From assembly GCF_037392515.1 (NCBI RefSeq), contig NC_090288.1, positions 5,077,501-5,141,500 of the forward strand: 64,000 nucleotides of DNA, in the 5' to 3' direction. A program made the position numbers and the translations under genes. Numbering within the stretch: the first letter of the stretch is position 1; every line of letters begins with the position of its first letter. Shown here one piece after another: positions 1 to 64,000 of the stretch. The stretch is from Haliotis asinina (lineage: Eukaryota > Mollusca > Gastropoda > Lepetellida > Haliotidae). The notes under the pieces were generated by a model that had not been told where the DNA came from, did no database searches, and worked only from the letters and a program-made list of their open reading frames with translations.

Positions 1-417
1 AAAGCAATTAAACAGAGCAAGACGCCATAAAAGTTTTTGTCCACAACCAAACAACAACCTTTTTTCTGTTCGGAGATTTCACATCGCAAAAGACAGGAAG
101 ATGAATTTGGAATGTGTCATTATTTTTGAAAAATAATTGCACGCCACAGCTATGGAAGCAATTAAAGTTACAGAAATGCAGTTCACCGTGTAAGATCAGA
201 AGTTCCTTTTTCCATCGTTTTCAGGACTTCATCGACCTATGGGCATTATTCGATTGGTACAAGGGAATTCAAATGTTTGAAGACATGTATGCGTTTGCAT
301 TAACATTTTGGACTGTAACTCTCCCAATGTCTTATCGTTATCGTGCAATTCACAGGTGGCTGAGGCATGGGGATAGTTTAGGTTTCTCACTTACAATTTT
401 AAAACTCTAATTTCTTC

Positions 418-560
418 AGAGGCCATATACACAAGGCTAAACTCTTCTGAGGTCACATACACAGGCGTTTATTCAGTGTCCATATATACAAGGCCAAACT
501 TCTCTGAGGCCAAATACACTGACTATTATTTTTGAGAGTCCATGTACACAAGGCTACATT
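418..560. repeat. Degenerate short tandem repeat
   Basis: Two to three copies of a roughly 55-65 bp unit sharing 'catatacacaaggc' and 'ctgaggccaaatacac'. Unit lengths vary and copies are diverged, so the array is old. Confidence 0.45.
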
Positions 561-1754
561 TTTCCCTGCAACTATCCAGCTTGCCGAATCACTGTAGAGT
601 GAGCTGGAATCCTCTTTAACATATTTTCTTGGGTCTTAGAGACAGACTACATATAGTAGGTGTAGTAAAGCACTGAGTTCAAAGGTTAACCTTTGACATC
701 ACCAGGCTCCTCTCTTGGGCAGATAACATCTACACTGCTGAGGAGTTGCCAATGGGAGAGAAATTGAAAGCCCACAGATTTTTTTTGAAGTCTGCACTCT
801 GGCTTTGAAGTGAGTCAAAACTTGTGATGGCAAGTATATATTAGTGACATGAAGCATTGGATTTGACAGGATTTCATTACAGTAAGCACGGTACATTGTG
901 TTCTAAAAGGATCATGGTTGGAAACAACAGAATATTATGTAGAATGCCTATCAATAAGGATATTCTAAAGTCCCAAAGCAATTTTCGAAAATGACAGAGT
1001 ATTGTGGAAATATAGGTATACCTGATATACTTTGACAGACTTTGTAAAATAATAATATGAATAACTAAGTAAGAATAAAGATTCAAAGGAACAAGTAGCA
1101 GAAATAACCTTTAATTTACGCTCTTTTTTTTAATTTTAAACATTCTGTCCACAAAGTAACATGCTCAAGAAAACAAAGCAGGCAAAATCAACTAACTGAA
1201 ATGATTTCAATATATGTGACTATTCCAAACCTGGCGTCTTGAAACTAAAAATACTTGCAACAGAACATGTATGGTCAAATACAAATTAGACATGAAAAAA
1301 CTTTCATATCTTCCCTGACAAACTACTTTGAGTGGCATAAAAGAAGTTGGGAAGTGCACTACTGACCAATTTTAGGGATAACAACTTCACTAATTTCTTG
1401 AGTTTGACCTTCTGATACAGTTTCTTGTACGAACTTCTTTTATTTTGTTATGGTGTCATATGTTCATGAATCTGTATCAAAACATCACACTAGTGAAATA
1501 AATGAAGTTGTTCTCCATAACATTTGTCAGTGTTGTATTTCCCTGACAATGTTCTGGATTCTTTCTTTTTCAGGTTAAATCAAATCATGCTTCAACTCCC
1601 CTGATAACAGCAGGCTGATTTCATGATGAACCACCAGGAAAATAACTTGTATTACACATCAGAATTACAGAAACACCAACAACCTATCAGAGTTATAATT
1701 ACACAGCTGTCATTCATTCACAATGGACACAATCTGTCATTCAGTGTTTAGACT

Positions 1755-1860
1755 ATGTTATACAGTGAGTGAGTGAGTGACACATGCTGTACCCATGTGG
1801 GGATACAAACCCACATCAAAAGTATCATGAGCAAACGCTTGCTATTCTATACAGAGTACG
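1755..1860 (-). mobile_element. SINE-A fragment
   Basis: A (GAGT)n run is followed by 'tgtacccatgtggggatac' and '...atgagcaaacgctt', the 3' tail and tRNA-like head of SINE-A read backwards. The central body is deleted. The family is described at the copy 34970-35145. Confidence 0.6.
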
Positions 1861-2104
1861 CAGAACACTGAAGTTTACAGATGGAAAATGAAGAAAAACC
1901 TTAGAAATGTGAAACCCTGTTGTTCAGGTCAGGGAATGATGTCAGTCTGTGATGTCATGAACACTGGATTATGTCATGTCATGTTTGCATGTGTGACACA
2001 TGACATTAAAGGATCAATCACTACTGCAAATCATTAAAATACAAATGTATTGCAGATCATTACACTCTACCGTTCTTCCTTCATGGGTAATATGATACAC
2101 CAAA

Positions 2105-2110
2105 TTTATT
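2105..2110 (-). promoter_or_regulatory. Candidate poly(A) signal of THUMPD3
   Basis: Reads AATAAA on the minus strand, about 250 nt beyond the THUMPD3 stop codon, the nearest clear match in the expected place. The cleavage site is not visible. Confidence 0.5.
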
Positions 2111-2167
2111 GCTTGCTATTCCTTTAGACTAGTTGCAAATAGATGCAAAATTGATGATGCAGCTCAA

Positions 2168-2203
2168 AGCAACAAATACTCACTCACTCACTCACTCACT
2201 CAT
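2168..2203. repeat. (ACTC)n microsatellite
   Basis: A run of about seven ACTC units, the same tetranucleotide that ends SINE-A copies; probably a leftover SINE tail. It sits in the THUMPD3 3' untranslated region or just past it. Confidence 0.7.
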
Positions 2204-2360
2204 ACTTCAGACATGGACAGAAGACACAGATCATACTATGAGTAGCACTGAGGGTAAAATACAGAAAACTTTCTTCCACACAGATTCATACAGTGTTATT
2301 GCCTGGTGTTTTACTTCAACATTTCCATAAGTGTGCATGCTGTTTGTCTTCACTGCCAAT

Positions 2361-2648
2361 CTAATTAGCATCTGTGGTTTCAGCATCTTTAGGACTGTTT
2401 GCCTCCTTCAGAGAGCTGAATGTGTGTCGTACGACTGTGAATCCTTGACCTGAGCGGGGGTGAGTGGGCATGGCTGAACGGAAGTCCCTGCACTCCGCTG
2501 TCACCTCTTGGGTTGTGGAAGGAGTTGTCTCCCCCTTGACCACTGGGTTGAGTGTTCTGTTAAGAAGGTACACCCCTGCTGCCAGGCCACCCAGGTTGAT
2601 GCTTAGAATCATGCGCCGTTGCCAGTAGTGACTAAGAGACTGGATTAC
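2361..2648 (-). CDS. THUMPD3: THUMPD3 exon 9, terminal coding exon (residues 594-688)
   Basis: After acceptor ttttccag the exon continues in phase 0 with VIQSLSHYWQRRMILSINLG and GLAAGVYLLNRT. This matches the vertebrate C-terminal core WRKVDTVWVNVGGLRAAVYVLIRT. The last 65 or so residues are a Thr/Ser-rich, poorly conserved tail ending at TAG (2363-2361). A candidate poly(A) signal lies about 250 nt downstream. Confidence 0.88.
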   Translation of the reverse strand, partial: VIQSLSHYWQRRMILSINLGGLAAGVYLLNRTLNPVVKGETTPSTTQEVTAECRDFRSAMPTHPRSGQGFTVVRHTFSSLKEANSPKDAETTDAN

Positions 2649-5600
2649 CTGGAAAACATGGTCTCATTAGAATGCAGAGATTAGTACTTATAGCATAGTA
2701 TTATATATTGAGCAAGTCACACTATATTTTCTTTCAAAATCGAAAAGTTTAATCAAGAATTGTCTGTTCATATACATATCCTATCTATGAATGAAAAACC
2801 ATGTGAACTTATCTTGGTCTCCAGTCTCCATGTTGTACTCCTTCCTGGACATCTCGCAGTCCACCTGACTGTAGATGATTTGACCAATGTTCTGTTGCCA
2901 GAATTGCTGCTTTGAATTGCTCATTGATGTGCTGGGTCTGTGCTACGAATGACCACTGCCCTGCCACCTGATGATAGCGCAGATATAGGGAGGCATCTAC
3001 GAATAAGTAATGCGTCATACTAATGACTGCAAAGAGACTCCTCTGCAAACATTCTGTTGTTTCAGCCACAATTGCAGGCAATGGTGGAGTGATGGTGGAA
3101 GTTGAACCAATACATTGGTATCTTCAGCATGTAGGTATGGTCATAGAAAATGTTGAATTGGGTAGAGTTGTAGTTGACCACTAAAAGTGAGTGAATGAGC
3201 TGATGTGAGAAGGCCCTGTAGCTCCTGCTATTGGCAAAGAGAACTCCCTTGAGATAATGCTTGGGGAACCCATCATTATATCTTCAACCATCTGTCCTGG
3301 CGCACAAACAATTTGCACTGCTCTGTGTTGAATATTGCTCCTATAAACTGCAGTCTCTCAACTGGTGTTAGTTACAACTTCTTTTTGTTCACTAACCATT
3401 ATGATTATTATGAAGATAATGTCTAGAACATAACCCCAAAATGTAATTTTCTGAATAAAATTGATATTTTATACTTATCCTGACTCATGCTTAATTGCTT
3501 ATCTCCTCTTCCTGGTGAAGGTAGTGGAACACCTGAAATCCCTTGAAGTTCTCTTCTAAAAGAAGTGGATGTAAAATTCACACTCATCCATGTATTACCT
3601 CCCTTGCCCTCCACATGGTCAGCTGACCGTCATGATACTTCACTCTCTCCTTTAATTGCCCGACACAAGAATACAAGAATTCAGCGTGTCTGTGAGGGGC
3701 AGCTGTGAGGGCTTTCGCCACGAGTCAGGATAAGTATAAAATATCAATTTTATTCAGAAAATTACATATTTTTACTTATCCTGACTCATGCTTAATTGCT
3801 TACAGAATCCGACGGAAACAGAGAGGGTTCAGATTCTGTTATCTGTTCCAAATTACGTCCAATAATTTCCCACCAAACGGGAACTTGTAACAGCGATAAT
3901 TCGGTCCTGTTCTTCTCCTAGTCATTGTAGATTTTGGGGGGAATCACATCCAGTCGAACTTGTCTTCCATAGAAGACTATGTTGACTGGCACGTGATGAC
4001 ATCAAAAGTAACTAGTGTCCTGCTAGTTTCTGATGCAACTAAATGTCAAGATATAGCAATCAAGACTAGTTGCGACCCCTCTTCGTGTACAAGTATCTTC
4101 ATTATGAGTACAGGGTCAAAATCACTCATGTTAGTCTGTTTAAGACGTGTGCATTGACTTTCCACCAAAATACTCCGCAGAGCGTCTGGCTTCCACAAGT
4201 CACGTGATAAATTGGGTGAGTTAAGTCAGCATCGTCGGGAAACTGTCAGTTGCTGAGCAACGACAAGTGGCCCAAACTGATGAATGCCAGAGACGTCCTC
4301 TGTGGCTATGTCTCGTAGATAATGGTTGGTAAACACCCTGTTTGACTTCCAAAAGCAGCCCTCCATTATAGTTCATAGAGAGCAATTCCCATGTAGCGCT
4401 AGTGTAGAGACCAAGGCTCTGACTTCGAGTGGGTTGGAGGCTCATGGTGGATCCAATCCTGCTGCTTTATATGCTCTAAGTATAACAGTTCTAATTCACA
4501 CTGAGATAAAGTTGCAGGATACTTCCGTGAGTGTCTCAGTAGATATAGGGATAAACAGGCGCTGAACCATTGTCTTCCAGACTTGGTACATGCAATGTAT
4601 ATTTTCAATGCTCTGACTGGACATAATGATAAATCTTGTGTATCGTGAGGTCCTATGATTGAAGACAAGGCCAGTATACGAAACTGTCTGTCCGGTTAGC
4701 CTGGTAGTTGAAATCCCATCTTAGACTCAAATGAGCTATTTCTTGGTGACTTCTTTCAAACTTTGTTCGACTAAAGTCTTGAGCATGAATTTCTGACATT
4801 CTTGCAGCTGTAGCCTTCCGAATGTCATCTGTCTTGAAAGATCGTTGCGGCGTGTCCTGATGATCTTGTTGTTGAAACTTGGATGCTGACTTGAATGCCA
4901 TAGATAACTTGTCAGAAAAGGTAGAGCTTGCGTGCGTGCATGCACCTCCTCTTCATCGTCAGATGTGAGTGCAGGTCTAGATGAATGCTCTTGCTGAGTG
5001 CAATCGTCTTTCCTCTTCCAATCGTCGCTAAATAAGTTCATCATCTGTCTTGTGAACTGTTGTATGAAAGCGCCTGCATGGAATACATGTGGTGCATGCA
5101 TTGACGACTGTGTTCAAGAGTTGTCTACGATGCCCGAGATTGCAGTCAACATGCGACTGATGTCTTCACTCCGTATCATCAGCGGAGACTCGTAAACAAA
5201 TTGACGTTCTTCCAAGGGCACTATCTCCTATCTGAATGATTTCTTTATCAACAAGGGATGATTCTGCGATGATCTTACAGATGAAGACTTCGAATTCGAT
5301 GACTTCGTTTTCTTGGCCTGTGACGGCCCTGCCTCAACAGATGGTTTCTTCTGAGTTTTGGGAGGGGACTCGTCGACCCTGGACACAACCTCGGAGATAC
5401 GGCTGGCATCTCGCTGGAATGAATCTCAGCATCAATAATTAAACAGTTACCCGATTAATTCACCAGATTAGGCATGGATAATGTGAGCCGACGTTGCTTA
5501 TCTCTAGCACGTCTGTGAACAGACCATAAATATAATAAGAATTCTGCCTCAGACATATTTATGAAAACTTAAAAATGAGTATATGCAGAACATAAAGATT

Positions 5601-8600
5601 TACACGCCGTCCAGAGAACATGCAGGTCAACCGCCAACAGCCTTAACCTGCACTGAAAACACGATTTTATCAACTGAGACTAAGTCTCAGTTGATGAAAT
5701 GCGTGTTAGAAAAAGGCACAATAATCACAAGTTTATGTAATGATAATAAACACATACAAGTCAAAAACTGCATACAACACAAATTTAGTTAGAAAAACCA
5801 AAAGAATGAAAAACTTATCACCGTATACGGGACCCCAGGTGCCTCCAGCCGCACGCATCAGGCAACCATGTGGAGGGCAAGAGAGGTAATACATGGGTGA
5901 GTGAATTTTACGTCCGCTTCTTTTAGAAAGGAACTTCAAGGGATTTCAGGTGTTCCACTTCCTTCGCCAGGAAGAAGAGATAAGCAATTATGTACATGCC
6001 TCACGCTGGTTGAGAATCTTGGCAGACACGTCAGTCCATGTACATGCCCCATGCTGGTTGAGAATCTTGGCAAGACACGTCAGTCCATGTACAAAACCCA
6101 TGCTGGTTGAGAATCTTGGCAGACACGTCAGTCCATGAACATGCCTCATGCTGGTTGAAAATCTTGGCAAGACACGTCAGTCCATGTACATGCCTCATGC
6201 TGGTTGAGAATCTTGGCAAGACACGTCAGTCCATGTACATGCCCCATGCTGGTTGAGAATCTTGGCAAGACACGTCAGTCCATGTACATGCCTCATGCTG
6301 GTTGAGAATCTTGGCAAGACACGTTAGTCCATGTACATGCCCCACGCTGGTTGAGAATCTTGGCAAGACACGTCAGTCCATGTACATAACCCATGCTGGT
6401 TGAGAATCTTGGCAAGACACGTCAGTCCATGTACATAACCCATGCTGGTTGAGAATCTTGGCAGACATGTCAGTCCATGTACATGCCTCACGCTGGTTGA
6501 GAATCTTGGCAGACACGTCAGTCCATGAACATGCCTCATGCTGGTTGAGAATCTTGGCAAGACACGTCAGTCCATGTACATGCCTCACGCTGGTTGAGAA
6601 TCTTGGCAGACACGTCAGTCCATGTACATGCCTCACGCTGGTTGAGAATCTTGGCAAGACACGTCAGTCCATGTACATGCCTCACGCTGGTTGAGAATCT
6701 TGGCAAGACACGTCAGTCCATGTACATGCCTCACGCTGGTTGAGAATCTTGGCAGACACGTCAGTCCATGTACATGCCTCACGCTGGTTTAGAATCTTGG
6801 CAGACACGTCAGTCCATGAACATGCCTCATGCTGGTTGAGAATCTTGGCAAGACACGTCAGTCCATGTACATGCCTCACGCTGGTTGAGAATCTTGGCAG
6901 ACACGTCAGTCCATGTACATGCCTCACGCTGGTTGAGAATCTTGGCAGACACGTCAGTCCATGTACATGCCTCACGCTGGTTGAGAATCTTGGCAAGACA
7001 CGTCAGTCCATGTACATGCCTCACGCTGGTTGAGAATCTTGGAAAGACACGTCAGTCCATGTACATGCCTCACGCTGGTTGAGAATCTTGGCAAGACACG
7101 TCAGTCCATGTACATGCCTCACGCTGGTTGAGAATCTTGGCAAGACATGTCAGACCATGTACATGCCTCACGCTGGTTGAGAATCTTGGCAGACACGTCA
7201 GTCCATGTACATGCCTCACGCTGGTTGAGAATCTTGGCAAGACACGTCATTCCATGTACATGCCTCACGCTGGTTAAGAATCTTGGCAAGACACGTCAGT
7301 CCATGTACATGCCTCACGCTGGTTGAGAATCTTGGCAGACACGTCAGTCCATGTACATGCCTCACGCTGGTTGAGAATCTTGGCAAGACACGTCAGTCCA
7401 TGTACATGCCTCATGCTCGTTGAGAATCTTGGCAAGACACGTCAGTCCATGTACATAACCCATGCTGGTTGAGAATCTTGGCAAGACACGTCAGTCCATG
7501 TACATGCCCCATGCTGGTTGAGAATCTTGGCAGACACGTCAGTCCATGTACATGCCCCATGCTGGTTGAGAATCTTGGCAAGACACATCAGTCCATGTAC
7601 ATGCCTCACGCTGGTTGAGAATCTTGGAAAGACACGTCAGTCCATGTACATGCCTCACGCTGGTTGAGAATCTTGGCAGACACATCAGACCATGTACATG
7701 CCTCACGCTGGTTGAGAATCTTGGCAGACACGTCAGCCCATGTACATGCCTCACGCTAGTTGAGAATCTTGGCAAGACACGTCAGTCCATGTACATGCCT
7801 CACGCTGGTTGAGAATCTTGGCAAGACACATCAGTCCATGTACATGCCTCACGCTGGTTGAGAATCTTGGCAAGACACGTCAGTCCATGTACATAACCCA
7901 TGCTGGTTGAGAATCTTGGCAAGACACATCAGTCCATGTACATGCCTCACGCTGGTTGAGAATCTTGGCAGACACGTCAGTCCATGTACATGCCTCACGC
8001 TGGTTGAGAATCTTGGCAAGACATGTCAGTCCATGTACATGCCTCACGCTCGTTGAGAATCTTGGCAAGACACGTCAGTCCATGTACATAACCCATGCTG
8101 GTTGAGAATCTTGGCAGACACGTCAGTCCATGTACATGCCTCACGCTGGTTGAGAATCTTAGCAAGACACGTCAGTCCATGTACATGCCTCACGCTGGTT
8201 GAGATTCTTGGCAAGACACGTCAGTCCATGTACATAACCCACGCTGGTTGAGAATCTTGGCAGACATGTCAGTCCATGTACATGCCTCACGCTGGTTGAG
8301 AATCTTCATGCAGTGAACCCAACACAAACGCGCTAAAGATTCTTGATGGCCATGAGTACCCAAATCCATATTCCTAGGCTGTCAGGATCTGAGGTGCTCA
8401 AAACTGTAGAAGATTGTTGGAGGTTTGTCACATAAGCATTCGCATGACATGAGTCCTAATGATGTGAATTTGAGGAATGGTGATGGCTCGAATCTGAACG
8501 AATGGCAAACATTTGTCGATCCTCCATAGATGAAAATCCCTTCAAATACGAAATATATTACTTTTAGGCTTCTGGTAGTCTGTCGTGCAGACCCTGAAGC

Positions 8601-11600
8601 AAATATATCCAAGAAACTGAAGAAAGCCCATGCAAGTTTAGAAAATGTGGCAAGACTAGATTCCCTTAGATTCAGAAAATGAAGAAAGTCTCGGCTCTGT
8701 TTCATTATGTTATTATTTCTTAACCATGAACTTTTATCAGTAAAATATGTTCATTTTAGAGACTAGTTCTTAGTCTAGAACATCTACATCTTCACTCCCC
8801 AATAAAAGGCAAAGATTTTCTTGTAAATAGGAGTTTGAAGAAGCATCCAGAAAATCACGCTGTTGCATTCAACTTTCTTCCATTCAGTGACAACGTCCTC
8901 AGTCAATGGCTTACAGCAGGAACAATGATTATCCTAGGAACAAAATCCCTGACAATCCACACATACTGTATAGGGATCAGCAACAAAAAAGATAGTCCTA
9001 CACTTATCACAAACTCTCCTCTTCTTAGAGGAAGATGTTTCTTTCTTTCTCATCTTCTTGTCTGGAAAATTAGTTAACGAATTAGTGTCTGCACAACAAG
9101 AAGGAGAATAACCACTAAGAGATGGTCATCTGACTAGGCAGTGGAGCGTGATGCATGCCTCACGTGAGAAATGGCGAGATGCGTAGGAAGGAGGACAACA
9201 TAGAGGGTGGGAGCTTGTACTCGAAGCTAAAAAAGTTTACAGATTTTTTCGTTTCCACTCATTTGTCGAATTAAAGAGAGAGAGAGTACAATACGTGAGA
9301 CAGCATAAGTTAAAAAATAAAAAGATAATTATGAGTAAAACATGCAATGTCTTAAAGGTACAGGTCAATTGTTTAAATTTTTATTTCTATATTATACTTG
9401 CAACCACATTTGTATTTGTATGAGTAAGTGAGAGTCAGAAATGGTGTAAATATACCACCATTTAATATTTGATATTATTTAAGTGGTATTATCCAGTGCC
9501 AGGCTTAATCTTCAATACTGATTTGTCAGTTTTCGGGTTATGTCTTAGCATTTTGATTGATATGTAAGGAAAGCCCAAAGTTTACACAATAAATACCCTG
9601 GGGATTTCACGGTGATCAGACAAAATAACTCGGCAGGCCAGAGTTGTCTACCCTGTTTTCTAATGTTTTTAGCATTGACTTCAGTCCCATGTCTGATTTA
9701 AGTGGCATTTAGATGCTGGCATGATGGACAAGAACATCTGCCTGGATGGACAACTTCTCAGTTGCCAAAGATGCAGTGTTTATTGTGTAGATGCTAACAC
9801 TGCTGTCAAGCATGATCAGTTTCCTGATAATAGTGTTAGCATCTACACCGAAACGTTGCATCTATTGCATTAAATAACATGTGTTACCCTGATCATGCAC
9901 TTCTTGTCCTGGGTGAGGAGACATGCTCTACCATTCCCGGGACGACACACCCGGGCCATCTCAGTCAGGGCTTCTGGGTACAGCTTTGTGTTGTTGAATC
10001 TTGAACCCATCCTGAAACAGTCACACTGTATGTAGTCCAATGAAACATTTCCTGATACAGAGACAGAGAGACTGGGAAGGAGAGGAAAAGTGAGAAAGAG
10101 CAATGGATATTCTTGTGAACAATTTAATGCATGTTAGCAACATAACACTTGACAAGATGCTCAATGACATCACAGAACTATCAAAAACCTTGCACTAATC
10201 ATGAAAGGGGATCTCTGAGCCAAATGATTGAATCTGATATTCGAAACTCCTTTCCAACTTTAAACTGAACAAAACCTACATCAGCAATCAAACAATGTGA
10301 AGTGACAGGCCTGAATCATACTTGACAGGACTGAAAAGTTTGAGCATCTTAAAAACATCATACACTGATTTCACGTTGTTTGTAGGTCTTGATTGATATC
10401 TCAAAAGAAATGACATGCTATATCTGAGGCTGGTCTTGGTGAAACTATTATTATCATACCACTCTGGAAGAATCAAAGAAGACAACGTCAGAAGCTTACG
10501 ACCCACGCTCTCCGTTATATACTCATCTAGAAAAGTAGGGGAACTGTACTTTCAATGTACGATTGTCGAAATTGGGGGATATGTGGGATTGAATCAATGT
10601 TGATCCAATAATAATGGATGTTTTGAGAATGCATCCCCACATGGATTTCAAAGCAAAGCTCATCCCCCTTGTTAGGTGAGTGGAGTATGACATGAAAATT
10701 TCAGGTATACAATTTTCAGTCAGTAATTTGTGATTTGACCCTGAAAACCCTGACCATGCACAGATGCAAGAAAATTATTGGAAAAATGGTCTACAATATC
10801 AACCAGCTTATCTACTTATCAACCTGCCTGAAAAATGTGAAGATTAATAATGACACCCCTGCACATGTAGGAAGCTCCCACGTTCTGCATGTCCTTCCCA
10901 TGCGTTGTGTTTGTGTGTGGTGATAACGAGAAATGATGCTGCATTGCACAAGATGAATGTCATTGTAACGTTCCTCAATGGGTTTTCTTTCTACCAGACT
11001 TCAAAGTTCAGGTTCCTCTACTTGTTTTGAAGAGTATACATCGAACTGAGCTACACTCATAATCACCAAACCATTCAATTTCATCAGCACTGTAAGCAGT
11101 AATTACATGCACTGATCTAAAAACACCAGTGGTGTTTCTTAGTGGTCTTTCTCACAAAAGTAAACAATATGCAGTAATCTATACCACCAATCCTGACATT
11201 TTCAACTACACACAACAATCTGACTGAAAGCACTGTGAAGCGAAAAAGGAGCAATCCAGTAAGATAAAGTAATTATTTTCTAGCTTTTATTAAAGCTATG
11301 GCAATCTAGAAAATTGCCATTTGATGCCATCTCACATTTAAAAAAACTATGCTGATATTTTTCTTTCTTCGATTCATGAACATCCATCTTGGCAGTTTAC
11401 CAAGGCTGATAAAAGCGTCTTGAAAAGAACAAAAATTTTCAACTCACCTTTTGCCGAAGGGCTGCAAAAGAGAAAACAAGATAGAAGCTCAAATCAATGT
11501 GATTACTGTGCGACTTGAAGAGCGCCCCAAGCCAAAAAAACTCCTCACTAAAATCAATGGAAAGAAAAATTACCCTTTCGATTTAAATTCTAAAATGAAC

Positions 11601-14600
11601 TCCGGAAGGGTAATTCCTTAATCAATAACAATTTGGTTTGGGTTGTATTCAATCATCCCGTGGAAATTTGAGATTTCTTATCTGGTAACTGCTCAGCCAG
11701 GACAGCAGCCTGTCTAATTATCTCGGCAATGATTAAGCAGGTCGGTAATTTCGTGTGTATGATGCCACTGAATCACTTGTCATCATTCATTTGGTATTGG
11801 TTATATTAACGAGGGTCTCAGTGTGATGATAAGGCCTCTACAGGACAAAACCTGCTGCCAATATGGCCATGATGAAACTCATCTCTAGTGCAGGGGGTTA
11901 ATAATGTCTTGTGGCATGTATTGATTTTCAAAATCAAATTAGGCCTAAATCCATGTTTTGTTATGCATCTCTTTCACAGGTAAGAAAGTGTTGAATAACT
12001 ATGCCATGACCAGTGGATATAGTGTGTTGGGATTTATAAAGTCAGAGTACAGTCACACACAGTGAGCCGGGTGGAAGCTGTGAGTAGTCTCCCTTGGCAG
12101 TTGCTCATCCATACAACAAAATCCCAACTGACAGTGTGCAAAAATCTGAAAAACACTTGAACTAACTACCCTCCCCTAGTGCTAGCTATTTTTTTATGAT
12201 CCTCCCCATATCCTACTTGTTTCACTAAATGCAAATGTACTTCATGTTTTATAACAAAATGTGCATATTCTCATGACCCTAATAAATAACAGTCTTAGAA
12301 AAAACAAAGGACTGTACTAAAACCTTTATAGTAGAACAGACAACTACAGGTATTCCAGCAATTAATCCAATATTTGCTAGTACTTAGTCAAAAGACGTGG
12401 ACTCTGTAAGTTTAGTAGCCCTACGAACTTTTTACTTGACACTGGAATTGGGCTAGTACTTAAAGTCACAGTCTGTTTCTATCTCTATTCATGGCTATAG
12501 CTATCTCACTGAAGAATGAACTTCCTACCAAGTCAGTTATGAAAACATCCACGCTGCCCTCTTTGAAGGGGAGGTAAGTCACATCCCAGTATCCAGCATC
12601 AACTGCAATTTGCTGTCTAAAAACCACAAACAGAAAATAAAAAACACATTTTCACATACGAATATGAATTTTGTATTTTTAACATCACTTGAATATTAAC
12701 CACATTAAAAGTCTTGAAGTTTGCATAAACCTGAAGTTGAAAATCTTGTTCCATCCCTGAGTGCAATGGTGGGTGACAATAGACATCAGTTTCACTCACT
12801 GTACCCATGTGGAGAATTGAACCTGGGTCTTTGGCATCATGAGCAAAACGCTTTAACCACCGGACTACCCAGTGGCACATAACACTACTAACAGACAAGA
12901 TACCAACAAGTGATAAAGTGATAAGAGGGACTAATAATGATAACTAATGATATTAATAGTTTATATAGCATCTAGTGTCCATCTGACCAGCTGCTCACTG
13001 GATGCTGCCTGCTAGGTGCTAGAGGGTTACAGTCACATGACTTTATCCCACCAGGTACCCATTTTCTGCAGTGTGAACAGAGGCATTATTGAACCAACTC
13101 TCCTGCTGAAGGTGAGACCTCATGTATCAAATGTCCTTCATTGTGGGGCAGACCAGAGTTTTGTCTGTGACAGAAGCTGCATGTCACAATCAACAAGTTT
13201 TCTTTCTGTTTCCATAGACATGAATTAAAACATTTCTCTTTTCAAGCTGAGGAATTGTTAACAATGCAATTAATATTTCTCATGCTACACTTTCTTGAAA
13301 ACTTTGCTTGCACATCAGCAGGTATGAAATTGTCCGGATAAGCGAATTTTCGGATATCTGAACCAGGGGCCATATGTTAAAAAAAAAACCAAACACAGTA
13401 GGCATCAGACATAATCTTTATTGATTACATGTTAACAAATATCAGAGCATACATAAAATGTCTCATACCTTGTTCATGCAGTTATGCTCGCTTGAAGAAA
13501 TCAGTCATAGCTTTTTGCACTACCGGCACAAGATCATCGACAGTAACAGCCACAGTTGCAACTTGTGCATAGGATCGTAGTGCATCGCGAAGTTCCGACA
13601 AGGCCATGTCTTTTTGTGGGTCCTCATATGATTGGATAATATTCACATGACAGTTAGCAACTGTTTTTTAGCTCACAGCTGTCCAGGCTTGCTTGATCAT
13701 CCAGATTAATTAATTATAGTGACCAACAAATTGACACGCCTCAAATTAACTCTGTGTAACCTTGCTACTTAGAGGTAGTTAATCTTCTCACGCTTCAAAG
13801 ACTGCCGACTTCTTTCATGTTACTGCACGCGAGGCCCTCGGTAAACGCGTGTGTAAACATACAGGTGGTCAGCCATCCAGATATACAAGACAAAAAATGC
13901 ACATAATTTAGTGTTTTGTATGTGAAAATGACCGAACGGTTACAGAAACCAGATTTCCAGATAGGTGAATAATTTTACAACATTGTGGATTCGTTTTAAG
14001 GAATCTTTTCGTTCGGAAGGCGAGTTTTCCAGACATTTGAGGTTCGGATAAACAAGCATGACTGCATTTTTATTACTGCAGACCCAAGATGCTTGTAATC
14101 ACAAGAAACATCTCTTGTTCTACCTCAGTGATGATCCTCACATGCATCACATGCTGTGTATTTTTTACCGAGTCGCCTTCCTCGGTTCAAGCTGTGCAAA
14201 CCTCACAGGCTATGAGCACAGTGCAGCACAGGGAAACATAGTGAATCTTTTGAACTCTGATTTTACATTTTATTTATAATTGTGTTATTTTTCAACTTTA
14301 TAAGTTGAATTTGCATCTTTGAGGATTTGTTACTGTAAATCCATACCCAAAGGAATCAGAAACTGCAAAGTTGTGTTTTGTGTGCATGTGACCTCTAACT
14401 TGAACTTGAGGATTAATGAGGACAAGTACCCCAGTACACTGTATATTTCCTGCTAAAACACAATGGACAATGTGCAAGTGCTTTCTTACTGATTGTCAGA
14501 GCTCAGTTCCTTGTTGAGAGCTGCCACATTCTGCACAGTGCGGTCGACAGCCAATGGGAATCTCTCCCCACTCAGATGGAACGCTTCAGGCCATCCTCGA

Positions 14601-17600
14601 GCAGCCTGTGATATAAACAGGACAACGCCACAATCAGCACAATGTGTCATTTAAAATCTATTTGAGATCATGGTCTGAGTACAGAGGTTGATAATTTCAC
14701 AAAAAAATGGAACATATGTTTTGATAGTTCAGTGGGAGTCAACATTTGAAAAAACAAAATCTGAACAGGTGTTGAACCCCACTACTCTACAGACACACCA
14801 AATTTTTGGAAACGAAATTGTTAAGTAATCACCATAACAAGTTTCAGTTTTTAGTCATGTTGTACCACAAAGACGAAAATTTAAATAGCACAAAACAAAG
14901 AATATTTAGGCTAGGTCCACTAATTACATCACAAGCATCAAATTCAGTTATATTGCAAAGCCAGACCAATTGTATGTCTTGTTTTATGGATTTGTGTCCT
15001 CAGAAAACCTAAATGAAGGATGTAAAACAAAAATAAAACTAAAGTCACTAGTTCTTCTAAATACTAAGAGTATTTTACTTTTGGCAACTGGTGACATGTA
15101 AATGAGGCAAAAAAAAAACAATCAAAAACATTTTCTTGCAAGAAAAAAAAAAAAACCCAGAGGAATTCAGTTTCTGCGCAGACCATCAGATCTGTACAAC
15201 AAGAAACAAAATTAATCTGGCCTTATATGGCTGTGAAAGAGTTCCTTTGGCTGCGATGACAACCATAATGAAAATAGGATTTCAACCTGTTCAACAAAGT
15301 GAGTGACATGGCTGTAGTTTTCAGTTTCATTGGTTCAATAAATTCTAAAGCGAGGGACAACAGATGACACACAATGAACATGGGAACCAGATACAATAAT
15401 GACTGGGCAACATCATGAACATTATTTCAAACATGGCTGCTGTAGCAGCCATATTGAAAACAATTTGTACAAACTGGACTGTGTCCATGATTGTGACCAT
15501 CTCAAATATCAATATTTCAGGCCTAAGGCCAAAATGTTGGGATGATATACTGAAATTCCAATGTCATATTCAATGCATGGCATCTGTGATGTCATAGACA
15601 ATGCTATTGAGAGAATCAACATTTCAATCACAATGGATAAGAAATTTGTATCTCTATGGACACAACTATAAAGTGAATGTATTTCTACTTACCTGTATGG
15701 GGATACTGCCGCTGCCACACATTGGGTCACACACCACATCTCCAGGCTGGATCTTACACAGTCTGTAATACAGGATACAGTTAGGTCATTGGTTGACACA
15801 TTTTAAATATTCAGGCCCAAGTGATAGTTTCCATTACTGAAATGGAACTGACACCTAAAGACTCTTTACGGGTATCTCATGAACATGAAATATATACATT
15901 TGAAACTGAAAACTGTACTTTGTGATTAAGTGTACATCTTCATGTCTTTTTGACGGAGTGGAGTGGAGTGTTTTGCTGTTTAACACAGCTCTCAGCAACA
16001 TTCCAGTCATATGAAGGCAGTCTGTCTTACTACCTGATCCCATTAGTCACCTCTTACAAGAACGGGTTACAGAGGACCAATTTGGAGAGGTTTGGATAGG
16101 TTCAGAGAAGTTTGGATAGGTTCGGAGAGGTTCGGAGAGGTTTCGAGAGTCTTTTCACCGGACAAAATTGTTGGGACATGTTTATGCCCTGTTTGGAAGA
16201 AAACATGACCTAAAAAATTGTGTTGCTGACACAAGTTTGAGGAATGAAACCATGGAATAAGGGAATACTTATCTGGTACATTTGGTGGCAAGTTTTACTG
16301 ACAGATGGCTTTCTACATTTGACATGAGGTTAGTTAATATGATGGTCTGGGCTGAACATTAGCAGGATTATGAAACATAGTCAATCAGACAATTTTTCCT
16401 TTCACTAATGAGTTTGGTTTTATACTGCTTTTAGCAATATTCCAGCAATATTACAATGGGGAACACCAGAAATGGGCTTCACATATTATACCTAAGTGGG
16501 GATTTACATCTGGGTCTTCCAAGTGATGAGCAAACACTTTAACCATTAAACTACCGCTTCCGCTGTATGATCGATTCCTGTGATGTGTGTATGTGTAAAG
16601 ACAAGTGTTACAAACACCTCTACCTGAGCATGTTACAGGCGATGGTGGGTCTGAGAGTGGTGGCGCCAAATACTGTGATGTTCCTGTGATGGAGACTCCC
16701 CTTGGTGAGGCCTATACACACTGACATGTCCGTCCACTCAATATTCAGAATCACCTCCACATCAAAGTTCTTCATGTCAACGTTCCATCCGAAGTAGTTC
16801 TGCACAGCGCCACCGAAGTTGGCAGCAGCGCACATGGAGTCAAAGGTGTGACCCTCACCAGCCCGGTTACATGTCACACGGAATGATGGCATGAGTGGAT
16901 TGTGGGGCACCAACTTTTCTCTGGGTTTCTTGGGGCTTGAGGTTTCGGGAGGTGTTTTCTGAGGACTAGATGGTGGGGAAGATGGCTTTTGGGCACTTGA
17001 TTGAGGGGAAGATGGTTTTTGACCATCTACTTGTTCCTTCGTGCTGGGTGACAGGTTCTGATCAGAAGAGGATGAGGTAGCCTCACAAGACTGTACAGTT
17101 TTATCATCCACATCCTGTGTTTTCTTGTCACCTGATTCCACAGAAGGATCACAGGCTTTCATGTCATCACACACATCATTACTTTCCTTCTCCATACTAT
17201 TTTCGCTAGACTTAGTATTCTTGTTTCCCAGGTTCATTTCGGAAACTCCTGAACTCAGATCTGCTTCTTGTACCGTTTTCACAACTATTTGTGACTGAGT
17301 ACTCAACTCATTGATCCCAGACTTTTCAGTGTCTGAATCGGCATCATCAAACTGGCCATCTATTACTCCTTGAGTATGGCCGCCTTGACCGTCAACATAC
17401 TGACCTTCATTGCTGATAAACTGAAGGTCGGGAGGTTTTCCAGCATCACCAGACTCCCCATTCTGCCTTTCGTCCTTCTTTCTCCAGTCTTTTCCTTTCT
17501 TTCCAAACTTGTCCTTCTTTCCAAACTTCCCACCCTTCTTCTTGGGCTGTTTCTTTGGCAGGTTTTCTCTGGAGGTGAGGTAGGGTTCCCCCATGTCTAC

Positions 17601-20600
17601 AGTATCGCTGACAGGGGTGGACAGGATGGGATGCTGGAATGTATACACCTGCTTCCACACCTTCAGTCCCTGGTCCCAGTCCACGTCCCGTACCAACTCG
17701 CGCAACTTCCTCATACACTCCAGCTGCAACATAACAACATGTAACATGGACTACTTCCAGCTGAATTGATATCAGTTAGGACCATCCTGCCCCTATCAGC
17801 AATACAATAATTCAATATGTTTAATTCAATGTTATCGTACAAGTCATGTGGAACATGACATGTCATCGTATCTCAGTTGTAGCTCATGACGTTAATCAAT
17901 GGACCATCTGGTCCAGACTTTATTGGGTGAGTGAGTCAGTTTTATGGTTATTTTAGCAATATTCCTGCAATATCACGGCGGTGGACATCAGAAAAGAGCT
18001 TCACTTATTGTACTCATGTCGGGAACTGAACATGCGTCCTCTGCATGGATAGTCATTAAACTATTAAACCAGTAGGTTACCTCACCACATCTCCAAATTC
18101 TATTGTTTACAGAAAGCTGTCACACAGCTGAAATACTGCTGCATGCAGCATTAAAGAAAAAACCCAAACAAACAAGCAAGCAAGCAAGCAAAAAGACCAA
18201 CAAGAGTAATTTGCCTCATGATCCACCTATGCTGTAGATGACAATGAGACACACACATTCCTATTTATTATTCGTTTAAAAATACCAGATAATAAAACCT
18301 TTTGATATAACGATCAGAAGTAATATGTGAAATAATCTAATATTGGTATTTTTAGCTACAGCTTTCAAAACATGTTGAATGTACTTGTAACCTAGGGGCT
18401 AAGAGTAACACTTAGGTATATTAACATATCATTTTCACATATAGTAGTCGCAGCTGAGGGTTTCAAAGGTAATCCATTATGACACCAAAAAATGTCAAAC
18501 TAAAGCAAATTTGATTTTCAACACGTCATATTATGGCATTTATTAAACATATTGTCAGCATTGGTAATCTAATCATACTTGAAGGAATTAACGATGGAAT
18601 CAGCTGACAGCTCATTCACCCTTTTTGTCAAAATCAATATAAACATTACTGAAGAAAATTAGACTATAATGACGAAAACAGAATCTCAGATTGCAAACAC
18701 AAGTTCATACATACTAGGAACAGATTTTATCACCAGACAAAGTAACAGCATCATCACTTCAGGAAATTCACCAGAGATTTTCTAGGTTAGATGATAAGAT
18801 TACAAGTGTTTAAGGTGAGGAAGATCAAAATCATAGGAACAATTGATTATTTTGTTCAAGCAAATTCATAATGACACGGAACAACTGTAGTTTCCTTTGT
18901 AATTTGGCACAGCTGTATTTGCTGCAGAATTGATGTTACAGTTTGAAATTCAAGAAATAGATTTTAAAGAATAAAAAACAAATTTCATCTGCAATAATGT
19001 TTTACGTTGCCTCAAATTTATAGACCATTCCAGTTATCAATGGCCCACAGAGTGAAATTTATGGAACATGGAGCGAAAATTATGGTCTAGACTTGCCAAA
19101 AATGGACCATAAAAGTGCAGCTATGGGGCCAAAGGCTCTTGAGGAATAGTTCCTTCCTAATCACTGCTGACAAAGCAGCATGCATTCACATGTGTGGCTG
19201 TTTTTACCTGTTGTTTGCCAAATATTACAGTTTCATAGTGCTAGCTCTATGGGATACAAGCTACAATTTAACATGGACATCCCACTTGGACAAAGAGCAC
19301 TGATGCCAAGCAGACCTGACCTTGTCTAATGTCAGACAGAATAATATGAAGTTAACCATGTGAATCCTGATGCAGCCAGGGGCTGATCCACCAATTTTCT
19401 GTTCAAGGTTTAATAAATACCATGCAGGAATGTCATGCCACACCCACCTTGTCCTCAGGAAAGTCAACATTCTTCCAGGTAGACATAAGCACTCTGATGT
19501 TGTCCACACACCCTAGTTCCAAACACTGCGAACAAACCAGATGTCAGTTTTCTATGATTCTAAAGTCCGCTTGAGTTCAAATAAGAACTATAAATAACTA
19601 AATAAATTGAACTAGGGATAAGTACACAAAACATAGATAAGACACATGGTCCTGAAACCTCTGTATCCAACCGGATACGAAATTTGACGTTTTATGATCC
19701 ACTATGGAAAATGTTGTTTAAGAAGCCATCATGCCATATTGTTACACTTTCATGCTTCACACTAAGTGGTGACAATAGTCTGGTGGAAAGCTGAGCATCT
19801 CATCAGATATATTCACACATGTTCTATCATCGTGTTCAATGCAATAATGTAAACCTTCAGCCTCTTCCTCTCTACTGGTATTGTTTTTAGTGACATACAA
19901 GCTGCCTCACCATGCCATCACATCAATTCAAACCAACTTTATATTCATGCTTCTCCGCTAGCAGGAGACTACTAAGTTCTGCCTGGGACAAGTGATAAAT
20001 GCTGAATCAATTCTCTATGTTTTAATTTTCTTGAAATGTTTCAACTGAAAATATAAAATGACACAAATTAAAGAGTGAGTGAGTGAGAGTGTTTTTACGC
20101 TGCTTTTACCAATATACCAGCAATATCATGGTGGGGAACTCCAGATATGGGCTTCAGACATTGCACCCATGTGCAGAGTATTCAGTGTGATGAGTGAACG
20201 GCTTAACCAGCATAAAGTGAACGAGACTCAGAACCAGACTTAATGACCAGTATGGGTAAGGCCTTAAAACTAACATCAGGGAAAGACATTAATCATGTTC
20301 AAGATAGCTTCTAATTTCCCTTCAAATTCATTATGGCAGGACTCAGAAACAAGAGATTTTACTATAGCATCAATCAACTTGAATTTCCATCTTTTCAAGC
20401 TTTTCCCTTCAGGAGACATGTTCTCTTGAATTGACTACTGTCTTTGAAAAGATAAATCAGCATCTTTTTCACTGTCAGGCTGATATCCATTCCCTGTGAT
20501 CCAAACTTTCATTGTCTATCATAGAAACAATATATTGTGATAAGTATAGTATTTGGAGATCTCCAATATTGATCAGTGCCAAGAACTTGTGCTGTCAAAT

Positions 20601-22277
20601 ACTATGAACATGTTGATCTCATAATGATAGACATCATGGTGTCACGGCTTATCTGGGCATGCTCAGAGACTGATGATTGGCACCATGTCTGTGGCGAACG
20701 TCAACAAAAATTCCCAACTTGCAATTAAAACTGTCCATATGCATCAATTTATAACCACTGTTGTAGCTCTGTAAAGACAACTTGTATCTCAATGATAGCA
20801 TAACCTAAAAAAAGCAGAAGAGGTACTGTTGCATTTGATACAATGTTTTAATAAATCTGAATCATGAGAAATTAGGACATTAACAAATTTCCAACTCGGC
20901 TTACTATTGATTTTCTCCAAGGGAACTCAGATTAGATTCCAAGATTTGTTTTTTAAATTAACCAGTTTAATACCATACTAGTGTACAAAAGAATAGGGTG
21001 AGTGAGTAACTAATCATTTAAGCTGCATCAGCAATTTTTAAGCTTGGAAGATTAGAGTAGGTTTTACGCCACTGTTAGCAATATTCCATCAAAATCACAG
21101 TGACGACACCAGACAGGAGCTTCACACATTGTACCCATGTGGAAAATCAAACCTGGACCTTCAGTATGACGAGCGACTGATTAAATCTCTGGGCTACCCA
21201 ACCATCGTGAAACAAGCTTAGAGACATTAAGAAATGATTCAGATTTATGTAATAGCCACCTGTCAATGTGCAACTCATGTCCTCACATCAAAACTACATC
21301 AAATAAGAACTGCAGCTGAAAACAACACATTCTTGTCCAATGCACAGATTAGCTACATGCTGTCACCTGCATCTACTAATGGATTTGCCCAACAGAAAAG
21401 AAATTAATATCATTTATTTATGTTCTACAGTTGTAATTTTAAGCATACAGTTCTCCTGAAAGAACTGATGGGCTGTGCCCATTACATGCCATGGGGGTGC
21501 CTCCACACAGGTAACTTATCTCTAATTTGTTAATTTGTGATGTAGTTAAATGAAATGAAGTTCTTATGACAGTTAACCCAAGGAGCCTACTTTATTCATT
21601 CTGCCAGACCAATTTACAGCAATTAATTTGATTGACATCAATTAGCATATTGAAGTACAACTTGCCATTGATAGTTTGTATGTGTTCCTGATAACCATTT
21701 CCTGATACACTGCAAAATTTTGATAATTCACTGACTTGGGTCACTTACTAGTTACTGGTCAATGATGTAAACAACCGTTAAGTATCACACATCGGCGACC
21801 TCGGCTGAAAATGTGTTTACCACGAGAATAGGAAACCCGCGAGAATAGGAGACGGCCCTATAGAAAACAAAATTCAGTGCTCATGCCTTTGATGAACAAT
21901 ATAGCCAAATAGATTTGGACCTTCCAGTTCCATACGTAAATGGTCATATGCTGATGTGTGGCAGACAACGTCGGCTGATAACAATGTGACCTGTAAGACC
22001 TTCAAAACTTCAGAGTGTCACTCGTCGTCTGCTATATGACATTTTTCGTAAAGTTTTGCATGTGACCAAGGCAAACATAAAATCTCACTTTCTTGACATC
22101 ATTCACTGGTACTATGGCCATGACTTTCCCTCTTGCAGCTCTTGCTGTTATTCCGAACTTTTCCTCCACTTCCTCTTTAGCTATTTGTTCGAAACCAGTT
22201 GCAACTGTCGCTTCTATTTCGCACATGTCAATGTTTTCATTTGCTCCCTCAATCACGTTTCCTATGGGGGCTGCCAT
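2361..22277 (-). CDS. THUMPD3: THUMPD3 orthologue, tRNA guanine-N2 methyltransferase (whole gene, 9 coding exons)
   Basis: Joining the nine exons listed separately gives 2067 nt, or 688 codons plus stop, with no frame conflict. The known family member, working with the adaptor TRMT112, makes N2-methylguanosine in the acceptor region of tRNAs (positions 6/7). Visible parts in order: an N-terminal segment (residues about 20-115); a Lys/Gly-rich basic stretch (about 146-172) and an acidic/Ser/Pro-rich linker (about 176-369); the THUMP core (about 370-440), opening with FRVTCNRAGEGH; and a Rossmann methyltransferase with motif I DPMCGSG at 468-474 and motif IV DLPFG at 546-550. Human THUMPD3 is about 507 residues; the excess is mainly the linker. 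The acidic residue usual after motif II is Glu493 here rather than Asp, a mild change. Similarity was judged by eye from family knowledge; no alignment was run. The gene is divergent from a plus-strand gene at 23343. Confidence 0.93.
2809..3330 (-). pseudogene. Retroelement reverse transcriptase/RNase H fragment
   Basis: The minus strand carries, with frame breaks, TGPSHQLIHSLLV, then LFVDASLY and VAGQWSFVAQTQHINEQFKA followed by AILATEHW. The run of (V)DAS, a Gly-containing turn, HIN(x)E(F)KA and an LATEHW helix is what RNase H domains of DIRS-like and related retroelements look like, with DAS holding the first catalytic Asp. It lies inside the last THUMPD3 intron in sense orientation. Several stops and indels make it non-functional. 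It could be a separate insertion from the recombinase-bearing fragment at 4230-5440. Confidence 0.6.
3437..3803. repeat. Retroelement terminal repeat cluster (inverted and direct)
   Basis: About 45 bp at 3440-3486 ('taattttctgaataaaattg...gactc') recurs in reverse complement at 3720-3765. The motif 'cttatcctgactcatgctta' (about 30 bp) recurs directly at 3475 and 3776. Next to it, 3490-3620 is the reverse complement of 5866-5990. Inverted termini plus short complementary internal repeats are a hallmark of DIRS-type elements. Confidence 0.6.
4230..4668 (-). pseudogene. Decayed tyrosine recombinase (DIRS-like element)
   Basis: Across two frames the minus strand shows LSLCPVRALKIYIACTKSGR, then LRAYKAAGLDPPRAS, VRALASTLALHG and finally VFTNHYLRDIATEDVSG. 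CPVRAL(x)Y, the R-A-L-(A/S)-(T/S) helix and a C-terminal F(x)nHYLRD are features of tyrosine recombinases in DIRS-like retroelements. Frameshifts and stops disrupt it. It lies downstream (on the minus strand) of a gag-like remnant, with no reverse transcriptase between them. Confidence 0.55.
4736..5440 (-). pseudogene. Gag-like remnant of the DIRS-like element
   Basis: The minus strand at 5440-5228 reads a Lys/Ser-rich stretch (SRVDESPPKTQKKPSVEAG, then SQAKKTKSSNSKSSS). It continues in another frame, at 5101-4736, with a charged helical stretch. This composition fits the N-terminal ORF of DIRS-like elements, but there is no diagnostic domain. The call rests mainly on its position just before the recombinase remnant. 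Confidence 0.4.
5658..5707. repeat. 50-nt near-perfect hairpin
   Basis: A 12-bp perfect stem (tcaactgagact / agtctcagttga) with a one-base loop at about 5683, extended outward by aacacg/cgtgtt pairing with a bulge. It lies between the gag-like remnant and the outer inverted repeat. Confidence 0.7.
5866..5990. repeat. Outer inverted repeat of the DIRS-like element
   Basis: This 125-bp stretch, including 'ggcaagagaggtaatacatg' and 'cttcaagggatttcaggtgt', matches the reverse complement of 3490-3620 with scattered mismatches. Where the left copy continues into 'aagcatgagtcagg', this one passes directly into the 48/49-bp minisatellite. Confidence 0.65.
5991..8306. repeat. 48/49-bp minisatellite, about 47 copies
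   Basis: Unit: tgtacatgcctcacgctggt + tgagaatcttggcaagacac + gtcagtcca (49 bp). Many copies lack one A (ggcag instead of ggcaag), giving 48 bp. Common variants are cctcac/cctcat/ccccat/aaccca and gtaca/gaaca. The mix of 48 and 49 breaks any long reading frame, so the short ORFs on both strands are by-products. It lies within the last THUMPD3 intron, fused to a retroelement terminus on the left; the right edge ends abruptly in unique sequence. Confidence 0.95.
8562..8770 (+). mobile_element. Dispersed repeat family C, copy 1
   Basis: Contains 'cagaccctgaagcaaatata', 'agcccatgca...tagaaaatgtggcaa', 'gaagaaagtctc' and 'gtatgttcattt...agagacta'. Copies 2 (46495-46690, same strand), 3 (49508-49710, inverted) and 4 (50040-50180, inverted) share these blocks in order, with a few bases' change each. 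No protein domain or clear terminal repeat was seen; probably a non-autonomous element. Confidence 0.7.
8771..9521. other. Intronic stretch without recognised features
   Basis: Part of the last THUMPD3 intron. It holds a short GA-rich run (about 9276-9290) and otherwise AT-rich unique sequence. Confidence 0.5.
9785..9848. repeat. 17-bp perfect inverted repeat (64-nt hairpin)
   Basis: gtgtagatgctaacact (9785-9801) and its exact reverse complement (9832-9848) are separated by 30 bases. It lies 40 nt downstream of the exon 8 donor on the minus strand and is preserved in the duplicate at 39496-39559. Confidence 0.85.
9888..10011 (-). CDS. THUMPD3: THUMPD3 exon 8 (residues 552-593)
   Basis: A 124-nt exon with acceptor ctgtttcag and donor gtaaca. 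The first base completes Arg552 from the microexon, then come MGSRFNNTKLYPEALTEMAR and VCRPGNGRACLLTQDKKC..., matching RMGSKKRNWNLYPACLREMSRV and GRAVLLTQDTKC of vertebrates. It ends in phase 0. The exon and about 0.9 kb of flanking intron are copied near-identically at 39233-40249. Confidence 0.92.
10012..11447. other. THUMPD3 intron 7 (between microexon and exon 8)
   Basis: No repeats beyond the duplication edge at 10538. No other coding similarity was seen. Confidence 0.6.
11448..11461 (-). CDS. THUMPD3: THUMPD3 exon 7, a 14-nt microexon encoding PFGK(R)
   Basis: Fourteen bases, CCCTTCGGCAAAAG, sit between a strong acceptor (tttctcttttgcag) and a consensus donor (gtgagt). In the frame set by exon 6 (phase 0) they encode Pro-Phe-Gly-Lys plus two bases of Arg. 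The split codon is completed by the first G of exon 8, giving DLPFGKR followed by MGS, exactly the family's motif IV. Without this exon the frame would shift and the catalytic motif would be lost. Found by looking for the missing motif between exons 6 and 8. Confidence 0.92.
11462..12528. other. THUMPD3 intron 6
   Basis: The polypyrimidine tract of the microexon acceptor lies at 11462-11476. No recognised repeat. Confidence 0.6.
12529..12616 (-). CDS. THUMPD3: THUMPD3 exon 6 (residues 518-547)
   Basis: An 88-nt exon. The acceptor is ttttag, not the acag four bases further in, because only ttttag keeps the frame. It encodes AVDAGYWDVTYLPFKEGSVD and then VFITDL, aligning with AVQWDICNLPLRTGSVDIIVTDL. 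It stops exactly after TTG (Leu547), before donor gtagga, so it breaks the catalytic DLPFG motif between L and P. Confidence 0.9.
12762..12885 (-). mobile_element. SINE-A copy
   Basis: Reads 'actcactgtacccatgtgg' and 'gaacctgggtctttggcatc', then 'cgctttaaccaccggactac'; on the minus strand this is the tRNA-like A box and a good B box (GGTTCAATTCTCC). The tail body is diverged. Confidence 0.75.
13330..14055 (-). mobile_element. Remnant of a DNA transposon, possibly pogo/Tigger type
   Basis: The ends carry related 'ccggataagcgaattttcgg' and 'gttcggataaac'-type sequences in opposite orientation. Inside, the minus strand reads a C-terminal peptide (MALSELRDALRSYAQVATVA, then VDDLVPVVQKAMTDFFKRA and stop), followed by an AATAAA-containing tail and an A-rich run near the end. 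Ending in a short acidic/FF(K) motif is common for Tigger-like transposases. The catalytic core is missing, so the family call is tentative. Confidence 0.4.
14490..14605 (-). CDS. THUMPD3: THUMPD3 exon 5 (residues 480-517 plus two bases of 518)
   Basis: A 116-nt exon between acceptor atcacag and donor gtaaga. It encodes AARGWPEAFHLSGERFPLAV followed by DRTVQNVAAL. This lines up with the motif II region of the family (FHIAGDNNPLAVNRAANN). The residue that usually contacts the SAM ribose as Asp is Glu493 here. The exon ends with CA, completed to Gln518 by the first base of exon 6. Confidence 0.88.
14606..15692. other. THUMPD3 intron 4
   Basis: A-rich runs at about 15109-15155; otherwise no recognised element. 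'tagcagccatattga' at about 15443 recurs as 'ggcagccatattga' at about 36079, a match too short to name a family. Confidence 0.45.
15693..15762 (-). CDS. THUMPD3: THUMPD3 exon 4 (SAM-binding motif I, residues 456-479)
   Basis: A 70-nt exon after acceptor ttacag; its first A completes Arg456 and it ends in phase 0 at donor gtaagt. It encodes LCKIQPGDVVCDPMCGSGSI and PIQ. DPMCGSG is methyltransferase motif I, the glycine-rich SAM-binding loop, and matches the DPMCGTGAIPIEG of vertebrate THUMPD3 almost exactly. Confidence 0.92.
15955..16075 (+). mobile_element. Repeat family B, 5' and 3' fragments joined
   Basis: Retains 'cagcaacattccagtcatat' and 'ctgatcccattagtcacctc + ttacaag' but lacks the middle (gatcaacagc...gtgtcaacca). 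The family is described at 52050-52275. Confidence 0.55.
16076..16150. repeat. Short tandem repeat of 'gaggttcggata' type
   Basis: Four to six imperfect 10- and 20-bp units (gaggtttggataggttcaga and shorter forms). It sits directly at the end of the family B fragment. Confidence 0.7.
16415..16565 (-). mobile_element. SINE-A copy, nearly full length
   Basis: Shows 'tactgcttttagcaatattc', 'gaacaccagaaatgggcttc', a degraded B box ('gggatttacatctgggtc') and 'aaacactttaaccattaaac'. It lies just inside the intron next to the exon 3 donor. Confidence 0.75.
16624..17723 (-). CDS. THUMPD3: THUMPD3 exon 3 (residues 90-455 plus two bases of 456)
   Basis: This 1100-nt exon carries over half the protein. 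It starts after acceptor ttgcag with LECMRKLREL and includes DQGLKVWK, matching the NPLKVWKI region of vertebrates. A Lys/Gly-rich tract follows at residues about 146-172, then an acidic and Ser/Pro/Gln-rich linker with SPQSSAQ/SPPSSPQ near-repeats just before the THUMP core. The core begins FRVTCNRAGEGH and runs through NFGGAVQNYFGW, NFDVEVILNI and LTKGSLHHRNIT, all strongly THUMPD3-like. It ends CTC AG before donor gtagag (phase 2), the split Arg456 being completed by exon 4. The linker is low-complexity and probably disordered. Confidence 0.93.
17724..19447. other. THUMPD3 intron 2
   Basis: Contains a SINE-A copy at 17928-18090 and a (CAAG)n microsatellite at about 18171-18192. The rest is AT-rich and unremarkable. 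Confidence 0.55.
17928..18090 (-). mobile_element. SINE-A copy, diverged
   Basis: Retains 'ttttagcaatattcctgcaa', 'tatcacggcggtgg', 'gaactgaacatgcgtcctct' and 'attaaaccagtaggttacct'. The B box is mutated. Confidence 0.7.
19448..19525 (-). CDS. THUMPD3: THUMPD3 exon 2 (residues 64-89)
   Basis: A 78-nt exon between acceptor ...cgcag and donor gtgggt, phase 0 at both ends. It encodes CLELGCVDNIRVLMSTW and a short tail, aligning with the vertebrate stretch around CLRSVDNLFVVV. It is too short and lacks a start codon, so it shows up only through splice-site and homology reading. Confidence 0.85.
20072..20215 (-). mobile_element. SINE-A copy
   Basis: (GAGT)n, 'tacgctgcttttaccaatat', 'gaactccagatatgggcttc' and 'tgcacccatgtg...gagtgaacggcttaacc'. 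The B box has been deleted (gtgcagagtattcagtg). Confidence 0.7.
21050..21205 (-). mobile_element. SINE-A copy
   Basis: 'taggttttacgccactgtta', 'gcaatattcc', 'cacacattgtacccatgtgg' and 'aaaatcaaacctggaccttc'; the minus strand retains a recognisable B box. Confidence 0.75.
22089..22277 (-). CDS. THUMPD3: THUMPD3 exon 1 (residues 1-63)
   Basis: The start chosen is the ATG at 22277-22275, in good context (A at -3, G at +4; protein begins MAAPIGN). The motif ATVATGFEQIAKEEVEEKF matches the N-terminal GATVPTGFEQ region of vertebrate THUMPD3. The exon ends with AAG AAA followed by donor gtgaga, phase 0. The frame stays open upstream to another ATG at 22406, which would add 43 residues; the added part has no recognisable family match, so the shorter start is preferred. 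Confidence 0.88.
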
Positions 22278-23342
22278 CTTGTTGTCAGCCAGTTGTGGTA
22301 ATTTCGTTACCACTGATTTCAATAGAAACGACCCCGAGACCATGTGAAATACTATTTGTACTTTTTGGACACGTACATTCCGTTTTGTAAGGCAGGATAT
22401 TGTCAACTGAACAAGTCAGTCTTCTTTCTGTGCAGTGACGAATCTCTGTAATTCAAACAATCTAACATTCGTTGTATATTTTTTTCTTCTTGCTGCCGAT
22501 AGTTAAGAGGTGGAACAGAAAATAATAATTAAACCAACAGATTATTAAATAATGGAGCATAGTCATTAAATGGTATGATGAAAATATATGACATATTTTT
22601 ATAGAACGTTCTGTGAAAATTTATACATATCTTTCATATCAAATATCAGACATTTAATATTTAATATTAATATTAATATGATATACCTGTCATGAGCATA
22701 TGTATACAAACGAAAATGGTAGACAAGGTTTTTAACAGCTCTTTTACAATTTGTAATTTTGTTTTCTGTATGTATATTCTCATGAAATCGTGAGCTGTAA
22801 TATTTGTATACACTACTGTTCTGTTCAAGGGTGCATGTGAACTTCAAAGCATAATTATCTGCATTTCAATATTTGTAGACACTTTTAACCTAATGGCAAG
22901 TCTTTCGCCTAAGCCTCTGTGAAATGATTGTGAGATTAAATATTATGTATCGTAACACCTCACTGTAACCAGTACATACCCTGTTGTTTTCAATTAATTG
23001 ATCATGGGGAACTTTTTATTTAACAACAGCATTATTACTGTCCAGCAGAAGCTCGTTCAAAGAGTAAGATTGAATGTTGTCACGCAAGTAGCTTCCGGTG
23101 GATCTCGCATCTGGTCATGTGACTTTCACGTTGTGTGTGTTTTGATGTGTAGGAGGATTGCTTCCGCCGAGTGCGACATGATCGGTCGATAGTTCGTGAG
23201 ATTGGCAGAAGAAGGAAGCTTCATACACGAACTATGCCTGCCTGAGAGGTATATCATAAGTCAAGGCGCGAAATCAGGAATGTTTGAAAGTCAGGGGCCT
23301 ACCTGGATTCTGTGAAAGTGTTCATGTGTACAATATGGCGTC
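22278..23342. promoter_or_regulatory. Divergent promoter region between THUMPD3 and the 23343 gene
   Basis: The 1066 bp between the two start codons must contain both promoters if they are not further upstream. No clear TATA box is placed convincingly. AAGATGGC at the THUMPD3 start and AATATGGCG just before the other start resemble YY1-type elements often found over initiation codons of housekeeping genes; that reading is inference. An AT-rich tract (about 22645-22690, aatatt-type) lies in the middle. Confidence 0.4.
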
Positions 23343-23346
23343 ATGA
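23335..23346 (+). promoter_or_regulatory. Three-codon upstream ORF overlapping the start codon
   Basis: ATG GCG TCA TGA ends in the ATGA that contains the main ATG (23343-23345). A second, longer out-of-frame ATG lies at 23324. Whether they are in the mRNA depends on the transcription start, which is not known. Confidence 0.45.
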
Positions 23347-23499
23347 GATTTACGTTCAGAAAGATAGCGTATGCCGTTTTGGGGCTGTATTTTTTGGTAA
23401 CGTGTTACACCGGATTTGTCCTATTTCGACGGAGACTATATGCAGCTTACACAAATAACAAGGAGCGGATTATTCTCGAAAAGATCCAGAGTTTGAGAG
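23343..23499 (+). CDS. First coding exon of a single-pass (type II-like) membrane protein, unidentified
   Basis: 52 codons plus one base, ending at a consensus donor (GAGAG then gtaaga), phase 1. The protein begins MRFTFRKIAY, followed by a hydrophobic segment (AVLGLYFLVTCYTGFVLF, residues about 11-28) and then a basic RRR, then a charged region. Basic residues, one helix and a basic flank are the layout of Golgi signal-anchored enzymes. There is a loose resemblance in layout to the start of RXYLT1/TMEM5 (MRLT..., one helix, RRR), too weak to name. No downstream exon was recognised in the remaining 40 kb. Confidence 0.6.
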
Positions 23500-26400
23500 G
23501 TAAGACATATCATTATGTTGCCTGTCAAAATCATTTTTCAAATTTTAAATTAAATGCATGTTGTTTATGTCACTTTAACAGCGTTGACAGGTCGTTACGA
23601 ACGACAGATGAGCCGCCCCATGTGATGACAGTACCAAATTTAGGCAATCATGATTAAATTTCAGATTTGATCGTCCTCCATGCTGTGATAATAGAGGCCT
23701 CAGACAGACTCTGTTATGAAAGACCCTAGACAGCCTCTAAGTACTGACGACACATTCCCATAGAGCACTGATTGCCCATCCCGCCTCCTCTTCTCTGACA
23801 GTTACACATTTCTTTTCATGCCTCACTGATTTCCTTTGTGGGTGACATTTCACAGTGTTAACTGACCATGTTATACGATAACTCAATATGCAAGTAATCC
23901 TTTACACTACAGTTTATGCCTGCCTCCCCATTGAAACTACTATACACAACATGTTTAGCATACAGATGTCGTAAAAGGATTTGTTACAAAGAAGTTGTAG
24001 GAAAAAGTGAACAGACACTTTTCTCATTGACTGCTGGAAGACTTGTTTATCAGATGTGACATGCATCCATGTTGTAATTAAGACTCACATGCTTATATCT
24101 TATGAAGGTTTTATATGGACACAGTTCTAAGTGCAAGGAATGTATGGCATAAGGAACAGTGTAACAAATATCCTCTTATCTATACAGAAATGTTTTAATG
24201 GGGTGTATCTTATCGCCTACATCTTTGCATGGTATGTCTTTCTTATTTATTTAATCTAATCAAGCAACTGGAGGCTTTGGGAGATATTTTTCTTTCTCTT
24301 TTTGAAACAGTTTAACGTTTATCATCTGTGAAGAAAGTTTTAGAAAGATGAGCTTATATATTGGATATGTGTGTAGGAGGTGACATGAATAGCACAGAAC
24401 ATCCATTTGCTGGATTTAGGAAATACTGCGTGAATCACAACTTCCTGTCTGTTTGGAGGGGTTTGTCATTGCAAGTCAGTTATGAGCATGTGTTTTTGAA
24501 ATTATGAGAACAGAAACCAGACAACTGGCTTTGTTGAATCCAATGCATCAACAGGAATGATTACCTGAAGACAGATACTAGTCAGTTTTAACAAACAGCT
24601 TCCTCCTTCCAAGTTACTTGACCCTTTGCAGTGCAAGCACTTTACCAGGATTGCGTGCTGCTTTTTAGATAAGTGTAGGAACATACAAGCAACAGGAGGA
24701 AATCTAATCAGTGAAAGTTTCCATTACTGTTTACCTGCTAAATGGTTGTAACAATTCCTAATACTAATTGCTGGCCATTCATTATTCAGCAGATGTTTCT
24801 TTTCTCAAGTGAAGAAACAGTAAGCATGGTTATAACAAATTCAAAATTTTAGTTTGTTACAACCATACTTCATTCTCCACATTTTGAATCAAATATGAGG
24901 TCGTAGTCAAAATGGCCATTAAAAAAGTTAAAATGGTCACAATGCCCTAGTCAAAATGGCCATAGCAAAAAGTCAAAATGGTTCCACAAAAATGTTTCAG
25001 CAATCCCAGTCCAAGAAAGCAGATTATTATACCAGTCATCAGACTGTTTGTTATGCTTTAAAATTTAGTGTAATTATTCAATATTTGACTTTCAGTACCT
25101 GTTATTTCTATTCTTACAATGCGTATCAATTTATGGAACTGGTTTTAGTTGTGAATAGTCAGTGGCTATGTTGAATGAATGGCCAGTGCATTGATGACAA
25201 ACTTGAATGTTGATGATTCATACTGACAGTGTGTTGTCCATAGCTTTGACATGTGTGAAATTGAGGCTGCCACCACCTCAAGTTGTACAAACTATACTTA
25301 TCCAACTGTATCCTATTTGCAAAGATGTGAATCTCTATTCAGATCTCTTTCTTAATTTAGTGTCAGTCTCTGATCAACTAATACCACCACTAATCTACTG
25401 GACCATGGAAAATGGGTTTTGTATAAGGCCTTTATGTCAATAAACATATCAAGGAAAGTCAGGGGGTCTAAACTGTGGCTAAGGCAAGATACGAATGATA
25501 CTGTTACAGACTTGTAGGTTGTTATAGTCCTTATTACATGGTGCTACTGATTTTGGCATGTATTGTTAAAGTTTGAAATATGCAAAGGGATAGAAGTTCA
25601 CCTTGGACCTGTTTCACAAAGACAGACAGTATTTATTCAGGAAAGAGACCCTTGCCTATAATACAGTCAGATTGATGCGATGTTCAGTCGGCTCAAGCAG
25701 ATTATACCCATCCCATTTTCAGCTCAGACATATTATGTTGATCCTTTCTCAGGGTGAACTGCATTATGTCATTGCTTTCTCATCTTTAACATTGTACAGT
25801 TGACATCCGATATTGCTCAGGGAGGGATGTCAGTTTAGAGGGAGTTTCTCGAAATTCAATCCGAAATTAAACTACACACAAAACAATTAACAAACACAGT
25901 AAGATGTATGTTTATATCAAATACCACCTGTGTTATAACAAATGATAACATTTCTAATAACATTTTAAAAAAAGTCAATCTTGGTGGTTTGGCAGGTGGT
26001 CGGAAGTTCTTGCTTTGGCAATGCTCCTGCTGAAATGAGATTTTCTCATTGTACTGTATTGTCTTCCTATTCCTAGTTCTAACACTGAATACTGGCCATG
26101 TTAGCTCTAGCATTATGGAGTCATCCCATTCTCAGTTCACACAGTTTATACTCATTTCATCCTCACCTCTGGCCTGAAATGAAGAAACTTGAGGTTTCCT
26201 GCATGCTTATGGCATTATATTACTTATCTTATAGAAAACTCTGTATTCTGAACTGTCGTCTAATGTAGTATCTAATTTGTTCAGTATTCTGTGACCTCAA
26301 GAATCCTGTACACATGCTTAATCTAATGGGCTACAAATAGTATTAATTCACCAATTTCAGTACTTGGATTGGCTCAGTATTAGAATTGTTAAATGCACGC

Positions 26401-26795
26401 AGTAGTCACCCAAACTGTCTGTTATACTACTGTTGTTATGATAACTGTTATGGATGTTTTACACTCATTCTTTGTCGTGTGATTCCATGGTTTTCAAAAA
26501 GCACATGTTCAATTCAGTCTTGAGCTTGCTGTGGCTTAGGCTAAAAGCTTTTAGTGTTTAAACTAACACCTGCATCTGAAATGTGTTCTTTGCAGCTAAC
26601 ACTCATGGATCTGACTGGCTTTAGGACCCGATTTAAAATGCGTGATCAGGGCTGGGTTGTCATTTTCTTTGTGACCTTACCAAGGATACCATGATGTTGC
26701 CATGATACACACTATGTAAGATATTCATTGGAAGAGTCTCTTCTTGATAAGTAGAAAATTGGCTATTAGCATTATATTCCTTGTATTAAAGCATA
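23500..26795. other. No recognised gene or element (first intron of the 23343 gene or intergenic)
   Basis: AT-rich sequence. Around 24900-24985 a short phrase 'gtcaaaatggcca' repeats four or five times. No conserved coding signal. Confidence 0.5.
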
Positions 26796-27214
26796 TACTA
26801 CCCGTCAAAAGTTTAGACTCACTTAGAGCACTCGTATGTTAAGTATATATATATGGTTACATCAAAGATGAATTTCTCCGCTAACTTTGGGGAACCAACA
26901 GCACACCTTAAGCCGATGATTGTATGACGATCGTGCATCAAATTGTCGAAGAGCATGTGCAGATATCATCCATGTGAACTGAACAGCTGCATTTTGGTGT
27001 AAAGTTTTGTTAAGAAATCACCAATTTTCGTCATGTATTGAATTCATGACAATAATCGTTTCAACATTACAAATTTGTTTTACTATGCATCAGTCCATGT
27101 GTAAACTGTACCGTAAAACAGTATAGAATATTTTCCAAAATCTAGTTTCGAACAGGTAACTTAATTGAGTGGCAGCATTTACACTAGTGAGTTGAAACTT
27201 TTGTTGGATAGTAT
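26796..27214. mobile_element. Mariner/Tc1-like non-autonomous element (MITE), about 419 bp
   Basis: Left end 'tactacccgtcaaaagttta + gactcac' and right end 'gagttgaaacttttgttgga + tagta' are imperfect inverted repeats of about 26 bp. The CTAYCC...CAAAAGTTT style is typical of Tc1/mariner elements. There is no transposase reading frame inside. TA dinucleotides flank both ends, as expected. Confidence 0.65.
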
Positions 27215-29000
27215 GTATTTTGTTCACTTTGTTTAACTAATATCTGAACAATGCATCACCTTTCTTCTTTCCATCTCTTGTCCATTCTCCTTGTGCGTGA
27301 CTCTCTCCCCTTCTTTTTCTCACACACACACTCTCTCTCTCAGTGGATTATTATTACCGTATTTGGTGAATAATTATTTTGCAAAGAATGGGTATGCCAT
27401 ATATTGATTGAAATGTGCAGGGAATCAAACCTGATCCATGGGCCTCATGAGCAAGTGCTTGTAGCAACAGCCTACACACTCTGTTCCATTTACCCAGCCT
27501 CAGTGGTAGGATCCTTCTGTGTTTATAGGGCTGTCACAGATTTCAAGTTGGTAAATGTCCATGTCCTGTTACTTTTTCCACCCATTCATCTGTCATGCTT
27601 ATTTGAAATCGTATTAAATAACTGTTCCAAACACCATAAATCCCAGTGAGATCATTCATGTGGAACTAGCTGTCTGAAAATATAAAACAAACATTGCTTT
27701 GCGTACTCAAATCATTGAAAGTTTGTTTTCACGTCACAAGATTAAATTTGAAAGTTACTAAGTTTTCTATAATGTTCGAAAAAACATGCACGCTTGCAGC
27801 TGTTTACGTCATGCATCATGTATATTATCTAGAAGTGATGATGTTACTATTTCCAGAGCTTGGATCTCGGCACTTGGCAAATGTTATCAGGTGTACTTTC
27901 TGCTGCAGCATTTTAAGTCAAACATGCTGTGGGACCGATAAAATTTAATGACGTTGGCTGAAAACTGCCTTTCATGGAGAGGATATTGTGGGTTCTTAGG
28001 CAATGGTTGGCTTTTAATGAGAATAGGAAATAATTGAAATAATTGTTCAATACGAAGGTCACCTGAGAAGCTGGATATGTTTTTCTGAGCCAATTTTGGA
28101 TTTGAGTGGCCAGATATTTTTACACAAGGTAATACAAGGAGACATCTGTTCACAGGGAGAGAAAATGTATTGAAGTTTCAGCGATGTTAGAACATCCACC
28201 TGAGTCAATATGGAACAGGTTTCTGTCTCTTGTAGAACCAGTTACAAGGGGCCGTAAGAACAACAAGAAATATTTACAGTATATTCCTGAAATAAGAATT
28301 CAGTTGACCTTTTTGGTGCAATTTCCAATCCTGTTTCAAACTTTCATATTTGACAGCTGAATGATAGATGTAGATCAGTAGAAAGTAGAATGAGTTAATC
28401 AGGCTATGCTGATTTTCTTTTCACCCCTGAGATTGAAGTGAAGGATTCTCATACAGATCCATATTTTACTCAGGTTATAGCACATTTCCCTACCATCTTT
28501 CTCACACAGCTGTAAGTTAATAAGTATGTTTCAATGTTCTAATAATAGTTTTTGCAGAAATGAAGGTGTGAAAGTAACAATTCATTCTGTACCTGTTAAC
28601 AATGCACACTATCTGTTTCTACAAGTGAACAAAACTCCAGTCAGCAGTAACAATATATTGTAAGCTATGGTTGTGGTGAATAGGAATGGTTCACTCAAAT
28701 AACTCATTGCAACTAAAATATGCAGTAAGTTCCTGTGTTCAATCTGGAATTTTCTGTTAAGCATGCGCTCAAATAACTCATTTGAAGTAAAATATAGTGC
28801 AAGTTGCTGTGTTAAATCTGGAATTTATTACTAAACGTGCACATTATAAACATAGTATACTGAATATGTACAAGAGTGGTGAAAGTTGCAAGAGGTGCCT
28901 TTGTGTGAGTCCATTTCACAAGACATTTCAACTAAAATGTTTAGCAAGTGACTAGGTTATATCTGGCATTTTGTCTTAAGCATGCTCATTAAAAAGCTGT
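27215..29000. other. Repeat-bearing non-coding stretch
   Basis: A CA/CT simple repeat lies at 27322-27343 and a partial SINE-A head at 27413-27485. At about 28690-28850, two imperfect copies of a roughly 73-bp phrase ('ctcaaataactcatt...atctggaattt') precede a third, more diverged one. Confidence 0.5.
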
Positions 29001-29336
29001 GTACTGTAGTACCTGTGTGTGAGACTAATTTCGTGTGATCCTAAGGTTGAGCATGTGTACTGTAGTACCTGTGTGTGAGACTAATTTCGTGTGATCCTAA
29101 GGTTGAGCATGTGTACTGTAGTACCTGTGTGTGAGACTAATTTCGTGTGATCCTAAGGTTGAGCATGTGTACTGTAGTACCTGTGTGTGAGACTAATTTC
29201 GTGTGATCCTAAGGTTGAGCATGTGTACTGTAGTACCTGTGTGTGAGACTAATTTAGTGTGATCCTAAGGTTGAGCATGTGTACTGTAGTACCTGTGTGT
29301 GAGACTAATTTAGTGTGATCCTAAGGTTGAGCATGT
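29001..29336. repeat. 56-bp tandem repeat, exactly six copies
   Basis: Units start at 29001, 29057, 29113, 29169, 29225 and 29281. Each begins gtactgtagtacctgtgtgt and ends with '...cctaaggttgagcatgt'. Units 5 and 6 share one change (tttagtgtg instead of tttcgtgtg); the others look identical, so the array expanded recently. gtact-gt-agtac can form a small hairpin. Confidence 0.95.
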
Positions 29337-29829
29337 GTATGCCCAGACATGAATTGTCACATGACAAATAGTGTTGTGCCTGTGTCAACATTTAAACAGC
29401 ATTTGTAACCATTAAAACAATTGCTCAACTTTTTGTCCTATATTTCTTAGTTTGGAGCAGTTAAATGACTAGCTTCAAAGTGAGTCACACTTTGAAAGCT
29501 GTAACAATTGATGATAGTGCTATAAAACTTCTGTCTATTACCTGCCAAAACATTTTGTCATGAATTTGGACTGTCTGTGTAAATGACAGATGCTCAGACT
29601 GCCTTTATAGACAAATCCCTGTCTTTGCATTCTGTAGTTCATTAGTTGTCAGTTATGTGGTCATCTGACTTGTTTTCTGTGTTATCCCGAAGGGATTGTG
29701 GACTAGAATTGTTCTCTGTTCCTTGGCTGAACAACCTTTGCATGACATCAAAGTCAACTTGACAGGTCAGCCAGGGTGAATTGGTTGATGGTGTGTCTTC
29801 GTGCCATGTTCTTCTCCTTTTTTAAGCCC

Positions 29830-30040
29830 TGCACTTAGCAGTATTCCAACTATACGGTGGCTGTTGGTAAATAATCAAGTCTAGACCATACATTCCAGTG
29901 ATCAAACATCATGAGCTGTGATTTATGTACTTGGGATTCAATGACATGTTTCAACCAAGTCATGAGGCCTGACCACCCTATCCTGTTAATGACCTCTTTC
30001 GACAAGCATCGGTTGCTGAAGACCAATTTTTTGTGCAGCA
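29830..30040 (+). mobile_element. Repeat family B, near full length
   Basis: 'cttagcagtattccaactat', 'ggtaaataatcaagtctaga', 'ccagtgatcaaacatcatga', 'tttcaaccaagtcatg', 'cctgaccaccctatcctgtt' and 'cgacaagcatcggttgctga' occur in family order. Confidence 0.7.
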
Positions 30041-32149
30041 GCTTAGTATAGCCTGACAATATCAATCATTGGATTGTCTGATCCTGATTATTTGCTGTCA
30101 CATATCTGGAATATTGCTGAATGTATCATTACACAACAAATGCATGCATACAATTGTTGAATGCGATAGAAGGGCCTGGATGTTCAAAGAACTTCAGGCT
30201 TTCATTTCAAACTTCACCCCGCAATATCTTTCTCACCAGACGATGGTGCTTTCGCTTGGTGTATGAATCTTGTCATGCACCCAGTGTTCGGATTTCTTAG
30301 ATGAAGAAATATGTATGGTAATATTCTAGGGAGGAGAGCATCAGGCTACTTGGCAGCTTTACAATTATATTGGTCTTGAACATTGGTAGCAGATGTTTGT
30401 AAGGGCTGCTAAGTCTATAAACCATTACTCGGAAATTGAATATTAGCATTACTGCTGATCAGAACATTCAGACTCGAAGGCTGTGTACTTTAAGGCATGC
30501 AGCAATATGGTGCTAATGCCTCTCTGGGTCCTCACTTAAGGAATTAATTAATCAGCCAAAATGGCCAGTAGGTTAGTTCACTGTGCTTTGATGTTGAATT
30601 GTATCTTACGTCTGCTCATAGTCTGCACGGCCAGAGTTTCATGGCAGCACACAAGCTAGTGGCTGCCATGAAGAGGTAGTTTAAACTTTAAAGATATCTG
30701 TGCAATGTACAGGTGAACAGGGTCATGTTTCAACTGTGTTTATACGGCGTGCAGTTATGTTGGTGGACATGGAGTTAGTTCAGTAATGATCAGCCATACG
30801 TCTCTACCTCTCTGCAATGTTTCAACTGCATGACAGCAGCCATTGCAAATAATGGTGTCTAGATGAAACAAAAGTTGTTACCTTGTTGCAATGTGATGAC
30901 TCTGTAGGATGCAGTCAAGGATGTAGCTTGGACTAGAATTTAAGGAAAATTGTACATTTTAGAAAGAATGTGATCACCATCATCATGAACGTAAAGCAGT
31001 TTTGAATTTGTCTTAAAAGAACATATGTTGTGAAATATTTTGTAAAATCTGTTGACATAGTGAGGGCCTTTTTCTGATTTATTTTAAAGTGTGAATAATC
31101 GCAGTAGTTAATGGCTGTATCTGGCTTAGTAGAATGGGCACTTTCCTTTCCTTCCTATATCGGAAAAGTAAATCTCTAAGAAATTATATGTCCAAGAACC
31201 AGTCCTTTAGTACAGAGCAGAAGATACCTTTAACAAAGAACACCCAACATCTTTGACATTTTATTTAAAACATGTTAAATATTTTGCCTGGTAAAATGAA
31301 GACATAGCTGGGACTTATCTGGACCATTTCAGAGTCTGCAACATGCTGTTATTAGTTTGCAGCAAATATGTGCTAAATACACACATTGGAATTGATAATA
31401 TTCCCAGGTTGATACAGTAGTTTTCAATTTGATGCTCAGTCAGGTCAACTTGCAGTGATTGTGAGATCAGAAACTATGCATAGTCTTGAATGTTCTGTCA
31501 CAGATAATTAAAGGTAATTGTTAGTATAAAATGTTAAAGCCATCTGAATATAGGAAACAGGTCTCAAATTTTAAACAAAATTACCAAATTTCCTTATCAA
31601 GGGCATTTACTTTAGAATTTCAGATAAATCTCAACCTTTGGTTGATCTGATATTTCTGCTGCCGTTTCACCTTTCTTATAATGAACAAATGTATCTAAGA
31701 TATACATGAATGACATAATGATCTGATCAAGCAATTTCTTAGATAATCACTAGATGTTTCTTTGAAGGTTTAGTAAAGTTGTATCTGTTAATGGTTCCAG
31801 ATAAATCTCAACCTTTTGGGTAATTTGATATTTCAACTCAATCATTAAGAACAATTATATGGAAGATGCACATGAAAGTTATATTGATCTTAAGCGAGGA
31901 GCGGTTTCTTAGATAATTACTTTGTTTAAGAGGTTGAAAAACCTGTATCTATTTTATTAATTATTCATCTTTCCTACTATTTGAGTACCCAGATAACTTC
32001 TGTCAATCAAGTGATAATTTAAAAACCTACTCAATGCACCTGGAACCTGGATGGAGCTAAACTAGTGCCAGTTAACCATTTTGCATTCTTGCATAATTTA
32101 ATCAGGTACAATCGATCACCTGTGTGATCCAATGCTTCTGAACCACAGT

Positions 32150-32250
32150 CATGAACTTACAATGTGTGAAGCCCATTTCTGGTGTCACCCACTTGATATT
32201 GCTGGAATATTGCCAAAGCAGTGTAAAACTAAGCTCAGTCACTCATTTTC
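32150..32250 (+). mobile_element. SINE-A tail fragment
   Basis: 'caatgtgtgaagcccatttc', 'tggtgtcaccc', 'gatattgctggaatattgcc' and '...taaaactaagctcagtcac'. The tRNA-like head is missing. Confidence 0.75.
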
Positions 32251-32324
32251 TTCACTTCCAGTTCAAGAGCAGATACACAATTTATTGTTTGAATTCAACA
32301 AAAGTCTTTGCGTCCAAGGAGTAG

Positions 32325-32470
32325 TGGCGTAGCCATAGGGTTAAAGTGTTTGCTGCTCATGCCAAAGACCCTTTTTGATTCCCTATATAGGTACATTGGG
32401 TAAAGTCAGATTGGGTGTCATTTGCTGTGATAATGCTGGAATATTGCCTTAAAATCTTACTCACTCATTT
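32325..32470 (+). mobile_element. SINE-A copy
   Basis: The head 'gtggcgtagccatagggtta + aagtgtttgctgctcatgcc' carries an A-box-like sequence and a decayed B box. The tail 'gtgataatgctggaatattg' ends in tcactcatt. It lies about 75 bp after the previous tail fragment. Confidence 0.75.
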
Positions 32471-34005
32471 TGAATTCAAAACCAATAGAATTCAGGAAGG
32501 ACATATTTTTATGGAAAATAGCAACCGCAAGGCTACCGCACTTCACTTAGTCAGTAAGCTTTTGCAATGCCAAGCTGTCCCACGCACCTCTTTATTTTGC
32601 AGTGATTCTGCTCACTGCTGACTGATCACTGATGAAAAAACACCAAATTTAGATTTTTTATGGGATCTATTTCCGTCTTCTTTTCTGCACAAAACCTGTC
32701 ACATATCCTTCAAATATTGTTCAAACTGCAAGTTTGGGTTTTTTAACCTTTAACAGACTTTTTCGGACTTGACAACCCCATAGTGAGCAATTCATGACAG
32801 GGTTTGATAAAACTGCAATATCAGCAATATTTGCACCACATTTACTATAATCTTATGTTGATATTTTTTTAGGTTGAATTGGCGTCAAACTTATGGATAT
32901 TTGAGTTTTCTTATGATTGTCAAGGAATTTTTAGTTTAGGTTACAGAAACACAGTCATTGCCCAAAACTTGTAAGTCTGTTAGTCCAATCTTGTCATTTG
33001 ACATTATCTTATCGTATGGATTTTATTTGCAATGCTTACTGGACCAAAAGATATTTTCCAGACTGGACTGCATACCAGTTATCAAAGACACAGACTGGAT
33101 TCACATATTTCTGACAAACAAGAAATCAATTTGTTGTGGCATGGGCGAACATTCCTATTGTCAAGTTCTATCGTAGTGCATTAGTATTGAGTTTATCTAG
33201 TCCTTTGTTGTGTTTTTTATTGAAGTTCATGCGAACATGTGTCACTTTTTGTAGACTGGGGACCGTGAGAATGTTGCGAAGATTTGTAATTATGTTTCTA
33301 ATTGATTAATCAGGTGTAGAAAATTGATCATTTGTAGGGCAATCAGTTGTGCTAATGTACTCAAACAGAAATGTTGGATGTAGACACATGGTCATCAAGT
33401 TCACTACAGGGGAAGTCAATATTCACTGAATGGACGTCTGCCCAACACTGCTCACTTCTTTGGTGAAAGGCAGACACGCTCAGTACTCACTGACATTGTT
33501 ATTTGTAAGGAAACTGTGGGATTATTTCCAACTACTATATATTTATGTACATCTGTTTCCTGGATATAATAATAATTGCACAAAACAGTTCGTGATTTCC
33601 AAATGAGTTGCATGCAACATCAAATCTAATACACCATCTTTTCCACAGATGATTACCAAAATAGATTAAATTACCGAACCAAAACTCCATGAGAGATTAT
33701 GAATAGTTTGAGGTATATGTTTATTAAAAGGTCAGTCATGACTTTGAAAATATGCTGGATTGCTCTTTTGTGAGACAGTGTATTGGTTCTTTACTTCAAG
33801 GATGTGTAACATGTAACTCAACTACAAGACTGTTTGTTCAGAAATATGTTTTAGGTGTAGTAATCTTTGTGAATAAACCATACATGATGCTAGCAGAGTC
33901 ATCTCTTTTACACAGGCTGGGTATGGGTCACAAACCTTCAGGTAACATTAGGATACACTGATAAGTTCGTTCGGCCATGATATGTAGGTAACTTTAAGCT
34001 TAACC

Positions 34006-34290
34006 ACTAACCAAGGCTGCCTTATTTATCAGTAGAGGATGTAATATGTCCATGACACTATGCTCCAAAAGGCGACTATGCTTGTTATAAGAATCAAGTA
34101 ACGAGATTAAGAGGTCAGGCTCGCAGCCTTGTTTGACATTGGTCATTGGTTTCCTGTTGTGCATTTCCATATTCATACTGTTGATCACTGGCTTGTTTGG
34201 TCCAGTCACTCGATTACAGACCGCTGCCATATAACTGGAATATTGCAGAGTGCTGCGTAAAGCTAAACTCACTCACTCACTCACTCTGAG
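34006..34290 (-). mobile_element. Repeat family B copy, full length
   Basis: Starts 'aaggcgactatgcttgttat', continues 'ctgttgatcactggcttgtt' and 'tcgattacagaccgctgcca', then 'actggaatattgcagagtgc' and (ACTC)n. It shares its 3' terminal sequence and (ACTC)n with SINE-A, which suggests a common tail. Confidence 0.75.
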
Positions 34291-34969
34291 ATAAGGTCGC
34301 TTGTGTATGTGACAGTGAGTCCTAATTTTGCAACAGACATACAGTAAAACTTAGTATTACCTGGTACATACAGTTATTTTTGGTTTTGAAAGTCATGAAA
34401 ATATTTTTTTGTGACATTATTTTATTGGTCAAATTTGGAGAAATCCATTTGCTGAATTCTGGGTACAATTACATTTTATATGCTGCAAATTTTTTCTACA
34501 TAAAAACAGTCACAAAAACATTTCTGAATGCTGTTCATTGTACATTAAAATATTTGTATGTGTGGTATTTTTTGAGAGTCCTACAAATACAACATGAACT
34601 ACTAATATCCTCAGATACCTGAGACAGAACATGGGCTTGAGTAACTCGCATTGTGAATTGCATTCCTTAATTTCAGACATATTAGTGTCAAAAGTGATAT
34701 CTGATGTAATTTCCTATTTTAATTTTATCATAAATTTCGGATATTTTTCAAATGATAACTGATTAGCCCTTGTTTTCCTTGTGAGGGGTGTTGGGGCAGG
34801 GTACGCTCACCTTTTCATCACGCTCATGATGAAGCTGGAATTGTAAAAGTAACTCTGTCTTTTACATAGATTTAATTAGCTTGGTTTTGGTTTTGGGGGG
34901 TTAAACTACTGATTATGTGTTAAGAATGCCATGATAATGTTTGCACCATCTGTATTCACAACGATGGAT

Positions 34970-35145
34970 ATCAGTGAATGAGTGAGTGTGTGACTGAGTA
35001 TAGTTTTACACCGTGTTAAGCAATATTCCAGCTGAAAGGACACCAGAAATGGACTTCACACATTGTACCTATGTGGAGAATCAAACCCTTGTGTTCACCA
35101 TGAGGAGCAAACGCTTTAACCGCTAAGCTACTCCAGCGCCCTAAA
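34970..35145 (-). mobile_element. SINE-A, representative copy
   Basis: On the minus strand the family reads: a tRNA-like head (A box around tagcttagcggttaaagcgtt, B box GGTTtGATTCtCC), then 'cacataggtacaatgtgtga', 'agtccatttctggtgtcc', '(ggaatattgcttaa)', '(ggtgtaaaacta)' and a (ACTC)n run. About 165-175 bp. This copy keeps nearly all parts. The A/B boxes make RNA polymerase III origin likely. Copies differ by tens of bases, so the family has several ages. A family name would need a repeat library. Confidence 0.8.
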
Positions 35146-36980
35146 GTGATGTCAAACATCTACATCACTTCTGGCTTTCGCCCCACATCAAGCTGACTCA
35201 TAAAATATCATTTAGTCTGAAAAGAGATCTTATGTGAATGTAGAGGGTGACAGGTGCTGTTACTGAAACGCTGTTCAAAGAGGTGTTAAGCCAACTCATA
35301 CAGTCAGCACCATCTTGACAGTACTTTAATCCGAACAGGTCTGTATGCAAGAAGGTGTGTTTAGGTATATGGTAGATTAATGGGGAACAAGCTGACAGTG
35401 CTGACTTTTATTGTGACGGCTTTGTTCCACTAGTTGTCCTTTTATTTGGGAATGTTCTGCCTCAAGTGATTTCTTACCATGTGGAGTTTGGACATGCTGT
35501 AGAATCCTAACCATGACAGAGTTGCAGCAGCTGGAGCGTATTGACTAGCTCCATCTTGTACAGCCTCCCAATCTTCATCAATAATAACTTGAATTTTATT
35601 AGTACCAAGATGGTTGTAAATCACGGGTAGAGATATAAAGCTGTCGATCAAGTCACCTGTGAGTAACGAGTATCATGGATTAGCTGACAGTGGGCTTTGT
35701 GAACATGTCAAGGTATTTCTGACCTGTCATTAATTTGAATTTTCAATCGAAATATTGTAACTGCTGTAAATGAAGGCAGGTTATTGAGTTCTGCATTGAC
35801 ACTTTCATTGGGGACATTCCAAATCTCTATGTTTTTCTGTCAATGTTATGACGAAGTTCTGTGATTATGGTTGCACAGAGTTATTTATATTTGTCCTATG
35901 TTTTAATTTCAAGATTAAAAACATAAGTCAAGGGATTATTGTTACAATGCTGATATGAAATCTTAAGGATCAAGGAGTCCTTTGATTCCAATACCACAGA
36001 TGGAAACCTCAAAGAGTTACTTCAAAACACTGATACAGATACCCTGTAAAAAAATAATGATTTCATCATGGCCACAGTGGCAGCCATATTGAATATCTTG
36101 CGTGAATTTGCTTTTCCTTCCTATCATAACTGTTTAGTATTTACTGAAACTGAAATCACATGGATTGAAGCCACAAATGGTATGGAAGAAGACTTTTCAC
36201 ATTGCCATTCCACATCTTTGCATGGTGACCATAGTAGGAATGTCCTTGTGTCCTTTACTCCAATCATGCTGATTACATCCTCACAAGAGAGGGTAAATTT
36301 ATGATGAGGGAAAAGCATGTTTTAGGAGGAGGTGCAAGGGTGGGTCCTGTGTTCAGTATGTGACTTATTTATGTGATTCCTTGTCATGTTATATGCTGGA
36401 AACATGCCAAATATTAACAATTTTGGCAAGTCCCCAAGTGCCAATATCTGACGCTATTTATTTTCTTTCTTTTATAGATTCTTTTTCAGAAACACTCGAG
36501 CTCTGTGATGCTGATACTTTGGAAATGCGATATCTGCAATGTGGTGTTATCAACACCTGCTTTGAGGTATTGGGTGCATTGAAAATGATAGCCTCTTACA
36601 GTGTGCTGTGGAGGCTGAGCACTTATGAAAGTATGCTTGCTTAAATCGTTATTTAGGTTTATTCAAAATTTGATTTTTGTTGCTGCAAAAAATACCCCCA
36701 AAATAAATCGAGTGAACTCCAGACCCTCAACACTGTGTTGCATTTTGTTTGATGCTCATCAAGGTTGTTACATGATTGATTAGGAATGTGGGTCCATTGC
36801 CCTCAATGGGTAACTTCAAAGAAATAGTAATTTGTTCCTCTGGCGTACTGTGGGATGAAATTATCGCGATATGTTCACCTCAAGGACTATTGGCATGGTG
36901 CTTGCAGAATGTAGTATTCTGACAAAAGTGCTCTTTCAGGGATTCACTAGCAGGGCAGTGTTACCATATCAGGCCTTTAC
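35146..36980. other. Non-coding stretch, nothing recognised
   Basis: AT-rich. Short open frames at 35442, 36068 and 36360 have no recognisable similarity or splice context. Confidence 0.45.
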
Positions 36981-37250
36981 CCTGCACTGCAAACATACAG
37001 GTACAGAGGAATCCCAAATACTTGTGTCTGTAAACTACAGGAGACTTGAACATCTTTTAAGTAGTGAAATAGTATACTGTCCCTGCACTACAAACATACG
37101 GGTACAGAAGAACCCCAAATACTATTGTCTGTATGCTACAGGAGCTCTTGAACATCTTGTAAAGTAATGAAATAGTATACTGTCATTGCACTACAAAAGT
37201 ATAGGTACACAGGAGCTCCAGATACTACTTTTGTCATGCCAAGGATTTGC
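36981..37250. repeat. About 101-bp tandem repeat, 2.6 copies
   Basis: Copies begin at 36981, 37082 and 37184 (cctgcactacaaacatacgg type, followed by gtacagaagaa, ctacaggagctcttgaacat and tagtgaaatagtatac). A further partial unit (37565-37606) sits in the loop of the palindrome that follows. Confidence 0.8.
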
Positions 37251-37305
37251 AGGAATAAAAATTGACAATATACTCAATGAAATAGATTAGCAGATCCACA
37301 GCAAT

Positions 37306-37877
37306 ACAGAAAATGTGCAAGTACATTTTTTTTATAAAGGCTGATAGTTATCTTGGTCTGCTACTATGATATCATTTGCTGTTTAAGTACTGTGATGATC
37401 ATGATACACAAAACAATAGCAGTAACTGAACTGCAATAATATTATATAGTATTAATAATAGTTACGTTTTGGGGACCATCATGTTGTAGTGCAGGACCCC
37501 TGAAAATTTAGAGTAAGACTCCTAGAGATCCTCAAATACAGGACTCGGGGTAAATCCCTCTTATGCTACAGGAGTGGAACATCTTGTGAAGTATTGAAAA
37601 AGTATGGTCAGGGACCCTCATTTGAGGTCTCTGGGACTCATATTCCTAATTTTCAGGGGTCCTGGATTACAAAATGCAGTTTCCCAGATACTTAAACATC
37701 ATTATTAATACGATGCTGTGGTATCATTGTAATTCGGTTACTGTTGTTGTACTGTGTATCATAACCATCACAATGCTACAGGAACTAAATTGCAAATGAT
37801 ATGAAAACCAGGCTAGTGCTGATGTATTGCTTCATTATCAAATTTTGTTACAAAAAGTATTTGTACATTTTCTGTGT
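37306..37877. repeat. 572-bp imperfect palindrome (foldback element)
   Basis: The left arm from 37306 (acagaaaatgtgcaagtaca) and the right arm ending 37875 (...tttgtacattttctgt) are reverse complements over more than 200 bp with substitutions and indels. Matching blocks include 'catatcatttgc', 'gatacaca', 'gtattaataat' and 'caggacccctgaaaatt'. The centre, near 37590, contains a partial unit of the neighbouring 101-bp repeat. Confidence 0.8.
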
Positions 37878-38280
37878 CCATTTGGTGAGACTAATAAATT
37901 TTGTTGCGTCCACTATCAATGTTTCTGCATGCAGGACCAGGAATTACGTTGCATAACTCCCTGTATAGTGTTCTGTATGTGAAGCTGTAACATTTAGAAC
38001 AGGAACATTATATTTCTTGAGAAATATCAAACTTGGTTCCGTGAATTTCTGCAATATATGCTTAATGTTATCATGCATAGTGCATACTGGATGCATGTAA
38101 TGTTATATTTGGGGTATGCTGTCCGGGAGGAGTTAATGCATGTAATAACAGAACCAGAGTATTCTTTTTTTGATATGTACCTGGGAACATCCGTGTTAGA
38201 ATTTATCTTCAGCAACCACTGCCCATTGCAAGAGGCAACTAACATAATTGCTGACACATGTCATCATATCCCAAATGTGT
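37878..38280. other. Non-coding stretch between the palindrome and a family B fragment
   Basis: No repeat or exon recognised; the two opposing short frames at 38027-38282 have no similarity. Confidence 0.4.
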
Positions 38281-38282
38281 AG

Positions 38283-38385
38283 ATCAGTGCTCATGCTGTT
38301 GGTCACTGGATTGTCTTGTCTAGCCTCGATTATTTAGACCGTGTGATATAGCTGGAATATTAATGAGTGTTGTGTTCAACAACAA
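38283..38385 (-). mobile_element. Repeat family B, 5' part
   Basis: 'gctcatgctgttggtcactg', 'gattgtcttgtctagcctcg', 'attatttagaccg' and 'tatagctggaatatt', with the tail ending in 'aacaacaaatcaaccaacc'. Confidence 0.7.
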
Positions 38386-39232
38386 ATCAACCAACCAATT
38401 TGAAATATACTTCACATACTTCACAAACTGTCCTATAACGATGATAAGATTTGATTTGATTTACTCTGGAATTCTGGAAGAGCATTTTTTTGCAATGATT
38501 GATAGAGAATGTCTTATTGGGCATTATTATAATAACATTGTGATAAGACAACATGGTGAAGAAAAAGTATTGATGCATGGCATTAATCCTGGCTCTTCTG
38601 TAAGGCAAATAAATCCACTGAGGAATTCCTTTCTCGTTACTGACATGTTTTCATATGTTTTTGTCTATCCAGTTATTGCCATTAAGTTCTTATCGTGACA
38701 ACAGGAATGTCCACATGGGGAGTTGAAGAAAGCACACTGACAAATCCTACTGTGTTTTCTCCTGTCTAATCTGTTGGCTAAGTTCCCGGCTCCTTCATCT
38801 AATAACTCTGCCTCACTACCATGACTCTGCTGGCTATGTTGGGGAAGTCAGGGATGGAGATCCACAACATTAATGGTCAACAACATGACCTATATATATT
38901 GATGGTGTTGGACAGAGTTTAAAATATTCTTTATCGACACAGCTTGTGGCCCATATTGAGGTCCTGTAGTCTCTGAGTGTTCTGCCTGATATATTTGAAT
39001 CAGGTGACTTCTATAACTTTCAGCATAATCCATGCTTATTCCTGATCTTGATTACGGGTAGAGGTTTTGGTTTTGTGTGGTCTTGTCCATAAAACTTAGG
39101 TCACAAATGAAGTTAAGCACCTTTTATCAAGGAGAATCCTCAGATGGGAGGTTGCTTAGTAGCTTGACCCCTGAGAGTTTCCAAGAGGTTTACCTGTAAC
39201 TTATCTAGACCTGACAAGAGTCCAATATATTT

Positions 39233-40249
39233 TTTGTCAGTTTTCGGGTTATGTCTTAGGATTTTGATTGATATGTAAGGAAAGCCCAAAGTTTACACAA
39301 TAAATACCCTGGGGATTTCACGGTGATCAGACAAAATAACTCGGCAGGCCAGAGTTGTCTACCCTGTTTTCTAATGTTTTTAGCATTGACTTTAGTCCCA
39401 TATCTGATTTAAGTGGCATTTAGATGCTGGCATGGTGGACAAGAACATCTGCCAGGATGGACAACTTCTCAGTTGCCAAAGATGCAGTGTTTATTGTGTA
39501 GATGCTAACACTGCTGTCAAGCATGATCAGTTTCCTGATAATAGTGTTAGCATCTACACCGAAACGTTGCATCTATTGCATTAAATAACATGTGTTACCC
39601 TGATCATGCACTTCTTGTCCTGGGTGAGGAGACATGCTCTACCATTCCCGGGACGACACACCCGGGCCATCTCAGTCAGGGCTTCTGGGTACAGCTTTGT
39701 GTTGTTGAATCTTGAACCCATCCTGAAACAGTCACACTGTATGTAGTCCAATGAAACATTTCCTGATACAGAGACAGAGAGACTGGGAAGGAGAGAAAAA
39801 GTGAGAAAGAGCAATGGATATTCTTGTGAACAATTTAATGCATGTTAGCAACATAACACTTGACAAGATGCTCAATGACATCACAGAACTATCAAAAACC
39901 TTGCACTAATCATGAAAGGGGATCTCTGAGCCAAATGATTGAATCTGATATTCGAAACTCCTTTCCAACTTTAAACTGAACAAAACCTACATCAGCAATC
40001 AAACAATGTGAAGTGACAGGCCTGAATCATACTTGACAGGACTGAAAAGTTTGAGCATCTTAAAAACATCATACACTGATTTCACGTTGTTTGTAGGTCT
40101 TGATTGATATCTCAAAAGAAATGACATGCTATATCTGAGGCTGGTCTTGGTGAAACTATTATTATCATACCACTCTGGAAGAATCAAAGAAGACAACGTC
40201 AGAAGCTTACGACCCACGCTCTCCGTTATATACTCATCTAGAAAAGTAG
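39233..40249. repeat. Segmental duplication, copy 2 (orphan THUMPD3 exon 8 region)
   Basis: Matches 9522-10538 in the same orientation at about 99% identity, no net indel. Differences seen include cttaggatt/cttagcatt, gactttag/gacttcag, catatctg/catgtctg, catggtgg/catgatgg, gccagg/gcctgg and gagaaaaa/gaggaaaa. Flanks differ completely on both sides. Neither exon 7 nor exon 9 is present near it. Confidence 0.95.
39599..39722 (-). pseudogene. Orphan copy of THUMPD3 exon 8
   Basis: All 124 bases, the ctgtttcag acceptor and the gtaaca donor are unchanged from 9888-10011, so it is an intact but isolated exon about 17 kb upstream of the THUMPD3 start on the same strand. Splicing from a longer upstream transcript is possible in principle; there is no partner exon in view, so it is called a duplicated pseudo-exon. 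Confidence 0.85.
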
Positions 40250-41335
40250 TTGATCAACTAATATTTTATGAACTAGGGCACACTTTCCCAATAAGATCAC
40301 ATTGTTAGGAATCCTGGATTAATTGCAGTGTATATCTACAGGGGAAAGTATAAACATTGTTTTACAAAATATGTATTTGAGACTTCATTGGTATAAGCAA
40401 ATCACAAACATGTATGTGATATTAACATTTTATTCCCTGACAAGACGTTAAGAAACTGTCAACATATATGATCACATGGTTTTGGCTGTTCAAGCAGTGA
40501 TAATGTGCAATTCTATACAAGGCTCAAGTGTGTTAGAAGATGGATTTAGCAGCTCAGACTGCACACTGACGCTCCTATTTGTAAAGTTTCAGAGGTCGAG
40601 GTTGCTGGCTATAAATATTATGGTATTTATGTATGAAAGTAATGTCCTGCCACCATCATGCCAAGTGTGTCATCACAGTCATGTAACTTAAAGAATTCCT
40701 TTGTTGCACTGACTGCCTATCATGGCGTTGCCTGACAACTTTGTCAACTCAGCAACTTCAAGCCCAGCGTGTCTATCCCTGCTCTTCACGATTTTGTGTA
40801 GATGATACGGTATACTGCTTAATTGTCCATACCACTTTCTGGGCTTGTGGTGGTATTGTGTGGATGGTATGCAAAACTGTTTTATTGTGCATATTATGTG
40901 AGCTCACAAAGAGGAAAGTGTGCTGTGGCAGAAGATTCAGTCGTGCTTGATGTCAGACTCACTGTGCTCTCGGTGTATGGTAATTCTGATGAATCAGCTG
41001 GAGTTTTTTTATCAGAAAATTAAAATCAATTCAGCATTAAGTTCTACTTAATAATATCATCTGCAAGTTATTATACTGCAGCTTTTTTTTAATTATAAAT
41101 CAGATGATTATTTCTGTCTCATCCGAAAAAGTTGAGGTGTAATAAAAGATTATTCTGTACTTAGCTGACCTTTTTCGTGTAAATGTATGTGCTGACCTAC
41201 TTATTTCAAACCACTTGAAGAAATTAATAATATCTATTCACATAAATCAATTCTGCTGTTGATAGCATTCCCATTAGCATGTGCAAGAAATATGATTGAC
41301 GTTGCCGTAATATGAGAATATTTATGAATATGAGT
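40250..41335. other. Non-coding stretch
   Basis: No repeat or exon recognised. Short frames at 40476-41023 lack similarity. Confidence 0.4.
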
Positions 41336-41495
41336 TAGTGAGTTTACTTTATGCTGCTTTTACCAATATTCCAACAACAACACTATGTGCGCACCAGAAA
41401 TAGCTTCACATATTGTACCCATGTGGGGAATCAAACCTGGATCTTCAGTGTAATGAGAGACCGCTTTAACCTCTAAGCTACCCAACTGCCCCTTA
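41336..41495 (-). mobile_element. SINE-A copy
   Basis: 'ttatgctgcttttaccaata', 'ttgtacccatgtggggaatc', 'aaacctggatcttcagtgta' and 'ctttaacctctaagctaccc'. Good A and B boxes on the minus strand. Confidence 0.8.
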
Positions 41496-42124
41496 TGAAT
41501 ATAAACATGGAATAATAGACATACATGAGTCATGTTTATTGTCCTTCTCAACACCTATTGTGACATTACACATGATGTCTCATGAGCACAGACACTGTTG
41601 TCAACTGTTTTCTCTTCGGTAATCAGATCATGCTTAAAATACATCAAAATGAGAACGATCGACATTGATTGAATTGTACAAAAGTGATTACTGTGGTAAC
41701 AGATTACAGAACCATTAACCTTCTGGTCATGTTCTGTTGCTGATGCAGATTTGATTGTGGCATATTTCTGCTGATGAGGTGATGTGATGCTTGCTGGGCC
41801 TGTGAAGTTGATCTTGTTTGACCTTATCAAAGTCAAACGGGAGGCTTCTTTGTAGAGAGGCAATACTTGACATTTCCACACTTAGGTTGGCCAGTGTTGT
41901 CACCTTGTGATTTCCACAATATGGTGTAAGGTGTCTTCAGTCAAAAGAAGCCCTGACATTTAGATAGTTTTGTGGCCCTAATTGGTTGGTATTTGACACA
42001 CATGAGGACCTAACATTCTAAATGTCTGTCTAGATGCTTGTAAAGTTTTAAGTATTTCAAGGTAGCAAAAAAAATGTATGTTGTTTTGTGACGAGGAGCA
42101 TTTCTACTTTATCACTATGTGGTT

Positions 42125-42290
42125 GAAGGGTGATGAGGTGGCCTTGTGCCTAAAGCATAAGCTTATCACACCTACAGACTGAATTTGATTTCCCCCCATG
42201 GGTACATTGTGCGAAGCCTATATCTGGCATCCTCCAGTGATACAGCTGGAATGTTACTAGTGGCATAAACCCCAAATCACTCACTCACTG
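42125..42290 (+). mobile_element. SINE-A copy
   Basis: 'ggtggccttgtgcctaaagc', a decayed B box, 'catgggtacattgtgcgaag' and 'acagctggaatgttactagt', ending in (ACTC)n. Confidence 0.75.
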
Positions 42291-42324
42291 TATGGTTGAA
42301 GGGCTTTACTCTACCTGGGGAGCA

Positions 42325-42470
42325 GTGGGGTGGCACAGTGGTTAGAGTAGTAGCTCATTTGGCCAAAGGCTCTGTATCGATTCCCCATATGCATGCTGTG
42401 TAAAGCCCATTTGTGGTGTGATATTGATGGATTAATGATAGAAGTGGCATAAAGCCTTACTCATTTACTA
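42325..42470 (+). mobile_element. SINE-A copy, head to tail with the previous one
   Basis: 'ggtggcacagtggttagagt', 'ctgtatcgattccccatatg', 'gtaaagcccatttgtggtgt' and 'gcataaagccttactcattt'. Together with 42125-42290 it forms a tandem pair about 35 bp apart. Confidence 0.75.
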
Positions 42471-43019
42471 TGCAGAGTTGTGCCCCTTTGCATTACCATG
42501 ATCTGCTGATTCAAAGTTTGAATACTGGAATGAGCTTGATTGTAGTCATCAAGTTTGTATATAGAGCTTTAGCCAGGGATTGCTGTGAGAGAGTACAGCA
42601 TCATCTTGTTTATATTCCATCTTCATTATCATGGCATGCCAAGGTTAAGCACAAATTCCTTCCACATGTTCCTTGAGGTGCTTCACATCCTTTGGTTGGC
42701 TTTTAGTCATAATGAACTGATAATCTTATCCTGAGACTGAAGTTGGGTTATTGAGGGGTATCAGTTTGGCTTTTTTATGAGTGTTATGCTTCACAATATT
42801 GTTTTTGTAATGTGGATAAGCATTGCCCCTGATGGTAGTCGGATGTTAGTGCAAGCTGGGAAGAGTGATCAGCAAGTTTGAGGTGCCTAGCCAGAAAATA
42901 TATGAACTTGATCAGCTGACTCAGTGATCAATAGTCTGAGTTCTTTATCCTTAATTTTTAAGTTAGGTCCAGTTTCCACATTGAGATAGATTGGTTTGGC
43001 CATCGTTGGTGATGAAGAT

Positions 43020-43110
43020 TTTTGGCCATAGGGTGGGTGAGGTTTTCTTCAGTTTCATCACTGTATAAGCAATATCACGCTTGAGACATCAAGAACAGGC
43101 CTCAGACATT
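43020..43110 (-). mobile_element. Very degraded SINE-A tail
   Basis: 'cactgtataagcaatatcac', 'gagacatcaagaacaggcct' and 'cagacatt' follow the order of the SINE-A tail, but identity is low. Confidence 0.35.
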
Positions 43111-44104
43111 CTGGTGCCAGATTTTGTCAAAACTGGAAAGGGTTATGTTGGATTCCCAACCAAATGCCCTTTGCGTTCAAACTCATTTTCTTCAAAATTG
43201 TTATTTTTTTTAAAACTTTTATTTTGTAATACATCAGAGGTATATTAACATTGAATAAATGAAAAATGTGCAGACAAAAATGAAAACTTGTTTTCGTTGC
43301 TCTTCTTATAAGTTAAATACCAGTCCCATCTGGAAAATAATATTATTGAGTTCTGATTAATTTAACAAGAATTGCGAAACATTCAACTTTTTTTTTTTTG
43401 TGAAGATTTCACTGACATTTGTTGGGGACTTAGGGATCAGATGAACCCCTGAACATGTCGAGATGTCAACCACCACGTGCAGATGATTGAGCTTGTTAGT
43501 AACATTTTAATTGTTTTGTTTGATGGAGTTTGCCTCAGACAGTAAGATAACAATCAATATGGATACATTGTACCAGGATAAGGATTCCCACAACGGGGAC
43601 GGCTTCTGATGTTAAGCTACACCATCACTCTTCATGTCAGATTCAGGTTAGGTAATGTTCTCCCAGAGACTACATCTACTAATGATGAATGGCTTCTAAA
43701 TGGCCAAGGACAGTACTACAGGAACATTATTTATACTGAACCTCCAGAATACTTGAAATCCTATGCTTGGCATTAAGGTGAAAACCAGTTCAAAGATGTG
43801 TTTTCATATGGATGTGGATGAGTGGATCTTATGAAAGTTTTTCGATTGTATAGGCTTCCCTCTTTTTGTTTAATCTGAAGTGTAGCAGCTTGCAGTTGCT
43901 TTAGACAATATTTCAGTTATTAGGCAGAGTGCAAGTTTCAAGAGCAATGAAATGACATGGAAATTTTGTCATATCTATCTGCATAGTAATCCAGGTCATC
44001 TGCACAATGCTGTCTGGATTGTTCTGTCTTCAAGTTGTGGAAAATATGGAAATCATTGTCAAATCTGATGATTATGATATGGAGGAGTTCCTAATTCACA
44101 TGGG

Positions 44105-44250
44105 ATGGTGAGGTAGTGTGGTGGTTAATGCATTTGCTCGTCACAGAAGAAGAGGGTTTTGATTACACATAGGGTACAATGTGTAAGGTCCATTTCTGGT
44201 GTCTGTCATCATCATGTTGCTCAAAGTATGCTAAAAGCTGTGTAAAACCA
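44105..44250 (+). mobile_element. SINE-A copy
   Basis: 'ggtgaggtagtgtggtggtt + aatgcatttgctcgtcac', 'gggttttgattacacatagg', 'gtacaatgtgtaaggtccat' and 'ctaaaagctgtgtaaaacca'. Confidence 0.8.
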
Positions 44251-46157
44251 TACTGTCTGTAATTCAGAGTCATCTATTGAAGCCATCGTGTCATCAGATG
44301 TTAGTTCATTGTCAAGGTAGAATATACCAGCAACTTTGTATTGTGACCTTTTGTTGTTTAGCCTTGATCTTTACAAACTGTAGGAGACATGCATGATATT
44401 GGACGTATATACATCTGACCTTTGGTTCCCTGCCACTTGGACTCTTCTTGAATCCCCTAAAACCAAAGATGGTACCCTTGAGGAGGAGATGAAAGACAGG
44501 AGCATCTCTCCCTCAAGCAGAGACCATGTTCTCATGCATGCTTAGAGTTTGTGCTTCCAGTTGGAGATACTTGATGACAGTGAATATCCATTATATGTAT
44601 TTTGTCCATTTTAGTGACCAATGACAAATTATACTGAGTGGTTGTGTATGTTCATATACAGGTACTGCACTGATATACAAAATACCAACAGTTAAGGAAT
44701 ACTTTCCATCCTTAGTTATTAGGCTCAGAACTTTCAGTGATCAGTGTATCCTACCAAGGCAAAGGGAAGCAACTCAGAAATGAACTTTTACCAATGTCAC
44801 ATACCCAACAACATTGTGAGAATGCAGGAAATTGTGACATGAAATCTTACACCATCCTTCTGGAGCTCTTATGTATTACCACACCCAGATAATGCGTAAT
44901 ATTTGTTAAAAGTATGGTTATAAGCCGCTTTGACAGCACTCATAAGAGATGTCCAATATGGTCTTCCCACATCTCACCCGTGAGGGAAATGGAACTTTTG
45001 TGGGGAGTTATTATCATTTAACCAACTTTTTGATACTTATCAATACATTTTGTAACAAAATCAAATCTTGTTAGAACGAATGAACTGGGAAGACCTAATC
45101 ATGCAGCTTAATGGTTCTTCATCCTCTCTTAGGAGCTGTTTAAGTCATCCAGTGTTGCAGAGTTTGACTTTGTTGCAGCCAAGTTACATCTTCAGCCGAC
45201 ATCTTCAAAGAAAGTTTCTTACTTCAGATCTCACTGAAATTGTTTTCATAATTTGTTTTCATAATTGCATTTCCTGAACGTTTTAACCTTCAAATATTGA
45301 CACCAACTTCTGATTTTGTACAGACCTTCAGATTTCATATCGAGGTAGTCAGCTTGTCTGGGATATGTTAGTTTGGTAAATATCAATTGTTTTTACATTT
45401 TTCCAATTACAAATACATCCTTTTGCAGATGTATGGCGACAATTTTTAATTTTTGATTTTAGATTGTTTAGGGCATGATTATAGTACCATGATGAATTCC
45501 ACCTCAGTCTGTGTTGTCTGGATAGAGAACAAAGTCTGGGTTTTTTTAGAACTTAATCTGTTTTCTGTTTTTTTGTATTGAAGTTCTGATAAGATTTTAT
45601 GCTCAGGTTTCCTGTTTGTATTAAAGTCCAAAACTGTTTTTGATCATATAAGTTTTTCCCACATTGAAAACATGTAACTGTGATTACACACTGGTTTCAA
45701 CTTTCTTTGCAACACCAAGTTCAACATGTTATGTCTGAACGGATTACTATGTGATTGGTCAACATGTTTCGTTTGAATGTATCACTTTGTCATTGTCGAG
45801 TTTCAGAGAATTGTATCCTCTCTTTGCCATGATCTTGGCCTGTATGTAGAGTGTATAGAGCTCCTGTTCTGAAAGGTCAGGGTTCCAACCCAGATAAGTA
45901 TATCTGGAGACATGAGAAGATGGCACTTGTTATTGACCTTAATGGTATAAAACACGGGCTTCGAGCCCATATGCTATGTCAGAGTGGGGTATCCATGTTG
46001 AACTGTGGTATGGTGTTTCATTGGATTTGTAATAGATTAGTTCTTGAACAGTACAAGCAGACACATAAACATTCATGCTCACAAGTGCAGGTGCATCATA
46101 AATTCAGTAATCTTGGAACTGAATGTTTAGTTCTCTCCCACCTCACCTCCTTACAAG

Positions 46158-46245
46158 TTGGTGAGTGAGTTAGTATAGTTTTATGCCACTTTTAGCAATA
46201 TTCCAGCAATATCAGGAAGGGAACACCACAAATGTGCTTCACAGC
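46158..46245 (-). mobile_element. SINE-A tail fragment
   Basis: 'ggtgagtgagttagtatagt', 'tttatgccacttttagcaat', 'attccagcaatatcaggaag' and 'gaacaccacaaatgtgcttc'; the head is lost. Confidence 0.75.
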
Positions 46246-46367
46246 ACAAGTTGGTGACTTGGCCAAGTGGTTAATCCTTAGTTCAAGTCGCTTGTTGGTA
46301 CAAAGCATCCAGCCCATATTTGTTGGCCGTTATCTTGTAATGATACTTTAACCATTCACTCTGTCAG

Positions 46368-46457
46368 GACTCCTTTCACAAAGCACATAGGTTTATGAAT
46401 GTTAAAGAATGGGAGTTAAGGTTAACCATACTAAATATTGCTTCGTGAAAGAGACCC
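46368..46457. mobile_element. Short hairpin MITE
   Basis: 'gactcctttcacaaagca' and 'tgcttcgtgaaagagacc' are inverted partners about 90 bp apart, the same layout as the element at 52918-53033. Its right end touches family C copy 2. Confidence 0.6.
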
Positions 46458-46690
46458 AGTATTGGAAGTCAAGAATGAAAGTCAGTTTTACTTTTACACT
46501 CCCAGTAGTCTCTCGTACAGACCCTGAAGCAAATATAACCAAGAAAGCCCATGCACGTCTAGAAAATGTGGCAAGTCTAGATTTCCACAGCTTGAAGAAG
46601 AAAGTCTCAGGGCTCCTTTTTATTTCATTTTAGTTTCTTTCACTATGGACATTTTTCAGTACAGTATGTTCATTTCAGAGACTATTTCCT
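46458..46690 (+). mobile_element. Dispersed repeat family C, copy 2
   Basis: Matches 8562-8770 block by block. It also extends 5' with 'cagtattggaagtcaagaat', which recurs alone at 51818-51842. Confidence 0.7.
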
Positions 46691-48480
46691 TGTCTAGGCT
46701 CCTAGGATCCGTTTTACAAGTGTTCGTTTGGTAATTGTAACTCCCATTCTAAAAGGAAGACTGTCATGCTGTGATCACTTTGTAAAGCTGCCCCCTGGTC
46801 ATGTCTCTGTATATGACAATCATGGTGTATTAACAGATTGTTTTTGTCCATATTCTATCGACACATTTATAGATACTGGCATGAATTAAGTACTCAAAAA
46901 CTTTACAGCTGTTAAGATTACCATGGTAACGATGAAGAAAGAAATGCATTAAATGATCAGTCTGTTTTGTATTAAGCTCTGTGGATGAATTGCAGTATCA
47001 TGCAGTATTTTTTTTATCTGTGCACATTCAGAAGAACTAATTTTGCTGTTAAATGACAGATAGATATCCTAGTGTTGTTGTGAAACTATAGACAGGACAT
47101 AACAAGACACAGCTCACAGCTGAAATGTTTCTATTCCAGGAAAATTTGTAATCAAGAACTGACTCCTAGCTAAGAATAACTTCAAGCATCCCAGAACTCA
47201 TCTTGATTGCAAAAACTGCTTACATACATTAACAGTTGAAGTATTTCTCTACATTTTGAACAATACCCTCTCCAATAAATAGCAGTGTTGACACTACCAG
47301 CTGACAACGACTCATTCTAACGAACAATGATTTTCGATCCCTGTAGATCTGACTCCTGTTAAATTGTGTTTTCCATTACTTCATAATGCAGATACCATGG
47401 CTGACTAAACCTGCCCTTGACTCTAATGCCTTCTGATTGTTATTGCGTGTTCAGAGCAGATCGGATAACATTCCTCAATGTCATTATCATTTTGATTAAA
47501 TGCAATAAATTATTCAATATAAAAATCCCTCAATCTCTGATTGTGAAAATTTGAACCTGTATTGATCTTCACTCATGAGGTCAGGATGTTACACCGCTAT
47601 TGAAATGAAAAGAATGAATGTTGCACTTCAACAGGACTTTGTAATTAATCTATCAATAAAACCCTGCTTTGATAATTATCATGCATATATGGATTTTGGT
47701 ATTATATATTGCATGAAGCGAAGGCAATATTCTTCAAGAACGTTCTGATTGCTATATCACTGGTAATGATGGTAATTACATGGTGACAGGAATGTGGTTT
47801 GACAAAAACAGATGAATCAAGAATTATTGTGTACAATAGTACCGTTGAATGAGCTAGTCAATACACATTAGCTTGAATAATGACAAGGTATTGGAGAATG
47901 GGTGCAAAAAGTACCTTGTATCCTTTCAAAATTGGTTTTATGATGCATTACAATGTTGTTTTATTTGTCCTAACTTGGAAATGCATGAGCACAAACTTGG
48001 TGAACTCCCAATAATAGCAATGTTTCATCCAACAAAATAAAATGCAAAGTGCTCCGGCAACACATCCATAGAGAATCGATACATATTCTTGGTTACAAAA
48101 TATCATACCCATAAATATCTCTTATAATATGACACGAAACAGATTATTAGTGTTGATATAGACAGCTAGACACTTACACTTCAAAGTTGAAAGGTGAAAA
48201 AAATTGATTTTTGTTGTTTTTCTGTGTTGGTGGTTTGTTTTTTGGCAGTAAAAGGCTCAATATTTATAGGTTCAATACTTGAAGGTTGAGTGAGTTCATC
48301 CTCTTCCAGTCTTAGCTATGTGTCCATAAAGTGTGCAGTATGTGTTAAATAGGTGTTTGTAGTGCTGGTACAGCATATGTAATACCTATATTGTAATGAT
48401 AAAAATAATAATCTAATTTTTGCAGTGACAATCCAACTCTATACTGCTCTCTGCATATAGCATGTCCATATAGATCCGTA
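46691..48480. other. Non-coding stretch
   Basis: AT-rich; no repeat family or exon recognised. Confidence 0.4.
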
Positions 48481-48484
48481 CATC

Positions 48485-48680
48485 TGCCTCTCAGGTACCC
48501 ATTTTAAACAGCTTGGTGGACTGAGAGAAGTGTGGAAGAAGTCTGTTGCACAGGGTATGAGTATGAACACAGTATGAGAACCAGGCTAGAAGTTGTTGGT
48601 ATCTCCACTGGGATTCAAACCCAGGCCTTTGGCATGAAAGGCTAGCACGCTAAGCACTATACTACTGTGCTACACAATTA
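48485..48680 (-). mobile_element. Second tRNA-headed SINE type
   Basis: On the minus strand: 'gtagcacagtagtatagtgc + ttagcgtgctagcc' (A-box-like), then 'cctgggtttgaatccc' (good B box), then a body unlike SINE-A containing 'agtccaccaagctgtttaaa'. A relative of its 'caggtacccattt' body end is seen near 13051. Confidence 0.5.
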
Positions 48681-49148
48681 ATGACATCTATGTGTAGTTG
48701 ATCAGTGAAATAAGGAAATTTTGAATTGTCAGGAATTGGATATAATTATTAGTAATTCATCGCTGTGTTTTTGTCACATGCAGTTTATCTATTTATGGCT
48801 TGCATATAAATGTTCATGTAAATGTAGCTTGTTATGAATATTTAAGTATGCTATTGTAATGATGACATTTGTTGCTTGAAAGTTATATTCCGGGAAAAAA
48901 TGCAATATTCACTTCATACACATTGAGCGTGACTTTGGGCTCTTTTCACTCTTGTGATAAGATTGTAAAAGTCAATTTTTGTGAATTATTGCAGAAGAAT
49001 GGCAATAACATTAAACCACCTTGAAGGACTGATAATTAAGCTAATGTATAATCTATATACTCAAGTAAAAGTCAGCCATCTTTTCACTCTGCGTTTGCTC
49101 AAAAGAAAGGAAAATAACTCTATCTTCTTGTAATCCCTGCTTTAGTCC

Positions 49149-49445
49149 GTTTGGCTCAAAAGCGAACCAGTGAATTGCAGTCCAACGCCAGAACTAGTAA
49201 ACATAAAATACTCGATGAAATGCTGATCATAATCAATACATCATACCAACTATGTGAGGGTTTTGCAGAATTTTTGTTTTTGTTTTTTGTTGTTAAAATA
49301 TTGACGCAGTTTGCAGTTTGTTGTGATGGAGTGCAGAGACAGGGACAGCCAGAAAGGGTGAAGATGACACAGCTCAGGTTTATGATTAATAATATGTCGG
49401 CACTTGTGCTTCTCAGTCACCTGGCGGTCTGCTTTTGAGCCAAAC
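49149..49445. mobile_element. MITE with 20-bp terminal inverted repeats, 297 bp
   Basis: The left end gtttggctcaaaagcgaacc and the right end, whose reverse complement is gtttggctcaaaagcagacc, match at 18 of 20 positions. The interior has no recognisable protein. Target duplications were not evident. Confidence 0.75.
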
Positions 49446-49507
49446 AGCCAATCAACACAAGACCGTTGGTTCATGTGGAAGTAAGAACTGAGTTATCTAA
49501 TGCATAG

Positions 49508-49710
49508 ACCAACAGTTAGTCTCTGAAATGAACATATTTTACCGAAAAACGTTCATAGTGAAAAGTGGAAAAAAATAATATCATGAAATGGAGCCCAGAC
49601 TAACAGCTGAAGCTAAGGAAATCTAGACATGCCACATTTTCTAGACTTGCATGGGCTTTCTTGGACGTGTGTACTTCAGGGTCTGTACGACAGACTGTCT
49701 AATGCAAAAC
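49508..49710 (-). mobile_element. Dispersed repeat family C, copy 3
   Basis: Inverted: 'gtctctgaaatgaacatatt', 'gccacattttctagacttgc', 'atgggctttcttgga' and 'cttcagggtctgtacgacag'. Confidence 0.7.
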
Positions 49711-50039
49711 TGTTTTTATCTATCACCAATGATTGATATTTAGAAATTACTACCACAGTCAAAACGATTGTAATACTTCAGTAGGTTGATGTATTATTGC
49801 TCCATTATTAATTCCCTTTCTTTCTTCCTACATTAACGTGTCAGGGTGTAGCTGGAATGCCAGGCACCTCTAAAACCATCTCTTTCACCTAATCAAGGTA
49901 GAACTGAACTGACAAATGACCAACAAATGAATGAGTTCAATAAAACATGTTCAAAATGGCAATGAAGGAAACAGGCCTATTAAAGAAAATGTGAGATTGG
50001 TAGACTGACAACTAGACACAGATATGATATCTAAAAAAA

Positions 50040-50180
50040 AATCTCATAGTTAAAACATACACTATAATGAAGAGGAGCCCTGAGACCTTCATTCTAAGCT
50101 GGAAATCTAGACTGGCCATGTCTTTTAGAAGTGTAAGTTTTCTGGGATATTTTCTTCATGGTCTGTATGACAGATTATGT
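50040..50180 (-). mobile_element. Dispersed repeat family C, copy 4 (diverged)
   Basis: 'gagccctgagaccttcattc', 'ggaaatctagactggccatg' and 'cttcatggtctgtatgacag'. It follows copy 3 by about 330 bp in the same orientation. Confidence 0.6.
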
Positions 50181-50324
50181 GGTTCTATAATATTCAGTAT
50201 TAAGGAGCCAGCATGTATGCTTGTTGCTTCATGTTTTCTGCAGTAGTATTTCATCATGCCTATGTTAGGACCAGAGAATAATGTGACCATTACTGTTTGT
50301 TGTTAGTTCCTTATTTCAAACTCT

Positions 50325-50402
50325 GCCCATTTCTGGTGTCTCCTGCCATGATATTGCTAGAATATTGCTAAAAGCGGGGTAAAACGTAACTTATTCACTA
50401 TT
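50325..50402 (+). mobile_element. SINE-A tail fragment
   Basis: 'gcccatttctggtgtctcct', 'gccatgatattgctagaata' and 'ttgctaaaagcggggtaaaa', among the least diverged tails in the window. Confidence 0.8.
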
Positions 50403-51689
50403 ATAAGCTCTGTGTAATGAATACCGTTTCACATTCTCTCATGATCTAGATGATGTGATAAGTGAAGTTCAGACTGTGGGTCCCCAGGTTCCGGATAAGT
50501 TGTACCAGATCGTCTGAACCGTACCCCCATCCTGCTGATCTGATACAGTATCTCACCACTGCAAGCCTTTCACTTGTGCTGAGAGAACCCTTTGGAGATA
50601 TGCTCAAATGTTTCAAATAATTTTCCTTTTAGTAAGCGACCCTTGGGTTTGTGGACTTGGTTGTTGTCAGTGTGTCTTGTTCCCAGCCTGAGATAAAGTT
50701 ACAACCAAGGACGGTCACATCCCCTGCAACCCAGGCTTATATGTTGAGTAGCTGGACTATTTCAATATTTATTCTATTTGCTGAGCTGCTATCTTGAACA
50801 GAACATGTCTGAGTGTCGCATTTCTGCCGACATCCATAAATTACACCATGCTTGATAGTGAGTAGGGTATCATTACACCTGCACCAAGTGGCGACTGGGC
50901 TTATCTTCCTCAGAGACCTATTGATTCCCTCCTGGTTCTTTACATACAATAATGTGTCTCTCGTCCTGTTGTTCCTAGATTATCTGTCCTCATGTCCTCT
51001 TTAAGTCCCCATTCATGTCCTCATGTAACGCTGTCACTTGTTAATGCATGCTGGGAAACATGTCCCCATCATGTAAGACAAGACTTTTCAATTTGATGTA
51101 AATCTGTAAAAATATGGAACACATGCATTTACTGGGTCGTCCAGTAATGGCAAACAGTGATAGGTGTGATTTTAATATGATCAAAGGGAGAATCTTGGGA
51201 CTCAGTCACAGTGGGCGGGATGGAGAGAAGGAGGGCCTCCCCACCATCTTAGTCTCTGCAGCTGCTGTGATCTACAGGCTGTTTTATGGGAAGTGTGACT
51301 GATGTGGTCTGTTCTGATAGGTTTATGGGATGTTATTAAGTAATTCTCCAAAAACCGTTGGTAAGATGATGTTTCAATTTGCAAGGACCCAGTCAGTGTT
51401 AAAGGCAGCCACTGAAGTCGCTATAGTTCTAATGAAGATTGTAAAATGTCAAAGTGTGTTGATGTAAACTGATTGGCTGAAAATTGTTGGACTAGAGGTC
51501 AGAGAACTTGCAGTACAAATGAGTATTTTTCTAAAAGAATTTTCATATATTATGGCATCATATCAGATCAGCTGATGCATGCAAGTACTTTTCTTATTTG
51601 AAACTTCTGCTCACACTCGTTTCAACAAAAGTCCTAGAGACCTATACTTGTCCTAGCTGACCTATGAAGATTTGGGTCAGAACTGATCT
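50403..51689. other. Non-coding stretch
   Basis: No family or exon recognised; the 62-codon frame at 51114-51302 has no resemblance to a known protein. Confidence 0.4.
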
Positions 51690-51842
51690 TCAGGAACCAT
51701 GCTTGTCATTAGAAGCGACTAACAGGATTGGGTGGTCAGATTCATTGACTTGGTTGACACATGTCAACGCTCATGCTGTTGATCACTGGATTGTCTGGTC
51801 CAGCTGGGTGAAAGAGACACAGTATTGGAAGTCAAGAATGAA
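51690..51842 (-). mobile_element. Repeat family B copy followed by a family C fragment
   Basis: 'gaaccatgcttgtcattaga', 'aggattgggtggtcagattc', 'cttggttgacacatgtcaac' and 'gttgatcactggattgtctg' (family B, inverted), then 'agtattggaagtcaagaatg' (family C 5' part). It looks like a chimeric or nested insertion. Confidence 0.7.
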
Positions 51843-52049
51843 ACCTAGAGATGCTTATGCCATCAATCATTAGTTTGTTTGGTTTTGATTATTTACAGAA
51901 CAAATAAGATCAAGTTGTTGAAGAACAAAGATCAAGTTGGAATACTGCTAACAGTTGTTAAGCAAGACATGAAACAAATTCAGTATTGCAGCGATATTTG
52001 ATAGCTTAGTTACTCTGCAAAAAACCCATGAACATCTGTCTAAGAATAG

Positions 52050-52275
52050 GCCTTCAGCAACCCATGCTTGCCATAAAAGGCAACTATGCTTGTTGTAAGA
52101 GGCGACTAACAACATCTTCTGGTCAGACTCTCTGACTTGATTGACACATGTCAACGGTTCCCAATTGATTGATGCTCATGCTGTTGATCACTAGATTGTC
52201 TGGTCCAGACCCGATTATTTATATACTGCCACCATATAGCTGGAATATTGCTGGAAAACTAAACTCATTCACTTA
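52050..52275 (-). mobile_element. Repeat family B, representative copy
   Basis: On the minus strand the element reads: '(ggaatattgct)' and '(atatggtggcag)', then 'ggtctggaccagacaatcta', 'gatcaacagcatgagcatca', '(gggaaccgt)tgacatgtgt', 'caatcaagtcagagagtctg', and a terminal pair of related phrases around 'cgcctcttacaacaagcata' and 'gcaagcatgggttgctgaag'. About 225 bp. No A/B box was recognised. The start resembles the SINE-A tail. Confidence 0.75.
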
Positions 52276-52917
52276 TTTCTATGCAAACTGCCTTTTCGCA
52301 CTGATTGGTATTTAGTGTTGAGAAAGAGATAGTGTTACACTAGGTATCATGCTGGCCAGAAATGTTCATTATTTTTGTATCGCTGAGGCCAGTGTCTGCA
52401 TCATGTTACATCCCTGGTGGTGCTGTCTGCCTGGATGGTATTTCAGTTCATACAAGCTTATTGTGACTTCTCATCTGACAGTGTTGTTTGTTAAACCTTC
52501 CTGACATCTTGAAACTGCCAGTTTGCTTAGCAAATATCTCGCCCTCTGGCCATTGTGTCTTACAGATATTTTAAGTCTGATAAACAAATGATTGAAGATG
52601 TAAAGGAAGATAACATTCTTTGGAATTGACTCAAATATTTTTTATTAAGTGTAGTTTTTCAGCATTTGTAACAATACTGAAAATGCAATATCACTCCAGG
52701 GGACACCTGAAACACGTATCCATGTGGAAATTGAACAAGGCACTTTGTTTGGTTGGTTGGTTTGTTGTTAAAGACTTGCAGACAGTGAATATTTTAGGCT
52801 GTAAAGATATATTTATGTATTTTTCAAATGTAACAACGATGATAAATGTCAGGATGGTTTGTCTGATAAATGTAAGACAGTTTTATAACATGTAACAGTT
52901 GTGACACTGCGTCCTCA

Positions 52918-53033
52918 TCAGGGCCCACTTGTACAAAGCAGCCTTAGCACTACAATGATTGTAACTCCCATTCTCCAACATAGGCTTAAGATAGTTGTAG
53001 CGTTAAGATTGCTTTGTGCAAGTGGGCCCTGCT
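52918..53033. mobile_element. Hairpin MITE, about 115 bp
   Basis: agggcccacttgtacaaagc at the left pairs with gctttgtgcaagtgggccct at the right (one mismatch), and inner parts (cttagcactacaa / ttgtagcgttaag) also pair, so nearly the whole element folds into one stem. It is related in layout to 46368-46457. Confidence 0.8.
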
Positions 53034-53779
53034 CATCTGTTAAAACAGGCCCCCTCACCCCGACTCCCTTGCACCGTTTTTTTGTGCCAAGCACCTGCTA
53101 AAAGAAACGTGTCGTAAGGATCCCTACTTGACTAAATCTATGTAAAACATAGTACCATCAGACGTTCATGTGTCCTTAATCACATATTTAGACAGTTTAA
53201 CAAGTGCTGATGCCTTGGTGTTGCTTGTGATGTGAAGTAGTTTGTCTTATGATGGCTCCACACTCATGTCTCTGTGAGTCATGTATTTCTCACATTGATG
53301 TCTGCCTGGAAACCTCACAGTTAGCTATCATTTGTCACACATCATTGTGACCAACAGCAGACAATTGTCTAGAGTTGTATCATATGCTTATCATATGATT
53401 TTGTACGTTCCAGATTATGGGAACCATGCAGTCATTTCTTGTGCTAGATGCATTTGTTTGTCATAAGGGTATCTATAGGGGCAGGCAAGATAGTTCAACA
53501 TCCTAATTGCTACAAGCAGACATTTATGACTTCCGAAATATGATTTGTCATATTGTCAGACTTTTAGATAAATGTTGGTTTTGCTTAATAGTTTTTGTGA
53601 CCCATGATTATTATAAAGCAGGAAGTTGTCAGGGCTTGTTGAAGAGCTTCAACCGCAGAAAATAGTGGGAGATGCTGTCAGGATGCTTACTACTCTCGCT
53701 GTATCGTATGCCTGCTCTTTTGATGACTACTCTCACTATGTGTTATATTTACTCTTGGGATGCTTATTATCTTGATGTT
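53034..53779. other. Non-coding flank of the 34-bp array
   Basis: No element recognised. The last 60 bp contain degraded array-like phrases before regular units begin. Confidence 0.45.
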
Positions 53780-56700
53780 ATGGTCACTGTCCACATGCCT
53801 CTCACTTGATGTCATGGCCGTAACTGTCCACATGCCTCTCACTTGATGTTATGGCCACTGTCCACATGCCTCTCACTTGATGTTATGGCCACTGTCCACA
53901 TGCCTCTCACTTGATGCTATGGCCACTGTCGACTTGCCTCTCACTTGATGTCATGGCCACTGTCGACTTGCCTCTCACTTGATGTTATGGCCACTGTCGA
54001 CTTGCCTCTCACTTGACGTTATGGCCACTGTCGACTTGCCTCTCACTTGATGTTATGGCCACTGTCGACTTGCTTCTCACTTGATGTTATGGCCACTGTC
54101 GACTTGCCTCTCACTTGACGTTATGGCCACTGTCCACATGCCTCTCACTTGATGTTATGGCCACTGTCGACTTGCCTCTCACTTGATGTTATGGTCACTG
54201 TCCACATGCCTCTCACTTGATGTCATGGTCACTGTCCACATGCCTCTCACTTGATGTTATGGCCACTGTCGACTTGCCTCTCACTTGATGTTATGGCCAC
54301 TGTCGACTTGCTTCTCACTTGATGTTATGGTCACTGTCCACATGCCTCTCACTTGATGTCATGGTCACTGTCCACATGCCTCTCACTTGATGTTATGGCC
54401 ACTGTCCACATGCCTCTCACTTGATCTTATGGCCACTGTCGACTTGCTTCTCACTTGATGTTATGGTCACTGTCGACTTGCCTCTCACTTGATGTTATGG
54501 CCACTGTCGACTTGCCTCTCACTTGATGTTATGGCCACTGTCGACTTGCCTCTCACTTGACGTTATGGCCACTGTCGACTTGCCTCTCACTTGATGTTAT
54601 GGCCACTGTCGACTTGCTTCTCACTTGATGTTATGGTCACTGTCCACATGCCTCTCACTTGATGTCATGGTCACTGTCCACATTCCTCTCACTTGATGTT
54701 ATGGCCACTGTCCACATGCCTCTCACTTGATGTTATGGCCACTGTCCACATGCCTCTCACTTGATCTTATGGCCACTGTCGACTTGCCTCTCACTTGATG
54801 TCATGGCCACTGTCGACTTGACTCTCACTTGATGTTATGGCCACTGTCGACTTGCTTCTCACTTGATGTTGTGGTCACTGTCCACATGCCTCTCACTTGA
54901 TGTCATGGTCACTGTCCACATGCCTCTCACTTGATGTTATGGCCACTGTCCACATGCCTCTCACTTGATGTTATGGCCACTGTCGACTTGCCTCTCACTT
55001 GATGTCATGGCCGCTGTCGACTTGCCTCTCATTTGATGTTATGGCCACTGTCGACTTGCTTCTCACTTGATGTTATGGTCACTGTCCACATGCCTCTCAC
55101 TTGATGTCATGGCCACTGTCCACATGCCTCTCACTTGATGTCATGGTCACTGTCCACATTCCTCTCACTTGATGTCATGGTCACTGTGCACATGCCTCTC
55201 ACTTGATGTTATGGCCACTGTCCACATGCCTCTCACTTGATCTTATGGCCACTGTCGACTTGCCTCTCACTTGATGTCATGGCCACTGTCGACTTGCCTC
55301 TCACTTGATGTTATGGCCACTGTCGACTTGCTTCTCACTTGATGTTGTGGTCACTGTCCACATGCCTCTCACTTGATGTCATGGTCACTGTCCACATGCC
55401 TCTCACTTGATGTTATGGCCACTGTCCACATGCCTCTCACTTGATCTTATGGCCACTGTCGACTTGCCTCTCACTTGATGTCATGGCCGCTGTCGACTTG
55501 CCTCTCACTTGATGTTATGGCCACTGTCGACTTGCTTCTCACTTGATGTTATGGTCACTGTCCACATGCCTCTCACTTGATGTTATGGCCACTGTCCACA
55601 TGCCTCTCACTTGATGTTATGGTCACTGTCCACATGCCTCTCACTTGATGTTATGGCCACTGTCGACTTGCCTCTCACTTGATGTTATGGCCACTGTCTA
55701 CTTGCCTCTCACTTGATGTCATGGTCACTGTGCACATGCCTCTCACTTGATGTTATGGCCACTGTCGACTTGCCTCTCACTTGATGTTATGGCCACTGTC
55801 GACTTGCCTCTCACTTGATGTTATGGCCACCGTCGACTTGCCTCTCACTTGATGTTATGGCCACTGTCGACTTGCCTCTCACTTGATGTTATGGCCACTG
55901 TTGACTTGCCTCTCACTTGATGTCATGGTCACTGTCCACATGCCTCTCACTTGATGTTATGGCCACTGTCGACTTGCCTCTCACTTGATGTTATGGCCAC
56001 TGTCCACATGCCTCTCACTTGATGTTATGGCCACCGTCGACTTGCCTCTCACTTGATGTTATGGCCACTGTTGACTTGCCTCTCACTTGATGTCATGGCC
56101 ACTGTCCACATGCCTCTCACTTGATGTTATGGCCACTGTTGACTTGCCTCTCACTTGATGTCATGGTCACTGTCCACATGCCTCTCACTTGATGTTATGG
56201 CCACTGTCGACTTGCCTCTCACTTGATGTTATGGCCACTGTCGACTTGCCTCTCACTTGATGTTATGGCCACCGTCGACTTGCCTCTCACTTGATGTTAT
56301 GGCCACTGTCGACTTGCCTCTCACTTGATGTTATGGCCACTGTCTACTTGCCTCTCACTTGATGTCATGGTCACTGTCCACATGCCTCTCACTTGATGTT
56401 ATGGCCACTGTCGACTTGCCTCTCACTTGATGTTATGGCCACTGTTGACTTGCCTCTCACTTGATGTTATGGCCACTGTCCACATGCCTCTCACTTGATG
56501 TTATGGCCACTGTCCACATGCCTCTCACTTGATGTCATGGTCACTGTCCACATGCCTCTCACTTGATGTCATGGTCACTGTCCACATGCCTCTCACTTGA
56601 TGTTATGGTCACTGTCCACATGCCTCTCACTTGATGTTATGGCCACTGTCCACTTGCCTCTCACTTGATGTCATGGTCACTGTCCACTTGCCTCTCACTT

Positions 56701-59700
56701 GATGTTATGGCCACTGTCGACTTGCCTCTCACTTGATGTTATGGTCACTGTCCACATGCCTCTCACTTGATGTTATGGTCACTGTCGACTTGCCTCTCAC
56801 TTGATGTTATGGTCACTGTCCACATGCCTCTCACTTGATGTTATGGTCACTGTCCACATGCCTCTCACTTGATGTTATGGCCACTGTCCACTTGCCTCTC
56901 ACTTGATGTTATGGCCACTGTCGACTTGCCACTCACTTGATGTTATGGTCACTGTCCACATGCCTCTCACTTGATGTCATGGCCACTGTCCACATGCCTC
57001 TCACTTGATGTTATGGCCACTGTCCACATGCCTCTCACTTGATGTCATGGTCACTGTCCACATGCCTCTCACTTGATGTTATGGTCACTGTCCACATGCC
57101 TCTCACTTGATGTCATGGTCACTGTCCACATGCCTCTCACTTGATGTTATGGCCACTGTCCACTTGCCTCTCACTTGATGTTATGGCCACTGTCGACTTG
57201 CCACTCACTTGATGTTATGGTCACTGTCCACATGCCTCTCACTTGATGTCATGGCCACTGTCCACATGCCTCTCACTTGATGTTATGGCCACTGTCCACA
57301 TGCCTCTCACTTGATGTCATGGTCACTGTCCACATGCCTCTCACTTGATGTCATGGTCACTGTCCACATGCCTCTCACTTGATGTTATGGCCACTGTCCA
57401 CATGCCTCTCACTTGATGTCATGGTCACTGTCCACATGCCTCTCACTTGATGTCATGGCCACTGTCCACATGCCTCTCACTTGATGTTATGGCCACTGTC
57501 CACATGCCTCTCACTTGATGTCATGGTCACTGTCCACATGCCTCTCACTTGATGTTATGGTCACTGTCCACATGCCTCTCACTTGATGTTATGGCCACTG
57601 TCCACATGCCTCTCACTTGATGTCATGGTCACTGTCCACATGCCTCTCACTTGATGTTATGGCCACTGTCGACTTGCCTCTCACTTGATGTTATGGCCAC
57701 TGTCCACATGCCTCTCACTTGATGTTATGGCCACTGTCGACTTGCCTCTCACTTGATGTTATGGCCACCGTCCACATGCCTCTCACTTGATGTCATGGTC
57801 ACTGTCCACATGCCTCTCACTTGGTGTTATGGTCACTGTCGACTTGCCTCTCACTTGATGTTATGGCCACTGTCCACATGCCTCTCACTTGATGTCATGG
57901 CCACTGTCGACATGCCTCTCACTTGATGTTATGGCCACTGTCGACTTGCCTCTCACTTGATGTTATGGTCACTGTCCACATGCCTCTCACTTGATGTTAT
58001 GGCCACTGTCCACATGCCTCTCACTTGATGTCATGGTCACTGTCCACATGCCTCTCACTTGGTGTTATGGTCACTGTCCACATGCCTCTCACTTGATGTT
58101 ATGGCCACTGTCCACATGCCTCTCACTTGATGTCATGGTCACTGTCCACATGCCTCTCACTTGGTCTAATGGTCACTGTCCACATGCCTCTCACTTGATG
58201 TCATGGTCACTGTCCACATGCCTCTCACTTGATGTTATGGCCACTGTCGACTTGCCTCTCACTTGATGTTATGGCCACTGTCTACTTGCCTCTCACTTGA
58301 TGTCATGGTCACTGTCCACATGCCTCTCACTTGAGGTTATGGTCACTGTCCACATGCCTCTCACTTGATGTCATGGCCACTGTCGACTTGCCTCTCACTT
58401 GATGTCATGGCCACTGTCGACATGCCTCTCACTTGATGTCATGGTCACTGTCCACATGCCTCTCACTTGATGTTATGGCCACTGTCCACATGCCTCTCAC
58501 TTGATGTCATGGCCACTGTCGACTTGCCTCTCACTTGATGTCATGGCCACTGTCGACATGCCTCTCACTTGATGTCATGGTCACTGTCCACATGCCTCTC
58601 ACTTGATGTTATGGCCACTGTCCACATGCCTCTCACTTGATGTCATGGTCACTGTCCACATGCCTCTCACTTGGTCTAATGGTCACTGTCCACATGCCTC
58701 TCACTTGATGTCATGGTCACTGTCCACATGCCTCTCACTTGATGTTATGGCCACTGTCGACTTGCCTCTCACTTGATGTTATGGCCACTGTCTACTTGCC
58801 TCTCACTTGATGTCATGGTCACTGTCCACATGCCTCTCACTTGAGGTTATGGTCACTGTCCACATGCCTCTCACTTGATGTCATGGCCACTGTCGACTTG
58901 CCTCTCACTTGATGTCATGGCCACTGTCGACATGCCTCTCACTTGATGTCATGGTCACTGTCCACATGCCTCTCACTTGATGTTATGGCCACTGTCCACA
59001 TGCCTCTCACTTGATGTCATGGCCACTGTCGACTTGCCTCTCACTTGATGTCATGGCCACTGTCGACATGCCTCTCACTTGATGTCATGGTCACTGTCCA
59101 CATGCCTCTCACTTGATGTCATGGTCACTGTCCACATGCCTCTCACTTGATGTCATGGTCACTGTCCACATGCCTCTCACTTGATGCCATGGTCACTGTC
59201 CACATGCCTCTCACTTGATGTCATGGTCACTGTCCACATGCCTCTCACTTGATGTCATGGTCACTGTCCACATGCCTCTCACTTGATGTTATGGCCACTG
59301 TCGACTTGCCTCTCACTTGATGTTATGGCCACTGTCTACTTGCCTCTCACTTGATGTCATGGTCACTGTCCACATGCCTCTCACTTGAGGTTATGGTCAC
59401 TGTCCACATGCCTCTCACTTGATGTCATGGCCACTGTCGACTTGCCTCTCACTTGATGTCATGGCCACTGTCGACATGCCTCTCACTTGATGTCATGGTC
59501 ACTGTCCACATGCCTCTCACTTGATGTTATGGCCACTGTCCACATGCCTCTCACTTGATGTCATGGCCACTGTCGACTTGCCTCTCACTTGATGTCATGG
59601 CCACTGTCGACATGCCTCTCACTTGATGTCATGGTCACTGTCCACATGCCTCTCACTTGATGTCATGGTCACTGTCCACATGCCTCTCACTTGATGTCAT

Positions 59701-59830
59701 GGTCACTGTCCACATGCCTCTCACTTGATGTCATGGTCACTGTCCACATGCCTCTAACTTGGTGTTATTGCTACTATCTACATGCCTCTCACTTGATGTC
59801 ATGGCCACTCTCAACATGCCTCTCACTATG
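53780..59830. repeat. 34-bp minisatellite, about 178 copies (6 kb)
   Basis: Unit: cctctcacttgatgttatgg + ccactgtcgacttg. Linked variants occur at three places: ttatgg/tcatgg, gccactg/gtcactg and gtcgacttg/gtccacatg (the first carries a SalI-type GTCGAC). Phase is kept at 34 bp nearly throughout. In the right third, rare variants recur 510 bp apart (15 units): ttggtctaat at 58161 and 58671, ttgaggttat at 58331 and 58841, with a third ttgagg at 59385 (16 units on). In the left third, gatgttgtgg recurs 476 bp apart (14 units). Most frames hit TGA each third unit, so it is not coding. Confidence 0.97.
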
Positions 59831-61091
59831 TTATACTCACTGTCTGCATGCCTTGTACGTTGTGACAAGTGTACTCTCACTGTATGTTATGCCTACAATT
59901 GTTGTATATTATGCCTGATAGTGTTAAACCATATTTAACATGTGACAGAAAAGACTGAAGTACTGTTTGCAGATACACCTCCACTATTTGATAACATTCA
60001 CAAGTGTTCGGTGAAAGGTGATGCAGTGTTATATTGTGTCAAGAATGGCATGATAAGATGGTTACATGTAGTGCATTATCAACTCAGAAAAGTGCCGCTA
60101 TGTTAGGATTATCACATGCGTTATCAGTAAGGTCCTTGCCCAGTATACAGTTTCCACGGACGCAGCAGACTGGGATCCCCTTATGTTAGCATCGTGAGCT
60201 GATTGAAACTAAGAGGAGTCACAGCTTGTGAAGAAAGAAGAACCTTTTTGCAGCTCTCACATCTCATATCCATCAGATCACATAATGGACAGGATAATAC
60301 TTTCCTCCACTAAGCAGGAGATAACTGCATTCATTATGGACTCAAGAGACTGGTCACTGTGTTCCAGGAAAGGTCAAAGAATGTGACTCTCAACATTCGC
60401 TGTTTGATGTCTTCCGGGATTGTCATCTCATGGACAGATGCAAATATCAAAATATATTTCTATTCTATTGACAATGTTGAATAGATGTAACATTGTGAAA
60501 CCATAGACGATAATGTTTTTTTCTTTTCATGTTTTGAAGTTGATGGTGTATGAACCACAGTCTAAGAGCTGTGTCTTTGAAGAAATTGATATTTGATGAG
60601 GTCGATAAAGTCTGTCTGATTTCCTTTTTTGTCTTATTGTTTTTCAAGAAGGATATTATTTTCTCATGAGTTATGAAAATTCTATTATCCTTTAAGTTCC
60701 ATTTTCATTATATTTGCATAATGATTTCTTTGAGTTTGGTACTTTTGGTTGATAATGGGAAATAAATTATTCTGCCAATATCTCTGTTTGGTTTTTCAGA
60801 TGGTGAAAAGGTATACATGTGTGCTTACTGAATAAAAGAGCAAACACAATATGGTTGTGGTGACACTACATGAAAGTTTCCTCATAAAGTGAAGTAGAAC
60901 TGAACTCATTCTCTTTTCCAAAGCATATACAAGAAATAGCAAGCCATTGTTAACTTATACGATCCTTGGTTTTGAATGATTATGCAGGCATGCAGATAAC
61001 AAGGCGAGAACAAAATATGGGTCAGGTTGCAGAAAGCAGATTGTTTGTGTTCAATTTATCATGATAAGCATGTCTCATCGTCTGTATGGGT
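59831..61091. other. Non-coding stretch between two tandem arrays
   Basis: Array-like decay to about 59900, then AT-rich unique-looking sequence. No exon recognised. Confidence 0.45.
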
Positions 61092-61465
61092 TTTTGTGGG
61101 TGCAGGTGCAGGATGTTGAACTGTTTGTTTTTGTGGGTGCAGGTGCAGGATGTTGAACTGTTTGTTTTTGTGGGTGCAGGTGCAGGATGTTGAACTGTTT
61201 GTTTTTGTGGGTGCAGGTGCAGGATGTTGAACTGTTTGTTTTTGTGGGTGCAGGTGCAGGATGTTGAACTGTTTGTTTTTGTGGGTGCAGGTGCAGGATG
61301 TTGAACTGTTTGTTTTTGTGGGTGCAGGTGCAGGATGTTGAACTGTTTGTTTTTGTGGGTGCAGGTGCAGGATGTTGAACTGTTTGTTTTTGTGGGTGCA
61401 GGTGCAGGATGTTGAACTGTTTGTTTTTGTGGGTGCAGGTGCAGGATGTTGAACTGTTTGTTTGG
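61092..61465. repeat. 37-bp minisatellite, ten copies, almost identical
   Basis: Unit: gtgggtgcaggtgcaggatg + ttgaactgtttgttttt. The landmark ggatgttgaactg occurs at 61111 and every 37 bp to 61444 without a visible change. As 37 is not a multiple of 3 but no frame has a stop, the minus strand stays open for 154 codons with a 37-residue period. It is read here as a by-product of the repeat. Confidence 0.95.
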
Positions 61466-61769
61466 AGTGCAGGGTGGTGGAACCATATGGTGTCAGTTGT
61501 GAAGGAATAGCTGATCTGCTGTCCTATCTGTGAAGGGACATGGATCTCATCATCAAGTTCATGGTCACATGGAGTGGAAGGATCTGTTGAAGAGGTTTCA
61601 GAAATGTGAAGATGGGCTGCTTCTTGAAATGCTTTATGGACAAAGGAGATATCTTTGTAGTCAGTGTCATAAATGTTTGACCCCCCATGTAGGAACTTGA
61701 CTGAGCATCATCTTCAGGAAAGTTCAGTGCTGTAGTGGACTATTGTTAGCTCAGTTTGCTGGAGTGCGT

Positions 61770-61995
61770 TTAGTTTACACACCAATATTCCTGCTATATT
61801 GAGGACGTCTGTAAATAGCTGAGTCTGGAATAGACAACCCAGTGATCAACAGCACGAACATTGATCTGCACAGTGGGAACCAATGACGTGTTAACCAAGT
61901 CATGACCCTGACCACCTGATCCTGTTAAGATGCCTCTTATGACAAGCATTGTCACATTTTGTAGCAAGCATGTGTTGCAGAAGACTTATTCTGCC
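61770..61995 (+). mobile_element. Repeat family B copy, full length
   Basis: 'accaatattcctgctatatt', 'ggacgtctgtaaatagctga', 'cagtgatcaacagcacgaac', 'ctgcacagtgggaaccaatg', 'tgaccacctgatcctgttaa', 'gcctcttatgacaagcattg' and 'gcaagcatgtgttgcagaag'. Confidence 0.75.
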
Positions 61996-61999
61996 CCGC

Positions 62000-63000
62000 A
62001 TCTTCACATGTCTGCTAGATTAAGACTGTGGCTAGACGCAGACTTTGGACTAGCAGCAGACATCACACACTTTGTAAAGCTGTCAAGATTAACAGCAGGG
62101 AAAGGTTTGGTTTGTGAACTTTGTTTACACTTAATTCATGGTTCTAAATTCTACTTGGTTTAATTTTGTTGATGGCTTTCTGGTGTCATGTTATTGGTGC
62201 AAAAGCCATTGTGTGTCAGAGTTATGGCAAGAGATTTGAACATTTGTTTGCGGAAAGTCCCTGATCTATTTCAGATGTGAAAGACATCGAGTCTTGATGA
62301 CAACTTAAATAGAAACATGGAAGGTTTGGCGTTTGATAAAGTTTGACCTTGGGTCTTGAAAAACGATGAACAAATTGTACAACGTTATCAGCCATCATAT
62401 TGCTCCTCAACCTTGATAGGTCTCACACTGAGTTGAGAGGTGCATCTAGCATGTTCAGTCCTGAGAGGAGCTGTGAAGAGTTTGGGATCTCAATCACTTT
62501 CAGAACTAACTCCAGGCTGTGTGAGCAGTTGGACGATCACTTTCAAGTTGACAAAGGGAGATAAGTAGCAGCAGGGTGAATGAGTTTGACACATGTTGCA
62601 CAGATACTGTGTTTTGCCTTATCTCTCATGTGCAGGTTTTGCTGGTTAACATTTATGAGCATTTCAGAAATCTTTGTCCTATTCCACAGTGATGATAGTG
62701 TTGTAAATGTGCTTCATTGTTGTGATTGTTTTTCACGTGTGTGCGTCTGTCCTGACGGGTGGTGTGATAAATATTCATGTTCGAACAGATAACATTGCTG
62801 AATGCAATAAACAAGATGTCCTTATCCATAAAGTTGTTTGTTTTCATATTTTTGAATTGATATGGTTTAAGATAGCCTTCTGTGTATTGTCCTTTATCAG
62901 ACAAGGAGATTGTGGAGTATGTTCCAGATGTGATGGTCCTAAGAGATGACCATGTGTTATGAGTAGACAAACCCTCATCAACAGGTTCATTGTTAACAGT
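62000..63000. other. Non-coding stretch with one weak exon candidate
   Basis: No repeat recognised. The weak terminal-exon candidate at 62901-62962 is described in the findings. Confidence 0.35.
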
Positions 63001-63205
63001 ACTGATCACTAGATTGCCTATTCCAGACGTAATTATTTAGCTGAGAGTGTGATTATATACAGACACAAAATTTCTAACTTTTGCCTTTTGCCATCCTAAG
63101 TCTTTGTTGACACGTGCCATCCCAAGTCTTTGTTGACACGTGATTGTGGCCCACACCCAAATATTTAGCTGGAATATTGCTGAGTATGTCATTAAATAAC
63201 AACCT
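63000..63205 (-). mobile_element. Repeat family B fragment with internal insertion
   Basis: 'actgatcactagattgccta', 'ttccagacgtaattatttag' at the left and 'catttagctggaatattgct' equivalents at 63163-63190. Between them is a roughly 30-bp direct duplication ('ccatcctaagtctttgttga + cacgtg' at about 63092 and 63119). Confidence 0.6.
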
Positions 63206-63226
63206 ACCAAACCTGTATTTCTTAAA

Positions 63227-63440
63227 TACCGTATATTACCATGCATAAGCCGACCCCCTAACTTGACCTCCCAAATCAGTGTCAAAATGGTATGTTTCGT
63301 GCTTAAGCCAACCCCCCAGCATCAGACTTCTGCTAGTTACAGTCTTGGATGTGAAACGTAAGTATGGTCACGGTCAATCCACACCACAAGATATCTCGCA
63401 GTTACAGTCTTGGATGTAGAACGTAAGTATGCAAAGTGAG
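63227..63440. repeat. Transposon-end-like sequence and 60-bp direct repeat
   Basis: 'accgtatattaccatgcata + agccgaccccc' resembles a terminus seen on animal DNA transposons; a second related phrase 'taagccaaccccccagc' follows at 63305. 'agttacagtcttggatgt' plus 'gaaacgtaagtatg' occurs at 63337 and again 60 bp later at 63397. Confidence 0.4.
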
Positions 63441-64000
63441 AATAATATCTAATAAAGATTACACTGACCACTATTCTAAAAATCTGTGTTTGTTTTCCGT
63501 TCAGTATCCGCAGAAATACCTTAAACCCGACAGAATTAGAATTATAAACTATTTTTCCCTATTATATTGGAAAAAATTCTGGTACATGTGCATCATCAAC
63601 GGGTCCATATCATCAAGATGTCAAAGAGCAAAGTAACGATGTTTTGAGGAGATAATCAAGGTGAATAAACTGAAGACTACAATCAACAACAGTACTCATA
63701 GAAGTTGTCAAATGAACATTATAACTTACTATGTCCATCTTTTTTGAGCGATTGTGTGCCATTCTTCAAGTGACATCCCACCTTTCGACGCCTTGAACTT
63801 GATGCTCAGACACGATGTTTAATGATAAGAAATTTTTTGGTCAAAGGTCATACATAACCTAGCACGATATAAGCACTAAGGTCCGTAATGTATGTGCAGG
63901 TGTTGGTATCTGGTTTAACACGTTCAGAATAGGATGATTTTACTCAAAACTTTCATCTGAATCTATAAGTTTACAAAGGACATTATCCATTGCTGTTACC
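63441..64000. other. Non-coding window end
   Basis: Nothing recognised. The 66-codon frame at 63436 has no family resemblance. Confidence 0.4.

Follow-up and report, generated by a model that had tools for sequence, protein, structure and literature searches.

The window, that is, the whole stretch of 64,000 nucleotides that was analysed, carries on its minus strand (22277-2361) a gene of nine coding exons. Spliced together, they stay open over 688 codons, and 8 of the 8 introns have GT-AG borders. Exon 1 (22089..22277, 189 nt) starts at the presumed ATG. Exon 2 (19448..19525, 78 nt) is the least certain one, since it is based on a weak match that was found with a human segment as bait. Exon 3 (16624..17723, 1100 nt) encodes a low-complexity stretch followed by a weak THUMP match; by eye the former covers roughly residues 145-360, N-terminal to the THUMP match, and is first Lys/Gly-rich and then Ser/Pro-rich. 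Exon 4 (15693..15762, 70 nt) includes the SAM-binding motif, DPMCGSG. It is followed by exon 5 (14490..14605, 116 nt) and by exon 6 (12529..12616, 88 nt), of which the C-terminal codons (...VFITDL) supply the Asp and Leu of motif IV. Exon 7 (11448..11461) is a microexon of 14 nt that encodes P-F-G-K-(R) and is entered in phase 0 and left in phase 2. Exon 8 (9888..10011, 124 nt) encodes RMGSRF...CMIR, and exon 9 (2361..2648, 288 nt) holds the stop codon.

The intron that precedes exon 9 (intron 8) is 7239 nt long. It harbors a minisatellite at 5990-8306, in which a 49-base unit recurs about 48 times (94% matches), and, on the minus strand of positions 2800-5430, broken open frames, one of which includes the stretch DLSLCPVRALKIYI. 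This stretch may resemble tyrosine-recombinase (DIRS-like) retroelements; a Pfam scan of four of the six such peptides from these frames had no hit at E values up to 0.1.

The encoded protein matches the Pfam family UPF0020 (PF01170) with 111.4 bits (E 5.8e-32, cut-off 22.3) over residues 439-606, a match that spans the exon junctions. When exon 7 is left out, the score drops to 57.9 bits and the match stops at residue 546. The THUMP domain (PF02926) is matched at residues 369-418 with 19.9 bits, slightly under the cut-off of 20.6. Among proteins of known structure, the best matches are 3tma (TrmN, 46.7 bits) and 3tlj/3tm4 (Trm14, 38.9 bits), followed by 3ldu, a putative methylase, with 25.8 bits and the G10 enzyme with 24.4 bits. 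The best NCBIfam model is Trm14_Arch with 79.3 bits, far under its prokaryotic cut-off of 280, and the second is the rRNA methyltransferase EmtA with 76.4 bits (cut-off 625). The prokaryotic Trm14 and TrmN enzymes are encoded by genes without spliceosomal introns, unlike the locus described here. In the alignments, the sequence DLPFGKRMG stands opposite NLPYGLKIG of Trm14 and NPPHGLRLG of TrmN, and the alignment runs through the junction of exon 7; therefore the microexon lies inside the presumed motif IV. From the domain order, the nearest relatives and what is known of the human THUMPD3 protein, the gene probably encodes THUMPD3, a predicted tRNA m2G methyltransferase of the Trm14/TrmN type.

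A review that uses the name TrmN for 3tma groups the enzymes TrmN, Trm14 and THUMPD3-TRMT112 together (PMC9957541). A signature conserved among them is presumed to bring the substrate into position for catalysis (PMC10415138). Motif IV of related enzymes is described as [ND]-P-P-[YFW] or [ASN]-[LIV]-P-[YF] (PMC3814359). The predicted protein resembles the m2G6 enzymes THUMPD3-TRMT112, Trm14 and TrmN (PMC9957541, PMC10415138, PMC8708615) in its UPF0020 domain and in a motif IV of the form [DN]-x-P-[FYH]-G. The weak THUMP match, which stays under its cut-off, may be a further likeness to these enzymes.

The sequence of exon 7 is CCCTTCGGCAAAAG (11461-11448, minus strand), which lies between ...tcttttgcag and gtgagt. 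An earlier note on this DNA had placed a 14-nt exon at 11448..11461 between introns of about 1.1 and 1.4 kb; an exon bordered by AG and GT and in frame is present exactly there, and the introns measure 1067 and 1436 nt. Being internal, no longer than 15 nt and bordered by AG and GT, it classifies as a microexon on sequence features. The joins 12529/11461 and 11448/10011 are both in frame and give ITDL-PFGK-R-MGSRF. The assignment of the whole DLPFG motif to the microexon needs a correction: PFGK and two bases of the Arg codon are indeed encoded there, whereas Asp and Leu are the last codons of exon 6. It was also correctly noted that the exon length cannot be divided by three and that skipping of the exon shifts the frame and loses residues of motif IV. 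Without exon 7, translation would run into a stop after 16 new residues, with 73 nt left to the last junction.

Both splice sites of exon 7 are strong, as the earlier note had proposed in describing a strong polypyrimidine acceptor and a consensus donor. Site strength was scored as the match of the donor to the consensus and as the number of pyrimidines in the acceptor. The acceptor (11462..11481, tcttgttttctcttttgcag) has 15 pyrimidines among the 16 positions from -20 to -5, a level reached by 3 of the 1237 AG dinucleotides in the gene body, and is the best of the eight acceptors. The donor (11442..11450, AAG|gtgagt) agrees with MAG|GTRAGT at 9/9 positions. This is the case for two of the 1281 gene-body GTs, the other one being the exon 4 donor, with which it is tied as best of eight; by U1 pairing energy the exon 7 donor ranks second of the 1281. 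A branch-point-like TTGAT is found at -33. The neighboring sites are weaker: the exon 6 donor (TTG|GTAGGA) matches at 5/9 positions and the exon 8 acceptor has 8/16 pyrimidines, while the AG located 14 nt further upstream has 10/16. Because the exon 6 donor and the exon 8 acceptor are weak, mis-splicing in this region is conceivable.

We consider it very probable that 11461-11448 is a constitutive, obligatory coding exon of 14 nt in an intact eukaryotic, probably animal, THUMPD3 gene, providing PFGK and part of the Arg of motif IV. For an exon that breaks the frame and carries residues of the active site, an obligatory role is the best reading. Since skipping of exon 7 would give a frameshifted protein and the use of neighboring sites a protein without the loop, selection would be expected to hold its splice sites strong. 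The stop reached after skipping lies 73 nt before the last junction, so that skipping would inactivate the enzyme and probably expose the mRNA to decay. This outcome may be regarded as the penalty for a mistake in splicing; a regulatory role does not have to be assumed. Constitutive inclusion, the order of intron removal and the decay of skipped mRNA are aspects that we infer from the locus.

The comparison with microexons from human brain points in the same direction. In that survey, constitutive microexons surpass other exons in the strength of their 5' and 3' sites and in upstream T, a further mark being their density of exonic enhancers, whereas the alternatively spliced microexons are described there without such site strength (PMC4317164). 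Exon 7 shows the greater strength at both of its sites, and because its donor and acceptor fit this profile, the exon looks constitutive. It resembles the animal constitutive microexons of that survey in being a very short coding exon with an unusually strong donor and a T-rich acceptor, although that set was obtained from human brain RNA-seq and vertebrate conservation, while we deal with one gene known from its sequence (PMC4317164). Short flanking introns are another mark of constitutive microexons; the downstream intron of 1436 nt, however, exceeds the median of 955 nt given for introns after constitutive microexons, a yardstick that is human (PMC4317164).

The earlier note had suggested that exon 7 serves as an on/off switch for the enzyme, with skipping that depends on tissue or cell state and that would lead to a frameshift, loss of motif IV and mRNA decay. 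The length of 14 nt, not divisible by three, would suit such a switch, as would the position of the stop that follows skipping, which at 73 nt before the last junction lies far enough upstream for decay by the usual rule of 50-55 nt. Two copies of TGCATG in the downstream intron, at +337 and +688, could also be cited in its favor. Regulated microexons of the RBFOX type, as described in the survey, have weaker sites and an enrichment of TGCATG in the downstream intron (PMC4317164). Strongly conserved flanks in the introns are another mark of such microexons. Exon 7 has very strong sites on both sides, which the alternative microexons reported there lack, and the TGCATG count is within chance. 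The two copies compare with 0.75 expected, and at least two occur in 17% of simulations; both moreover lie beyond +300. A role of RBFOX appeared suggestive when the expectation was calculated from base composition (0.33 expected) and was dropped when neighboring bases were kept (0.75 expected). A UGC next to the exon 7 acceptor was likewise set aside as evidence, as it belongs to an ordinary TGCAG acceptor. In the main text of the open-access papers searched, THUMPD3 did not occur together with 'microexon' or with 'exon 7', and the absence there of a report combining the gene with a microexon also speaks against the switch. The proposal thus found no support, and we regard regulated skipping as unlikely.

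A different alternative is offered by the AG at 10027-10026, which is separated from exon 8 by a stretch of 14 nt (10012..10025). If exon 7 is skipped and this AG is used, the reading frame is exactly restored and a protein of the same length results, ITDL-CDCFR-MGSRF, in which CDCFR replaces PFGKR. Such an isoform swap would replace the catalytic loop. Besides the restored frame, the pyrimidine count of the upstream AG (10/16, against 8/16 at the exon 8 acceptor) is in its favor. The swap would however require two co-ordinated choices, the same AG shifts the frame when exon 7 is included, and a frame-compatible AG within about 30 nt is, by a rough estimate, common by chance. A second AG sits 14 nt before exon 9 (stretch 2649-2662). 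Since exon 9 also has such an AG and inclusion of exon 7 gives a frameshift, the spacing of 14 nt may be due to chance, and the swap seems very improbable to us. An elaboration in which the two choices are coupled, so that inclusion of exon 7 would give the active enzyme with PFGKR and skipping with use of the upstream AG a catalytically dead, tRNA-binding decoy with CDCFR, has an equally slight chance of being correct.

That exon 7 is an artefact of the gene model, the true mRNA having another exon or the locus being a pseudogene, is highly unlikely: the weak match on which exon 2 is based is a point in its favor, and against it stand the nine open exons with eight GT-AG introns, the completion by PFGKR of a motif conserved in Trm14 and TrmN, the rarity of the string in shuffled sequence and the failure of any other tested join or cassette exon to provide the motif. 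When the sequence that separates exon 6 from exon 8 was shuffled 1000 times with its dinucleotides preserved, the strict string, AG followed by a 14-mer coding for PFGK and R and then by GT, occurred 0 times as compared to once in the real sequence, and it is found once in the whole window on both strands. A looser string, AG-P[FY]G with no donor required, occurred 14 times in 1000 shuffles, again against one observed. The earlier note had named an extension of exon 6 or 8 that encodes PFGKR as the result that would contradict it; direct joins with donors in the range 12586-12400 and acceptors in the range 10400-9888, ending in the frame of exon 8, gave P[FYWH]G in none of the 38 cases that were open and in frame. 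Candidate cassette exons between exons 6 and 8 (open, 5-200 nt, compatible in phase and flanked by AG and GT) numbered 162, and the one with P[FYWH]G is exon 7 itself; a start with Pro and an aromatic residue was found in one other candidate only, a 5-nt exon that gives PW. Because neither the joins nor the other cassettes provide it, the motif appears not to be makeable without exon 7, given GT-AG introns and the limits tested.

Parallels to exon 7 are also known from plants. Conserved plant microexons of at most 15 nt resemble exon 7 in that a tiny exon carries part of a functional motif and is often missed by annotation (PMC8831610). The earlier statement that annotation commonly misses exons this short thus stands for these plant exons (PMC8831610). 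A 9-nt exon of plant invertase codes for D-P-N/D-G/A, and a microexon of 14 nt is also known, in AT2G30695; the length of the invertase exon is a multiple of three, whereas exon 7, with 14 nt, breaks the frame (PMC8831610). Exon 7 thus looks like a real exon of an ordinary kind in a striking place, microexons with part of a motif already being known from plants (PMC8831610). The locus would be a clear case of active-site residues that depend on a frame-breaking exon of 14 nt. Gene predictors that omit exon 7 would report a truncated THUMPD3 or one without the loop. Should the exon prove to be widespread in animals, it would offer a useful marker to test the survival and splicing of exons of this kind.

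Candidate relatives of the locus in other sequence collections were rejected. A DNA pattern for DLPFGKRMG had 0 matches in viral contigs. Its two matches in prokaryotic contigs lie in frames of 293 and 27 residues in which no other THUMPD3 motif was seen by eye, and these are attributed to chance. One stretch of a viral contig matched a related-locus pattern and encodes no relative.

Scans of the window for tRNA genes and against Rfam gave no match. Its distal part includes a very long satellite-like array at 53771-59853, in which a 34-base unit recurs about 179 times (93% matches) with a strong base skew. Further on, at 61090-61463, a 37-base unit is repeated ten times without a mismatch (100% matches), and the three minus-strand frames are all open there.
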